Shown piece by piece: positions 1 through 64,000 of a stretch of DNA of 64,000 bases. The DNA lies in contig OZ025250.1 in NCBI GenBank assembly GCA_964019135.1, positions 48,825,174-48,889,173 on the forward strand. The letters are read 5' to 3'. The notes under the pieces are model-generated. The model was not told where the DNA came from and ran no database searches. It saw nothing but the letters and a program-made list of their open reading frames with translations. The stretch comes from Arenicola marina. Lineage: Eukaryota; Annelida; Polychaeta; Arenicolidae. The position numbers and the translations under genes are program-made. Position 1 is the first letter of the stretch; each line of letters begins with the position of its first letter.

Positions 1-1
1 T

Positions 2-31
2 GGAGGAGGAGGAGGAGGAGGAGGAGGAGGG
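2..31. repeat. (GGA)n trinucleotide repeat
   Basis: About ten GGA triplets run up to the window edge. In the frame used by the downstream exon (GAG codons from base 3) they would encode a glutamate run leading directly into the NHL-like sequence, so they may be coding. The 5' limit lies outside the window. Confidence 0.9.
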
Positions 32-411
32 GCGGCCGTGGTTTGTGTCCGTCCTCCAGGACACCATCCTGGTGATGTACTTGCCCTACCTCCTGGTGCT
101 GTACACCGGGGACGGCGCTCCGGGCCGCGTCCTCAACCTCCCAGGACTCTCGACTCCCTTCGGCGTCACCCACAACGGGAACACTTTGTGGTGTGTGACA
201 TGGAGGGTGGCTCTCTCCTCGTGGTGAGCCGGGAGGGGGAGGCGGTCACCAGGGTGAGGCTGGAGGGGGAGGCGGTCACCAGGGTGGGGCTGGAGGAGGT
301 GGAGCCCGTGTTATATCATGGTCCCCCCACCACCACCTCCTCTACGTCACGGACTTCAACAACAACAAACTGTTTGTCGTGAGCCGCTGACGACAACAAC
401 GCGCCGTCCGC
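3..411 (+). pseudogene. NHL/beta-propeller-like penultimate exon with frame breaks
   Basis: Three pieces of propeller-like protein sequence lie in order but in three frames. Frame 3 reads STPFGVTHNGNTLW near 150-190. Frame 2 reads VVCDMEGGSLLVVSREGE near 186-240. Frame 1 reads LLYVTDFNNNKLFVVSR at about 337-387, followed by a TGA at 388. Frame 2 then resumes as DDNNAPSA at 389-411. The pattern of P-x-G-V, a short gap, N-x-L-x-V-x-D and a hydrophobic strand is that of NHL repeats, which form beta-propellers used in protein or RNA binding. A consensus-like donor, GTAAGT, follows at 412. A near-duplicate stretch (GEAVTRV twice, at about 238-285) suggests a small internal duplication. The breaks mean either a decayed gene or indel errors in the assembly; one lies by a C-rich run near 331-345. 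The specific family and the upstream part are unknown. Confidence 0.6.
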
Positions 412-2693
412 GTAAGTAACAGTGACGTCATCACGTCACTCACACCTTGTTAAGATGATTGTTGATAAGGACAACAGACCCCACACCCTCTCCCCTACCC
501 ACCTTCTCCCTGGTGAGGGGGGGGGGTGAAGGGTGGGTGGGGCGGTGCTGTCACAGCTTTAGGTGATATTTGACATGTTGTTTACGTTTAGAAAGATGTC
601 ACTGTAAACGTCTCTGTGAGGGAGGGACAGGGTGCCACTCCCACCCCCTCCCCCCACCCACCTCAGCCACACTAGGCCCTCTCTAACCTACCCCCCTCTC
701 TCTCCTATTACCTGGGGGGGGGGGGGGTTCAGCCGGTTAAGTTGTCCTCAACTGCCGTTAGTTGAATTGTTTATGGTTCGATGTCTGTAATCTGGTAATT
801 GTGAGCTGTGGCCGCCTGCTCCACCCATTAACGCCCCCACCTACCCCCATCCCCCTGTCCCTCTACAAACACCTTCCAGTTTTCATTGATTGAAACTTAT
901 ATGACATCAAGTTGATTCCAAGGACTCAAAGGGATGTTAATAGCTTTAAAACACATGGTCAGACATTGTCTAACATTGAATATAATGAGGAGGAGAGTTA
1001 TTGTGTCTGCGCCAGTGACATGCAACGTGTTGTGTAGTGTCTGACTTGTAGTTATAATAGGAGTCTAAATAAGGTTTTAAGCATCCAGCTTGAAATAGAT
1101 TTATTGTTTGCATGTGAGGTTAATGTAATACTAGTAATAATTAACTAGTCCGTGAAATGAAAATCAAGTTAATAGTCACATTCACATTCACATTTAAGCG
1201 TTAGCCGACTTTGTTGAACACATATTCGGGTCCGGTCCGTAGAGCTATGTTCGTCACATCGCTCACTTGTTACTCTTCCGCGCTCTGTTCTTATTAACGT
1301 TTTCTTTTCTGTTTGCTATGCCATGTTCCTGCGTTATTCACTACACGTTTGCCGCACTGTTTCCTCTCAGTTGTTGTTTTGCTTGCTGTTCTGTTTGCTG
1401 TTCTGCTGCTCATTCCTACCCCACCCCCACCCCGGCTACCTTCCTGTATGCCATGGGACTTTGATTATTCATATTATAAGGACTGTATAAACAAACATTA
1501 GCAATATTGTAGATTAGCCCATAAGATATACCAATTGATACAGTGATGGTGAGGGGAATAAATGGACACAGACCCATAGAAGTTGATGATGTATACCCCC
1601 CTCCCCTCCCCGCCCTTGCCTCACACCCCTACAGGAAGTCCTTGTGTTCCTCTCGCTTAAATAGACCAATCATATCTGCCTAAAATAAATAAAATGTGTT
1701 CTATCGGTTTCAATGGTTGCCACGTATATACCGCTTGCATAGATAAGATTGTCATTTGTATTTGATCCAAATACAATGAAGAATAAAAATGTACTTTAAA
1801 TCATTCAGTAGGCGTATTTTCTGACCAGTATTAATCCTGGAAGAAGAAAATCTAATGTAAAATGCATTTGACCTTGTGACCGCTCTGTTTCCTCTCAGTT
1901 GTTGTTCTGTTTGCTGTACTGCTGCTCCTCCCCACCCCACCCCCACCCCTGCCATCTTCCTGTATGCCATGGGACTTTGATTACTCTTATTAGAAGGACG
2001 GTATTAACGAACATTAGCAGTATTGTAGATTGGCGCATAGGATATACATGTACCAATTAATATAGTGATGGCGAGGGGAATAAGTTGAAACATACCCATA
2101 GAAGTTGGCCATGTATACCCACACCCCCCGTCCTTGCCTAACACCCCTACATGAAGTCAGGGTGTTCCTCTCGCTTGAATAGCAGTCATACCTGCCGAAA
2201 ATAAATCGAATGTGCTCAATCAGTTTCAGTGGTCACCACGTATATACCACTTGTATAGGTAGGACAATTGTCTCTTGTATTTCAATTAGATCCAAATACT
2301 ATGAAGAAAAAAAAAGAACTTTCATTTTGGTAAAAATCATTCAGTGGGCGCATTACTTGTTGCTGAAATGTTCGCTTGCCCAACCCGCGACGCCACTACC
2401 CCCCCCCCCACCCCCAATTAGACCAATATATATATATATAAAATCTAATATATAATAAGTTTGGCCTAACGACGGCTGTAAATTTAATTTAATACTACGA
2501 TCATATTTGACCCTTTGCTTGGACATTTAAAATGATAGAAAAGGCAATATTTGTCATAACTACACGCTCACTTTGCTAATTTGTTTTACTGGTTGGTCCG
2601 GTTATTAGATAATCACTATGTCAATGTGCAGTGGAGGTTTATGCTATGGACTGTAATGACAACATATTAATTGTGTTTTTCTCGTCGTTTCAG
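412..2693 (+). other. Probable intron of the NHL-like gene
   Basis: The donor GTAAGT at 412 and an acceptor with a pyrimidine-rich tract ending CAG at 2691-2693 bound a 2.28 kb non-coding stretch. Joining the flanks makes a GCC codon (GC from exon 1, C from exon 2) and keeps the frame of the DDNNAPSA segment open into the next exon, which supports the intron. It contains long G and C homopolymers (for example near 717-727 and 2400-2410) and the 528-bp tandem duplication listed separately. I see no other gene in it. Confidence 0.6.
1359..2478. repeat. Diverged tandem duplication, about 528-bp period
   Basis: The segment starting GTTTCCTCTCAGTTGTTG at 1359 recurs at 1887. The similarity continues through shared landmarks: TGCCATGGGACTTTGATTA, the C-rich stretch, CCTCTCGCTT, ACGTATATACC, ATCATTCAGT and AAAATCTAAT. 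The two copies differ by many substitutions and small indels, so the duplication is old. It lies wholly within the inferred intron. Confidence 0.8.
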
Positions 2694-2739
2694 CTGGACA
2701 CCTGGCCTAAAGATCCTCGCTGGTAGCTTGAATGAATGA
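2694..2739 (+). pseudogene. Terminal coding exon of the NHL-like gene
   Basis: After the CAG acceptor at 2691-2693 the sequence completes a GCC codon and reads WTPGLKILAGSLNE, then TGA at 2737-2739. The exon is only 46 bases and its phase matches the DDNNAPSA segment before the intron. Ending a propeller protein with a short K-I-L-A-G-S strand is plausible. Because the previous exon is frame-broken, the whole gene is treated as a probable pseudogene unless the breaks prove to be sequence errors. Confidence 0.5.
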
Positions 2740-2887
2740 CTGAATTGTATCATCACCCACCAAGATGCTGGTCATAAAGGTTCATTGCTATTGTATAGAG
2801 CGTTAGCTCCTCGTGATGGTGATCACAATAATAGGTCTGCCTCACCGACAGCTCTTGCTATTGCTAGGAGTTCACGCTCTGTTTATG

Positions 2888-3455
2888 CGTCGGCGTTCAC
2901 ATGACCGACCCGCGCAGACTTATCGAGAAAACCGAAGGCGTTATGATTGGGGCGTTATGATCCAGTTACAGTGTGAATCTTGGTTATGGCGCTTTACCAC
3001 TGACAATTTGGGAATGGAATAACAGTTCCCTTTCTTACTTCGTACACGTATGTTACCTTTCTTAGGGACGCTTATGTAATGTGGATGTAAAGTTTCCATG
3101 TGACAGGTATAATAAAAACCAATCGAATGGGTGAATCGGATGCCATTGTAATTATGTAATCCATGTATACATGCAGATCAAGGAAATCCCATAGAAAAGC
3201 ATGAATTTGTCACGGAAAAGTATGAATTTGTCATGGAAAAATCATGGACTAATGATGACATTTTGTTGACATATTTGTGTGGGAGGCACACCCACTCACC
3301 TTGATGATGGTAATATTGGCTCCTTGCTATTCTATAATGGGTTGGCTCATCATGAAGGTGACCGCAACAATTTTTCGGCCTCTCCGAGAGCTCTTGCTAT
3401 TGTTATGAGTTCACGCTCTGTTTATGCTAATGGTGTAGTAAGCCAGTGTCCTTAT
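2888..3455. repeat. Segmental duplication, copy 1
   Basis: Shares with 4655-5235 an ordered series of landmarks: GAAAACCGAAGGCGTTATGA, AACAGTTCCCTTTCT, TTAGGGACGCTTATGTAAT, CCATGTATACATGCAGAT, TATGAATTTGTCATGGAAAA and GTTCACGCTCTG. It includes the AATAAA at 3111. Divergence is moderate, with small indels. Confidence 0.85.
3111..3116 (+). terminator. Poly(A) signal AATAAA
   Basis: Canonical hexamer 372 bases after the inferred stop of the NHL-like gene, on the same strand and in an A/T-rich context. The duplicated copy keeps an equivalent hexamer near 4890. It is a plausible 3' end, not proven. Confidence 0.4.
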
Positions 3456-4654
3456 ATCGAGGTTACGCTGACATAAACATATCGCGTCACGTTACTTGCT
3501 GATGCTATACATATGCACAGTAATACTGGACTTTATCATGATATTGATGCATTAATGATATAATTGATGATATAACACCAATGTATTGTATCATCATGCG
3601 CCTTGATGCTGGTCATAGCGGTTCCTTGCTATATTGTATGCAAGGTTCCCACGGTCATAGATAATCTTGCTTCCTGGAACAAAAAGGTCGTCTGTTTAGG
3701 GTCTGTTTCATGCTGAACTTCAACCGATCTCGCCTAAGCATCAAGATCAGCCTTGTAGCAGAATCGTACACACCTTTACGGCAACTAAATTTGTCCAAAA
3801 GAGCTTCTATCTGCAGGATAGATTGATGGATAAAAGCCTATTTTGTTGCATGACGACTACTTAACCAACACTGGCTTATAGCGGGCCATCCACTGAGGTG
3901 GACCTGGAATACAGCCTGCATTCCGGATGAGGTTGTTCTCATGAAATCGGGGGAATTTAACACATCCATCCATCGGTTAAATCAAGTCCGGATGTCTAGG
4001 TAATATTTATATCATTGGAGGACATTGTAGGTACGGTTTTCTTTGTGTCCGCTGCAAGAGTTTATGAACAAACATGTCTGTTATACTACTAAAGTTACAA
4101 TAGAAATTTCGATAATTGTCCCATATCTATAGACAAATGCTTTCATATTTCGCAAAATCCGTCCTATGACCTATATTTTGGGGTTCAAATATGACCGGGA
4201 GGTATGGAATCATTGCATGTCTTATATTGTAGGTGTGGTATTTCCCTTCCACAAGCGGGAAATACGTATTCCTACTTCTCGCTGTTTACAGGTTCAATCA
4301 CTCGATCGGTACGGTGAGAAGACACAGATATTAAGACAGGTTGCCAGTTCCAAAGTTTATTATATATTTCGCTTAAGGCTATGCACTAAAAAATGTACAC
4401 AAATCAGTGTATCATGATATTATCCAGTCAGTAATGGGCCTGGGGGTGTAGATTGCTTCATGCCACAGGACCCGGCGCCGTGGCTCACCGAAGCCAGAGA
4501 TGTCCCAACACTTACTGTTCTGAACACAATCGCCATCCTCAGAAGAACCCGTCCACTTGTCCGGTGTCTCTGGCTGCCTCCTTTTTATCTGCTGGTGCCA
4601 GAACCCTTTGTCGTTGACGGGCATCGCCCGAGGCGACGACGCCAGGCGGGTTTT

Positions 4655-5235
4655 CCCGATAAGGGCATCGGCGGTCACGTGACCTACCGGCACCGACTTA
4701 TCTGGAAAACCGAAGGCGTTATGATTGGGGTGTTATGATCGAGTTAGTGTGTGAATCTTGGCTATGGCGCTTTTCCCCGGACAATGTGGGAATGGTATAA
4801 CAGTTCCCTTTCTGACTATTTTACACGTATGTTACCTTTCTTAGGGACGCTTATGTAATATAGATGTAAAGTTTCCATGTGCCATGTATAATAAATACCA
4901 ATCAAATGGGTGAGTCGGATGCGTATAAGGGAAGGAGGATGCCATTATTAGTATATAATCCATGTATACATGCAGATGAAGAAAATCCTAATGGAAAAGT
5001 ATGAACTAATGGAAAAGTATGAATTTGTCATGGAAAATTCCTGGAATAATAATGACATTTTTTTAACAGGTTTGTGTGGGAGGCACACTCGCTCACCTTG
5101 ATGCTGGTAATATTGGCTCCTTGCTATTTCATATTGTGTTAACTCATCATGAAGGTGACCGCAAAACCACACTGAGAACTCTAATAATGTTATGAGGAGT
5201 GCAGTTCACGCTCTGCTTGTGCTAATGGTATATAC
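4655..5235. repeat. Segmental duplication, copy 2
   Basis: Second copy of the 2888-3455 segment, about 1.78 kb downstream in the same orientation. It has a private insertion near 4925-4942 (TATAAGGGAAGGAGGATG) and several substitutions. Confidence 0.85.
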
Positions 5236-5289
5236 ACTCTATGAAACCAGCACATTGTTAAACTGGACGTTATGATGTTATGAATGCAA

Positions 5290-6285
5290 TAATGTTTATA
5301 ATTTTGTTAACCTAATTTTTATTGTCGTTGGTCGTTTGAATATAAGCCTCCTGTTATACGCGGACGATATGGCACTTATATCTGACTCGGAGGAAAAAAT
5401 GCAACAGCTTATAGATTGTGTTAACCGCTGGTGTGAGAAATGGCGAATGACAGTTAATGAGTCAAAGACTGGGATAATGCACTTTCGCCCGAAGAGAACC
5501 AGTCTCACGTCAGCCAATTTTGTTTATGGTGGTAACATTTTAGAAAAAGTGAATAGTGATAAATATCATGGAATAATTTTTGGCGAGTTGTAACTTTGGA
5601 CAATTGTTGTCCTACTCTCGCGGATTCAGCTGGTAGAGCTCTTGGAGCAAGTATCGTTGTGTGAATACCTTAGGATTTAATACCTTCACTAGACTGTTCT
5701 GAAAGCGGTGTTATTCCCATAATGGATTATGCGTCGGGAGTCTGGGGCTTCGTAAAGGCTCCTTGTTTGGATACGATACAGAATAGAGGCGGAGAAAACA
5801 CTTTCTTGGCTTGCATAAATTTGCCCCAAGTGCAGCTGTGTGTGGTGATCTGGGATGGCCTACACCTAAATATAGGCGTCAATTAGCCATGATTAGGAGA
5901 TGGAACCGACTTGTAGCCATGGATGAGTAAAAACTGACAAAAAGTGTATTTATGTGGGATAGGAAGCATAACAAGAGAAACTGGTTGTTTGAAATGAAGA
6001 CTCTGTTGGACCGTATCGAGATGGGGGAATCTTATCGCGAATTACGACAATGTGACATCGCTGTCGTGAAAGTTAAACTGTTAGCACGCATGACCAATGA
6101 GTGGAAGGATCATATGTGAGAAGAGCCTGAACTAAGATCTTATGTGCAGTTCAAAAGCGATTTTGTAACAGAACCATATGTGAAAGCTATTAGTACATCG
6201 AAACAAGACCGATCGCTATTTGCTCAACTTAGAACTGGAATCGCACAATTACGAATTGATTCATATGAGATTATCTTTAAAGGTT
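5290..6285 (+). mobile_element. LINE ORF2 fragment: RT C-half and C-terminal region, degenerate
   Basis: The reading frame from about 5303 contains LLLYADDMALIS, the catalytic YADD box of reverse transcriptase. It is followed by the RT thumb pattern with W-C-E-K-W-R and N-E-S-K-T. After a stop at 5591 the other frames continue the same protein: TLDNCCPTLADSAGRALGA, then SGVIPIMDYASGVWGF, GDLGWPTP, RRWNRLVAMDE, KSVFMWDRKHN and RSLFAQLRTGIAQLRIDSYE up to about 6270. These are typical of the C-terminal region of L1/Tx1-like LINE ORF2 proteins. Several frameshifts and stops (one at 5928-5930) make it non-functional. The expected Cys-rich end of ORF2 is missing because the 14-bp array begins at that point. 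EN and the N-half of RT are absent here. Confidence 0.85.
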
Positions 6286-9200
6286 GCCCCCGAGAGGGTG
6301 TCCCCGGGAGGTTGTCCCCGAGAGGTTGTCCCCGAGTGGTTATTTTCGGGAGGTTGTCCTCGAGAGGTTGTCCCTGAGAGGTTTTCGGGAGGTTGTCCCC
6401 GAGAGGTTGTCCCCGAAAGGTAATTCCCGAGAGGTAGTCCCCGAGAGGTTGTTCCCGAGAGGTTGTCCCCGGGAGGTTGTCCACGGGAAGTTGTCAACCG
6501 GAGGTTGTATCTGGGAGGTTGTCCCCGAGAGGTTGTTTTCGGGAGGTTGTCCCCGAAAGGTTGTATCTGGGGGGTTGTCCCCGAGAGGTTGTCCCCGGGA
6601 GGGTGTTCCCGAGAGGTTGTCCCCGGGAGGTTGTCCACGGGAAGTTGTCAACCGGAGGTTATATCTGGGAGGTTGTCCCCGGGAGGTTGTCCCCGAGAGG
6701 TTGTCCCCGGGAGGCCGTCCACGGGAAGTTGTCAACCGAAGGTTGTATCTGGGAGGTTGTCCCCGGGAGATTGTATCTGGGAGGTTGTCCCCGAGAGGTT
6801 GTTTTCGGGAGGTTGTCCCCGAGAGGTTGTATCTGGGGGGTTGTCCCCGAGGTGTTGTCCTCGAGAGGTTGTCCCCGGGAGGTTGTCCCCGGGAGGTTGT
6901 CCACGGGAAGTTGTCAACCGGAGGTTGTATCTGGGAGGTTGTCCCCGGGAGGTTGTATCTGGGAGGTTGTCCCCGAGAGGTTGTTTTCGGGAGGTTGTCC
7001 CCGAGAGGTTGTTTTCGGGAGGTTGTCCCCGAGAGGTTGATCTGGGAGGTTGTCCCCTGGAGGTTGTCCCCGCGATGTTTTCCCCGGGAGGGTGTTCCCG
7101 AGAGGTTGTCCCCGGGAGGTTGTCCCCGATGTGTTGTCCCCGGGAGGGTGTCGCTGAGAGGTTGTTCCGAGAGGTTGTCCCTTGGAGGTGGTCGCCGAGG
7201 TGTTGTCCCCGGGAGGTTGTCCCCGGGAGGTTGTCCCCGGGAGGTTGTCCCCGAGAGGTTGTCCCGAACGGTTGTTCCCGAGGGGTTGTTCCAGGATGTC
7301 CCCGAGGTGCTGTCACCGGGAGGTTGTATCCGTGGGATTGTCCCCGGGAGGTTGTTTTGGGGAGGTTGTCCCTGAGAGGTTGTTCCCGAGAGGTTGTCCC
7401 CTGGAGGTTGTCCCCTGGAGGTTGTCCCCGAGGGGTTGTCCCCGGAGGGTTGTATCCGGGAGGTTGTCTCCGAGAGGTTGTCTCCGGGAGGTTGTCCCCG
7501 GGAGGTTGTCCACGAGAGGTTGACCCCGGGAGGTTGTCCCCGAGAGGTTGTCCCCGAGAGGTTGTCCCGAACGGTTGTCCCCGAGAGGTTGTCCCCGGAG
7601 GGTTGTATCCGGGAGGTTGTCCCCGAGGTGCTGTCACCGGGAGGTTGTATCCGTGGGATTGTCCCCGGGAGGTTGTATCTGGGAGGTTGTTTTCGGGAGG
7701 TTGTCCCTGAGAGGTTGTTCCCGAGAACTTGTTCTGGGAGGTTGTCCCCTGGAGGTTGTCCCCGAGAGGTTGTCCCCTGGAGGTTGTCCCCGAGGGGTTG
7801 TCCCCGGAGGGTTGTATCCGGGAGGTTGTCTCCGAGAGGTTGTCCCCGGGAGGTTGTCCACGAGAGGTTGACCCCGGGAGGTTGTCCCCGAGAGGTTGTC
7901 CCCGAGAGGTTGTCCCCGAGAGGTTGTCCCCGAGAGGTTGTCCCGAACGGTTGTCCCCGAGAGGTTGTCCCCGGAGGGTTGTATCCGGGAGGTTGTCCCC
8001 GGGAGGTTGTCCCCGAGGTGCTGTCACCGGGAGGTTGTATCCGTGGGATTGTCCCCGGGAGGTTGTATCTGGGAGGTTGTTTTCGGGAGGTTGTCCCCGA
8101 GAGGTTGTTCCCGAGAAGTTGTTCTGGGAGGTTGTCCCCTAGAGGTTGTCCCCGAGAGGTTGTCCCCTGGAGGTTGTCCCCGAGGGGTTGTCCCCGGAGG
8201 GTTGTCTCCGAGAGGTTGTCCCCGGGAGGTTGTCCCTGGGAGGTTGTCCACGAGAGGTTGACCCCGGGAGGTTGTCCCCGAGAGGTTGTCCCCGAGAGGT
8301 TGTCCCCGAGAGGTTGTCCCCGAGAGGTTGTCCCCTGGAGGTTGTCCCCGAGAGGTTGTCCCCGAGAGGTTGTCCCCGAGAGGTTGTCCCCGCGGGGTTG
8401 TATCCGGGAGATTGTCCCCGAGTGGTTTCCCCCAGGAGGTTGTCCCCGGGAGGTTGTCCATGAGAGGTTGCCCCCGGCGAGGGGTTGTATCCGGGAGGTT
8501 TTTCTCCGGGAGGTTGTCCCCGAGGGGTTGTCCCCGGAGGGTTGTCCCCGGGAGGTTGTCCCCGGGAGGTTGTCCCCGGGAGGTTGTCCCCGGGAGGTTG
8601 TCCACGAGAGGTTGTCCCCGAGAGGTTGTCCCCATGAGGTTGTCCCCGGGAGGTTGTCCCCGAGAGGTTGTCCCCGAGAGGTTGACCCCGAGGGGTTGTC
8701 CCCGAGGGGTTGTCCCCGGAGGGTTGTATCCGGGAGGTTGTCCCCGAGTGGTTTCCCCCGGGAGGTTGTCCCCGAGAGGTTGATCTGGGAGGTTGTCCCC
8801 TGGAGGTTGTCCCCGCGATGTTTTCCCCGGGAGGGTGTTCCCGAGAGGTTGTCCCCGGGAGGTTGTCCCCGATGTGTTGTCCCCGGGAGGGTGTCGCTGA
8901 GAGGTTGTTCCGAGAGGTTGTCCCTTGGAGGTGGCCGCCGAGGTGTTGTCCCCGGGAGGTTGTCCCCGGGAGGTTGTCCCTGGGAGGTTGTCCCCGGGAG
9001 GTTGTCCCCGAGAGGTTGTCCCGAACGGTTGTTCCCGAGGGGTTGTTCCAGGATGTTGTCCCCTGGAGGATGTCCCCGAGGGGCTGTCACCGGGAGGTTG
9101 TATCCGTGGGATTGTCCCCGGGAGGTTGTTTTCGGGAGGTTGTCCCCGAGAGGTTGTTCCCGAGAAGTTGTTCTGGGAGGTTGTCCCCTGGAGGTTGTCC

Positions 9201-12200
9201 CCGAGAGGTTGTCCCCTGGAGGTTGTCCCCGAGGGGTTGTCCCCGGAGGGTTGTCTCCGAGAGGTTGTCCCCGGGAGGTTGTCCCCGGGAGGTTGTCCAC
9301 GAGAGGTTGACCCCGGGAGGTTGTCCCCGAGAGGTTGTCCGCGAGAGGTTGTCCCCGAGAGGTTGTCCCCGAGAGGTTGTCCCCGAGAGGTTGTCCCCGA
9401 GAGGTTGTCCCCTGGAGGTTGTCCCCGGAGGGTTGTATCCGGGAGGTTGTCCCCGAGGGGTTGTATCCGGGAGGTTGTCCCCGAGCGGTTTCCCCCAGGA
9501 GGTTGTCCCCGGGAGGTTGTCCACGAGAGGTTGACCCCGGGAGGTTGTCCCCGAGGGGTTGTCCCCGAGAGCGTGTCCCCGGGAGGTTGTCCCAGGGAGG
9601 TTGTCCCCGAGAGGTTGATCTGGGAGGTTGTCCCCTGGAGGTTGTCCCCGCGATGTTTTCCCCGGGAGGGTGTTCCCGAGAGGTTGTCCCCGGGAGGTTG
9701 TCCCCGATGTGTTGTCCCCGGGAGGGTGTCGCTGAGAGGTTGTTCCGAGAGGTTGTCCCTTGGAGGTGGCCGCCGAGGTGTTGTCCCCGGGAGGTTGTCC
9801 CCGGGAGGTTGTCCCTGGGAGGTTGTCCCCGGGAGGTTGTCCCCGGGAGGTTGTCCCCGAGAGGTTGTCCCCGAGAGGTTGTCCCGAACGGTTGTTCCCG
9901 AGGGGTTGTCCCAGGATGTCCCCGAGGTGCTGTCACCGGGAGGTTGTATCCGTGGGATTGTCTCCGGGAGGTTTTTTTCGGGAGGTTGTCCCTGAGAGGT
10001 TGTTCCCGAGAACTTGTTCTGGGAGGTTGTCCCCTGGAGGTTGTCCCCGAGAGGTTGTCCCCTGGAGGTTGTCCCCGAGGGGTTGTCCCCGGAGGGTTGT
10101 ATCCGGGAGGTTGTCTCCGAGAGGTTGTCTCCGGGAGGTTGTCTCCGGGAGGTTGTCCCCGGGAGGTTGTCCACGAGAGGTTGTCCCCGAGAGGTTGTCC
10201 CCGGGAGGTTGTCCCCGAGAGGTTGTCCCCGAGAGGTTGTCCCCGAGAGGTTGTCCCGAACGGTTGTCCCCGAGAGGTTGTCCCCGGAGGGTTGTATCCG
10301 GGAGGTTGTCCCCGGGAGGTTGTCCCCGAGGTGCTGTCACCGGGAGGTTGTATCCGTGGGATTGTCCCCGGGAGGTTGTATCTGGGAGGTTGTTTTCGGG
10401 AGGTTGTCCCTGAGAGGTTGTTCCCGAGAACTTGTTCTGGGAGGTTGTCCCCTGGAGGTTGTCCCCGAGAGGTTGTCCCCTGGAGGTTGTCCCCGAGGGG
10501 TTGTCCCCGAGAGCGTGTCCCCGGGAGGTTGTCCCCGGGAGGTTGTCCCCGAGAGGTTGTCCCCGAGGTGCTGTCACCGGGAGGTTGTATCCGTGGGATT
10601 GTCCCTGGGAGGTTGTCCCCGAGAGGTTGTTCCCGAGAAGTTGTTCTGGGAGGTTGTCCCCTGGAGGTTGTCCCCGAGAGGTTGTCCACGAGAGGTTGAC
10701 CCCGGGAGGTTGTCCCCGAGAGGTTGTCCCCGAGAGGTTGTCCCCGAGAGGTTGTCCCCGAGAGGTTGTCCCCTGGAGGTTGTCCCCGAGAGGTTGTCCC
10801 CGGAGGGTTGTATCCGGGAGGTTGTCCCCGCGGGGTTGTATCCGGGAGATTGTCCCCGAGTGGTTTCCCCCAGGAGATTGTCCCCGAGTGGTTTCCCCCA
10901 GGAGGTTGTCCCCGGGAGGTTGTCCATGAGAGGTTGCCCCCGGCGAGGGGTTGTATCCGGGAGGTTTTCCCCGGGAGGTTGTCCCCGAGGGGTTGTCCCC
11001 GGAGGGTTGTCCCCGGGAGGTTGTCCCCGGGAGGTTGTCCCCGGGAGGTTGTCCCCGGGAGGTTGTCCACGAGAGGTTGTCCACGAGAGGTTGTCCCCAT
11101 GAGGTTGTCCCCGGGAGGTTGTCCCCGAGAGGTTGTCCCCGAGAGGTTGTCCCCGAGAGGTTGACCCCGAGGGGTTGTCCCCGGAGGGTTGTATCCGGGA
11201 GGTTGTCCCCGAGTGGTTTCACCCATGAGGTTGTCCCAGAGTGGTTTCCCCCGGGAGGTTGTCCCCGAGAGGTTGATCTGGGAGGTTGTCCCCTGGAGGT
11301 TGTCCCCGCGATGTTTTCCCCGGGAGGGTGTTCCCGAGAGGTTGTCCCCGGGAGGTTGTCCCCGATGTGTTGTCCCCGGGAGGGTGTCGCTGAGAGGTTG
11401 TTCCGAGAGGTTGTCCCTTGGAGGTGGCCGCCGAGGTGTTGTCCCCGGGAGGTTGTCCCCGAGAGGTTGTCCCGAACGGTTGTTCCCGAGGGGTTGTTCC
11501 AGGATGTTGTCCCCTGGAGGATGTCCCCGAGGTGCTGTCACCGGGAGGTTGTATCCGTGGGATTGTCCCCGGGAGGTTGTTTTGGGGAGGTTGTCCCTGA
11601 GAGGTTGTTCCCGAGAGGTTGTCCCCTGGAGGTTGTCCCCTGGAGGTTGTCCCCGAGGGGTTGTCCCCGGAGGGTTGTATCCGGGAGGTTGTCTCCGAGA
11701 GGTTGTCTCCGGGAGGTTGTCCCCGGGAGGTTGTCCACGAGAGGTTGACCCCGGGAGGTTGTCCCCGAGAGGTTGTCCCCGGGAGGTTGTCCCCGAGAGG
11801 TTGTCCCCGAGAGGTTGTCCCGAACGGTTGTCCCCGAGAGGTTGTCCCCGGAGGGTTGTATCCGGGAGGTTGTCCCCGAGGTGCTGTCACCGGGAGGTTG
11901 TATCCGTGGGATTGTCCCCGGGAGGTTGTATCTGGGAGGTTGTTTTCGGGAGGTTGTCCCTGAGAGGTTGTTCCCGAGAACTTGTCCCCGAGAGGTTGTC
12001 CCCGAGAGGTTGTCCCCGAGAGGTTGTCCCGAACGGTTGTCCCCGAGAGGTTGTCCCCGGAGGGTTGTATCCGGGAGGTTGTCCCCGGGAGGTTGTCCCC
12101 GAGGTGCTGTCACCGGGAGGTTGTATCCGTGGGATTGTCCCCGGGAGGTTGTATCTGGGAGGTTGTTTTCGGGAGGTTGTCCCCGAGAGGTTGTTCCCGA

Positions 12201-15200
12201 GAAGTTGTTCTGGGAGGTTGTCCCCTAGAGGTTGTCCCCGAGAGGTTGTCCCCTGGAGGTTGTCCCCGAGGGGTTGTCCCCGGAGGGTTGTCTCCGAGAG
12301 GTTGTCCCCGGGAGGTTGTCCCTCGGAGGTTGTCCACGAGAGGTTGACCCCGGGAGGTTGTCCCCGAGAGGTTGTCCCCGAGAGGTTGTCCCCGAGAGGT
12401 TGTCCCCGAGAGGTTGTCCCCTGGAGGTTGTCCCCGAGAGGTTGTCCCCGAGAGGTTGTCCCCGAGAGGTTGTCCCCGCGGGGTTGTATCCGGGAGATTG
12501 TCCCCGAGTGGTTTCCCCCAGGAGGTTGTCCCCGGGAGGTTGTCCATGAGAGGTTGCCCCCGGCGAGGGGTTGTATCCGGGAGGTTTTTCTCCGGGAGGT
12601 TGTCCCCGAGGGGTTGTCCCCGGAGGGTTGTCCCCGGGAGGTTGTCCCCGGGAGGTTGTCCCCGGGAGGTTGTCCCCGGGAGGTTGTCCACGAGAGGTTG
12701 TCCCCGAGAGGTTGTCCCCATGAGGTTGTCCCCGGGAGGTTGTCCCCGAGAGGTTGTCCCCGAGAGGTTGTCCCCGGAGGGTTGTATCCGGGAGGTTGTC
12801 CCCGAGTGGTTTCCCCCATGAGGTTGTCCCAGAGTGGTTTCCCCCGGGAGGTTGTCCCCGAGAGGTTGATCTGGGAGGTTGTCCCCTGGAGGGTGTCCCC
12901 GCGATGTTTTCCCCGGGAGGGTGTTCCCGAGAGGTTGTCCCCGGGAGGTTGTCCCCGATGTGTTGTCCCCGGGAGGGTGTCGCTGAGAGGTTGTTCCGAG
13001 AGGTTGTCCCTTGGAGGTGGCCGCCGAGGTGTTGTCCCCGGGAGGTTGTCCCCGGGAGGTTGTCCCTGGGAGGTTGTCCCCGGGAGGTTGTCCCCGAGAG
13101 GTTGTCCCGAACGGTTGTTCCCGAGGGGTTGTTCCAGGATGTTGTCCCCTGGAGGATGTCCCCGAGGGGCTGTCACCGGGAGATTGTATCCGTGGGATTG
13201 TCCCCGGGAGGTTGTTTTCGGGAGGTTGTCCCCGAGAGGTTGTTCCCGAGAAGTTGTTCTGGGAGGTTGTCCCCTGGAGGTTGTCCCCGAGAGGTTGTCC
13301 CCTGGAGGTTGTCCCCGAGGGGTTGTCCCCGGAGGGTTGTCTCCGAGAGGTTGTCCCCGGGAGGTTGTCCCCGGGAGGTTATCCACGAGAGGTTGACCCC
13401 GGGAGGTTGTCCCCGAGAGGTTGTCCCCGAGAGGTTGTCCCCGAGAGGTTGTCCCCGAGAGGTTGTCCCCGAGAGGTTGTCCCCTGGAGGTTGTCCCCGG
13501 AGGGTTGTATCCGGGAGGTTGTCCCCGAGGGGTTGTATCCGGGAGGTTGTCCCCGAGCGGTTTCCCCCAGGAGGTTGTCCCCGGGAGGTTGTCCACGAGA
13601 GGTTGACCCCGGGAGGTTGTCCCCGAGGGGTTGTCCCCGAGAGCGTGTCCCCGGGAGGTTGTCCCCGGGAGGTTGTCCCCGAGAGGTTGATCTGGGAGGT
13701 TGTCCCCTGGAGGTTGTCCCCGCGATGTTTTCCCCGGGAGGGTGTTCCCGAGAGGTTGTCCCCGGGAGGTTGTCCCCGATGTGTTGTCCCCGGGAGGGTG
13801 TCGCTGAGAGGTTGTTCCGAGAGGTTGTCCCTTGGAGGTGGCCGCCGAGGTGTTGTCCCCGGGAGGTTGTCCCCGGGAGGTTGTCCCTGGGAGGTTGTCC
13901 CCGGGAGGTTGTCCCCGGGAGGTTGTCCCCGAGAGGTTGTCCCCGAGAGGTTGTCCCGAACGGTTGTTCCCGAGGGGTTGTTCCAGGATGTCCCCGAGGT
14001 GCTGTCACCGGGAGGTTGTATCCGTGGGATTGTCCCCGGGAGGTTTTTTTCGGGAGGTTGTCCCTGAGAGGTTGTTCCCGAGAACTTGTTCTGGGAGGTT
14101 GTCCCCTGGAGGTTGTCCCCGAGAGGTTGTCCCCTGGAGGTTGTCCCCGAGGGGTTGTCCCCGGAGGGTTGTATCCGGGAGGTTGTCTCCGAGAGGTTGT
14201 CTCCGGGAGGTTGTCCCCGGGAGGTTGTCCACGAGAGGTTGTCCCCGAGAGGTTGTCCCCGAGAGGTTGTCCCCGAGAGGTTGTCCCCGAGAGGTTGTCC
14301 CGAACGGTTGTCCCCGAGAGGTTGTCCCCGGAGGGTTGTATCCGGGAGGTTGTCCCCGGGAGGTTGTCCCCGAGGTGCTGTCACCGGGAGGTTGTATCCG
14401 TGGGATTGTCCCCGGGAGGTTGTATCTGGGAGGTTGTTTTCGGGAGGTTGTCCCTGAGAGGTTGTTCCCGAGAACTTGTTCTGGGAGGTTGTCCCCTGGA
14501 GGTTGTCCCCGAGAGGTTGTCCCCTAGAGGTTGTCCCCGAGGGGTTGTCCCCGAGAGCGTGTCCCCGGGAGGTTGTCCCCGGGAGGTTGTCCCCGAGAGG
14601 TTGTCCCCGAGGTGCTGTCACCGGGAGGTTGTATCCGTGGGATTGTCCCCGGGAGGTTGTATCTGGGAGGTTGTCCCCGAGAGGTTGTTCCCGAGAAGTT
14701 GTTCTGGGAGGTTGTCCCCTGGAGGTTGTCCCCGAGAGGTTGTCCACGAGAGGTTGACCCCGGGAGGTTGTCCCCGAGAGGTTGTCCCCGAGAGGTTGTC
14801 CCCGAGAGGTTGTCCCCGAGAGGTTGTCCCCTGGAGGTTGTCCCCGAGAGGTTGTCCCCGGAGGGTTGTATCCGGGAGGTTGTCCCCGCGGGGTTGTATC
14901 CGGGAGATTGTCCCCGAGTGGTTTCCCCCAGGAGATTGTCCCCGAGTGGTTTCCCCCAGGAGGTTGTCCCCGGGAGGTTGTCCATGAGAGGTTGCCCCCG
15001 GCGAGGGGTTGTATCCGGGAGGTTTTCCCCGGGAGGTTGTCCCCGAGGGGTTGTCCCCGGAGGGTTGTCCCCGGGAGGTTGTCCCCGGGAGGTTGTCCCC
15101 GGGAGGTTGTCCCCGGGAGGTTGTCCACGAGAGGTTGTCCACGAGAGGTTGTCCCCATGAGGTTGTCCCCGGGAGGTTGTCCCCGAGAGGTTGTCCCCGA

Positions 15201-17180
15201 GAGGTTGTCCCCGAGAGGTTGACCCCGAGGGGTTGTCCCCGGAGGGTTGTATCCGGGAGGTTGTCCCCGAGTGGTTTCACCCATGAGGTTGTCCCAGAGT
15301 GGTTTCCCCCGGGAGGTTGTCCCCGAGAGGTTGATCTGGGAGGTTGTCCCCTGGAGGTTGTCCCCGCGATGTTTTCCCCGGGAGGGTGTTCCCGAGAGGT
15401 TGTCCCCGGGAGGTTGTCCCCGATGTGTTGTCCCCGGGAGGGTGTCGCTGAGAGGTTGTTCCGAGAGGTTGTCCCTTGGAGGTGGCCGCCGAGGTGTTGT
15501 CCCCGGGAGGTTGTCCCCGAGAGGTTGTCCCGAACGGTTGTTCCCGAGGGGTTGTTCCAGGATGTTGTCCCCTGGAGGATGTCCCCGAGGGGCTGTCACC
15601 GGGAGGTTGTATCCGTGGGATTGTCCCCGGGAGGTTGTATCTGGGAGGTTGTTTTCGGGAGGTTGTCCCCGAGAGGTTGTTCCCGAGAAGTTGTTCTGGG
15701 AGGTTGTCCCCTGGAGGTTGTCCCCGAGAGGTTGTCCCCTGGAGGTTGTCCCCGAGGGGTTGTCCCCGGAGGGTTGTCTCCGAGAGGTTGTCCCCGGGAG
15801 GTTGTCCCCGGGAGGTTGTCCACGAGAGGTTGACCCCGGGAGGTTGTCCCCGAGAGGTTGTCCCCGAGAGGTTGTCCCCGAGAGGTTGTCCCCTGGAGGT
15901 TGTCCCCGGAGGGTTGTATCCGGGAGGTTGTCCCCGAGGGGTTGTATCCGGGAGGTTGTCCCCGAGCGGTTTCCCCCAGGAGGTTGTCCCCGGGAGGTTG
16001 TCCACGAGAGGTTGACCCCGGGAGGTTGTCCCCGAGGGGTTGTCCCCGAGAGCGTGTCCCCGGGAGGTTGTCCCCGAGGGGTTGTCCCCGAGGGGTTGTC
16101 TCCGGAGGGTTGTCCCCGGAGGGTTGTATCCGGGAGGTTGTCCCCGAGTGGTTTCACCCATGAGGTTGTCCCAGAGTGGTTTCCCCCGGGAGGTTGTCCC
16201 CGAGAGGTTGATCTGGGAGGTTGTCCCCTGGAGGTTGTCCCCGCGATGTTTTCCCCGGGAGGGTGTTCCCGAGGGGTTGTCCCCGGGAGGTTGTCCCCGA
16301 TGTGTTGTCCCCGGGAGGGTGTCGCTGAGAGGTTGTTCCGAGAGGTTGTCCCTTGGAGGTGGCCGCCGAGGTGTTGTCCCCGGGAGGTTGTCCCCGGGAG
16401 GTTGTCCCTGGGAGGTTGTCCCTGGGAGGTTGTCCCCGGGAGGTTGTCCCCGAGAGGTTGTCCCGAACGGTTGTTCCCGAGGGGTTGTTCCAGGATGTTG
16501 TCCCCTGGAGGATGTCCCCGAGGGGCTGTCACCGGGAGGTTGTATCCGTGGGATTGTCCCCGGGAGGTTGTCCTCGAGAGGTTGTTCCCGAGAAGTTGTT
16601 CTGGGAGGTTGTCCCCTGGAGGTTGTCCCCGAGAGGTTGTCCCCTGGAGGTTGTCCCCGGAGGGTTGTCTCCGAGAGGTTGTCCCCGGGAGGTTGTCCCC
16701 GAGAGGTTGACCCCGGGAGGTTGTCCCCGAGAGGTTGTCCCCGAGAGGTTGTCCCCGAGAGGTTGTCCCCTGGAGGTTGTCCCCGAGGGGTTGTATCCGG
16801 GAGGTTGTCCCCGAGTGGTTTCCCCCAGGAGGTTGTCCCCGGGAGGTTGTCCACGAGAGGTTGTCCCCGGGAGGTTGTCCACGAGAGGTTGACCCCGGGA
16901 GGTTGTCCCCGAGGGGTTGTCCCCGGAGGGTTGTCCCCGGAGGGTTGTCCCCGGGAGGTTGTCCACGAGAGGTTGTCCCCGAGGGGTTGTCCCCATGAGG
17001 TTGTCCCCGGGAGGTTGTCCCCGAGATGTTGTCCCCGAGGGGTTGTCCCCGGAGGGTTGTATCCGGGAGGTTGTCCCCGAGTGGTTTCCCCCATGAGGTT
17101 GTCCCAGAGTGGTTTCCCCCGGGAGGTTGTCCCCGGGAGGTTGTCCCCAAGAGGTTGTTTTAGGGTTGTCCCCGGGAGGC
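6279..17180. repeat. 14-bp minisatellite, about 780 units
   Basis: Consensus GGTTGTCCCCGAGA, with common variants GGTTGTCCCCGGGA, GGTTGTATCCGGGA and GGTTGTCCCCTGGA. Because 14 is not a multiple of 3, every frame cycles through the same 14-residue peptide (GCPREVVPERLSPR forward; SRGQPLGDNLPGTT reverse). Stop codons are rare, so very long artificial ORFs appear on both strands, the longest at 6340-11541 on the minus strand. A composite marker block beginning GATCTGGGAGGTTGTCCCC recurs at about 7039, 8782, 9617, 11275, 12868, 13689, 15333 and 16210. This is higher-order structure with spacings near 830 and 1,600-1,740 bp. The left edge grades directly out of LINE ORF2 coding sequence. I treat none of the ORFs as genes. 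Confidence 0.97.
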
Positions 17181-18119
17181 GTCTAAGAAATAAATGACGA
17201 ATGAAAGTATCTTTGGCCGGTGGTATATGTTTGTTGTGTGTAAGATGAGGCAATCTTACTCAGTGAATCAGAACACGTCGACATATTGTAATAATCTGTG
17301 CTGGTTCCTTCGTGGCTAATGTCTGAAGTAACCGGTATGTACACTCGCGTATTAGATAGGCAAGTGGCAAATGGCGAAAGTATAATCTTCTGGTATGTGC
17401 GCTACATTCTTCAAGTAACATTAAGCGTGTTCGCCCTTAAATAAGACGCCATCGGTAATACTTTAGTCTATGTATTTATTAACCAAATATGTAACGACAA
17501 ATTCACCTATACATCAATTCCGCAATAGAGACTTGCATAATGCCGCAATAGAGACTTACATCCAGTTACCGAATGACGCTGGTCTTTTCGATAGAATCCA
17601 TGGCCCTTTCCGTTAGAGCAACCATAGATCTAGCGCTCTCAACCAAAACGCGGTCCCTTTGAAACAATCATTGCATTCATTGGTGCTCATGATCAAGACA
17701 TCCTACTCAATATAAGTGTAGCACTTTCTTAATTCAGAAAATCCACCGATGCAAGAGCCTAAGTGTGGCTTATGAATAGGTCCCCTGGGCACAGCGCACT
17801 AGTTATTCAAACCGAAACCTGCATTTACGTCACGAAACGTTGATTGGTCCTCTCTTGATGGTGTAACGCGCCATGAAGGACATCCAAGATTCTTTTGGAG
17901 CCAACGAGCTGGACAAAATCATCTGAAATTTCGGACTCTCAGTGTATCATATGTATATAACGTTCTCTTCGACTGTCAGTGATCAAACTGTCTATACTAG
18001 AGTCTCATATAGAAGTGAATTCAGCTAATATTTTTTATTTGGTATTATTATTCATTACAAATTTAGACTGTTTTGGCTTGGCTGGGCTTGTTCAGGATGT
18101 GTTAGAAAAGGTGTTTAAT
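17181..18119. other. Low-copy DNA without a recognisable gene
   Basis: AATAAA at 17189-17194 sits just after the 14-bp array. No ORF with recognisable sequence was found. An inverted CCAAT box (GATTGGT near 17842) and the TATA-like element listed separately are the only signals noticed. Confidence 0.5.
17954..17980 (+). promoter_or_regulatory. TATA box plus initiator-like motif
   Basis: TATATAA at 17954-17960 is followed by TCAGT at 17976-17980, putting an initiator adenine 24 bases after the first T. An inverted CCAAT box lies about 110 bases upstream. The arrangement resembles an RNA polymerase II core promoter, possibly of an LTR-type element since no gene follows. Spacing is slightly short and chance occurrence is possible. 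Confidence 0.25.
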
Positions 18120-18559
18120 GGTTGTCAGTAAGTGGCCGGTAAGAGAGAGTGGGTAAGGAAAATGGGATAGAAATGGTTGTCAGTAAGTGGCCGGTAAGAG
18201 ATAGTGGGTAAGGAAAATGGGATAGAAATGGTTGTCAGTAAGTGGCCGGTAAGAGATAGTGGGTAAGGAAAATGGGATAGAAATGGTTGTCAGTAAGTGG
18301 CCGGTAAGAGATAGTGGGTAAGGAAAATGGGATAGAAATGGTTGTCAGTAAGTGGCCGGTAAGAGATAGTGGGTAAGGAAAATGGGATAGAAATGGTTGT
18401 CAGTAAGTGGCCGGTAAGAGATAGTGGGTAAGGAAAATGGGATAGAAATGGTTGTCAGTAAGTGGCCGGTAAGTGATAGTGGGTAAGGAAAATGGGATAG
18501 AAATGGTTGTCAGTAAGTGGCCGGTAAGTGATAGTGGGTAAGGAAAATGGGATAGAAAT
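18120..18559. repeat. 55-bp tandem repeat, exactly 8 units
   Basis: Eight consecutive 55-base units beginning GGTTGTCAGTAAGTGGCCGG fill 440 bases exactly. They are nearly identical; the visible differences are AGAGAGAG/AGAGATAG in the first unit and AGTGATAG in the last two. The period is not divisible by three. High identity implies recent expansion. Confidence 0.97.
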
Positions 18560-19649
18560 GAAGATCATGCGTAAGGAGTGTGGGGGGGGGGGGGTGCAAG
18601 ATAGGGACAACATGCTTACGTTTGGGATTAAAAGGTGCGGATGGTGTGACATAAAGGTGAAAGATGCGGATGATTCGATGATTAAGGGTAAAATGTGGGG
18701 ATGGAAGGGGGCTGTGATGTGGAAGTTCGGGGGTAACCGGTGGTGAGAGATAAGGATAAAATGTTGAGAATCTGAGGGTCGAAAGGTTGGAGTGTGAGGG
18801 TAAAAGGTGTGGGGTGTGTGAGTGTAGCAAACTAGAGGAACTAGCGGTCCAGAAAGTAGAAGGGCGGTTACTCGGTAAGGGGCGCAGGGCTGAGATTGGG
18901 TCGGATACATCCACCAGTATAGGAAAGAAAGCAAGTTCGGCATATTTGTGTAATCAGCAATTGTTTATGTTGTCGGTTTCGACCTGTAATTGCATTGTAT
19001 ATTCATATAAGTAGCTTTCGTTGCTGAAGGAATAAAATAATGTATTTAATTGATAGCTAGCATATTTATGAATAGTTTATGTATCTTTTTATGCAAGCAA
19101 ATTTCCCAGTTGTTCGAAGGTTTATATTACCTTTCATTATTGCCCATTGGTCAGTTTGGGGGATATATTGAGTTAGCGAGGAAAGGTATGCAGCATGTGT
19201 TATTTGACGCAGTGATATTTGACACCGTGATACTTGTGGTTCTTTGTGACATTGCTATCCGTATATTTACCGAGAGGCTGATGCCCTGTATATATTCAAG
19301 GTGTTCTTGACAGATTTATCATACATTTGTATGTGGCGGCAGCGACTGATTTAGTTAACCGTGAATAAACCATTTGAACTGTATCTACTCTCTTTTTACC
19401 TTATTATTGGGATATTTAATCCGGGTTTAACCCAGGCAACCAAGAATGCTTAACCATTTCGCTGCAGAAAACGTCCCTTCCTGACATTACACCGAGAACG
19501 TACACCTTTAGCACGCCAACAGTTTTGGTGACGGTAGTGGGACATTGTCAAATAGATCAGGGACGAAGGATAACAAATGAATGAGTCGAGAGATGAAGCT
19601 TTATGCTGTTAATATGGTGTATAACTCGACCGAATCATAAACCGGGGCA
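18560..19649. other. Low-copy DNA without a recognisable gene
   Basis: Contains a 13-base G homopolymer near 18583 and A/T-rich sequence. AATAAA at 19364-19369 lies in GTGAATAAACCATTTGAACT, which resembles the R/U5 region of invertebrate LTR retrotransposons. I could not find matching LTR ends. The short ORFs resemble nothing known. Confidence 0.4.
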
Positions 19650-19998
19650 CGGTCAGAAAACGGGACGCGGACAAGCAACAGGACACGGACAGCACGGACA
19701 GCCAACTGGACACGGACAGGCAACAGGACACGGACAGTCAACCAGACCCGGACAGCCAACCAGACCCGGACAGCCAACAGGACGCGGATTGCCAACAGGA
19801 CGCGGACAGGCAACTGGACACGGACATCCAACAGGACACGGACTGCCAACAAGACACGGACAGGCAACAGGACACGGACTGCCAACTGGACACGGACAGC
19901 CAACAGGACACGGACTGCCAACAAGACACGGACAGGCAACAGGACACGGACAACCAACATGACATGGACAGCCAACATGACACGGACAACCAACAGGG
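19650..19998. repeat. 18-bp minisatellite, about 19 units
   Basis: Unit approximately CCAACAGGACACGGACAG, giving six-residue periodicity on both strands (PTGHGQ forward). One partial unit occurs near 19690. It abuts the 30/34-bp array without spacer. No start, stop or domain context suggests a gene. Confidence 0.95.
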
Positions 19999-22900
19999 CC
20001 CCGTCACCCCCGCCCCGTCACCACCGGCCAGTGTGACCCCCGCCCCGTCATCCCCGGCCATTGAGACAGACCCCTGCCCCGTCACCAACGGCCAGTATTA
20101 CTCCCGCCCCGTCATCCCCGGCCATTAAGAGAGACCCCCGCCCCGTCACCACCGGCCAGTGTGACCCCCGCCCCGTCACCACCGGCCAGTGAGACAGACC
20201 CCTGGTCCGTCACCACCGCCCAGTGTGACCCCCATCCCGTCATCCCCGGCCATTAAGACAGACCCCCGCCCCGTCACCACCGGCCAGTGTGACCCCGCCC
20301 CGTCACCCCGGCCATTAAGACAGACCCCCGCCCCGTCACCACCGGCCAGTGTGACCCCCGCCCCGTCACCCCGGCCATTAAGACAGACCCCCGCCCCGTC
20401 ACCACCGGCCAGTGTGACCCCCGCCCCGTCATCCCCGGCCATTAAGACAGACCCCCGCCCCGTCACCACCGGCCAGTGTGACCCCCGCCCCGTCACCCCG
20501 GCCAGAGAGACAGACCCCCGTCCCGTCACCACCGGCCAGTGAGACAGACCCCCGCCCCGTCACCACCGGCCAGTGAGACAGACCCCTGGTCCGTCACCAC
20601 CGCCCAGTGTGACCCCCATCCCGTCATCCCCGGCTTGTGAGACAGACCCCTGCTCCGTCACCACGGCCCAGTGTGACCCCCATCCCGTCATCCCCGGCTT
20701 GTCAGACAGACCTCCGCCCCGTCACCACCGGCCAGTGTGACAGACCCCCGCCCCGTCATCCCCGCCCATTGAGACAGACCCCTGCCCCATCAGCGCCGGC
20801 CAGTAAAAAAGTCCCCCGCCCCATCACCACCGGCCAGTGAGACAGATCCCCGCTCCATCATCACCGGCCATTGAAACGTATCCCGCATTCCACCCCATCA
20901 ACACCGCCCAGTAAAACAGACCCCCGCCCCGTCACCACCGGCCAGTATGACCCCCGCCCCGTTAAGACCGGCCAGTGAGACAGACCCCCGCCCCGTCACC
21001 ACCGGCCAGTGAGGCAGACCACTGCCCCGTCACCACCGGCCAGTGTGAACCCCGCCCCGTCATCCCCGGCCCTTGAGGCAGACCCTCGCCCCTTCACCAC
21101 CGGCCAGTATGACCCCCGCCCCGTCACCACCGGCCAGAATGACCCCCGCCCCGTCACCACCGGCCAGGGTGACAGACCCCTGCCCCGTCACCACCGGCCA
21201 GTGTGAACCCCGCCCCGTCATCCCCGGCCAGTGTGACAGACCCCCGCCCCGTCACCACCGGCCAGTGTGACCCCCGCCCCGTCACCCCGGCCAGAGAGAG
21301 ACCCCCTCCCCGTCATCCCCGGCCAGTGTGACAGACCCCCGCCAGGTCACCACCGGCCAGTGTGACCCCCGCCCCGTCATCCACGCCCATTGAGATAGAC
21401 CCCTGCCCCGTCACCACCGGCCAGTGTGACCCCCGCCCCGTCACCACCGGCCAGTGAGACAGACCCCCGCCCCGTCACCACCGGCCAGTGAGACAGACAC
21501 CCGCCCCGTCACCACCGGCCAGTGAGACAGACACCCGCCCCGTCACCACCGGCCAGTGTGACCCCCGCACCGTCACCACCGGCCATTAAGACAGACCCCC
21601 GCCCCGTCACCACCGGCCAGTGTGAGTGCCGCCCCGTCATCCCCGGCCAGTGAGACAGACCCCTGCCCCGTCACCACTGGCCAGTGTGACCCCCGCCCCG
21701 TCATCCCCGGCCATTAAGACAGACCCCTGCGCCGTCACCACGGGCCAGTATGACCCGCGCCCCGTCATCCCCGGCCACTAAGACAGACCCCCGCCCCGTC
21801 ACCACTGGCCAGTGTGACCCCCGCCCCGTCATTCCCGGCCATTAAGTTAGACCCCCGCCCCGTCAGCACAGGCCAGTATGACCCCCGCCCCGTCATCCCC
21901 GGCCATTGAGACAGACCCCTGCCCCGTCACCACTGGCCAGTGTGACCCCCGCCCCGTCATCCCCGGCCATTAAGACAGACCTCTGCCCCGTCACCGCCGG
22001 CCACTGTGACCCCCGCCCCGTCATTCCTGGCCATTAAGACAGACCCCCGCCCCGTCAGCACCGGCCAGAATGACCCCCGCGCCGTCATCCCCGGCCATTG
22101 CGACAGACACCCGTCCCGTCACCACCAGCGACTGTGATCCCCGCCCCGTCATTCCCGGCCAGTATGACCCCCGCAACGTCACCACCGGCCAGTGAGACAG
22201 ACCCCCGCCCCGTCACCACCGGCCAGTGAGACAGACCCCCGCCCCGTCACCACCGGCCAGTGTGACCCCCGCTCCGTCACCACCGGCCTGTGAGACAGAC
22301 CCCCGCCCCGTCACCACCGGCCAGTGAGACAGACCCCTGCCCCGTCACCACCGGCCATTGAGACAGACCCCTGCGCCGTCACCACCGGCCAGTGTGACCC
22401 CCGCCCCGTCACCACCGGCCAGTGAGACAGACCCCCGCCCCGTCAACACCGGCCAGTGTGACCCCCGCCCCGTCACCACCGGCCCTTGAGGCAGACCCTC
22501 GCCCCTTCACCACCGGCCAGTGTGACCCCCGCCCCGTCACCACCGGCCATTGAGACAGACCCCCGCCCCGTCACCATCGGCCAGTGAGACAGACCCCTGC
22601 CCCGTCATCCCCGGCCCTTGAGGCAGACCCTCGCCCCTTCACCACCGGCCAGTATGACCCCCGCCCCGTCACCACCGGCCAGAATGACCCCCGCCCCGTC
22701 ACCACCGGCCAGGGTGACAGACCCCTGCCCCGTCACCACCGGCCAGTGTGACAGACCCCCGCCCCGTCACCACCTGCCTGTGTGACCCTCGCCCCGTCAT
22801 CCCCGGCCCTATCAGACAGACTCCCCGCCCCGTCACCACCGGCCAGTGAGACAGACCCCTGCCCCGTCATCCCCGGCCCTTGAGGCAGACCCTCGCCCCT

Positions 22901-25900
22901 TCACCACCGGCCAGTATGACCCCCGCCCCGTCACCACCGGCCAGAATGACCCCCGCCCCGTCACCACCGGCCTGGGTGACAGACCCCTGCCCCGTCACCA
23001 CCGACCAGTGTGACAGACCCCCGCCCCGTCACCACCTGCCTGTGTGACCCTCGCCCCGTCATCCCCGGCCCTATCAGACAGACTCCCCGCCCCGTCGCCA
23101 CCGGCCAGTGAGACAGACCCCCGCCACGTCACCACCGGCCATTGAGACAGACCCCCGCCCCGTCACCACCGGCCAGTGAGACAGACCCCTGCCCCGTCAT
23201 CCCCGGCCCTTGAGGCAGACCCCCGCCCCGTCACCACCGGCCAGTGAGACAGACCCCCTCCCCGTCATCCCCGGCCAGTGTGACAGACCCCCGCCAGGTC
23301 ACCACCGGCCAGTGTGACCCCCGCCCCGTCATCCACGCCCATTGAGATAGACCCCTGCCCCGTCACCACCGGCCAGTGTGACACCTGCCCCGTCACCACC
23401 GGCCAGTGTGACCCCCGCCCCGTCACCACTGGCCAGTGAGACAGACCCCCGCCCCTCACCACTGGCCAGTGAGACAGACCCCCGCCCCGTCACCACCGGC
23501 CGTTGAGACAGACCCCCGCTCCGTCACCACCGGCTTGTGAGACAGACCCCCGCCCCGTCACCACCGGCCAGTGAGACAGACCCCTGCCCCGTCACCACCG
23601 GCCAGTGAGACAGACCCCCGCCCAGTCACTATCAGCCAGTGTGACCCCCGCCCCGTCACCACCGGCCAGTGAGACAGACCCCCGCCCCGTCACCACCGGC
23701 CAGTGTCACCCCCGCCCAGTCACCACCGGCCTGTGAGACAGACCCCCGCCCCGTCACCACCGGCCAGTGAGACAGACCCCTGCCCCGTCATCCCCGGCCC
23801 TTGAGGCAGACCCTCGCCCCGTCACCACCGGCCAGTGAGACAGACCCCTGGTCCGTCACCACCGCCCAGTGTGACCCCCATCCCGTCATCCCCGGCTTGT
23901 GAGACAGACCCCCGCCCCGTCACCACCGGCCAGTGAGACAGACCCCTGCCCCGTCACCACTGGCCAGTGTGACCCCCATCCCGTCATCCCCGGCTTGTGA
24001 GACAGACCCCTGCTCCGTCACCACGGCCCAGTGTGACCCCCATCCCGTCATCCCCGGCTTGTGAGACAGACCCCCGCCAGGTCACCACCGCCCAGTGTGA
24101 CCCCCATCCCGTCATCCCCGGCTTGTGAGACAGACCCCCGCCCCGTCACCACCGGCCAGTGAGACAGACCCCTGCCCCGTCACCACCGGCCAGTGTGACC
24201 CCATCCCGTCATCCCCGGCTTGTGAGACAGACCCCTGCTCCGTCACCACAGCCCAGTGTGACCCCCATCCCGTCATCCCCGGCCAGTGTGACAGACCCCT
24301 GCCCCGTCACCACCGGCCAGTGTGACCCCCATCCCGTCATGCCCGGCCAGTGTGACAGACCCCCGCCCCGTCACCACCGGCCAGTGTGAGCCCCGCCCCG
24401 TCATCCCCGCCCATTGAGACAGACCCCTGCCCCATCAGCGCCGGCCAGTAAAAAAGTCCCCCGCCCCATCACCACCGGCCAGTGAGACAGATCCCCGCTC
24501 CATCATCACCGGCCATTGAAACGTATCCCGCATTCCACCCCATCAACACCGCCCAGTAAAACAGACCCCCGCCCCGTCACCACCGGCCAGTATGACCCCC
24601 GCCCCGTTACCACCGGCCAGTGAGACAGACCTCCGCCCCGTCACCACCGGCCAGTGAGACAGATCCCCGCTCCATCATCACCGGCCATTGAAACGTATCC
24701 CGCATTCCACCCCATCAACACCGCCCAGTAAAACAGACCCCCGCCCCGTCACCACCGGCCAGTATGACCCCCGCCCCGTCACCACCGGCCAGTATGACCC
24801 CCGCCCCGTTACCACCGGCCAGTGAGACAGACCCCTGCTCCGTCACCACGGCCCAGTGTGACCCCCGCCCCGTCACCACCGGCCAGTGAGACAGACCCCT
24901 GGTCCGTCACCACCGCCCAGTGTGACCCCCACCCCGTCATCCCCGGCTTGTGAGACAGACCACTGCTCCGTCACCACCGCCCAGTGTGACCCCCGCCCCG
25001 TCACCACCGGCCAGTGAGACAGACCCCTGGTCCGTCACCACCGCCCAGTGTGACCCCCATCCCGTCATCCCCGGCTTGTGAGACAGACCCCCGCCCCGTC
25101 ACCACGGCCCAGTGAGACAGACCCCGGCCCCGTCACCATCGGCCAGTGAGACAGACCCCCTCCCCGTCACCACCGGCCAGTGGGAACCACGCCCCGTCAT
25201 CCCCGGCCATTGAGACAGACCCCTGCCCCGTCAGCGCCGGCCAGTGAGACAGATCCCCGCTCCATCATCACCGGCCATTGAAACGTATCCCGCATTCCAC
25301 CCCATCAACACCGCCCAGTAAAACAGACCCCCGCCCCGTCACCACCGGCCAGTATGACCCCCGCCCCGTCACCACCGGCCAGTGAGACAGACCCCCGCCC
25401 CGTCACCACCGGCCAGTGAGGCAGACCCCTGCCCCGTCACCACCGGCCAGGGTGAACCCCGCCCCGTCATCCCCGGCCCTTGAGGCAGACCCCCGCCCCG
25501 TCACCACCGGCCAGTGTGAACCCCGCCCCGTCATCCCCGGCCCTTGAGGCAGACCCTCGCCCCTTCACCACCGGCCAGTATGACCCCCGCCCCGTCACCA
25601 CCGGCCAGAATGACCCCCGCCCCGTCACCACCGGCCAGGGTGACAGACCCCTGCCCCGTCACCACCGGCCAGTGTGAACCCCGCCCCGTCATCCCCGGCC
25701 AGTGTGACAGACCCCCGCCCCGTCACCACCTGCCTGTGTGACCCCCGCCCCGTCATCCCCGGCCCTATCAGACAGACTCCCCGCCCCGTCACCACCGGCC
25801 AGTGAGACAGACCCCTACCCCGTCACCACCGGCCAGAATGACCCCCGCCCCGTCATCCCCGGCCAGTGAGACAGACCCCTACCCCGTCACCACCGGCCAG

Positions 25901-28900
25901 TGAGACAGACCCCCGCCCCGTCATCCCCGGCCAGTGTGACAGACCCCCGCAAGGTCACCACCGGCCAGTGTGACAGACCCCCGCCAGGTCACCACCGGCC
26001 AGTGTGACCCCCGCCCCGTCATCCACGCCCATTGTGATAGACCCCTGCCCCGTCACCACCGGCCAGTGTGACACCTGCCCCGTCACCACCGGCCAGTGTG
26101 ACCCCCGCCCCGTCACCACTGGCCAGTGAGACAGACCCCCGCCAGGTCACCACCGGCCAGTGTGACCCCCGCCCCGTCACCACCGGCCAGTGAGACAGAC
26201 CCCCGCCCCGTCACCACCGGCCAGTGTGACCCCCGCCCCGTCACCACCGGCCAGTGAGACAGACCCCCGCCCCGTCACCACCGGCCAGTGAGACAGACCC
26301 CTGCCCCGTCACCACCGGCCAGTGAGACAGACCCTTGCTCCGTCACCACCGGCCAGTGAGACAGACACCCGCCCCGTCACCACCGGCCAGTGAGACAGAC
26401 CCCTGCCCCGTCATCCCCGGCCCTTGAGGCAGACCCTCGCCCCGTCACCACCGGCCAGTGAGACAGACCCCCGCCAGGTCACCACCGCCCAGTGTGACCC
26501 CCATCCCGTCATCCCCGGCTTGTGAGACAGACCCCCACCCCGTCACCACCGGCCAGTGAGACAGACCCCTGCCCCGTCACCACCGGCCAGTGTGACCCCC
26601 ATCCCGTCATCCCCGGCTTGTGAGACAGACCCCTGCTCCGTCACCACGGCCCAGTGTGACCCCCATCCCGTCATGCCCGGCCAGTGTGACAGACCCCCGC
26701 CCCGTCACCACCGGCCAGTGTGAGCCCCGCCCCGTCATCCCCGCCCATTGAGACAGACCCCTGCCCCATCAGCGCCGGCCAGTAAAAAAGTCCCCCGCCC
26801 CATCACCACCGGCCAGTGAGACAGATCCCCGCTCCATCATCACCGGCCATTGAAACGTATCCCGCATTCCACCCCATCAACACCGCCCAGTAAAACAGAC
26901 CCCCGCCCCGTCACCACCGGCCAGTATGACCCCCGCCCCGTTACCACCGGCCAGTGAGACAGACCCCTGCTCCGTCACCACGGCCCAGTGTGACCCCCGC
27001 CCCGTCACCACCGGCCAGTGAGACAGACCCCTGGTCCGTCACCACCGCCCAGTGTGACCCCCACCCCGTCATCCCCGGCTTGTGAGACAGACCCCCGCCC
27101 CGTCACCACGGCCCAGTGTGACCCCCGCCCCGTCACCACCGGCCAGTGAGACAGACCCCTGGTCCGTCACCACCGCCCAGTGTGACCCCCATCCCGTCAT
27201 CCCCGGCTTGTGAGACAGACCCCCGCCCCGTCACCACGGCCCAGTGAGACAGACCCCCGCCCCGTCACCACCGGCCAGTGAGACAGACCCCCTCCCCGTC
27301 ACCACCGGCCAGTGGGAACCACGCCCCGTCATCCCCGGCCATTGAGACAGACCCCTGCCCCGTCAGCGCCGGCCAGTAAAAAAGTCCCCCGCCCCTTCAC
27401 CACCGGCCAGTGAGACAGATCCCCGCTCCATCATCACCGGCCATTGAAACGTATCCCGCATTCCACCCCATCAACACCGCCCAGTAAAACAGACCCCCGC
27501 CCCGTCACCACCGGCCAGTATGACCCCCGCCCCGTCACCACCGGCCAGTGAGACAGACCCCCGCCCCGTCACCACCGGCCAGTGAGGCAGACCCCTGCCC
27601 CGTCACCACCGGCCAGGGTGAACCCCGCCCCGTCATCCCCGGCCCTTGAGGCAGACCCCCGCCCCGTCACCACCGGCCAGTGTGAACCCCGCCCCGTCAT
27701 CCCCGGCCCTTGAGGCAGACCCTCGCCCCTTCACCACCGGCCAGTATGAACCCCGCCCCGTCACCACCGGCCAGAATGACCCCCGCCCCGTCACCACCGG
27801 CCAGGGTGACAGACCCCTGCCCCGTCACCACCGGCCAGTGTGAACCCCGCCCCGTCATCCCCGGCCAGTGTGACAGACCCCCGCCCCGTCACCACCTGCC
27901 TGTGTGACCCCCGCCCCGTCATCCCCGGCCCTATCAGACAGACTCCCCGCCCCGTCACCACCGGCCAGTGAGACAGACCCCTACCCCGTCACCACCGGCC
28001 AGAATGACCCCCGCCCCGTCATCCCCGGCCAGTGAGACAGACCCCTACCCCGTCACCACCGGCCAGTGAGACAGACCCCCGCCCCGTCATTCCCGGCCAG
28101 TGTGACAGACCCCCGCAAGGTCACCACCGGCCAGTGTGACCCCCGCCCCGTCATCCACGCCCATTGAGATAGACCCCTGCCCCGTCACCACCGGCCAGTG
28201 TGACACCTGCCCCGTCACCACCGGCCAGTGTGACCCCCGCCCCGTCACCACTGGCCAGTGAGACAGACCCCCGCCAGGTCGCCACCGGCCAGTGTGACCC
28301 CCGCCCCGTCACCACCGGCCAGTGAGACAGACCCCCGCCCCGTCACCACCGGCCAGTGTGACCCCCGCCCCGTCACCACCGGCCAGTGTGACAGACCCCC
28401 GCCCCGTCACCACCGGCCAGTGAGACAGACCCCTGCCCCGTCACCACCGGCCAGTGAGACAGACCCTTGCTCCGTCACCACCGGCCAGTGAGACAGACAC
28501 CCGCCCCGTCACCACCGGCCAGTGAGACAGACACCCGCCCCGTCACCACCGGCCAGTGTGACCCCCGCCCCGTCACCACCGGCCAGTGAGACAGACCCCC
28601 GCCCCGTCACCACCGGCCAGTGAGACAGACCCTTGCTCCGTCACCACCGGCCAGTGAGACAGACACCCGCCCCGTCACCACCGGCCAGTGTGACCCCCGC
28701 ACCGTCACCACCGGCCATTAAGACAGACCCCCGCCCCGTCACCACCGGCCAGTGTGACCCCCGCCCCGTCATCCCCGGCCAGTGAGACAGACCCCCGTCC
28801 CGTCACCACTGGCCAGTGTGACCCCCGCCTCGTCATCCCCGGCCATTAAGACAGACCCCTGCGCCGTCACCACCGGCCAGTATGACCCCCGCACCGTCAC

Positions 28901-31900
28901 CACCGGCCAGTGAGACAGACCCCCGTCCCGTCATCACGGGCCAGTGTGACCCCCGCCCCGTCATCCCCGGCCATTAAGACAGACCCCTGCGCCGTCACCA
29001 CTGGCCAGTGTGACCCCCGCCCCGTCATCCCCGGCCATTAAGACAGACCCCTGCCCCGTCACCACCGGCCAGTATGACCCGCGCCCCGTCATCCCCGGCC
29101 ATTAAGACAGACCCCTGCGCCGTCACCACTGGCCAGTGTGACCCCCGCCCCGTCACCCCCGGCCATTAAGACAGACCCCTGCGCCGTCACCACCGGCCAG
29201 TATGACCCCCACCTCGTCATCCCCGGCCATTAAGACAGACCCCTGCGCCGTCACCACCGGCCAGTATGACCCCCGCCCCGTCATCCCCGGCCATTAAGAC
29301 AGACCCCCGCCCCGTCACCACTGGCCAGTGTGACCCCCGCCCCGTCATCCCCGGCCATTAAGACAGACCCCTGCGCCGTCACCACCGGCCAGTATGACCC
29401 CCGCCCCGTCATCCCCGGCCATTAAGACAGACCCCTGCGCCGTCACCACCGGCCAGTGTGACCCCCGCCCCGTCATCCCCGGCCATTAGGACAAACCCCC
29501 GCCCCGTCACCACCGGCCAGTGTGACCCCCACCCCGTCATCCCCGGCCATTAAGACAGACCCCTGCGCCGTCACCACCGGCCAGTGTGACCCCCGCTCCG
29601 TCACCACCGGCCTGTGAGACAGACCCCCGCCCCGTCACCACCGGCCATTAAGACAGACCCCTGCCCCGTCACCACCGGCCATTGAGACAGACCCCTGCGC
29701 CGTCACCACCGGCCAGTGTGACAGACCCCTGCCCCGTCACCACCGGCCATTGAGACAGACCCCTGGTCCGTCACCACCGCCCAGTGTGACCCCCATCCCG
29801 TCACCACGGCCCAGTGTGACCCCCGCCCCGTCACCACCGGCCAGTGAGACAGACCCCTGGTCCGTCACCACCGCCCAGTGTGACCCCCGCCCCGTCACCA
29901 CCGGCCAGTGAGACAGACCCCCGCCCCGTCACCACCGGCCAGTGAGACAGACCACTGCTCCGTCACCACGGCCCAGTGTGACCCCCGCCCCGTCACCACC
30001 GGCCAGTGAGACAGACCCCTGGTCCGTCACCACCGCCCAGTGTGACCCCCATCCCGTCATCCCCGGCTTGTGAGACAGACCCCCGCCCCGTCACCACCGG
30101 CCCAGTGTGAACCCCGCCCCGTCACCACGGCCCAGTGTGACTCCCGCCCCGTCACCACCGGCCAGTGAGACAGACCCCTGGTCCGTCACCACCGCCCAGT
30201 GTGACCCCCGCCCCGTCACCACCGGCCAGTGAGACAGACCCCCGCCCCGTCACCACCGGCCAGTGAGACAGACCACTGCTCCGTCACCACGGCCCAGTGT
30301 GACCCCCGCCCCGTTACCACCGGCCAGTGAGACAGACCCCTGGTCCGTCACCACCGCCCAGTGTGACCCCCATCCCGTCATCCCCGGCTTGTGAGACAGA
30401 CCCCCGCCCCGTCACCACCGGCCATTAAGACAGACCCCTGCCCCGTCACCACCGGCCATTGAGACAGACCCCCGCCCCGTCACCACCGGCCAGTGATACA
30501 GACCCCTGCCCCGTCACCACCGGCCATTGAGACAGACCCCCGCCCCGTCACCACCGGCCAGTGAGACAGACCCCCGCCCCGTCACCACCGGCCAGTGTGA
30601 CCCCCGCCCCGTCACCACCGGCCATTGAGACAGACCCCCGCTCCGTCACCACCGGCCTGTGAGACAGACCCCCGCCCCGTCACCACCGGCCAGTGAGACA
30701 GACCCCTGCCTAGTCATCCCCGGCCCTTGAGGCAGACCCTCGCCCCTTCACCACCGGCCAGTATGACCCCCGCCCCGTCACCACCGGCCAGAATGACCCC
30801 CGCCCCGTCACCACCGGCCAGGGTGACAGACCCCTGCCCCGTCACCACCGGCCAGTGTGACAGACCCCCGCCCCGTCACCACCTGCCTGTGTGATCCCCG
30901 CCCCGTCATCCCCGGCCCTATCAGACAGACTCCCCGTCCCGTCGCCACCGGCCAGTGAGACAGACCCCCACCCCGCCATCCCCGGCCAGTGTGACAGACC
31001 CCCTCCCCGTCACCACCGGCCAGTGTGACCCCCGCCCCGTCATCCCCGGCCAGTGTGACAGACCCCCGCCCCGTCACCACCGGCCAGTGTGACCCCCGCC
31101 CCGTCATCCACGCCCATTGAGACAGACCCCTGCCCCGTCATCCCCGGCCAGTGTGACAGACCCCCGCCAGGTCACCACCGGCCAGTGTGACCCCCGCCCC
31201 GTCATCCACGCCCATTGAGACAGACCCCTGCCCCGTCACCACCGGCCAGTGTGACACCTGCCCCGTCACCACCGGCCAGTGTGACCCCCGCCCCGTCACC
31301 ACTGGCCAGTGAGACAGACCCCCGCCCCTCACCACTGGCCAGTGAGACAGACCCCCGCTCCGTCACCACCGGCTTGTGAGACAGACCCCCGCTCCGTCAC
31401 CACCGGCTTGTGAGACAGACCCCCGCCCCGTCACCACCGGCCAGTGAGACAGACCCCCGCCCCGTCACCACCGGCCAGTGTGACCCCCGCCCCGTCATCC
31501 CCGGCCATTGAGACAGACCCCCGCCCCGTCACCACCGGCCAGTATGACCCCCGCCCCGTCATCCCCGGCCATTGAGACAGACCCCCGCCCCGTCACCACT
31601 GGCCAGTATGACCCGCGCCCCGTCATCCCCGGCCAGTGAGACGGACCCCCGCCCCGTCACCACCGGCCATTGAGACAGACCCCTGCTCCGTCACCACCGG
31701 CCACTGAGACAGACACCCGCCCCGTCACCACCGGCCAGTGAGACAGACCCCTGCGCCGTCACCACCGGCCAGTATGACCCCCACCTCGTCATCCTCGGCC
31801 ATTAAGACAGACCCCTGCGCCGTCACCACTGGCCAGTGTGACCCCCGCCCCGTCATCCCCGGCCATTAAGACAGACCCCTGCGCCGTCACCACTGGCCAG

Positions 31901-34900
31901 TGTGACCCCCGCCCCGTCATCCCCGGCCATTAAGACAGACCCCTGCGCCGTCACCACCGGCCAGTATGACCCCCACCTCGTCATCCCCGGCCATTAAGAC
32001 AGACCCCTGCGCCGTCACCACCGGCCAGTGTGACCCCCGCCCCGTCATCCCCGGCCATTAAGACAGACCCCTGCGCCGTCACCACTGGCCAGTGTGACCC
32101 CCGCCCCGTCATCCCCGGCCATTAAGACAGACCCCTGCGCCGTCACCACCGGCCAGTGTGACCCCCGCCCCGTCATCCCCGGCCATTAAGACAGACCCCT
32201 GCGCCGTCACCACTGGCCAGTGTGACCCCCGCCCCGTCATCCCCGGCCATTAAGACAGACCCCTGCGCCGTCACCACCGGCCAGTGTGACCCCCGCCCCG
32301 TCATCCCCGGCCATTAAGACAGACCCCTGCGCCGTCACCACTGGCCAGTGTGACCCCCGCCCCGTCATCCCCGGCCATTAAGACAGACCCCTGCGCCGTC
32401 ACCACCGGCCAGTGTGACCCCCGCCCCGTCATCCCCGGCCATTAAGACAGACCCCTGCGCCGTCACCACCGGCCAGTGTGACCCCCGCCCCGTCATCCCC
32501 GGCCATTAAGACAGACCCCTGCGCCGTCACCACTGGCCAGTATGACCCGCGCCCCGTCATCCCCGGCCATTAAGACAGACCCCCGCCCCGTCACCACTGG
32601 CCAGTGTGACCCCCGCCCCGTCATCCCCGGCCATTAAGACAGACCCCTGCGCCGTCACCGCCGGCCAGTATGACCCCCGCCCCGTCATCCCCGGCCATTA
32701 AGACAGACCCCTGCGCCGTCACCACCGGCCAGTATGACCCGCGCCCCGTCATCCCCGGCCATTAAGACAGACCCCCGCCCCGTCACCACTGGCCAGTGTG
32801 ACCCCCGCCCCGTCATCCCCGGCCATTAGGACAAACCCCCGCCCCGTCACCACCGGCCAGTGTGACCCCCACCCCGTCATCCCCGGCCATTAAGACAGAC
32901 CCCTGCGCCGTCACCACCGGCCAGTGTGACCCCCGCTCCGTCACCACCGGCCTGTGAGACAGACCCCCGCCCCGTCACCACCGGCCAGTGAGACAGACCC
33001 CTGCCCCGTCACCACAGGCCAGTGTGACAGACCCCCGCCAGGTCACCACCGGCCAGTGTGACCCCCGCCCCGTCATCCACGCCCATTGAGACAGACCCCT
33101 GCCCCGTCACCACCGGCCAGTGTGACACCTGCCCCGTCACCACCGGCCAGTGTGACCCCCGCCCCGTCACCACTGGCCAGTGAGACAGACCCCCGCCCCT
33201 CACCACTGGCCAGTGAGACAGACCCCCACCCCGTCACCACCGGCCGTTGAGACAGACCCCCGCTCCGTCACCACCGGCTTGTGAGACAGACCCCCGCTCC
33301 GTCACCACCGGCTTGTGAGACAGATCTCCGCCCCGTCACCACCGGCCAGTGAGACAGACCCCTGCCCCGTCACTACCGGCCAGTGAGACAGACCCCCGCC
33401 CAGTCACCATCGGCCAGTGTGACCCCCGCCCCGTCACCACCGGCCAGTGAGACAGACCCCCGCCCCGTCACCACCGGCCAGTGTCACCCCCGCCCAGTCA
33501 CCACCGGCCTGTGAGACAGATCCCCGCCCCGTCACCACCGGCCAGTGAGACAGACCCCAGCCCCGTCATCCCCGGCCCTTGAGGCAGACCCTCGCCCCTT
33601 CACCACCGGTCAGAATGACCCCCGCCCTGTCACCACCGGCCAGGGTGACAGACCCCTGCCCCGTCATCCCCGACCCTATCAGACAGACTCCCCGCCCCGT
33701 CGCCACCGACCAGTGAGACAGACCCCCTCCCCGTCATCCCCGGCCAGTGTGACAGACCCCCGCCAGGTCACCACCGGCCAGTGTGACCCCCGCCCCGTCA
33801 TCTACGCCCATTGAGACAGACCCCTGCCCCGTCACCACCGGCCAGTGTGACACCTGCCCCGTCACCACCGGCCAGTGTGACCCCCGCCCCGTCACCACTG
33901 GCCAGTGAGACAGACCCCCGCCCCTCACCACTGGCCAGTGAGACAGACACCCGCTCCGTCACCACCGGGTGGTGAGACAGACCCCCGCCCCGTCACCACC
34001 GGCCAGTGAGACAGAACCCTGCCCCGTCACCACCGGCCACTGAGACAGACCCCCGCCCCGTCACCATCGGCCAGTGTGCCCCCGCCCCGTCACCACCGGC
34101 CAGTGAGACAGACCCCCGCCCCGTCACCACCGGCCAGTGTCACCTCCGCCCAGTCACCACCGGCCAGTGAGACAGACCCCCGCCCCGTCACCACCGGCCA
34201 GTGAAACAGACCCCTGCCTCGTCACCACCGGCCAGTGTGACCCCCGCCCCGTCACCACCGGCCAGTGCGACAGACCACCGCCCCGTCACCACCGGCCATT
34301 GAGACAGACCCCTTCTCCGTCACCACCGGCCAGTGAGACAGACACCCGCCCCGTCACCACCGGCCAGTGAGACAGACCCCTGCCCCGTCACCACCGGCCA
34401 GTGTGAACCCCGCCTCGTCACCACCGGCCAATGAGACAAACCCCTGCCCCGTCACCACCGGCCAGTGAGACAGACCCCCGCCCCGTCACCACCGGCCAGT
34501 GTGACCCCCGCCCCGTCATCCCCGGCCATTGAGACAGACCCCCGCCCCGTCACCACCGGCCAGTGAGACAGACCCCCGCCCCGTCACCACCGGCCAGTGT
34601 GAACCCCGCCCCGTCATCCCCGGCCAGTGAGACAGACCCCTACCCCGTCACCACCGGCCAGTATGACCCCCTCCCCGTCATCCCCGGCCATTAAGACAAA
34701 CCCCTGCCCCGTCATCACTGGCCACTGTGACACCCGCCCCGTCATTCCCGGCCATTAAGATAGACCCCCGCCCCATCAGCACAGGCCAGTATGACCCCCG
34801 CCCCGTCATCCCCGGCCAGTATGGCCCCCGCCCCGTCATCCCCGGCCAGTATGACCCCCGCCCCGTCATCCCCGGCCATTGCGACAGACCCCCGCCCCGT

Positions 34901-36087
34901 CACCAACGGCCAGTGAGACAGACCCCCACCCCGTCACCACCGGCCAGTGTGACCCCCGCCCCGTCACCACCGGCCATTGAAACAGACCCCCGCTCCGTCA
35001 CCACCGGCCTGTGAGACAGACCCCCGCCCCGTCACCACCGGCCAGTGAGACAGACCCCTGCCCCGTCACCACCGGCCAGTGAGACAGACCCCCGCCCCGT
35101 CACCACCGGCCATTGAGACAGATCCCTGCGCCGTCACCACCGGCCAGTGTGACCCCCGCCCCGTCATCCCCGGCCTGTGATACAGACCCCCGCCCCGTCA
35201 CCACCGGCCTGTATGACCCCCACCCCGTCATCCCCGGCCATTAAGACAGACCTCTGCACCGTCACCACCGGCCAGTGTGACCACCGCCCCGTCATCCCCG
35301 GCCAGTGAGACAAACCCCGGCCCCGTCATCCCCGGCCATTGACACAGACCCCCGCCCCGTCACCCCCCGGCCAATGTGACCCCCGCCCCGTCACCACCGG
35401 CCAGTGAGACAGACACCCGCCCCGTCACCACCGGCCTGTGAGACAGACCCCCGCCCCGTCATCCCCGGCCAGTGTGACACCCGCCCCGTCACCCCCCGGC
35501 CAGTGTGACCCCCGCCCCGTCACCACCGGCCAGTGAGACAGACACCCGCCCCGTCACCACCGGCCTGTGAGACAAACCCCCGCCCCGTCTACCCCGGCCA
35601 TTGACACAGACCCCCGCCCCGTCACCCCCCGGCCAGTGTGACCCCCGCCCCGTCACCACCGGCCCATCGAGACAGACACCCGCCTCGTCACCATCGGCCA
35701 GTGAGACAGACACCCGCCCCGTCACCACCGGCCATTGAGACAGACCCCCGCCCCGTCACCACCGGCCTGTGAGACACACCCCCGCCCCGTCATCCCCGGC
35801 CAGTGAGACAGACCCCTACCCCGTCACCACCGGCCAGTGTGACCCCCGCCCCGTCACCACCGGCCAGTGTGACCCCCGCCCCGTCACCACCGGCCAGTGA
35901 GACAGACCCCCGCCCCGTCACCACCGGCCATTGACACAGACCCCCGCCCCGTCACCACCGGCCAGTGTGACCCCCGCCCCGTCAACCCCGGCCTGTGATA
36001 CAGACCCCCGCCCCGTCACCACTGGCCAGTGTGACAGACGCCCGCCCCGTCACCACCGGCCAGTGAGACAGACCCCTGCTCCGTCAC
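19999..36087. repeat. GC-rich 30/34-bp dimorphic minisatellite, about 500 units
   Basis: Two interleaved unit types share CCCCGTCACCACCGGCCAGT. The short form continues GTGACCCCCG (30 bp). The long form continues GAGACAGACCCCCG (34 bp) and carries an extra CAGA. Common substitutions include CATCCCCGG for CACCACCGG and CATTAAGA or CATTGAGA for CAGTGAGA. TGA is frequent in the unit, so frames stay closed. Larger blocks recur: a marker with AGTAAAAAAGTCCC occurs at about 20802, 24449, 26781 and 27374, and the 25480-25790 block is repeated almost exactly at 27646-27960. The array is CpG-rich. No gene is supported within it. Confidence 0.97.
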
Positions 36088-36597
36088 ATTGTAATTTTTA
36101 GTTGTCATATCATGTTGAATATTGTAATTTCTAGTTGATATATCATGTTGAATATTGTAATTTCTAGTTGTCATATCATGTTGAATATTGTAATTTCTAG
36201 TTGTCATATCATGTTGAATATTATATTTTCTAGTGGTCATATCATGTTGAATATTGTAATTTCTAGTTGTCATATGATGTTGAATATTATAACTTCTAGT
36301 TGTCATATGATGTTGAATATTGTAATTTCTAGTTGTCAAATGATGTTGAATATTGTAATTTCTTGTTGCCATATCATGTTGAATATTGTAATTTCTAGTT
36401 GTCATATGATGTTGAATATTGTAATTTCTAGTTGTCATATCATGTTGAATATTGTAATTTCTGGTTGTCATATCATGTTGAATATTATAATTTCTAGTTG
36501 TCATATCATGTTGAATATTATAATTTCTAGTGGTCATATCATATTGAATATTGTAATTTCTAGTTGTCATATGATGTTGAATATTGTAATCTCATGT
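36088..36597. repeat. AT-rich 33-bp tandem repeat, about 15 units
   Basis: Unit begins ATTGTAATTTCTAGTTGTCA and ends CATGTTGAAT. The period is divisible by three, so 11-residue repeats are open on both strands, but composition and context give no reason to call a gene. It follows the GC-rich array at an abrupt boundary (CCGTCAC then ATTGTAATTT). Confidence 0.97.
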
Positions 36598-36873
36598 TGC
36601 GTTCCTGACGGCGCGTTAACGCGTACACGTGACTAACGTTTACAACATTTCAAGTCTTCATGCGTTTCTCTCTCTTTGAGTGTCTTTGATACTCTAGGTA
36701 TCGCCCCCCCCCCGCCTCCCATGCTGGGTCTCTCTAAACACGGAGAGGGGCCAGTTCTACAACTGTGGAATGACCAACATTCGCTGTTCTGCCAGTGTAT
36801 AGTGACGCGCGGTCGTTGGGCCGGCCTGCGTGCACCGCACTCACACCCCGCTCGCTACAGTTACAAATTATAA
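36598..36873 (+). other. Sequence upstream of the LINE ORF, possible 5' UTR
   Basis: Non-repetitive, with a C homopolymer at about 36706-36714 and no clear ORF with known similarity. Its position directly before the ATG of the LINE ORF suggests a 5' untranslated region or the end of an upstream ORF1, but no ORF1 protein is visible. Confidence 0.3.
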
Positions 36874-37278
36874 ATGACTGATCTGATCAAGCTTAACATA
36901 CTGTCCCTAAATGTTAGGGACATTAATGCACATAGAAAACGAAGAGCCCTCTTCACTTGGTGTGAAGAAAATAACATTGGCATTCTATGTGTTCAAGAAA
37001 CGTTTTTAACAACCAGCAAGGGACATAAGTTTAATTACTTTAACGGCGACACTTACTTCTCTCCTGCAAAGTCTGTAAATTCCTGTGGCGTTGCAATCCT
37101 GATTCGAAAGTCCGTCGATTTCGAATTACATGAGTCACATGATAGAGAGAGTCGGCAGGTTACTGTAAAGATAAATGTTAATGGCTGTCATCTAAATGTC
37201 ATAAACGTGTACGCACCTAACTCAGAGAAAGCCAGGAATGATTTTTATCGAACATGCGAAAAAAATATCAAGCGAAAC
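36874..37278 (+). mobile_element. LINE ORF2, N-terminal half of AP endonuclease domain
   Basis: From ATG at 36874 the frame shows the motif order of LINE apurinic-like endonucleases: SLNVRD (Asn13), CVQETFL (Glu42), GVAILIRKS (about 72-80), NVYAPN (Tyr113), then GDMN (Asp147, Asn149) in the first repeat unit. This domain nicks target DNA to prime reverse transcription. The natural sequence is intact to residue 135, after which 57-bp repeats start at 37279. The frame stays open through the repeats to a TAA at 42760, giving a 1,962-codon ORF of which only the first 135 codons are non-repetitive. I consider it a dead retrotransposon, not a gene for a giant protein. Confidence 0.88.
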
Positions 37279-40200
37279 ATTGATATAGGAACTCATACTA
37301 TATTATGTGGTGATATGAACTGTGGTATGTGTAGCATTGATATAGGAACTCCTACTATATTATGTGGTGATATGAACTGTGGTATGTGTAGCATTGATAT
37401 AGGAACTCCTACTATATTATGTGGTGATATGAACTGTGGTATGTGTAGCATTGATATAGGACCTCCTACTATATTATGTGGTGATATGAACTGTGGTATG
37501 TGTAGCATTGATATAGGAACTCCTACTATATTATGTGGTGATATGAACTGCGGTATGTGTAGCATTGATATAGGAACTCCTACTATATTATGTGGTGATA
37601 TGAACTGTGGTATGTGTAACATTGATATAGGAACTCCTACTATATTATGTGGTGATATGAACTGTGGTATGTGTAACATTGATATAGGAACTCCTACTAT
37701 ATTATGTGGTAATATGAACTGTGGTATGTGTAGCATTGATATAGGAACTCCTACTATATTATGTGGTGATATGAACTGTGGTATGTGTAACATTGATATA
37801 GGAACTCCTACTATATTATGTGGTGATATGAACTGCGGTATGTGTAGCATTGATATAGGAACTCCTACTATATTATGTGGTGATATGAACTGTGGTATGT
37901 GTAGCATTGATATAAGAACTCCTACTATATTATGTGGTGATATGAACTGTGGTATGTGTAACATTGATATAGGATCTCCTACTATATTATGTGGTGATAT
38001 GAACTGTGGTATGTGTAACATTGATATAGGAACTCCTACTGTATTATGTGGTGATATGAACTGTGGTATGTGTAACATTGATATAGGAACTCCTACTATA
38101 TTATGTGGTGATATGAACTGTGGTATGTGTAGCATTGATATAGGAACTCCTACTAGATTATGCGGTGATATGAACTGTGGTATGTGTAACATTGATATAG
38201 GAACTCCTACTATATTATGTAATGATATGAACTGCGATATGTGTACCATTGATATAAGAACTCCTACTATATTATGTGGTGATATGAACTGTGGTATGTG
38301 TAGCATTGATATAGGAAGTCCTACTATATTATGTGGTGATATGAACTGTGGTATGTGTAGCATTGATATAGGAACTTCTACTATATTATGTGGTGATATG
38401 AACTGTGGTATGTGTAGCATTGATATAGGAACTCATACTATATTATGTGGTGATATGAACTGTGGTATGTGTAGCATTGATATAGGAACTTCTACTATAT
38501 TATGTGGTGATATGAACTGGGGTATGTGTAGCATTGATATAGGAACTCCTACTATATTATGTGGTGATATGAACTGTGGTATGTGTAACATTGATATAGG
38601 AACTCCTACTATATTATGTGGTGATATGAACTGGGGTATGTGTAACATTGATAGAGGAACTCCTACTATATTATGTAGTGATATGAACTGTGGTATGTGC
38701 AGCATTGATATAGGAACTCCTACTATATTATGTGGTGATATGAACTGTGGTATGTGTAGCATTGATATAGGAACTCCTACTATATTATGTGGTGATATGA
38801 ACTGTGGTATGTGTAGCATTGATATAGGAACTCCTACTATATTATGTGGTGATATGAACTGTGGTATGTGTAACATTGATATAGGAACTCCTACTATATT
38901 ATGTGGTGATATGAACTGTGGTAAGAGTAGCATTGATATAGGAACTCCTACTATATTATGTGGTGATATGAACTGCGGTATGTGTAACATTGATATAGGA
39001 ACTCCTACTATATTATGCGGTGATATGAACTGTGGTATGTGTAGCATTGATATAGGAACTCCTACTATATTATGTGGTGATATGAACTGTGGTATGTGTA
39101 ACATTGATATAGGAACTCCTACTATATTATGCGGTGATATGAACTGTGGTATGTGTAGCATTGATATAGGAACTCCTACTATATTATGTGGTGATATGAA
39201 CTGTGGTATGTGTTGCATTGATATAGGAACTCCTACTATATTATGTGGTGATATGAACTGCGGTATGTGTAGCATTGATATAGGAACTCCTACTATATTA
39301 TGTGGTGATATGAACTGTGGTATGTGTAACATTGATATAGGAACTCCTACTATATTATGTGGTGATATGAACTGTGGTATGTGTAACATTGATATAGGAA
39401 CTCCTACTATATTATGTGGTAATATGAACTGTGGTATGTGTAGCATTGATATAGGAACTCCTACTATATTATGTGGTGATATGAACTGTGGTATGTGTAA
39501 CATTAATATAGGAACTCCTACTATATTATGTGGTGATATGAACTGCGGTATGTGTAGCATTGATATAGGAACTCCTACTATATTATGTGGTGATATGAAC
39601 TGTGGTATGTGTAGCATTGATATAAGAACTCCTACTATATTATGTGGTGATATGAACTGTGGTATGTGTAACATTGATATAGGAACTCCTACTATATTAT
39701 GTGGTGATATGAACTGTGGTATGTGTAACATTGATATAGGAACTCCTACTATATTATGTGGTGATATGAACTGTGGTATGTGTAACATTGATATAGGAAC
39801 TCCTACTATATTATGTGGTGATATGAACTGTGGTATGTGTAGCATTGATATAGGAACTCCTACTATATTATGCGGTGATATGAACTGTGGTATGTGTAAC
39901 ATTGATATAGGAACTCCTACTATATTATGTAATGATATGAACTGCGATATGTGTACCATTGATATAGGAACTCCTACTATATTATGTGGTGATATGAACT
40001 GTGGTATGTGTAGCATTGATATAGGAAGTCCTACTATATTATGTGGTGATATGAACTGTGGTATGTGTAGCATTGATATAGGAACTTCTACTATATTATG
40101 TGGTGATATGAACTGTGGTATGTGTAGCATTGATATAGGAACTCATACTATATTATGTGGTGATATGAACTGTGGTATGTGTAGCATTGATATAGGAACT

Positions 40201-43200
40201 TCTACTATATTATGTGGTGATATGAACTGGGGTATGTGTAGCATTGATATAGGAACTCCTACTATATTATGTGGTGATATGAACTGTGGTATGTGTAACA
40301 TTGATATAGGAACTCCTACTATATTATGTGGTGATATGAACTGGGGTATGTGTAACATTGATAGAGGAACTCCTACTATATTATGTAGTGATATGAACTG
40401 TGGTATGTGCAGCATTGATATAGGAACTCCTACTATATTATGTGGTGATATGAACTGTGGTATGTGTAGCATTGATATAGGAACTCCTACTATATTATGT
40501 GGTGATATGAACTGTGGTATGTGTAGCATTGATATAGGAACTCCTACTATATTATGTGGTGATATGAACTGTGGTATGTGTAACATTGATATAGGAACTC
40601 CTACTATATTATGTGGTGATATGAACTGTGGTAAGAGTAGCATTGATATAGGAACTCCTACTATATTATGTGGTGATATGAACTGCGGTATGTGTAACAT
40701 TGATATAGGAACTCCTACTATATTATGCGGTGATATGAACTGTGGTATGTGTAGCATTGATATAGGAACTCCTACTATATTATGTGGTGATATGAACTGT
40801 GGTATGTGTAACATTGATATAGGAACTCCTACTATATTATGCGGTGATATGAACTGTGGTATGTGTAGCATTGATATAGGAACTCCTACTATATTATGTG
40901 GTGATATGAACTGTGGTATGTGTTGCATTGATATAGGAACTCCTACTATATTATGTGGTGATATGAACTGCGGTATGTGTAGCATTGATATAGGAACTCC
41001 TACTATATTATGTGGTGATATGAACTGTGGTATGTGTAACATTGATATAGGAACTCCTACTATATTATGTGGTGATATGAACTGTGGTATGTGTAACATT
41101 GATATAGGAACTCCTACTATATTATGTGGTAATATGAACTGTGGTATGTGTAGCATTGATATAGGAACTCCTACTATTTTATGTGGTGATATGAACTGTG
41201 GTATGTGTAACATTAATATAGGAACTCCTACTATATTATGTGGTGATATGAACTGCGGTATGTGTAGCATTGATATAGGAACTCCTACTATATTATGTGG
41301 TGATATGAACTGTGGTATGTGTAGCATTGATATAAGAACTCCTACTATATTATGTGGTGATATGAACTGTGGTATGTGTAACATTGATATAGGAACTCCT
41401 ACTATATTATGTGGTGATATGAACTGTGGTATGTGTAACATTGATATAGGAACTCCTACTATATTATGTGGTGATATGAACTGTGGTATGTGTAACATTG
41501 ATATAGGAACTCCTACTATATTATGTGGTGATATGAACTGTGGTATGTGTAGCATTGATATAGGAACTCCTACTATATTATGCGGTGATATGAACTGTGG
41601 TATGTGTAACATTGATATAGGAACTCCTACTATATTATGTAATGATATGAACTGCGATATGTGTACCATTGATATAGGAACTCCTACTATATTATGTGGT
41701 GATATGAACTGTGGTATGTGTAGCATTGATATAGGAAGTCCTACTATATTATGTGGTGATATGAACTGTGGTATGTGTAGCATTGATATAGGAACTTCTA
41801 CTATATTATGTGGTGATATGAACTGTGGTATGTGTAGCATTGATATAGGAACTCATACTATATTATGTGGTGATATGAACTGTGGTATGTGTAGCATTGA
41901 TATAGGAACTTCTACTATATTATGTGGTGATATGAACTGGGGTATGTGTAGCATTGATATAGGAACTCCTACTATATTATGTGGTGATATGAACTGTGGT
42001 ATGTGTAACATTGATATAGGAACTCCTACTATATTATGTGGTGATATGAACTGGGGTATGTGTAACATTGATAGAGGAACTCCTACTATATTATGTAGTG
42101 ATATGAACTGTGGTATGTGCAGCATTGATATAGGAACTCCTAATATATTATGTGGTGATATGAACTGTGGTATGTGTAGCATTGATATAGGAACTCCTAC
42201 TATATTATGTGGTGATATGAACTGTGGTATGTGTAGCATTGATAAAGGAACTCCTACTATATTATGTGGTGATATGAACTGTGGTATGTGTAACATTGAT
42301 ATAGGAACTCCTACTATATTATGTGGTGATATGAACTGTGGTAAGAGTAGCATTGATATAGGAACTCCTACTATATTATGTGGTGATATGAACTGCGGTA
42401 TGTGTAACATTGATATAGGAACTCCTACTATATTATGCGGTGATATGAACTGTGGTATGTGTAGCATTGATATAGGAACTCCTACTATATTATGTGGTGA
42501 TATGAACTGTGGTATGTGTAACATTGATATAGGAACTCCTACTATATTATGCGGTGATATGAACTGTGGTATGTGTAGCATTGATATAGGAACTCCTACT
42601 ATATTATGTGGTGATATGAACTGTGGTATGTGTTGCATTGATATAGGAACTCCTACTATATTATGTGGTGATATGAACTGTGGTATGTGTAGCATTGATA
42701 TAGGAACTCATACTATATTATGCGGTGATATGAACTGTGGTATGTGTAGCATTGATATATAAACTCCTACTATATTATGTGTTGATATGAACTGTGGTAT
42801 GTGTAACATTGATATAGGAACTCCTACTATATTATGTGGTGATATGAACTGTGGTATGTGTAACATTGATATAGGAACTCCTACTATATTATGCGGTGAT
42901 ATGAACTGTGGTATGTGTAACATTGATATAGGAACTCCTACTATATTATGCGGTGATATGAACTGTGGTATGTGTAGCATTGATATAGGAACTCCTACTA
43001 TATTATGTGGTGATATGAACTGTGGTATGTGTTGCATTGATATAGGAACTCCTACTATATTATGTGGTGATATGAACTGCGGTATGTGTAGCATTGATAT
43101 AGGAACTCCTAATATATTATGTGGTGATATGAACTGTGGTATGTGTAACATTGATATAGGAACTCCTACTATATTATGTGGTGATATGAACTGTGGTATG

Positions 43201-46200
43201 TGTAACATTGATATAGGAACTCCTACTATATTATGTGGTAATATGAACTGTGGTATGTGTAGCATTGATATAGGAACTCCTACTATATTATGTGGTGATA
43301 TGAACTGTGGTATGTGTAACATTAATATAGGAACTCCTACTATATTATGTGGTGATATGAACTGCGGTATGTGTAGCATTGATATAGGAACTCCTACTAT
43401 ATTATGTGGTGATATGAACTGTGGTATGTGTAGCATTGATATAAGAACTCCTACTATATTATGTGGTGATATGAACTGTGGTATGTGTAACATTGATATA
43501 GGAACTCCTACTATATTATGTGGTGATATGAACTGTGGTATGTGTAACATTGATATAGGAACTCCTACTATATTATGTGGTGATATGAACTGTGGTATGT
43601 GTAGCATTGATATAGGAACTCCTACTATATTATGTGGTGATATGAACTGTGGTATGTGTAGCATTGATATAGGAACTTCTACTATATTATGTGGTGATAT
43701 GAACTGTGGTATGTGTAGCATTGATATAGGAACTCATACTATATTATGTGGTGATATGAACTGTGGTATGTGTAGCATTGATATAGGAACTTCTACTATA
43801 TTATGTGGTGAAATGAACTGGGGTATGTGTAGCATTGATATAGGAACTCCTACTATATTATGTGGTGATATGAACTGTGGTATGTGTAACATTGATATAG
43901 GAACTCCTACTATATTATGTGGTCATATGAACTGGGGTATGTGTAACATTGATAGAGGAACTCCTACTATATTATGTAGTGATATGAACTGTGGTATGTG
44001 CAGCATTGATATAGGAACTCCTACTATATTATGTGGTGATATGAACTGTGGTATGTGTAGCATTGATATAGGAACTCCTACTATATTATGTGGTGATATG
44101 AACTGTGGTATGTGTAGCATTGATATAGGAACTCCTACTATATTATGTGGTGATATGAACTGTGGTATGTGTAACATTGATATAGGAACTCCTACTATAT
44201 TATGTGGTGATATGAACTGTGGTAAGAGTAGCATTGATATAGGAACTCCTACTATATTATGTGGTGATATGAACTGCGGTATGTGTAACATTGATATAGG
44301 AACTCCTACTATATTATGCGGTGATATGAACTGTGGTATGTGTAGCATTGATATAGGAACTCATACTATATTATGTGGTGATATGAACTGTGGTATGTGT
44401 AACATTGATATAGGAACTCCTACTATATTATGTGGTGATATGAACTGTGGTATGTGTAACATTGATATAGGAACTCCTACTATATTATGTGGTGATATGA
44501 ACTGTGGTATGTGTAACATTGATATAGGAACTCCTACTATATTATGCGGTGATATGAACTGTGGTATGTGTAGCATTGATATAGGAACTCCTACTATATT
44601 ATGCGGTGATATGAACTGTGGTATGTGTAACATTGATATAGGAACTCCTACTATATTATGTAATGATATGAACTGCGATATGTGTACCATTGATATAGGA
44701 ACTCCTACTATATTATGTGGTGATATGAACTGTGGTATGTGTAGCATTGATATAGGAAGTCCTACTATATTATGTGGTGATATGAACTGTGGTATGTGTA
44801 GCATTGATATAGGAACTTCTACTATATTATGTGGTGATATGAACTGTGGTATGTGTAGCATTGATATAGGAACTCATACTATATTATGTGGTGATATGAA
44901 CTGTGGTATGTGTAGCATTGATATAGGAACTTCTACTATATTATGTGGTGATATGAACTGGGGTATGTGTAGCATTGATATAGGAACTCCTACTATATTA
45001 TGTGGTGATATGAACTGTGGTATGTGTAACATTGATATAGGAACTCCTACTATTATTATGTGGTGATATGAACTGGGCTATGTGTAACATTGATAGAGGA
45101 ACTCCTACTATATTATGTAGTGATATGAACTGTGGTATGTGCAGCATTGATATAGGAACTCCTACTATATTATGTGGTGATATGAACTGTGGTATGTGTA
45201 GCATTGATATAGGAACTCCTACTATATTATGTGGTGATATGAACTGTGGTATGTGTAGCATTGATATAGGAACTCCCACTATATTATGTGGTGATATGAA
45301 CTGTGGTATGTGTAACATTGATATAGGAACTCCTACTATATTATGTGGTGATATGAACTGTGGTAAGAGTAGCATTGATATAGGAACTCCTACTATATTA
45401 TGTGGTGATATGAACTGCGGTATGTGTAACATTGATATAGGAACTCCTACTATATTATGCGGTGATATGAACTGTGGTATGTGTAGCATTGATATAGGAA
45501 GTCCTACTATATTATGTGGTGATATGAACTGTGGTATGTGTAACATTGATATAGGAACTCCTACTATATTATGCGGTGATATGAACTGTGGTATGTGTAG
45601 CATTGATATAGGAACTCCTACTATATTATGTGGTGATATGAACTGTGGTATGTGTTGCATTGATATAGGAACTCCTACTATATTATGTGGTGATATGAAC
45701 TGTGGTATGTGTAGCATTGATATAGGAAGTCCTACTATATTATGTGGTGATATGAACTGTGGTATGTGTAGCATTGATATAGGAACTTCTACTATATTAT
45801 GTGGTGATATGAACTGTGGTATGTGTAGCATTGATATAGGAACTCATACTATATTATGTGGTGATATGAACTGTGGTATGTGTAGCATTGATATAGGAAC
45901 TTCTACTATATTATGTGGTGATATGAACTGGGGTATGTGTAGCATTGATATAGGAACTCCTACTATATTATGTGGTGATATGAACTGTGGTATGTGTAAC
46001 ATTGATATAGGAACTCCTACTATTATTATGTGGTGATATGAACTGGAGTATGTGTAACATTGATAGAGGAACTCCTACTATATTATGTAGTGATATGAAC
46101 TGTGGTATGTGCAGCATTGATATAGGAACTCCTACTATATTATGTGGTGATATGAACTGTGGTATGTGTAGCATTGATATAGGAACTCCTACTATATTAT

Positions 46201-49200
46201 GTGGTGATATGAACTGTGGTATGTGTAGCATTGATATAGGAACTCCCACTATATTATGTGGTGATATGAACTGTGGTATGTGTAACATTGATATAGGAAC
46301 TCCTACTATATTATGTGGTGATATGAACTGTGGTAAGAGTAGCATTGATATAGGAACTCCTACTATATTATGTGGTGATATGAACTGCGGTATGTGTAAC
46401 ATTGATATAGGAACTCCTACTATATTATGCGGTGATATGAACTGTGGTATGTGTAGCATTGATATAGGAAGTCCTACTATATTATGTGGTGATATGAACT
46501 GTGGTATGTGTAACATTGATATAGGAACTCCTACTATATTATGCGGTGATATGAACTGTGGTATGTGTAGCATTGATATAGGAACTCCTACTATATTATG
46601 TGGTGATATGAACTGTGGTATGTGTTGCATTGATATAGGAACTCCTACTATATTATGTGGTGATATGAACTGTGGTATGTGTAGCATTGATATAGGAACT
46701 CATACTATATTATGCGGTGATATGAACTGTGGTATGTGTAGCATTGATATAGAAACTCCTACTATATTATGTGTTGATATGAACTGTGGTATGTGTAACA
46801 TTGATATAGGAACTCCTACTATATTATGTGGTGATATGAACTGTGGTATGTGTAACATTGATATAGGAACTCCTACTATATTATGCGGTGATATGAACTG
46901 TGGTATGTGTAACATTGATATAGGAACTCCTACTATATTATGCGGTGATATGAACTGTGGTATGTGTAGCATTGATATAGGAACTTCTGCTATATTATGT
47001 GGTGATATGAACTGTGGTATGTGTAGCATTGATATAGGAACTCATACTATATTATGTGGTGATATGAACTGTGGTATGTGTAGCATTGATATAGGAACTT
47101 CTACTATATTATGTGGTGATATGAACTGGGGTATGTGTAGCATTGATATAGGAACTCCTACTATATTATGTGGTGATATGAACTGTGGTATGTGTAACAT
47201 TGATATAGGAACTCCTACTATTATTATGTGGTGATATGAACTGGGGTATGTGTAACATTGATAGAGGAACTCCTACTATATTATGTAGTGATATGAACTG
47301 TGGTATGTGCAGCATTGATATAGGAACTCCTACTATATTATGTGGTGATGTGAACTGTGGTATGTGTAGCATTGATATAGGAACTCCTACTATATTATGT
47401 GGTGATATGAACTGTGGTATGTGTAGCATTGATATAGGAACTCCCACTATATTATGTGGTGATATGAACTGTGGTATGTGTAACATTGATATAGGAACTC
47501 CTACTATATTATGTGGTGATATGAACTGTGGTAAGAGTAGCATTGATATAGGAACTCCTACTATATTATGTGGTGATATGAACTGCGGTATGTGTAACAT
47601 TGATATAGGAACTCCTACTATATTATGCGGTGATATGAACTGTGGTATGTGTAGCATTGATATAGGAAGTCCTACTATATTATGTGGTGATATGAACTGT
47701 GGTATGTGTAACATTGATATAGGAACTCCTACTATATTATGCGGTGATATGAACTGTGGTATGTGTAGCATTGATATAGGAACTCCTACTATATTATGTG
47801 GTGATATGAACTGTGGTATGTGTTGCATTGATATAGGAACTCCTACTATATTATGTGGTGATATGAACTGTGGTATGTGTAGCATTGATATAGGAACTCA
47901 TACTATATTATGCGGTGATATGAACTGTGGTATGTGTAGCATTGATATAGAAACTCCTACTATATTATGTGTTGATATGAACTGTGGTATGTGTAACATT
48001 GATATAGGAACTCCTACTATATTATGTGGTGATATGAACTGTGGTATGTGTAACATTGATATAGGAACTCCTACTATATTATGCGGTGATATGAACTGTG
48101 GTATGTGTAACATTGATATAGGAACTCCTACTATATTATGCGGTGATATGAACTGTGGTATGTGTAGCATTGATATAGGAACTCCTACTATATTATGTGG
48201 TGATATGAACTGTGGTATGTGTTGCATTGATATAGGAACTCCTACTATATTATGTGGTGATATGAACTGCGGTATGTGTAGCATTGATATAGGAACTCCT
48301 ACTATATTATGTGGTGATATGAACTGTGGTATGTGTAACATTGATATAGGAACTCCTACTATATTATGTGGTGATATGAACTGTGGTATGTGTAACATTG
48401 ATATAGGAACTCCTACTATATTATGTGGTAATATGAACTGTGGTATGTGTAGCATTGATATAGGAACTCCTACTATATTATGTGGTGATATGAACTGTGG
48501 TATGTGTAACATTAATATAGGAACTCCTACTATATTATGTGGTGATATGAACTGCGGTATGTGTAGCATTGATATAGGAACTCCTACTATATTATGTGGT
48601 GATATGAACTGTGGTATGTGTAACATTGATATAGGAACTCCTACTATATTATGTGGTGATATGAACTGTGGTATGTGTAACATTGATATAGGAACTCCTA
48701 CTATATTATGTGGTGATATGAACTGTGGTATGTGTAACATTGATATAGGAACTCCTACTATATTATGTGGTGATATGAACTGTGGTATGTGTAACATTGA
48801 TATAGGAACTCCTACTATATTATGTGGTGATATGAACTGTGGTATGTGTAACATTGATATAGGAACTCCTACTATATTATGTGGTGATATGAACTGCGGT
48901 ATGTGTAGCATTGATATAGGAACTCCTACTATATTATGTGGTGATATGAACTGTGGTATGTGTAACATTGATATAGGAACTCCTACTATATTATGTGGTG
49001 ATATGAACTGTGGTATGTGTAGCATTGATATAGGAAGTCTTACTATATTATGTGGTGATATGAACTGTGGTATGTGTTGCATTGATATAGGAACTCCTAC
49101 TATATTATGTGGTGATATGAACTGTGGTATGTGTAGCATTGATATAGGAACTCATACTATATTATGCGGTGATATGAACTGTGGTATGTGTAGCATTGAT

Positions 49201-52200
49201 ATAGAAATTCCTACTATATTATGTGTTGATATGAACTGTGGTATGTGTAACATTGATATAGGAACTCCTACTATATTATGTGGTGATATGAACTGTGGTA
49301 TGTGTAACATTGATATAGGAACTCCTACTATATTATGCGGTGATATGAACTGTGGTATGTGTAACATTGATATAGGAACTCCTACTATATTATGCGGTGA
49401 TATGAACTGTGGTATGTGTAGCATTGATATAGGAACTCCTACTATATTATGTGGTGATATGAACTGTGGTATGTGTTGCATTGATATAGGAACTCCTACT
49501 ATATTATGTGGTGATATGAACTGCGGTATGTGTAGCATTGATATAGGAACTCCTACTATATTATGTGGTGATATGAACTGTGGTATGTGTAACATTGATA
49601 TAGGAACTCCTACTATATTATGTGGTGATATGAACTGTGGTATGTGTAACATTGATATAGGAACTCCTACTATATTATGTGGTAATATGAACTGTGGTAT
49701 GTGTAGCATTGATATAGGAACTCCTACTATATTATGTGGTGATATGAACTGTGGTATGTGTAACATTAATATAGGAACTCCTACTATATTATGTGGTGAT
49801 ATGAACTGCGGTATGTGTAGCATTGATATAGGAACTCCTACTATATTATGTGGTGATATGAACTGTGGTATGTGTAACATTGATATAGGAACTCCTACTA
49901 TATTATGTGGTGATATGAACTGTGGTATGTGTAACATTGATATAGGAACTCCTACTATATTATGTGGTGATATGAACTGCGGTATGTGTAACATTGATAT
50001 AGGAACTCCTACTATATTATGTGGTGATATGAACTGTGGTATGTGTAGCATTGATATAGGAAGTCTTACTATATTATGTGGTGATATGAACTGTGGTATG
50101 TGTTGCATTGATATAGGAACTCCTACTATATTATGTGGTGATATGAACTGTGGTATGTGTAGCATTGATATAGGAACTCATACTATATTATGCGGTGATA
50201 TGAACTGTGGTATGTGTAGCATTGATATAGAAACTCCTACTATATTATGTGTTGATATGAACTGTGGTATGTGTAACCTTGATATAGGAACTCCTACTAT
50301 ATTATGTGGTGATATGAACTGTGGTATGTGTAACATTGATATAGGAACTCCTACTATATTATGCGGTGATATGAACTGTGGTATGTGTAACATTGATATA
50401 GGAACTCCTACTATATTATGCGGTGATATGAACTGTGGTATGTGTAGCATTGATATAGGAACTCCTACTATATTATGTGGTGATATGAACTGTGGTATGT
50501 GTTGCATTGATATAGGAACTCCTACTATATTATGTGGTGATATGAACTGCGGTATGTGTAGCATTGATATAGGAACTCCTACTATATTATGTGGTGATAT
50601 GAACTGTGGTATGTGTAACATTGATATAGGAACTCCTACTATATTATGTGGTGATATGAACTGTGGTATGTGTAACATTGATATAGGAACTCCTACTATA
50701 TTATGTGGTAATATGAACTGTGGTATGTGTAGCATTGATATAGGAACTCCTACTATATTATGTGGTGATATGAACTGTGGTATGTGTAACATTAATATAG
50801 GAACTCCTACTATATTATGTGGTGATATGAACTGCGGTATGTGTAGCATTGATATAGGAACTCCTACTATATTATGTGGTGATATGAACTGTGGTATGTG
50901 TAACATTGATATAGGAACTCCTACTATATTATGTGGTGATATGAACTGTGGTATGTGTAACATTGATATAGGAACTCCTACTATATTATGTGGTGATATG
51001 AACTGTGGTATGTGTAACATTGATATAGGAACTCCTACTATATTATGTGGTGATATGAACTGTGGTATGTGTAACATTGATATAGGAACTCCTACTATAT
51101 TATGTGGTGATATGAACTGTGGTATGTGTAACATTGATATAGGAACTCCTACTATATTACGTGGTGATATGAACTGCGGTATGTGTAGCATTGATATAGG
51201 AACTCCTACTATATTATGTGGTGATATGAACTGTGGTATGTGTAACATTGATATAGGAACTCCTACTATATTATGTGGTGATATGAACTGTGGTATGTGT
51301 AACATTGATATAGGAACTCCTACTATATTATGTGGTGATATGAACTGTGGTATGTGTAACATTGATATAGGAACTCCTACTATATTATGTGGTGATATGA
51401 ACTGTGGTATGTGTAACATTGATATAGGAACTCCTACTATATTATGTGGTGATATGAACTGTGGTATGTGTAACATTGATATAGGAACTCCTACTATATT
51501 ATGTGGTGATATGAACTGTGGTATGTGTAGCATTGATATAGGAACTCCTACTATATTATGCGGTGATATGAACGGTGGTATGTGTAACATTGATATAGGA
51601 ACTCCTACTATATTATGTAATGATATGAACTGCGATATGTGTACCATTGATATAGGAACTCCTACTATATTATGTGGTGATATGAACTGTGGTATGTGTA
51701 GCATTGATATAGGAAGTCCTACTATATTATGTGGTGATATGAACTGTGGTATGTGTAGCATTGATATAGGAACTTCTACTATATTATGTGGTGATATGAA
51801 CTGTGGTATGTGTAGCATTGATATAGGAACTCATACTATATTATGTGGTGATATGAACTGCGGTATGTGTAGCATTGATATAGGAACTTCTACTATATTA
51901 TGTGGTGATATGAACTGGGGTATGTGTAGCATTGATATAGGAACTCCTACTATATTATGTGGTGATATGAACTGTGGTATGTGTAACATTGATATAGGAA
52001 CTCCTACTATATTATGTGGTGATATGAACTGGGGTATGTGTAACATTGATAGAGGAACTCCTACTATATTATGTAGTGATATGAACTGTGGTATGTGCAG
52101 CATTGATATAGGAACTCCTACTATATTATGTGGTGATATGAACTGTGGTATGTGTAGCATTGATATAGGAACTCCTACTATATTATTTGGTGATATGAAC

Positions 52201-52957
52201 TGTGGTATGTGTAGCATTGATATAGGAACTCCTACTATATTATGTGGTGATATGAACTGTGGTATGTGTAACATTGATATAGGAACTCCTACTATATTAT
52301 GTGGTGATATGAACTGTGGTAAGAGTAGCATTGATATAGGAACTCCTACTATATTATGTGGTGATATGAACTGCGGTATGTGTAACATTGATATAGGAAC
52401 TCCTACTATATTATGCGGTGATATGAACTGTGGTATGTGTAGCATTGATATAGGAACTCCTACTATATTATGTGGTGATATGAACTGTGGTATGTGTAAC
52501 ATTGATATAGGAACTCCTACTAATATTATGCGGTGATATGAACTGTGGTATGTGTAGCATTGATATAGGAACTCCTACTATATTATGTGGTGATATGAAC
52601 TGTGGTATGTGTTGCATTGATATAGGAACTCCTACTATATTATGTGGTGATATGAACTGTGGTATGTGTAGCATTGATATAGGAACTCATACTATATTAT
52701 GCGGTGATATGAACTGTGGTATGTGTAGCATTGATATAGAAACTCCTACTATATTATGTGTTGATATGAACTGTGGTATGTGTAACATTGATATAGGAAC
52801 TCCTACTATATTATGTGGTGATATGATCTGTGGTATGTGTAGCATTGATATAGGAACTCCTACTATATTATGTGGTGATATGAACTGTGGTATGTGTAAC
52901 ATTGATATAGGAACTCCTACTATATTATGTGGTGATATGAACTGTGGTATGTGTAGC
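37279..52957 (+). repeat. 57-bp array inside the LINE endonuclease, 275 units
   Basis: Each unit encodes IDIGTPTILCGDMNCGMC plus S or N (19 residues), including the GDMN catalytic motif. The length, 15,679 bases, equals 275 x 57 + 4. The four extra bases are single insertions near 45053, 46023 and 47221 (ACTATTATTATG) and 52520 (ACTAATATTATG), each of which shifts frame. Variation is confined to a few sites: AGC/AAC at the unit junction, TGT/TGC, CCT/TCT/CAT, and rare markers such as GGTAAGAGT (GKSS) or GATAGAGGA (IDRG). A GGA-to-TAA change near 42760 stops the first long frame. The minus strand is also open over long stretches, so openness alone is not evidence for translation. Confidence 0.98.
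37540..42700. repeat. 1,710-bp higher-order repeat (30 x 57 bp)
   Basis: Marker units recur at exactly 1,710 bases. GGTAATATGAAC occurs at about 37709, 39419 and 41129; AATGATATGAACTGCGAT at 38221, 39931 and 41641; GGTAAGAGT at 38921 and 40631. About three periods are visible. Further right the same markers recur at other multiples of 57 (for example 53 units later), so the order breaks down into rearranged blocks. Confidence 0.95.
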
Positions 52958-53192
52958 GTGGATAGAGAGAACGGCGATTTGGATGGGTCCCGCGTATTCC
53001 TCCTACGCTTAGTAACGTGGCTGGGTGTGTTTGCCGCATGGAGGAAATTGTATGGGGATAACAGAGTATATAGGTACTATGATAGAACGAGCAAATTGGG
53101 CAGCCGTATCGACTATATCTTGCTATCGCCGATACTATGTAATATCTTAACGAATTGCAAGATCACAGTTACAACGTGGCCCAGGCTATTGG
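52958..53192 (+). mobile_element. LINE ORF2, C-terminal half of endonuclease domain
   Basis: The non-repetitive sequence resumes as VDRENGDLDGSRVFLL, then WLGVFAAWRKLYGD and LGSRIDYILLSPIL. This matches the end of a LINE endonuclease (the variable loop, the W-R strand and the SRIDYI motif). The S-D-H motif expected after TTWPR is missing: the sequence passes directly to LLEVK. A frame change follows near 53195. Relative to the N-terminal half this part is one base out of frame because of the four insertions in the array, so the endonuclease is inactive twice over. Confidence 0.85.
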
Positions 53193-53945
53193 AAGTTAAA
53201 CACGTCACTTCTGTCGGATCCCGAATATATAGCTGGTGTATTAGGTGTAATAGAGGAGACCACGGTGATATATAAAGGAATTATCAACGCGCGCAGCATG
53301 TGGGATATGTGTAAATTACGCATTAAAGAATTCTCTATTGATTACTCTGTCAGGCTTAAGAATAGAGGAGCCAAGAAAATGAATAATCTGTCAATAGAGA
53401 TAACTAAGTGCGAGGAAGCATTGCACGGAAGCCATGGCGATGATCGAAATGCCCTATACACAGTAAAGAAAAACCTTGAAAACGAGATGGAAAAGGGAGC
53501 GCAGATTAGAGCGAGAGCCAAGTATGTACAACACGAAGAGAGAAATACAAAATACTTTTTAGGATTAAAGAAACGGAGACCATTGTAATAATACGATATA
53601 TAGGCGTAAAGATAGTGTGGGCAATATAGTTACAGGTACAGATGCCATCCCTGGGGCGGTAACAGACTACTATAAAGTCCTGTTCGCGTCAAACAATGTG
53701 AGTACTTGTGACGTTTTGGCATATCTAGATCGTATTAATGATAAACCCCCTGAAAACTAATAGGAGTAGTTGCAAGGGAAGAATAACACTAAATGAGTGC
53801 CAAAGCGCTGTAAATACCATGAAAAAAATAAGAGCTCTACCCTGGACGGTCTTCCAATCGAGTTTTATGCAACTTTCTGGGAAGATATCAAAGATTTACC
53901 TATGGGATCGTTTAATGAAGCTTGCGTAGACGGCATATTGTCAAA
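53193..53945 (+). mobile_element. LINE ORF2 linker and RT N-terminus, frameshifted
   Basis: Frame 3 from 53196 reads LNTSLLSDPEYIAGVLG and continues to GAQIRARAKY and ERNTKYFLGLKKR, the signature linker between endonuclease and RT in L1/Tx1-type LINEs. After an indel near 53578 frame 1 reads NIVTGTDAIPGAVTDYY and LFASNN, to a stop at 53758. RT-domain start sequence (TLNECQSAVNTM, then a frame-broken version of the S-P-x-L-D-G-L-P-I-E-F-Y box) follows to about 53940. A 21-bp segment present in the downstream copy (near 55000-55020, encoding RYNMEAK) is deleted here near 53494. It ends at TTGTCA at 53937-53942, where a large part of RT is missing. Confidence 0.8.
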
Positions 53946-54083
53946 TGGCCCTTTATGTTTGAAACCCTGACCAAATTCGGTTTTGGAAAAGACTTTATTA
54001 ACTGGATACAAATCTTATATCATAACCCAACTGGAACTCTGAAAGTAAATGGATGGCTCACTGAACAATTAGATGTTAATTAA
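53946..54083 (+). mobile_element. LINE RT internal fragment
   Basis: Reads WPFMFETLTKFGFGKDF, then INWIQILYHNPTGTLKVNG and a stop at 54081-54083. This is the RT segment just after the F-D-x-A-F-D box (L-x-x-F-G-F-G, W-I, L-Y, V-N-G), normally well over 100 residues downstream of the 53940 sequence. The junction at 53942-53946 is therefore an internal deletion that removed the central RT motifs. The next base run is the short 57-bp array. Confidence 0.8.
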
Positions 54084-54463
54084 CTATGTTATGTGGTGAT
54101 ATGAACTGTGGTATGTGTAGCATTGATATAGGAACTCCTACTATATTATGTGGTGATATGAACTGTGGTATGTGTAGCATTGATATAGGAACTCCTACTA
54201 TATTATGTGGTGATATGAACTGTGGTATGTGTAGCATTGATATATGAACTCCTACTATGTTATGTGGTGATATGAACTGTGGTATGTGTAGCATTGATAC
54301 AGGAACTCATACTATATTATGTGGTGATATGAACTGTGGTATGTGTAGCATTGATATAGGAACTCCTACTATATTATGTGGTGATATGAACTGTGGTATG
54401 TGTAGCATTGATATATGAACTCCTACTATATTATGTGGTGATATGAACTGTGGTATGTGTAGC
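54083..54463 (+). repeat. Second, short 57-bp array (6.7 units)
   Basis: 381 bases of the same 57-bp unit, starting within a unit (ACTATGTTATGTGGTGAT) directly after the RT fragment and ending at AGC before GTGGATAGAG. At least two units carry GGA-to-TGA changes (near 54244 and 54414), so this array is closed in the LINE frame. Confidence 0.96.
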
Positions 54464-55470
54464 GTGGATAGAGAGAACGGCGATTTGGATGGGTCCCGCG
54501 TATTCCTCCTACGCTTAGTAACGTGGCTGGGTGTGTTTGCCGCATGGAGGAAATTGTACGGGGATAAAAGAGTTTATACGTACTATGATAGAACGAGCAA
54601 ATTTGGCAGCCGTATCGACTATATCTTTCTATCGCCGATACTATGTAATATCTTAACGAATTGCAAGGTCACAGTTACAACGTGGCCCAGGCTATTGGAA
54701 GTTAAACACGTCACTTCTGCCGGATCCCGAATATATAGCTGGTGTATTAGGTGTAATAGAGGAGACCACGGTGATATATAAAGGAATTATCAACGCGCGC
54801 AGCCTGTGGATTTGTGTAAATTACGCATTGAAGAATTATCTATTGATTACTCTCTCAGGCTTAGGAATAGAGGAGCCAAGAAAATGAATAATCTGTCAAT
54901 AGAGATAACTAAGTGCAAGGGAAGCATTGCACGGAAGCCATGGCGATGATCGAAGTGTCCTTTACACATTAAAGAAAAACCTTGAAAACGATATGGAAAA
55001 GAGATATAACATGGAAGCAAAGGGAGCGCAGATTAGAGCGAGAGCCAAGTACTTACAACACGGAGAGAGAAATACAAAATACTTTTTAGGATTAAAGAAA
55101 CGGAGGCAATGTAATAATACGATATATAGGCGTGGGCAATATAGTTACAGTTACAGGTGCCATCCCTGGGGCGGTAACAGACTACTTACTATAAAGTCCT
55201 GTTCGCGTCAAACAATAGGAGTACTTGTGAGGCTTTGGCATATCTAAATCGTATTAAATATAAGCTCCCGAAAACTAATACGAGTAGTTGCGAGGGAAAG
55301 ATAACACTAAATGAGAGCCAAAGCCCTGTAAATACCATGACAAAAAATGAGAGCCCTACCCTGGACGGTCTTCCAATCGAGTTTTATGCAACTTTCTGGG
55401 AAGATATCAAAGATTTACCTATAGGATCGTTTAATGAAGCTTGCGTAGACGGCATGTTGTCACATTATTT
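54464..55470 (+). mobile_element. LINE ORF2 second partial copy (EN C-half, linker, RT start)
   Basis: Near-duplicate of 52958-53940: VDRENGDLDGSRVFLL, FGSRIDYIFLSPIL, the same missing S-D-H and the same frame change after LLEVK. The linker follows with YNMEAKGAQIRARAKY and HGERNTKYFLGLKKR, then SPTLDGLPIEFYATFW, and it ends at TTGTCA at about 55462. It keeps a 21-bp segment lost from the first copy but lacks a short stretch in the IYRR region and has an extra G near 54919. It breaks at the same TTGTCA as the upstream copy and then enters unrelated sequence (CATTATTTCGTAG). Confidence 0.85.
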
Positions 55471-56210
55471 CGTAGTTTAGTCTGCTACTTAGTAATATGA
55501 TTTCATTACAATTGGGGTCTTTGTCGGAACTACAATATTTATAAATGTGTCTCTCTCTCGACTCTCTCTCTCTTTCTTTCTATCTTTCTTCCGTGAAAAT
55601 CCTTTATAGTCTTATTTTATGTCTCTCTTCTAGAACGGACATTGTCCTGCAAAGATAGGGATGAAGTACTTCTTTTTTATGTGGCTTGGAAGGTATGCAA
55701 TATGTTTTGTTATTGTTATACTTTTCGTCGCAATGTCCTTATATGTGACAAACTCAGTTTTGGCAGTTCATCATTATCGGTTTTACGTTTATTTGTTTTC
55801 AATTATTATATGCATAAATTAATATATATCGGATGCGTAAGTCCTTTATGTAAATGCCCATGCGATGGTTGATATATCATCTAAAACTCGCAACTTTAAC
55901 TGTGTGAAATACCGTTTTAGCCTGTCATGAATTATCTTATACTTACCTAAATAATGTTTTATGTCGTTGATTAATTTATTATCAATGAGGATTACTTATA
56001 TGATTAAAATGTGTTATAATATATAATGCCCTCCAAAATATGTAGACACTGACTACTTTACGTTATAACAGATTTTGCATTTTAGTATCTGTGGTTTTTG
56101 GATCATTATTGCTCAGCATAACTTTTCCCTGTAAATGTATAAGACAAGTGACGTTCATTATATGTATTGGTATAAATATACATATTACGAAAATGTACCC
56201 TATATTGCAG
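55471..56210. other. AT-rich DNA without a recognisable gene
   Basis: Contains a pyrimidine microsatellite at about 55551-55591 (CT and TTTC runs). Short ORFs, for example around 55642-55872, resemble nothing known. The acceptor-like TATATTGCAG ends at 56210. Confidence 0.5.
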
Positions 56211-56981
56211 GACGAAAGTAATGAACTTTCGCTGGAAAGTGACAGTGACGACGACCGGGTCCGGGAAGAGGCCCGTGCTCGGGTCAACTCCCCGGATCTG
56301 CGTCCTTACAGTGACGACGGCCAGGTCCGGGAGGAGGTCCGTGCTCGGGTCAACCCCCCGGATCTGCGCCCGGACAGTGACGACGGCCAGGTCCGGGAGG
56401 AGGTCCGTGCTCGGGTCAACTCCCCGGATCTGCGCCCGGACAGTGACGACGGCCAGGTCCGGGAGGAGGTCCGTGCTCGGGTCAACTCCCCGGATCTGCG
56501 CCCGGACAGTGACGACGGCCAGGTCCGGGAGGAGGCCGGTGCTCGGGTCAACTCCCCGGATCTGCGCCCGGACAGTGACGACGGCCAGGTCCGGGAGGAG
56601 GTCCGTGCTCGGGTCAACTCCCCCGATCTGCGCCCGGAAAGTGACGACGACCAGGTCCGGGAGGAGGTCCGTGCTCGGGTCAACTCCCCGGATCTGCGCC
56701 CGGACAGTGACGACGGCCAGGTCCGGGAGGAGGTCCGTGCTCGGGTCAACTCCCCGGATCTACGCCCAGACAGTGACGACGGCCAGGTCCGGGAGGAGGC
56801 CCGTGCTCGGGTTAACTCCCCGGATCTGCGCCCGGGCAGTGACGACGGCCAGGTCCTGGAGGAGGCCCGTGCTCGGGTCAACTCCCTGGATCTACGCCCA
56901 GACAGTGACGACGGCCAGGTCCGGCAGGAGGCCCGTGCTCGGGTCAACTCCCCGGATCTGCCCCCGGACGACGACGATTGA
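56211..56981 (+). CDS. Exon-like ORF with eleven 22-residue charged repeats
   Basis: The sequence after the acceptor-like CAG at 56208-56210 opens with DESNELSLESDSDDDR. Eleven copies of a 22-residue unit follow, VREEVRARVNSPDLRPDSDD plus GQ, ending in PPDDDD and TGA at 56979-56981. The protein would be highly charged (E/R half, then S/D half) and probably disordered, with no enzymatic motif. Substitutions between units are mostly conservative and no indel breaks the 66-bp period, fitting either a real exon or a young array. The other forward frame and the minus strand are also open, which weakens the case. No splice donor is seen, so this would be a terminal exon. Upstream exons and any link to the protease gene 0.7 kb downstream are unproven. 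Confidence 0.4.
   Translation, partial: DESNELSLESDSDDDRVREEARARVNSPDLRPYSDDGQVREEVRARVNPPDLRPDSDDGQVREEVRARVNSPDLRPDSDDGQVREEVRARVNSPDLRPDSDDGQVREEAGARVNSPDLRPDSDDGQVREEVRARVNSPDLRPESDDDQVREEVRARVNSPDLRPDSDDGQVREEVRARVNSPDLRPDSDDGQVREEARARVNSPDLRPGSDDGQVLEEARARVNSLDLRPDSDDGQVRQEARARVNSPDLPPDDDD
56259..56978. repeat. 66-bp tandem repeat, 11 units
   Basis: Unit starts GTCCGGGAGGAGGTCCGTGC and ends AGTGACGACGGCCAG; the last unit is truncated. GC-rich and CpG-rich. The period is a multiple of three. Confidence 0.95.
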
Positions 56982-57692
56982 GGCCATGCATGCCGTCACA
57001 AACGGTTACAATGAGACACCTATATGATTTTGGCCGCGAAGAAGCTTTATTATAACCAGGTTTAATTCATGGTGTATAACATCAGCTTGGAGGATGTAAC
57101 TGAGGCATGCCGTATTGCATTGTAGGTCATCGATGCCCGGTGAGTTATCATTTTGACATTCTACGTCTTGAAACCAAGTTGTTGATGCCCATATAATATA
57201 GCGTTCGAGCTCTCGACCAGATATGTAATCCACTATGCTATGACATTATTATTAAGGTCAATCATAGGACTCACACAGAAGCTAGCTAGTATGATCTTCC
57301 TTTATAATTTTCATAAATACAACAGTGTTAGCGTACATATTTTAACATATGTGTCAATATTTTTCACAAATACGACTACATCCCGTGTTGGGTTGCCGCG
57401 ATGCAATTTAACTGGAGTCACCAGGAGAAACTTGCAAAATTAAGAGAAATAAGCTACATGTTGGCCAAAAGTTATAACGTTGGTAGCGGCGTTAAATGTG
57501 TGGTCTACACGCGTTGTAGCTAAAAGAATGGTAGTTTTATACGTATTGGTGCGCATTTGTTGTTCATGCTCAGCTTCTTTACTTAATATTCTTTTTCATT
57601 GTACGTTAAATGATTCATCTCAAGGCTAGCTGCAATCAAAGAATAGTGATCAATGTATTAGTCCATGCATCAGTAATTGTTTTCTGGCGCAG
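56982..57692. other. Non-coding stretch before the protease exons
   Basis: AT-rich DNA with no recognisable coding exon. It ends in the acceptor-like TTTTCTGGCGCAG at 57680-57692. Earlier exons of the protease may lie here or further upstream but I could not identify them. Confidence 0.45.
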
Positions 57693-57758
57693 GTCATCTC
57701 ACACGGAAGACATTACGTCTGGGTCGTCAACAGGCATGGCCAGCACTGGGTCTTTGTC
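57693..57758 (+). CDS. C48 protease exon with catalytic His
   Basis: After GCGCAG (acceptor, ending 57692) the frame reads VISHGRHYVWVVNRHGQHWVFV. HW at 57744-57749 matches the catalytic histidine and following tryptophan of C48 proteases. The proposed donor GTCAGT starts at 57759; it is close to but not the commonest donor sequence. The exon is 66 bases, phase 0 at both ends, compatible with the next exon. Confidence 0.55.
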
Positions 57759-60700
57759 GTCAGTCTTGTTGTGTCCACTAATTATTAAGTCATTACCTTC
57801 CTCTTCATTTTGGGCTGGTTCAAACGAAGGCAGAGATGTCACTGATGCAGTTCGTATATTATTCGTTAGTATTATTACACCCAAACATATTTTATCCACC
57901 TTTTTGTCCATAATGCGTGTGAGGTCTCATTATATTCATATACTTGTATAATAGTTACGTCCTAGGTCTTAACATCTATAATTTCCACATATTAAGTGTC
58001 AACAGTTAGACATCTCAAATCTACTTTCAGGCCATTGATATTGTGAATAAAAGCCTGACTGTCATGGACCCGCTGGGCGGTAAACTCCCGCAATGTCGGG
58101 AGCTGTTGGCAATGTTGACTTACTTGCCCTTTGGTGGCACTTATTGTGATGTTTTCTTAAGCGGCAATAACAAAATAACTTCAGAACCCATATTACTACC
58201 TAAGGCATTGGCCTTTCATAATATTCTACATTCTAAGATTCATGCCCCTTATATTATTGTATTTTGGCAAATACATTATTTTGTAGGAAGTTCCTGACAC
58301 TTCACAAGGTCTATCGGCGAGGGTTACGGAAACTGGATATTCCAGCCCATGCCAGGCAGCACGATGGCCGCTCGTGTGGCCTGTACAGCATGGCGGTTAT
58401 TCCAGCCCATGCCAAGCAGCACGATGGCCGCTCGTGTGGCCTGTACAGCATGGCGGTTATTCCAGCCCATGCCAGGCAGCTCGATGGCCGCTCGTGTGGC
58501 CTGTACAGCATGGCGGTTATTCCAGCCCATGCCAGGCAGCACGATGGCCGCTCGTGTGGCCTGTACAGCATGGCGCTTATTCCAGCCCATGCCAGGCAGC
58601 ACGATGGCCGCTCGTGTGGCCTGTACAGCATGGCGGTTATTCCAGCCCATGCCAGGCAGCACGATGGCCGCTCGTGTGGCCTGTACAGCATGGCGGTTAT
58701 TCCAGCCCATGCCAGGCAGCACGATGGCCGCTCGTGTGGCCTGTACAGCATGGCGGTTATTCCAGCCCATGCCAGGCAGCTCGATGGCCGCTCGTGTGGC
58801 CTGTACAGCATGGCGGTTATTCCAGCCCATGCCAGGCAGCACGATGGCCGCTCGTGTGGCCTGTACAGCATGACGGTTATTCCAGCCCATGCCAGGCAGC
58901 ACGATGGCCGCTCGTGTGGCCTGTACAGCATGGCGGTTATTCCAGCCCATGCCAGGCAGCACGATGGCCGCTCGTGTTGCCTGTACAGCATGGCGGTTAT
59001 TCCAGCCCATGCCAGGCAGCACGATGGCCGCTCGTGTGGCCTGTACAGCATGGCGGTTATTCCAGCCCATGCCAGGCAGCACGATGGCCGCTCGTGTGGC
59101 CTGTACAGCATGGCGGTTATTCCAGCCCATGCCAGGCAGCACGATGGCCGCTCATGTGGCCTGTACAGCATGGCGGTTATTCCAGCCCATGCCAGGCAGC
59201 ACGATGGCCGCTCGTGTGGCCTGTACAGCATGACGGTTATTCCAGCCCATGCCAGGCAGCACGATGGCCGCTCGTGTGGCCTGTACAGCATGGCGGTTAT
59301 TCCAGCCCATGCCAGGCAGCACCGCTCGTGTGGCCTGTACAGCATGGCGGTTATTCCAGCCCATGCCAGGCAGCACGATGGCCGCTCGTGTGGCCTGTAC
59401 AGCATGGCGGTTATTCCAGCCCATGCCAGGCAGCACGATGGCCGCTCGTGTGGCCTGTACAGCATGGCGGTTATTCCAGCCCATGCCAGGCAGCACGATG
59501 GCCGCTCGTGTGGCCTGTACAGCATGGCGGTTATTCCAGCCCATGCCAGGCAGCACGATGGCCGCTCGTGTGGCCTGTACAACATGGCGGTTATTCCAGC
59601 CCATGCCAGGCAGCACGATGGCCGCTCGTGTGGCCTGTACAGCATGGCGGTTATTCCAGCCCATGCCAGGCAGCACGATGGCCGCTCGTGTGGCCTGTAC
59701 AGCATGGCGGTTATTCCAGCCCATGCCAGGCAGCACGATGGCCGCTCGTGTGGCCTGTACAGCATGGCGGTTATTCCAGCCCATGCCAGGCAGCACGATG
59801 GCCGCTCGTGTGGCCTGTACAGCATGGCGGTTATTCCAGCCCATGCCAGGCAGCTCGATGGCCGCTCGTGTGGCCTGTACAGCATGGCGGTTATTCCAGC
59901 CCATGCCAGGCAGCACGATGGCCGCTCGTGTGGCCTGTACAGCATGACGGTTATTCCAGCCCATGCCAGGCAGCACGATGGCCGCTCGTGTGGCCTGTAC
60001 AGCATGGCGGTTATTCCAGCCCATGCCAGGCAGCACGATGGCCGCTCGTGTTGCCTGTACAGCATGGCGGTTATTCCAGCCCATGCCAGGCAGCACGATG
60101 GCCGCTCGTGTGGCCTGTACAGCATGGCGGTTATTCCAGCCCAGGCCAGGCAGCTCGATGGCCGCTCGTGTGGCCTGTACAGCATGACGGTTATTCCAGC
60201 CCATGCCAGGCAGCACGATGGCCACTCGTGTGGCCTGTACAGCATGGCGGTTATTCCAGCCCATGCCAGGCAGCACGATGGCCGCTCGTGTGGCCTGTAC
60301 AGCATGGCGGTTATTCCAGCCCATGCCAGGCAGCACGATGGCCGCTCATGTGGCCTGTACAGCATGGCGGTTATTCCAGCCCATGCCAGGCAGCACGATG
60401 GCCGCTCGTGTGGCCTGTACAGCATGGCGGTTATTCCAGCCCATGCCAGGCAGCACGATGGCCGCTCGTGTGGCCTGTACAGCATGACGGTTATTCCAGC
60501 CCATGCCAGGCAGCACGATGGCCGCTCGTGTTGCCTGTACAGCATGGCGGTTATTCCAGCCCATGCCAGGCAGCACGATGGCCGCTCGTGTTGCCTGTAC
60601 AGCATGGCGGTTATTCCAGCCCATGCCAGGCAGCACGATGGCCGCTCGTGTGGCCTGTACAGCATGGCGGTTATTCCAGCCCATGCCAGGCAGCACGATG

Positions 60701-63527
60701 GCCGCTCATGTGGCCTGTACAGCATGACGGTTATTCCAGCCCATGCCAGGCAGCACGATGGCCGCTCGTGTGGCCTGTACAGCATGGCGGTTATTCCAGC
60801 CCATGCCAGGCAGCACGATGGCCGCTCGTGTGGCCTGTACAGCATGGCGGTTATTCCAGCCCATGCCAGGCAGCACGATGGCCGCTCGTGTGGCCTGTAC
60901 AGCATGGCGGTTATTCCAGCCCATGCCAGGCAGCACGATGGCCGCTCGTGTGGCCTGTACAGCATGGCGGTTATTCCAGCCCATGCCAGGCAGCACGATG
61001 GCCGCTCGTGTGGCCTGTACAGCATGGCGGTTATTCCAGCCCATGCCAGGCAGCACGATGGCCGCTCGTGTGGCCTGTACAGCATGGTGGTTATTCCAGC
61101 CCATGCCAGGCAGCACGATGGCCGCTCGTGTGGCTTGGACAGCATGGCGGTTATTCCAGCCCATGCCAGGCAGCACGATGGCCGCTCGTGTGGCTTGTAC
61201 AGCATGGCGGTTATTCCAGCCCATGCCAGGCAGCACGATGGCCGCTCGTGTGGCCTGTACAGCATGGCGGTTATTCCAGACCATGCCAGGCAGCACGATG
61301 GCCGCTCGTGTGGCCTGTACAGCATGGCGGTTATTCCAGCCCATGCCAGGCAGCACGATGGCCGCTCGTGTGGCCTGTACAGCATGGCGGTTATTCCAGC
61401 CCATGCCAGGCAGCACGATGGCCGCTCGTGTGGCCTGTACAGCATGGCGGTTATTCCAGCCCATGCCAGGCAGCACGATGGTCGCTCGTGTGGCCTGTAC
61501 AGCATGGCGGTTATTCCAGCCCATGCCAGGCAGCACGATGGCCGCTCGTGTGGCCTGTACAGCATGACCGTTATTCCAGCCCATGCCAGGCAGCACGATG
61601 GCCGCTCGTGTGGCCTGTACAGCATGGCGGTTATTCCAGCCCATGCCAGGCAGCACGATGGCCGCTCGTGTGGCCTGTACAGCATGGCGGTTATTCCAGC
61701 CCATGCCAGGCAGCGCGATGGCCGCTCGTGTGGCCTGTACAGCATGACGGTTATTCCAGCCCATGCCAGGCAGCTCGATGGCCGCTCGTGTGGCCTGTGC
61801 AGCATGGCGGTTATTCCAGCCCATGCCAGGCAGCACGATGGCCGCTCGTGTGGCCTGTACAGCATGACGGTTATTCCAGCCCATGCCAGGCAGCACGATG
61901 GCCGCTCGTGTGGCCTGTACAGCATGGCGGTTATTCCAGCCCATGCCAGGCAGCACGATGGCCGCTCGTGTGGCCTGTACAGCATGACGGTTATTCCAGC
62001 CCATGCCAGGCAGCACGATGGCCGCTCGTGTGGCCTGTACAGCATGACGGTTATTCCAGCCCATGCCAGGCAGCACGATGGCCGCTCGTGTGGCCTGTAC
62101 AGCATGGCGGTTATTCCAGCCCATGCCAGGCAGCACGATGGCCGCTCGTGTGGCCTGTACAGCATGGCGGTTATTCCAGCCCATGCCAGGCAGCACGATG
62201 GCCGCTCGTGTGGCCTGTACAGCATGGCGGTTATTCCAGCCCATGCCAGGCAGCACGATGGCCGCTCATGTGGCCTGTACAGCATGACGGTTATTCCAGC
62301 CCATGCCAGGCAGCACGATGGCCGCTCGTGTGGCCTGTACAGCATGGCGGTTATTCCAGCCCATGCCAGGCAGCACGATGGCCGCTCGTGTGGCCTGTAC
62401 AGCATGGCGGTTATTCCAGCCCATGCCCGGCAGCACGATGGCCGCTCGTGTGGCCTGTACAGCATGGCGGTTATTCCAGCCCATGCCAGGCAGCACGATG
62501 GCCGCTCGTGTGGCCTGTACAGCATGGCGGTTATTCCAGCCCATGCCAGGCAGCACGATGGCCGCTCGTGTGGCCTGTACAGCATGGCGGTTATTCCAGC
62601 CCATGCCAGGCAGCACGATGGCCGCTCGTGTGGCCTGTACAGCATGGCGGTTATTCCAGCCCATGCCAGGCAGCACGATGGCCACTCGTGTGGCCTGTAC
62701 AGCATGACGGTTATTCCAGCCCATGCCAGGCAGCACGATGGCCGCTCGTGTGGCCTGTACAGCATGGCGGTTATTCCAGCCCATGCCAGGCAGCACGATG
62801 GCCGCTCGTGTGGCCTGTACAGCATGACGGTTATTCCAGCCCATGCCAGGCAGCACGATGGCCGCTCGTGTGGCCTGTACAGCATGGCGGTTATTCCAGC
62901 CCATGCCAGGCAGCACGATGGCCGCTCGTGTTGCCTGTACAGCATGGCGGTTATTCCAGCCCATGCCAGGCAGCACGATGGCCGCTCGTGTGGCTTGTAC
63001 AGCATGGCGGTTATTCCAGCCCATGCCAGGCAGCACGATGGCCGCTCGTGTGGCCTGTACAGCATGGCGGTTATTCCAGCCCATGCCAGGCAGCTCGATG
63101 GCCGCTCGTGTGGCCTGTACAGCATGGCGGTTATTCCAGCCCATGCCAGGCAGCTCGATGGCCGCTCGTGTGGCCTGTACAGCATGACGGTTCCTATCAT
63201 TGTCAGATATTCATCAGTCATTAGTACTTGTGCATGGCACTTTAAAACTAACTATGGATATTAAATATGGAAGACAATTTGTTCGACTCACTTCGATCAT
63301 GTCTTTCAGTTGCTTTATTACATAGAAGCTTTGTAACACGCCAGCGTATGTGGGTTGACATCTATCTAGACGCAAGCGTTTGTTGCTTAATATGTTGAAA
63401 TATACAATATATACATGTCCTCCAGTTCGCCGAGGCCTATATGTCCAACACGAGCGTGACGTCACTGCATGGCACCGAGATGGAACAGTTCGAAATAGCA
63501 GTGGTCCACGATGTCATTGCCAATTGA
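57693..63527 (+). CDS. C48/Ulp1-like cysteine protease gene with amplified catalytic exon
   Basis: Four exon-like segments in order carry the landmarks of Ulp1/SENP (C48) peptidases, which cleave ubiquitin-like modifiers; the family is also frequent in transposon-encoded and domesticated proteins. The segments carry His-Trp (57744), Asp (about 58067), Gln-x5-Cys-Gly (first copy about 58355-58380) and a C-terminal helix ending in TGA at 63525. Joining the first two exons puts His and Asp 17 residues apart, as in yeast Ulp1 (His514/Asp531). Gln and Cys are 6 apart, as in Gln574/Cys580. If the second exon ends near 58133, Asp to Cys is about 52 residues (49 in Ulp1). The cysteine segment is repeated 81 times. 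The splice phase between the second and third segments is off by one base and the N-terminus is not found. The gene is probably inactive or needs an alternative junction. Confidence 0.65.
57759..58030 (+). other. Short intron of the C48-like gene
   Basis: Bounded by GTCAGT and CTACTTTCAG. In-frame continuation stops at a TAA at 57786-57788, and removing the intron restores the expected His-to-Asp spacing. Confidence 0.5.
58031..58133 (+). CDS. C48 protease exon with catalytic Asp
   Basis: Preceded by CTACTTTCAG, it reads AIDIVNKSLTVMDPLGG, then KLPQCRELLAMLTYLPFG. The I-D-x-x-N-K-S-L-T-V-M-D-P-L pattern matches the strand that carries the catalytic Asp (usually D-S-L). A donor candidate GTGGCA at 58134 would end the exon in phase 1; GTAAAC at 58079 is an alternative with the same phase. 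Neither matches the phase 2 needed by the next exon at 58287, leaving a one-base discrepancy. Confidence 0.5.
58287..58338 (+). CDS. C48 protease exon, unique 5' part before the array
   Basis: Follows TTATTTTGTAG and reads KFLTLHKVYRRGLRKLD, continuing IPAHARQHDGRSCGLYSM in the first repeat unit. The intervening 58134-58286 would be intron. This stretch occupies the place of the helix between the Asp and Gln/Cys motifs. Confidence 0.5.
58339..63192 (+). repeat. 60-bp array of the protease catalytic-Cys motif, 81 units
   Basis: Each unit encodes IPAHARQHDGRSCGLYSMAV, containing Gln, the D-G pair and the catalytic Cys-Gly. The length of 4,854 bases equals 81 x 60 minus 6. One unit near 59315-59325 lacks six bases and so loses D-G. 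Recurrent variants are CAC/CTC (H/L), GCG/ACG (A/T before V), GGC/TGC after the Cys codon (CG to CC) and CGC/CAC (R/H). The frame stays open for 1,666 codons from 58264 to 63264. A second forward frame and the minus strand are open for over 1,600 codons each, so the array is best read as a homogenised minisatellite within an exon. Confidence 0.97.
63193..63425 (+). other. Probable last intron of the C48-like gene
   Basis: After the final unit the sequence becomes unique and AT-rich and ends in TGTCCTCCAG. The donor is not clear; GTTCCT at 63190 or GTCAGA near 63202 are weak candidates. Confidence 0.35.
63426..63527 (+). CDS. C48 protease last exon
   Basis: After the acceptor-like CTCCAG it reads FAEAYMSNTSVTSLHGTE, then MEQFEIAVVHDVIAN and TGA at 63525-63527. 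An aromatic-A-E-x-Y helix just after the C-G-L-Y-S-M segment, then a terminal helix, is what C48 domains show downstream of the catalytic cysteine. It lies outside the array, showing that the array is internal to the domain. Confidence 0.5.
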   Translation, partial: FAEAYMSNTSVTSLHGTEMEQFEIAVVHDVIAN

Positions 63528-63730
63528 GGTAGGCCTCTATGCCTTGGTCGATTACATTTACTTACAGAGACAACAATATTCAGAGTAGTGGAATAAGGTA
63601 ATGCGCCATCAAACCTGTATATCATGTACCGGTATTTCACTTTCATTGTTTGCAATATGTACATGAAGATGTTTTACTCATATACAGACGGTTACAATGC
63701 AAATTACGCCGCCAGTTTATAATTTATATT
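63528..63730. other. 3' flank of the C48-like gene
   Basis: No gene recognised and no canonical AATAAA seen before the transposon-like end. Confidence 0.4.
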
Positions 63731-63895
63731 GTGTGCCGGTCGTATAACCAGTCGAAATGTCGGTCGTAAATCGCGTTAGCGAGGAAGTCGCATAAGGCAG
63801 GGGCTTTAACACGTAACAGTGTTCCGTCACAGCGAAAAGACCGGATAACGGAGGGAGTCGTATACTGGAGGGACCGTATAATGCAGGGACCACTG
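63731..63895 (-). mobile_element. Tigger/pogo-like terminal sequence
   Basis: Read on the minus strand from 63895 it starts CAGTGGTCCCTGCATTATAC. It continues with repeated CCG(T/A)TA-like blocks (ACGGTCCCTCC, ACGACTCCCTCCGTTATCCG) ending near 63731. Termini beginning CAGTGG and carrying repeated subterminal blocks are typical of Tigger/pogo Tc1-mariner elements. TA at 63896-63897 fits the TA target site. The other end and any transposase are not visible, so this is a solo end or a MITE fragment. Confidence 0.45.
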
Positions 63896-64000
63896 TATAT
63901 GGCCATCTTGACACAGAGACAGATGAAATCGAGTAAATGTGCACGTCATTTTTTTTTCAAAATATATCTATTCAAGCAACCGGAGAGAAATAGTGGTTTT
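63896..64000. other. Window end, no feature seen
   Basis: AT-rich, with a T homopolymer near 63950. Nothing recognised. Confidence 0.4.

Follow-up and report, generated by a model that had tools for sequence, protein, structure and literature searches.

The 81 tandem copies of a protease active-site segment that fill one long open frame in this part of the Arenicola marina genome are, very probably, a minisatellite derived from an exon of an animal gene for a C48 (Ulp1/SENP-like) protease, in a duplicate copy that is decaying. We refer to the whole 64,000 bp stretch analysed (C3 48825174-48889173) as the window and to the gene copy within it as W. Since other copies of the gene hold the segment once, the array looks like runaway DNA repetition and not like a protein with 81 active sites. 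The first-pass annotation, made from the letters alone, had offered both readings: a protein with 81 active-site loops, or a repeat that had disrupted a gene. The first was not borne out, as the sister arrays of copies A and B have lost the frame, changes among units appear neutral and the gene has suffered damage that does not depend on the array. The second was, given single-unit paralogues, the damage to the gene and the frame loss in the sister arrays.

Tandem Repeats Finder, run on the window, reports positions 58338-63192 as a repeat of period 60 with 81.0 copies and 97% matches. Splitting the array (58339..63192, forward strand) at ATTCCAG yields 80 units of 60 bp and one of 54 bp, 81 in all, of which 42 match the consensus exactly. 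These units lie in an open frame of 1675 codons (58237-63264); repeat finding, cutting and frame thus agree with the 81 in-frame units first claimed. In this frame the consensus unit translates to IPAHARQHDGRSCGLYSMAV, the Gln/Cys segment of an Ulp1-type (C48) protease. Both the Cys codon and the Gln are present in 81/81 units of W, and the Gly following the Cys is altered in five. The consensus contains no stop in any of its three forward frames and the period is divisible by three. Therefore, the openness of the array is largely expected, and the open frame alone carries little weight. Near-identical head-to-tail units within the range of 10–100 bp, numbering 71, 81 and 79 across three gene copies, are those of a minisatellite. 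Searches of the window with Rfam (gathering threshold) and ARAGORN gave no matches. An exact search with a 40-base core of the unit returned 0 matches in viral_contigs and 0 in genome_contigs, from which records of the same genome were possibly excluded. The titles and abstract openings of the open-licence papers searched contained no report of a repeated protease active-site segment.

The array sits within a recognisable protease gene on the forward strand. Upstream lie a predicted catalytic His exon (VISHGRHYVWVVNRHGQHWVFV, 57693..57758) and a predicted catalytic Asp exon (AIDIVNKSLTVMDPLGGK..., 58031..58119), both placed by alignment to SENP1 and to the paralogues. The exon with the Gln/Cys segment (KFLTLHKVYRRGLRKLDIPAHARQHDGRSCGLYSMA, 58287..58395) aligns in 8/8 copies found and takes in unit 1 up to the first donor. 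Judged from the single-unit paralogues, a predicted intron (58396..63425) would start at this unit-1 donor and enclose almost the whole array. The last C48-domain exon found (FAEAYMSN...DVIAN, 63426..63527), located by paralogue comparison, has a TGA at its end. Conservation in the paralogues upholds the protease-like exons on both sides of the array, as first annotated. Joined with one unit, the W exons match Pfam Peptidase_C48 (PF02902) at 43 bits (E 6.1e-11; cut-off 20.7); lack of such a match had been named beforehand as evidence against the assignment. Scored separately, the parts are marginal, with 20.5 bits for the query as far as the Cys segment, 23.2 for the Cys exon with the last exon and 14.8 for two units. 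The ORF spanning the whole array reaches 233.5 bits against C48, yet no single stretch of it exceeds the cut-off. The six joined exons of paralogue F score 31.3 bits against PF02902. In W, GQHW, VMDPLGG and RQHDGRSC align with SENP1 in the order His-Asp-(Gln)-Cys (E 0.033, weak on its own), and the Gln and Cys are spaced by six as first noted; we take the aligned residues to have the corresponding catalytic roles. The joined protein used for the SENP1, Pfam and genome comparisons was 2 residues short at one junction relative to the paralogue-supported junction. W is therefore like peptidase family C48 (Ulp1/SENP) in its profile match and its aligned His, Asp, Gln and Cys, and unlike it in being damaged and in carrying the Cys segment 81-fold.

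We searched the 867-Mb genome with the joined protein, scoring 150 of 269 candidates and obtaining at least 245 matches. Among the matches listed there are at least eight copies of the gene. Five are clustered on C3, namely A (48.711 Mb), W, B (49.027 Mb), C (49.147 Mb) and D (49.187 Mb); E lies elsewhere on C3 (17.755 Mb), whilst F and H are on C244 in mutually opposite orientation, with a 98.7% match over 9.7 kb. In 12 genomic stretches then compared, the 60-bp array is found in three of these eight (A with 71 units, W with 81 and B with 79), and C, D, E, F and H hold a single unit. Thus, the relatives with one unit that had been suggested as a check were found within the same genome. Units of 58 bp account for 4/71 in A and 3/79 in B. 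Window position 63707 is a sharp breakpoint, beyond which sequence common to A, B and D is absent in W. The 19-kb contig C472 also has a C48 match, with in-frame TAG and TAA codons; our guess is that it may be a contaminant with a ciliate-like code. A COX1 match on C762 contains 13 TGA, 5 AGA and no AGG codons, which would fit an invertebrate mitochondrion.

The unit maps onto the boundary between the Cys exon and the intron that follows. In D, the exon ends ...AGCATGGCG and is succeeded by GTTCCTATCATTG. The consensus of the array is identical to this single copy. Most array units end GCGGTT (the rest mostly ACGGTT) and restart at ATTCCAG; CCTATCATTG comes only past the last array unit, and in C and D it adjoins the single unit directly. 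Taken together, the unit ends and the context in the single-unit paralogues identify the repeated segment as the final 57 bases of the exon together with the three bases that open the intron, GTT. The end of the Cys exon is further supported by the C48 match and by the register of the last exon in the copies having one; this exon is missing in C, and E diverges within it. All copies have a weak Cys-exon donor (single-unit ones read GTTCCT or GTTCTT), and because of this we only infer its use. GTT is retained in 80/81 units of W; from the sequence, a transcript could therefore leave the array within an intron. Five paralogues have this exon boundary once and three have it 71-81 times, so that the place where the minisatellite was born, and its ends, can be read exactly. 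The copies form a clean natural series for the birth of a minisatellite at an exon boundary.

Were the array coding, it would specify a protein of ~1,700 residues whose 81 active-site loops might serve as a substrate decoy, a scaffold or a repeat protein. This is highly unlikely. The frame of W does run from unit 1 for 1641 codons and 81 loops with no frameshift and no stop, with all Cys and Gln residues kept. However, both sister arrays are out of frame: reading from unit 1 meets a stop after 52 codons (one loop) in A and after 336 codons (two loops) in B. Moreover, the unit changes are those expected without constraint in the coding frame. We counted changes in the 223 of 231 units that are 60 bp long, leaving out eight of other lengths, and took as expectation the same base changes placed at random. 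Pooled distinct changes comprised 7 synonymous, 23 nonsynonymous and 0 stop, compared with 7.5, 21.8 and 0.7 expected. Counted array by array, the changes were 5, 13 and 0 against 4.1, 13.6 and 0.3 in W, 1, 10 and 0 against 2.7, 8.1 and 0.2 in A and 2, 12 and 0 against 3.6, 9.8 and 0.6 in B. The other two frames were also near expectation (8, 21 and 1 against 7.7, 20.7 and 1.6; 10, 17 and 3 against 7.9, 18.8 and 3.2); the constraint among units that the first-pass annotation had proposed to look for is thus not seen in any of the three frames. Because only 0.3 stops were expected in W, its stop-free array is no evidence of constraint. W also has one His and one Asp for its 81 Cys, and the gene around the array has lost splice sites and suffered a frameshifting deletion. 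Nor does structure prediction support a coding array. AlphaFold2 modelled the start of the Cys exon with ten units as an all-strand, solenoid-like structure without helix (pLDDT 73.4, 39.2, 37.5, 32.1 and 28.8), but an overlapping stretch read in another forward frame was also all-strand (75.5, 68.0, 59.4, 54.8 and 45.1). With the best control at 75.5 against 73.4, the two are equally confident; the model is therefore uninformative about a real fold, and we rejected the solenoid. Confident but unrealistic solenoids for repeat proteins are described in a 2025 paper (PMC11795689). There remains a very slight chance that W, whose frame is the only one of the three left intact, is expressed as a protein with tens of C48 loops, or as isoforms that vary in loop number through the identical donors.

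It is also unlikely, although less so, that the gene still works, with the array excised inside a 5-kb intron between unit 1 and the last exon, and no harm done by the many identical donors. The unit does carry the exon donor, its GTT intact in nearly every unit of W, and joining unit 1 to the last exon reproduces the register of the single-unit copies that have this exon. However, the position of the Asp-exon donor, GT in the five single-unit copies, reads TT in A, W and B, and identical competing donors would yield mixed products. Further upstream the damage continues. In F, GT donors and AG acceptors flank all six C48 exons, with a weak donor at the Cys exon. In A, W, B, C and D, a frameshifting 28-bp deletion has reduced the 42-bp exon VIDAYLHVAVSMHP (14/42 bp remain in W, at 57126..57139, forward strand), and the next exon, which matches exon KYDYIPSS... 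of F (57368..57439, forward strand), has no acceptor AG. The donor GT of the latter is absent in W alone. In A, W, B and D the last exon closes with a TGA, and B has a further one inside it. With an exon deletion and lost acceptor and donors, W is no longer an intact domain-encoding gene. Over 252 bases, and on few changes, dN/dS was 0.55-0.76 between the C3 cluster (A, W, C, D) and F, 0.31 for E-F, 0.30 for W-D and 0.46 for A-D. These sequence comparisons suggest weak to moderate past constraint, on few changes; as the ratios of the counted pairs lie below 1, function may have been lost only recently in some copies. An unrelated satellite inserted into the gene has next to no probability: long arrays are frequent in this genome, but the unit is identical to the end of this gene's exon as it stands in D. 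Single units in C, E, F and H depart from the consensus at just 2-3 of 57 bases, though over the flanking stretch E, F and H are 13-14% divergent from W. Long arrays are also difficult to assemble, but an assembly artefact is extremely unlikely where three loci differ in unit count and each has variants and flanks of its own. The sequence is real and striking; the mechanism is ordinary.

Under our preferred reading, an exon-derived minisatellite, the 60-bp segment comprising the end of the Cys exon and three intron bases would have been tandemly duplicated in an ancestor of A, W and B. The array would then have grown, presumably by unequal exchange or slippage, to its 71 (A), 81 (W) and 79 (B) units. 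Any transcript would probably either be degraded or be spliced from a unit donor to the last exon with the array left as intron, and no repeated-loop protein would be made. The three arrays have unit variants in common, those of the last unit among them, which suggests an array older than the separation of A, W and B. In a tree of the flanking non-array DNA, A and B pair first, C joins them next, and W and D follow; E, F and H are distant. Differences in the Asp exon number 0/86 for A-W, 0/86 for A-B, 3/86 for C against A and 5/86 for D against A. Since array-free C is nearer to A and B than W is, a single clean gain requires loss or conversion in C. C may therefore be a copy that lost its array, or one with a converted segment; this counts against one simple gain. 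The single unit of C ends ACG, like the last array unit; so does that of E.

Coding VNTRs and minisatellites include the mucins and similar genes. As in these, the unit described here has a length divisible by three, lies within an exon and varies in copy number between gene copies. Unlike these, it is a catalytic segment that extends across a splice donor, the frame is lost in two of three arrays (W keeps it) and the unit changes are as without constraint. More generally, where the period of a repeat is divisible by three, a long open frame across it says little in favour of a protein. In another system, a tandem duplication across an intron-exon boundary created a new spliced intron (PMC4974935). 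There too the duplicated segment spans the boundary and carries splice signals; in that case a new intron arose, whereas here 71-81 copies stand at the start of an existing intron that may be spliced. Tandem repeats can also arise from part of a transposable element, according to a review (PMC6947457). The likeness is that an internal segment becomes a tandem array, and the difference is that the source here is an exon of a protease gene.

This last process directly fits a neighbouring array of 57-bp units in a LINE endonuclease domain, which in the window occupies 37278-52972 (275 units) and 54083-54478 (7 units). Its unit contains the GDxN motif, IDIGTPTILCGDMNCGMCS (ILCGDMNCGMCS). The array recurs with 62 units in A, 60 in B and 35 in C, and 47 units lie upstream of D. 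In 3.3-kb pieces of six LINE relatives at other genomic sites, Tandem Repeats Finder detected no tandem array, and the segment is present once in the 4 relatives read in the correct strand. A third coding segment has expanded in an acidic exon upstream of the C48 exons (56211..56981, forward strand), of which only the acceptor end (ATTGCAG) is placed and whose frame ends in TGA. Here a 66-bp in-frame segment (DSDDGQVREEVRARVNSPDLRP) forms 11 units at 56241-56969, compared with 28 in A, 36 in B, 14 in C, 19 in D and, by eye, about 1.6 in E. One duplicated block therefore holds three coding segments turned into arrays: a C48 active-site loop, a LINE endonuclease GDxN segment and an acidic exon. 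Each of the periods 57, 60 and 66 is divisible by three, a 1 in 27 chance were periods uniform; this was noticed post hoc and we set it aside as too weak to use. The window also contains minisatellites of 14 bp (780 copies) at 6281-17158 and of 34/64 bp (about 494/247 copies) at 20006-36087. The main arrays together make up 50,067 of its 64,000 bases (78%). In eight 5-kb genome pieces picked by round position, Tandem Repeats Finder arrays cover 16,947/40,000 bases (42%). As far as this small sample tells, minisatellite growth is thus common in the genome; two of the eight pieces consist almost entirely of array (periods 45 and 52 bp), and another two contain none.
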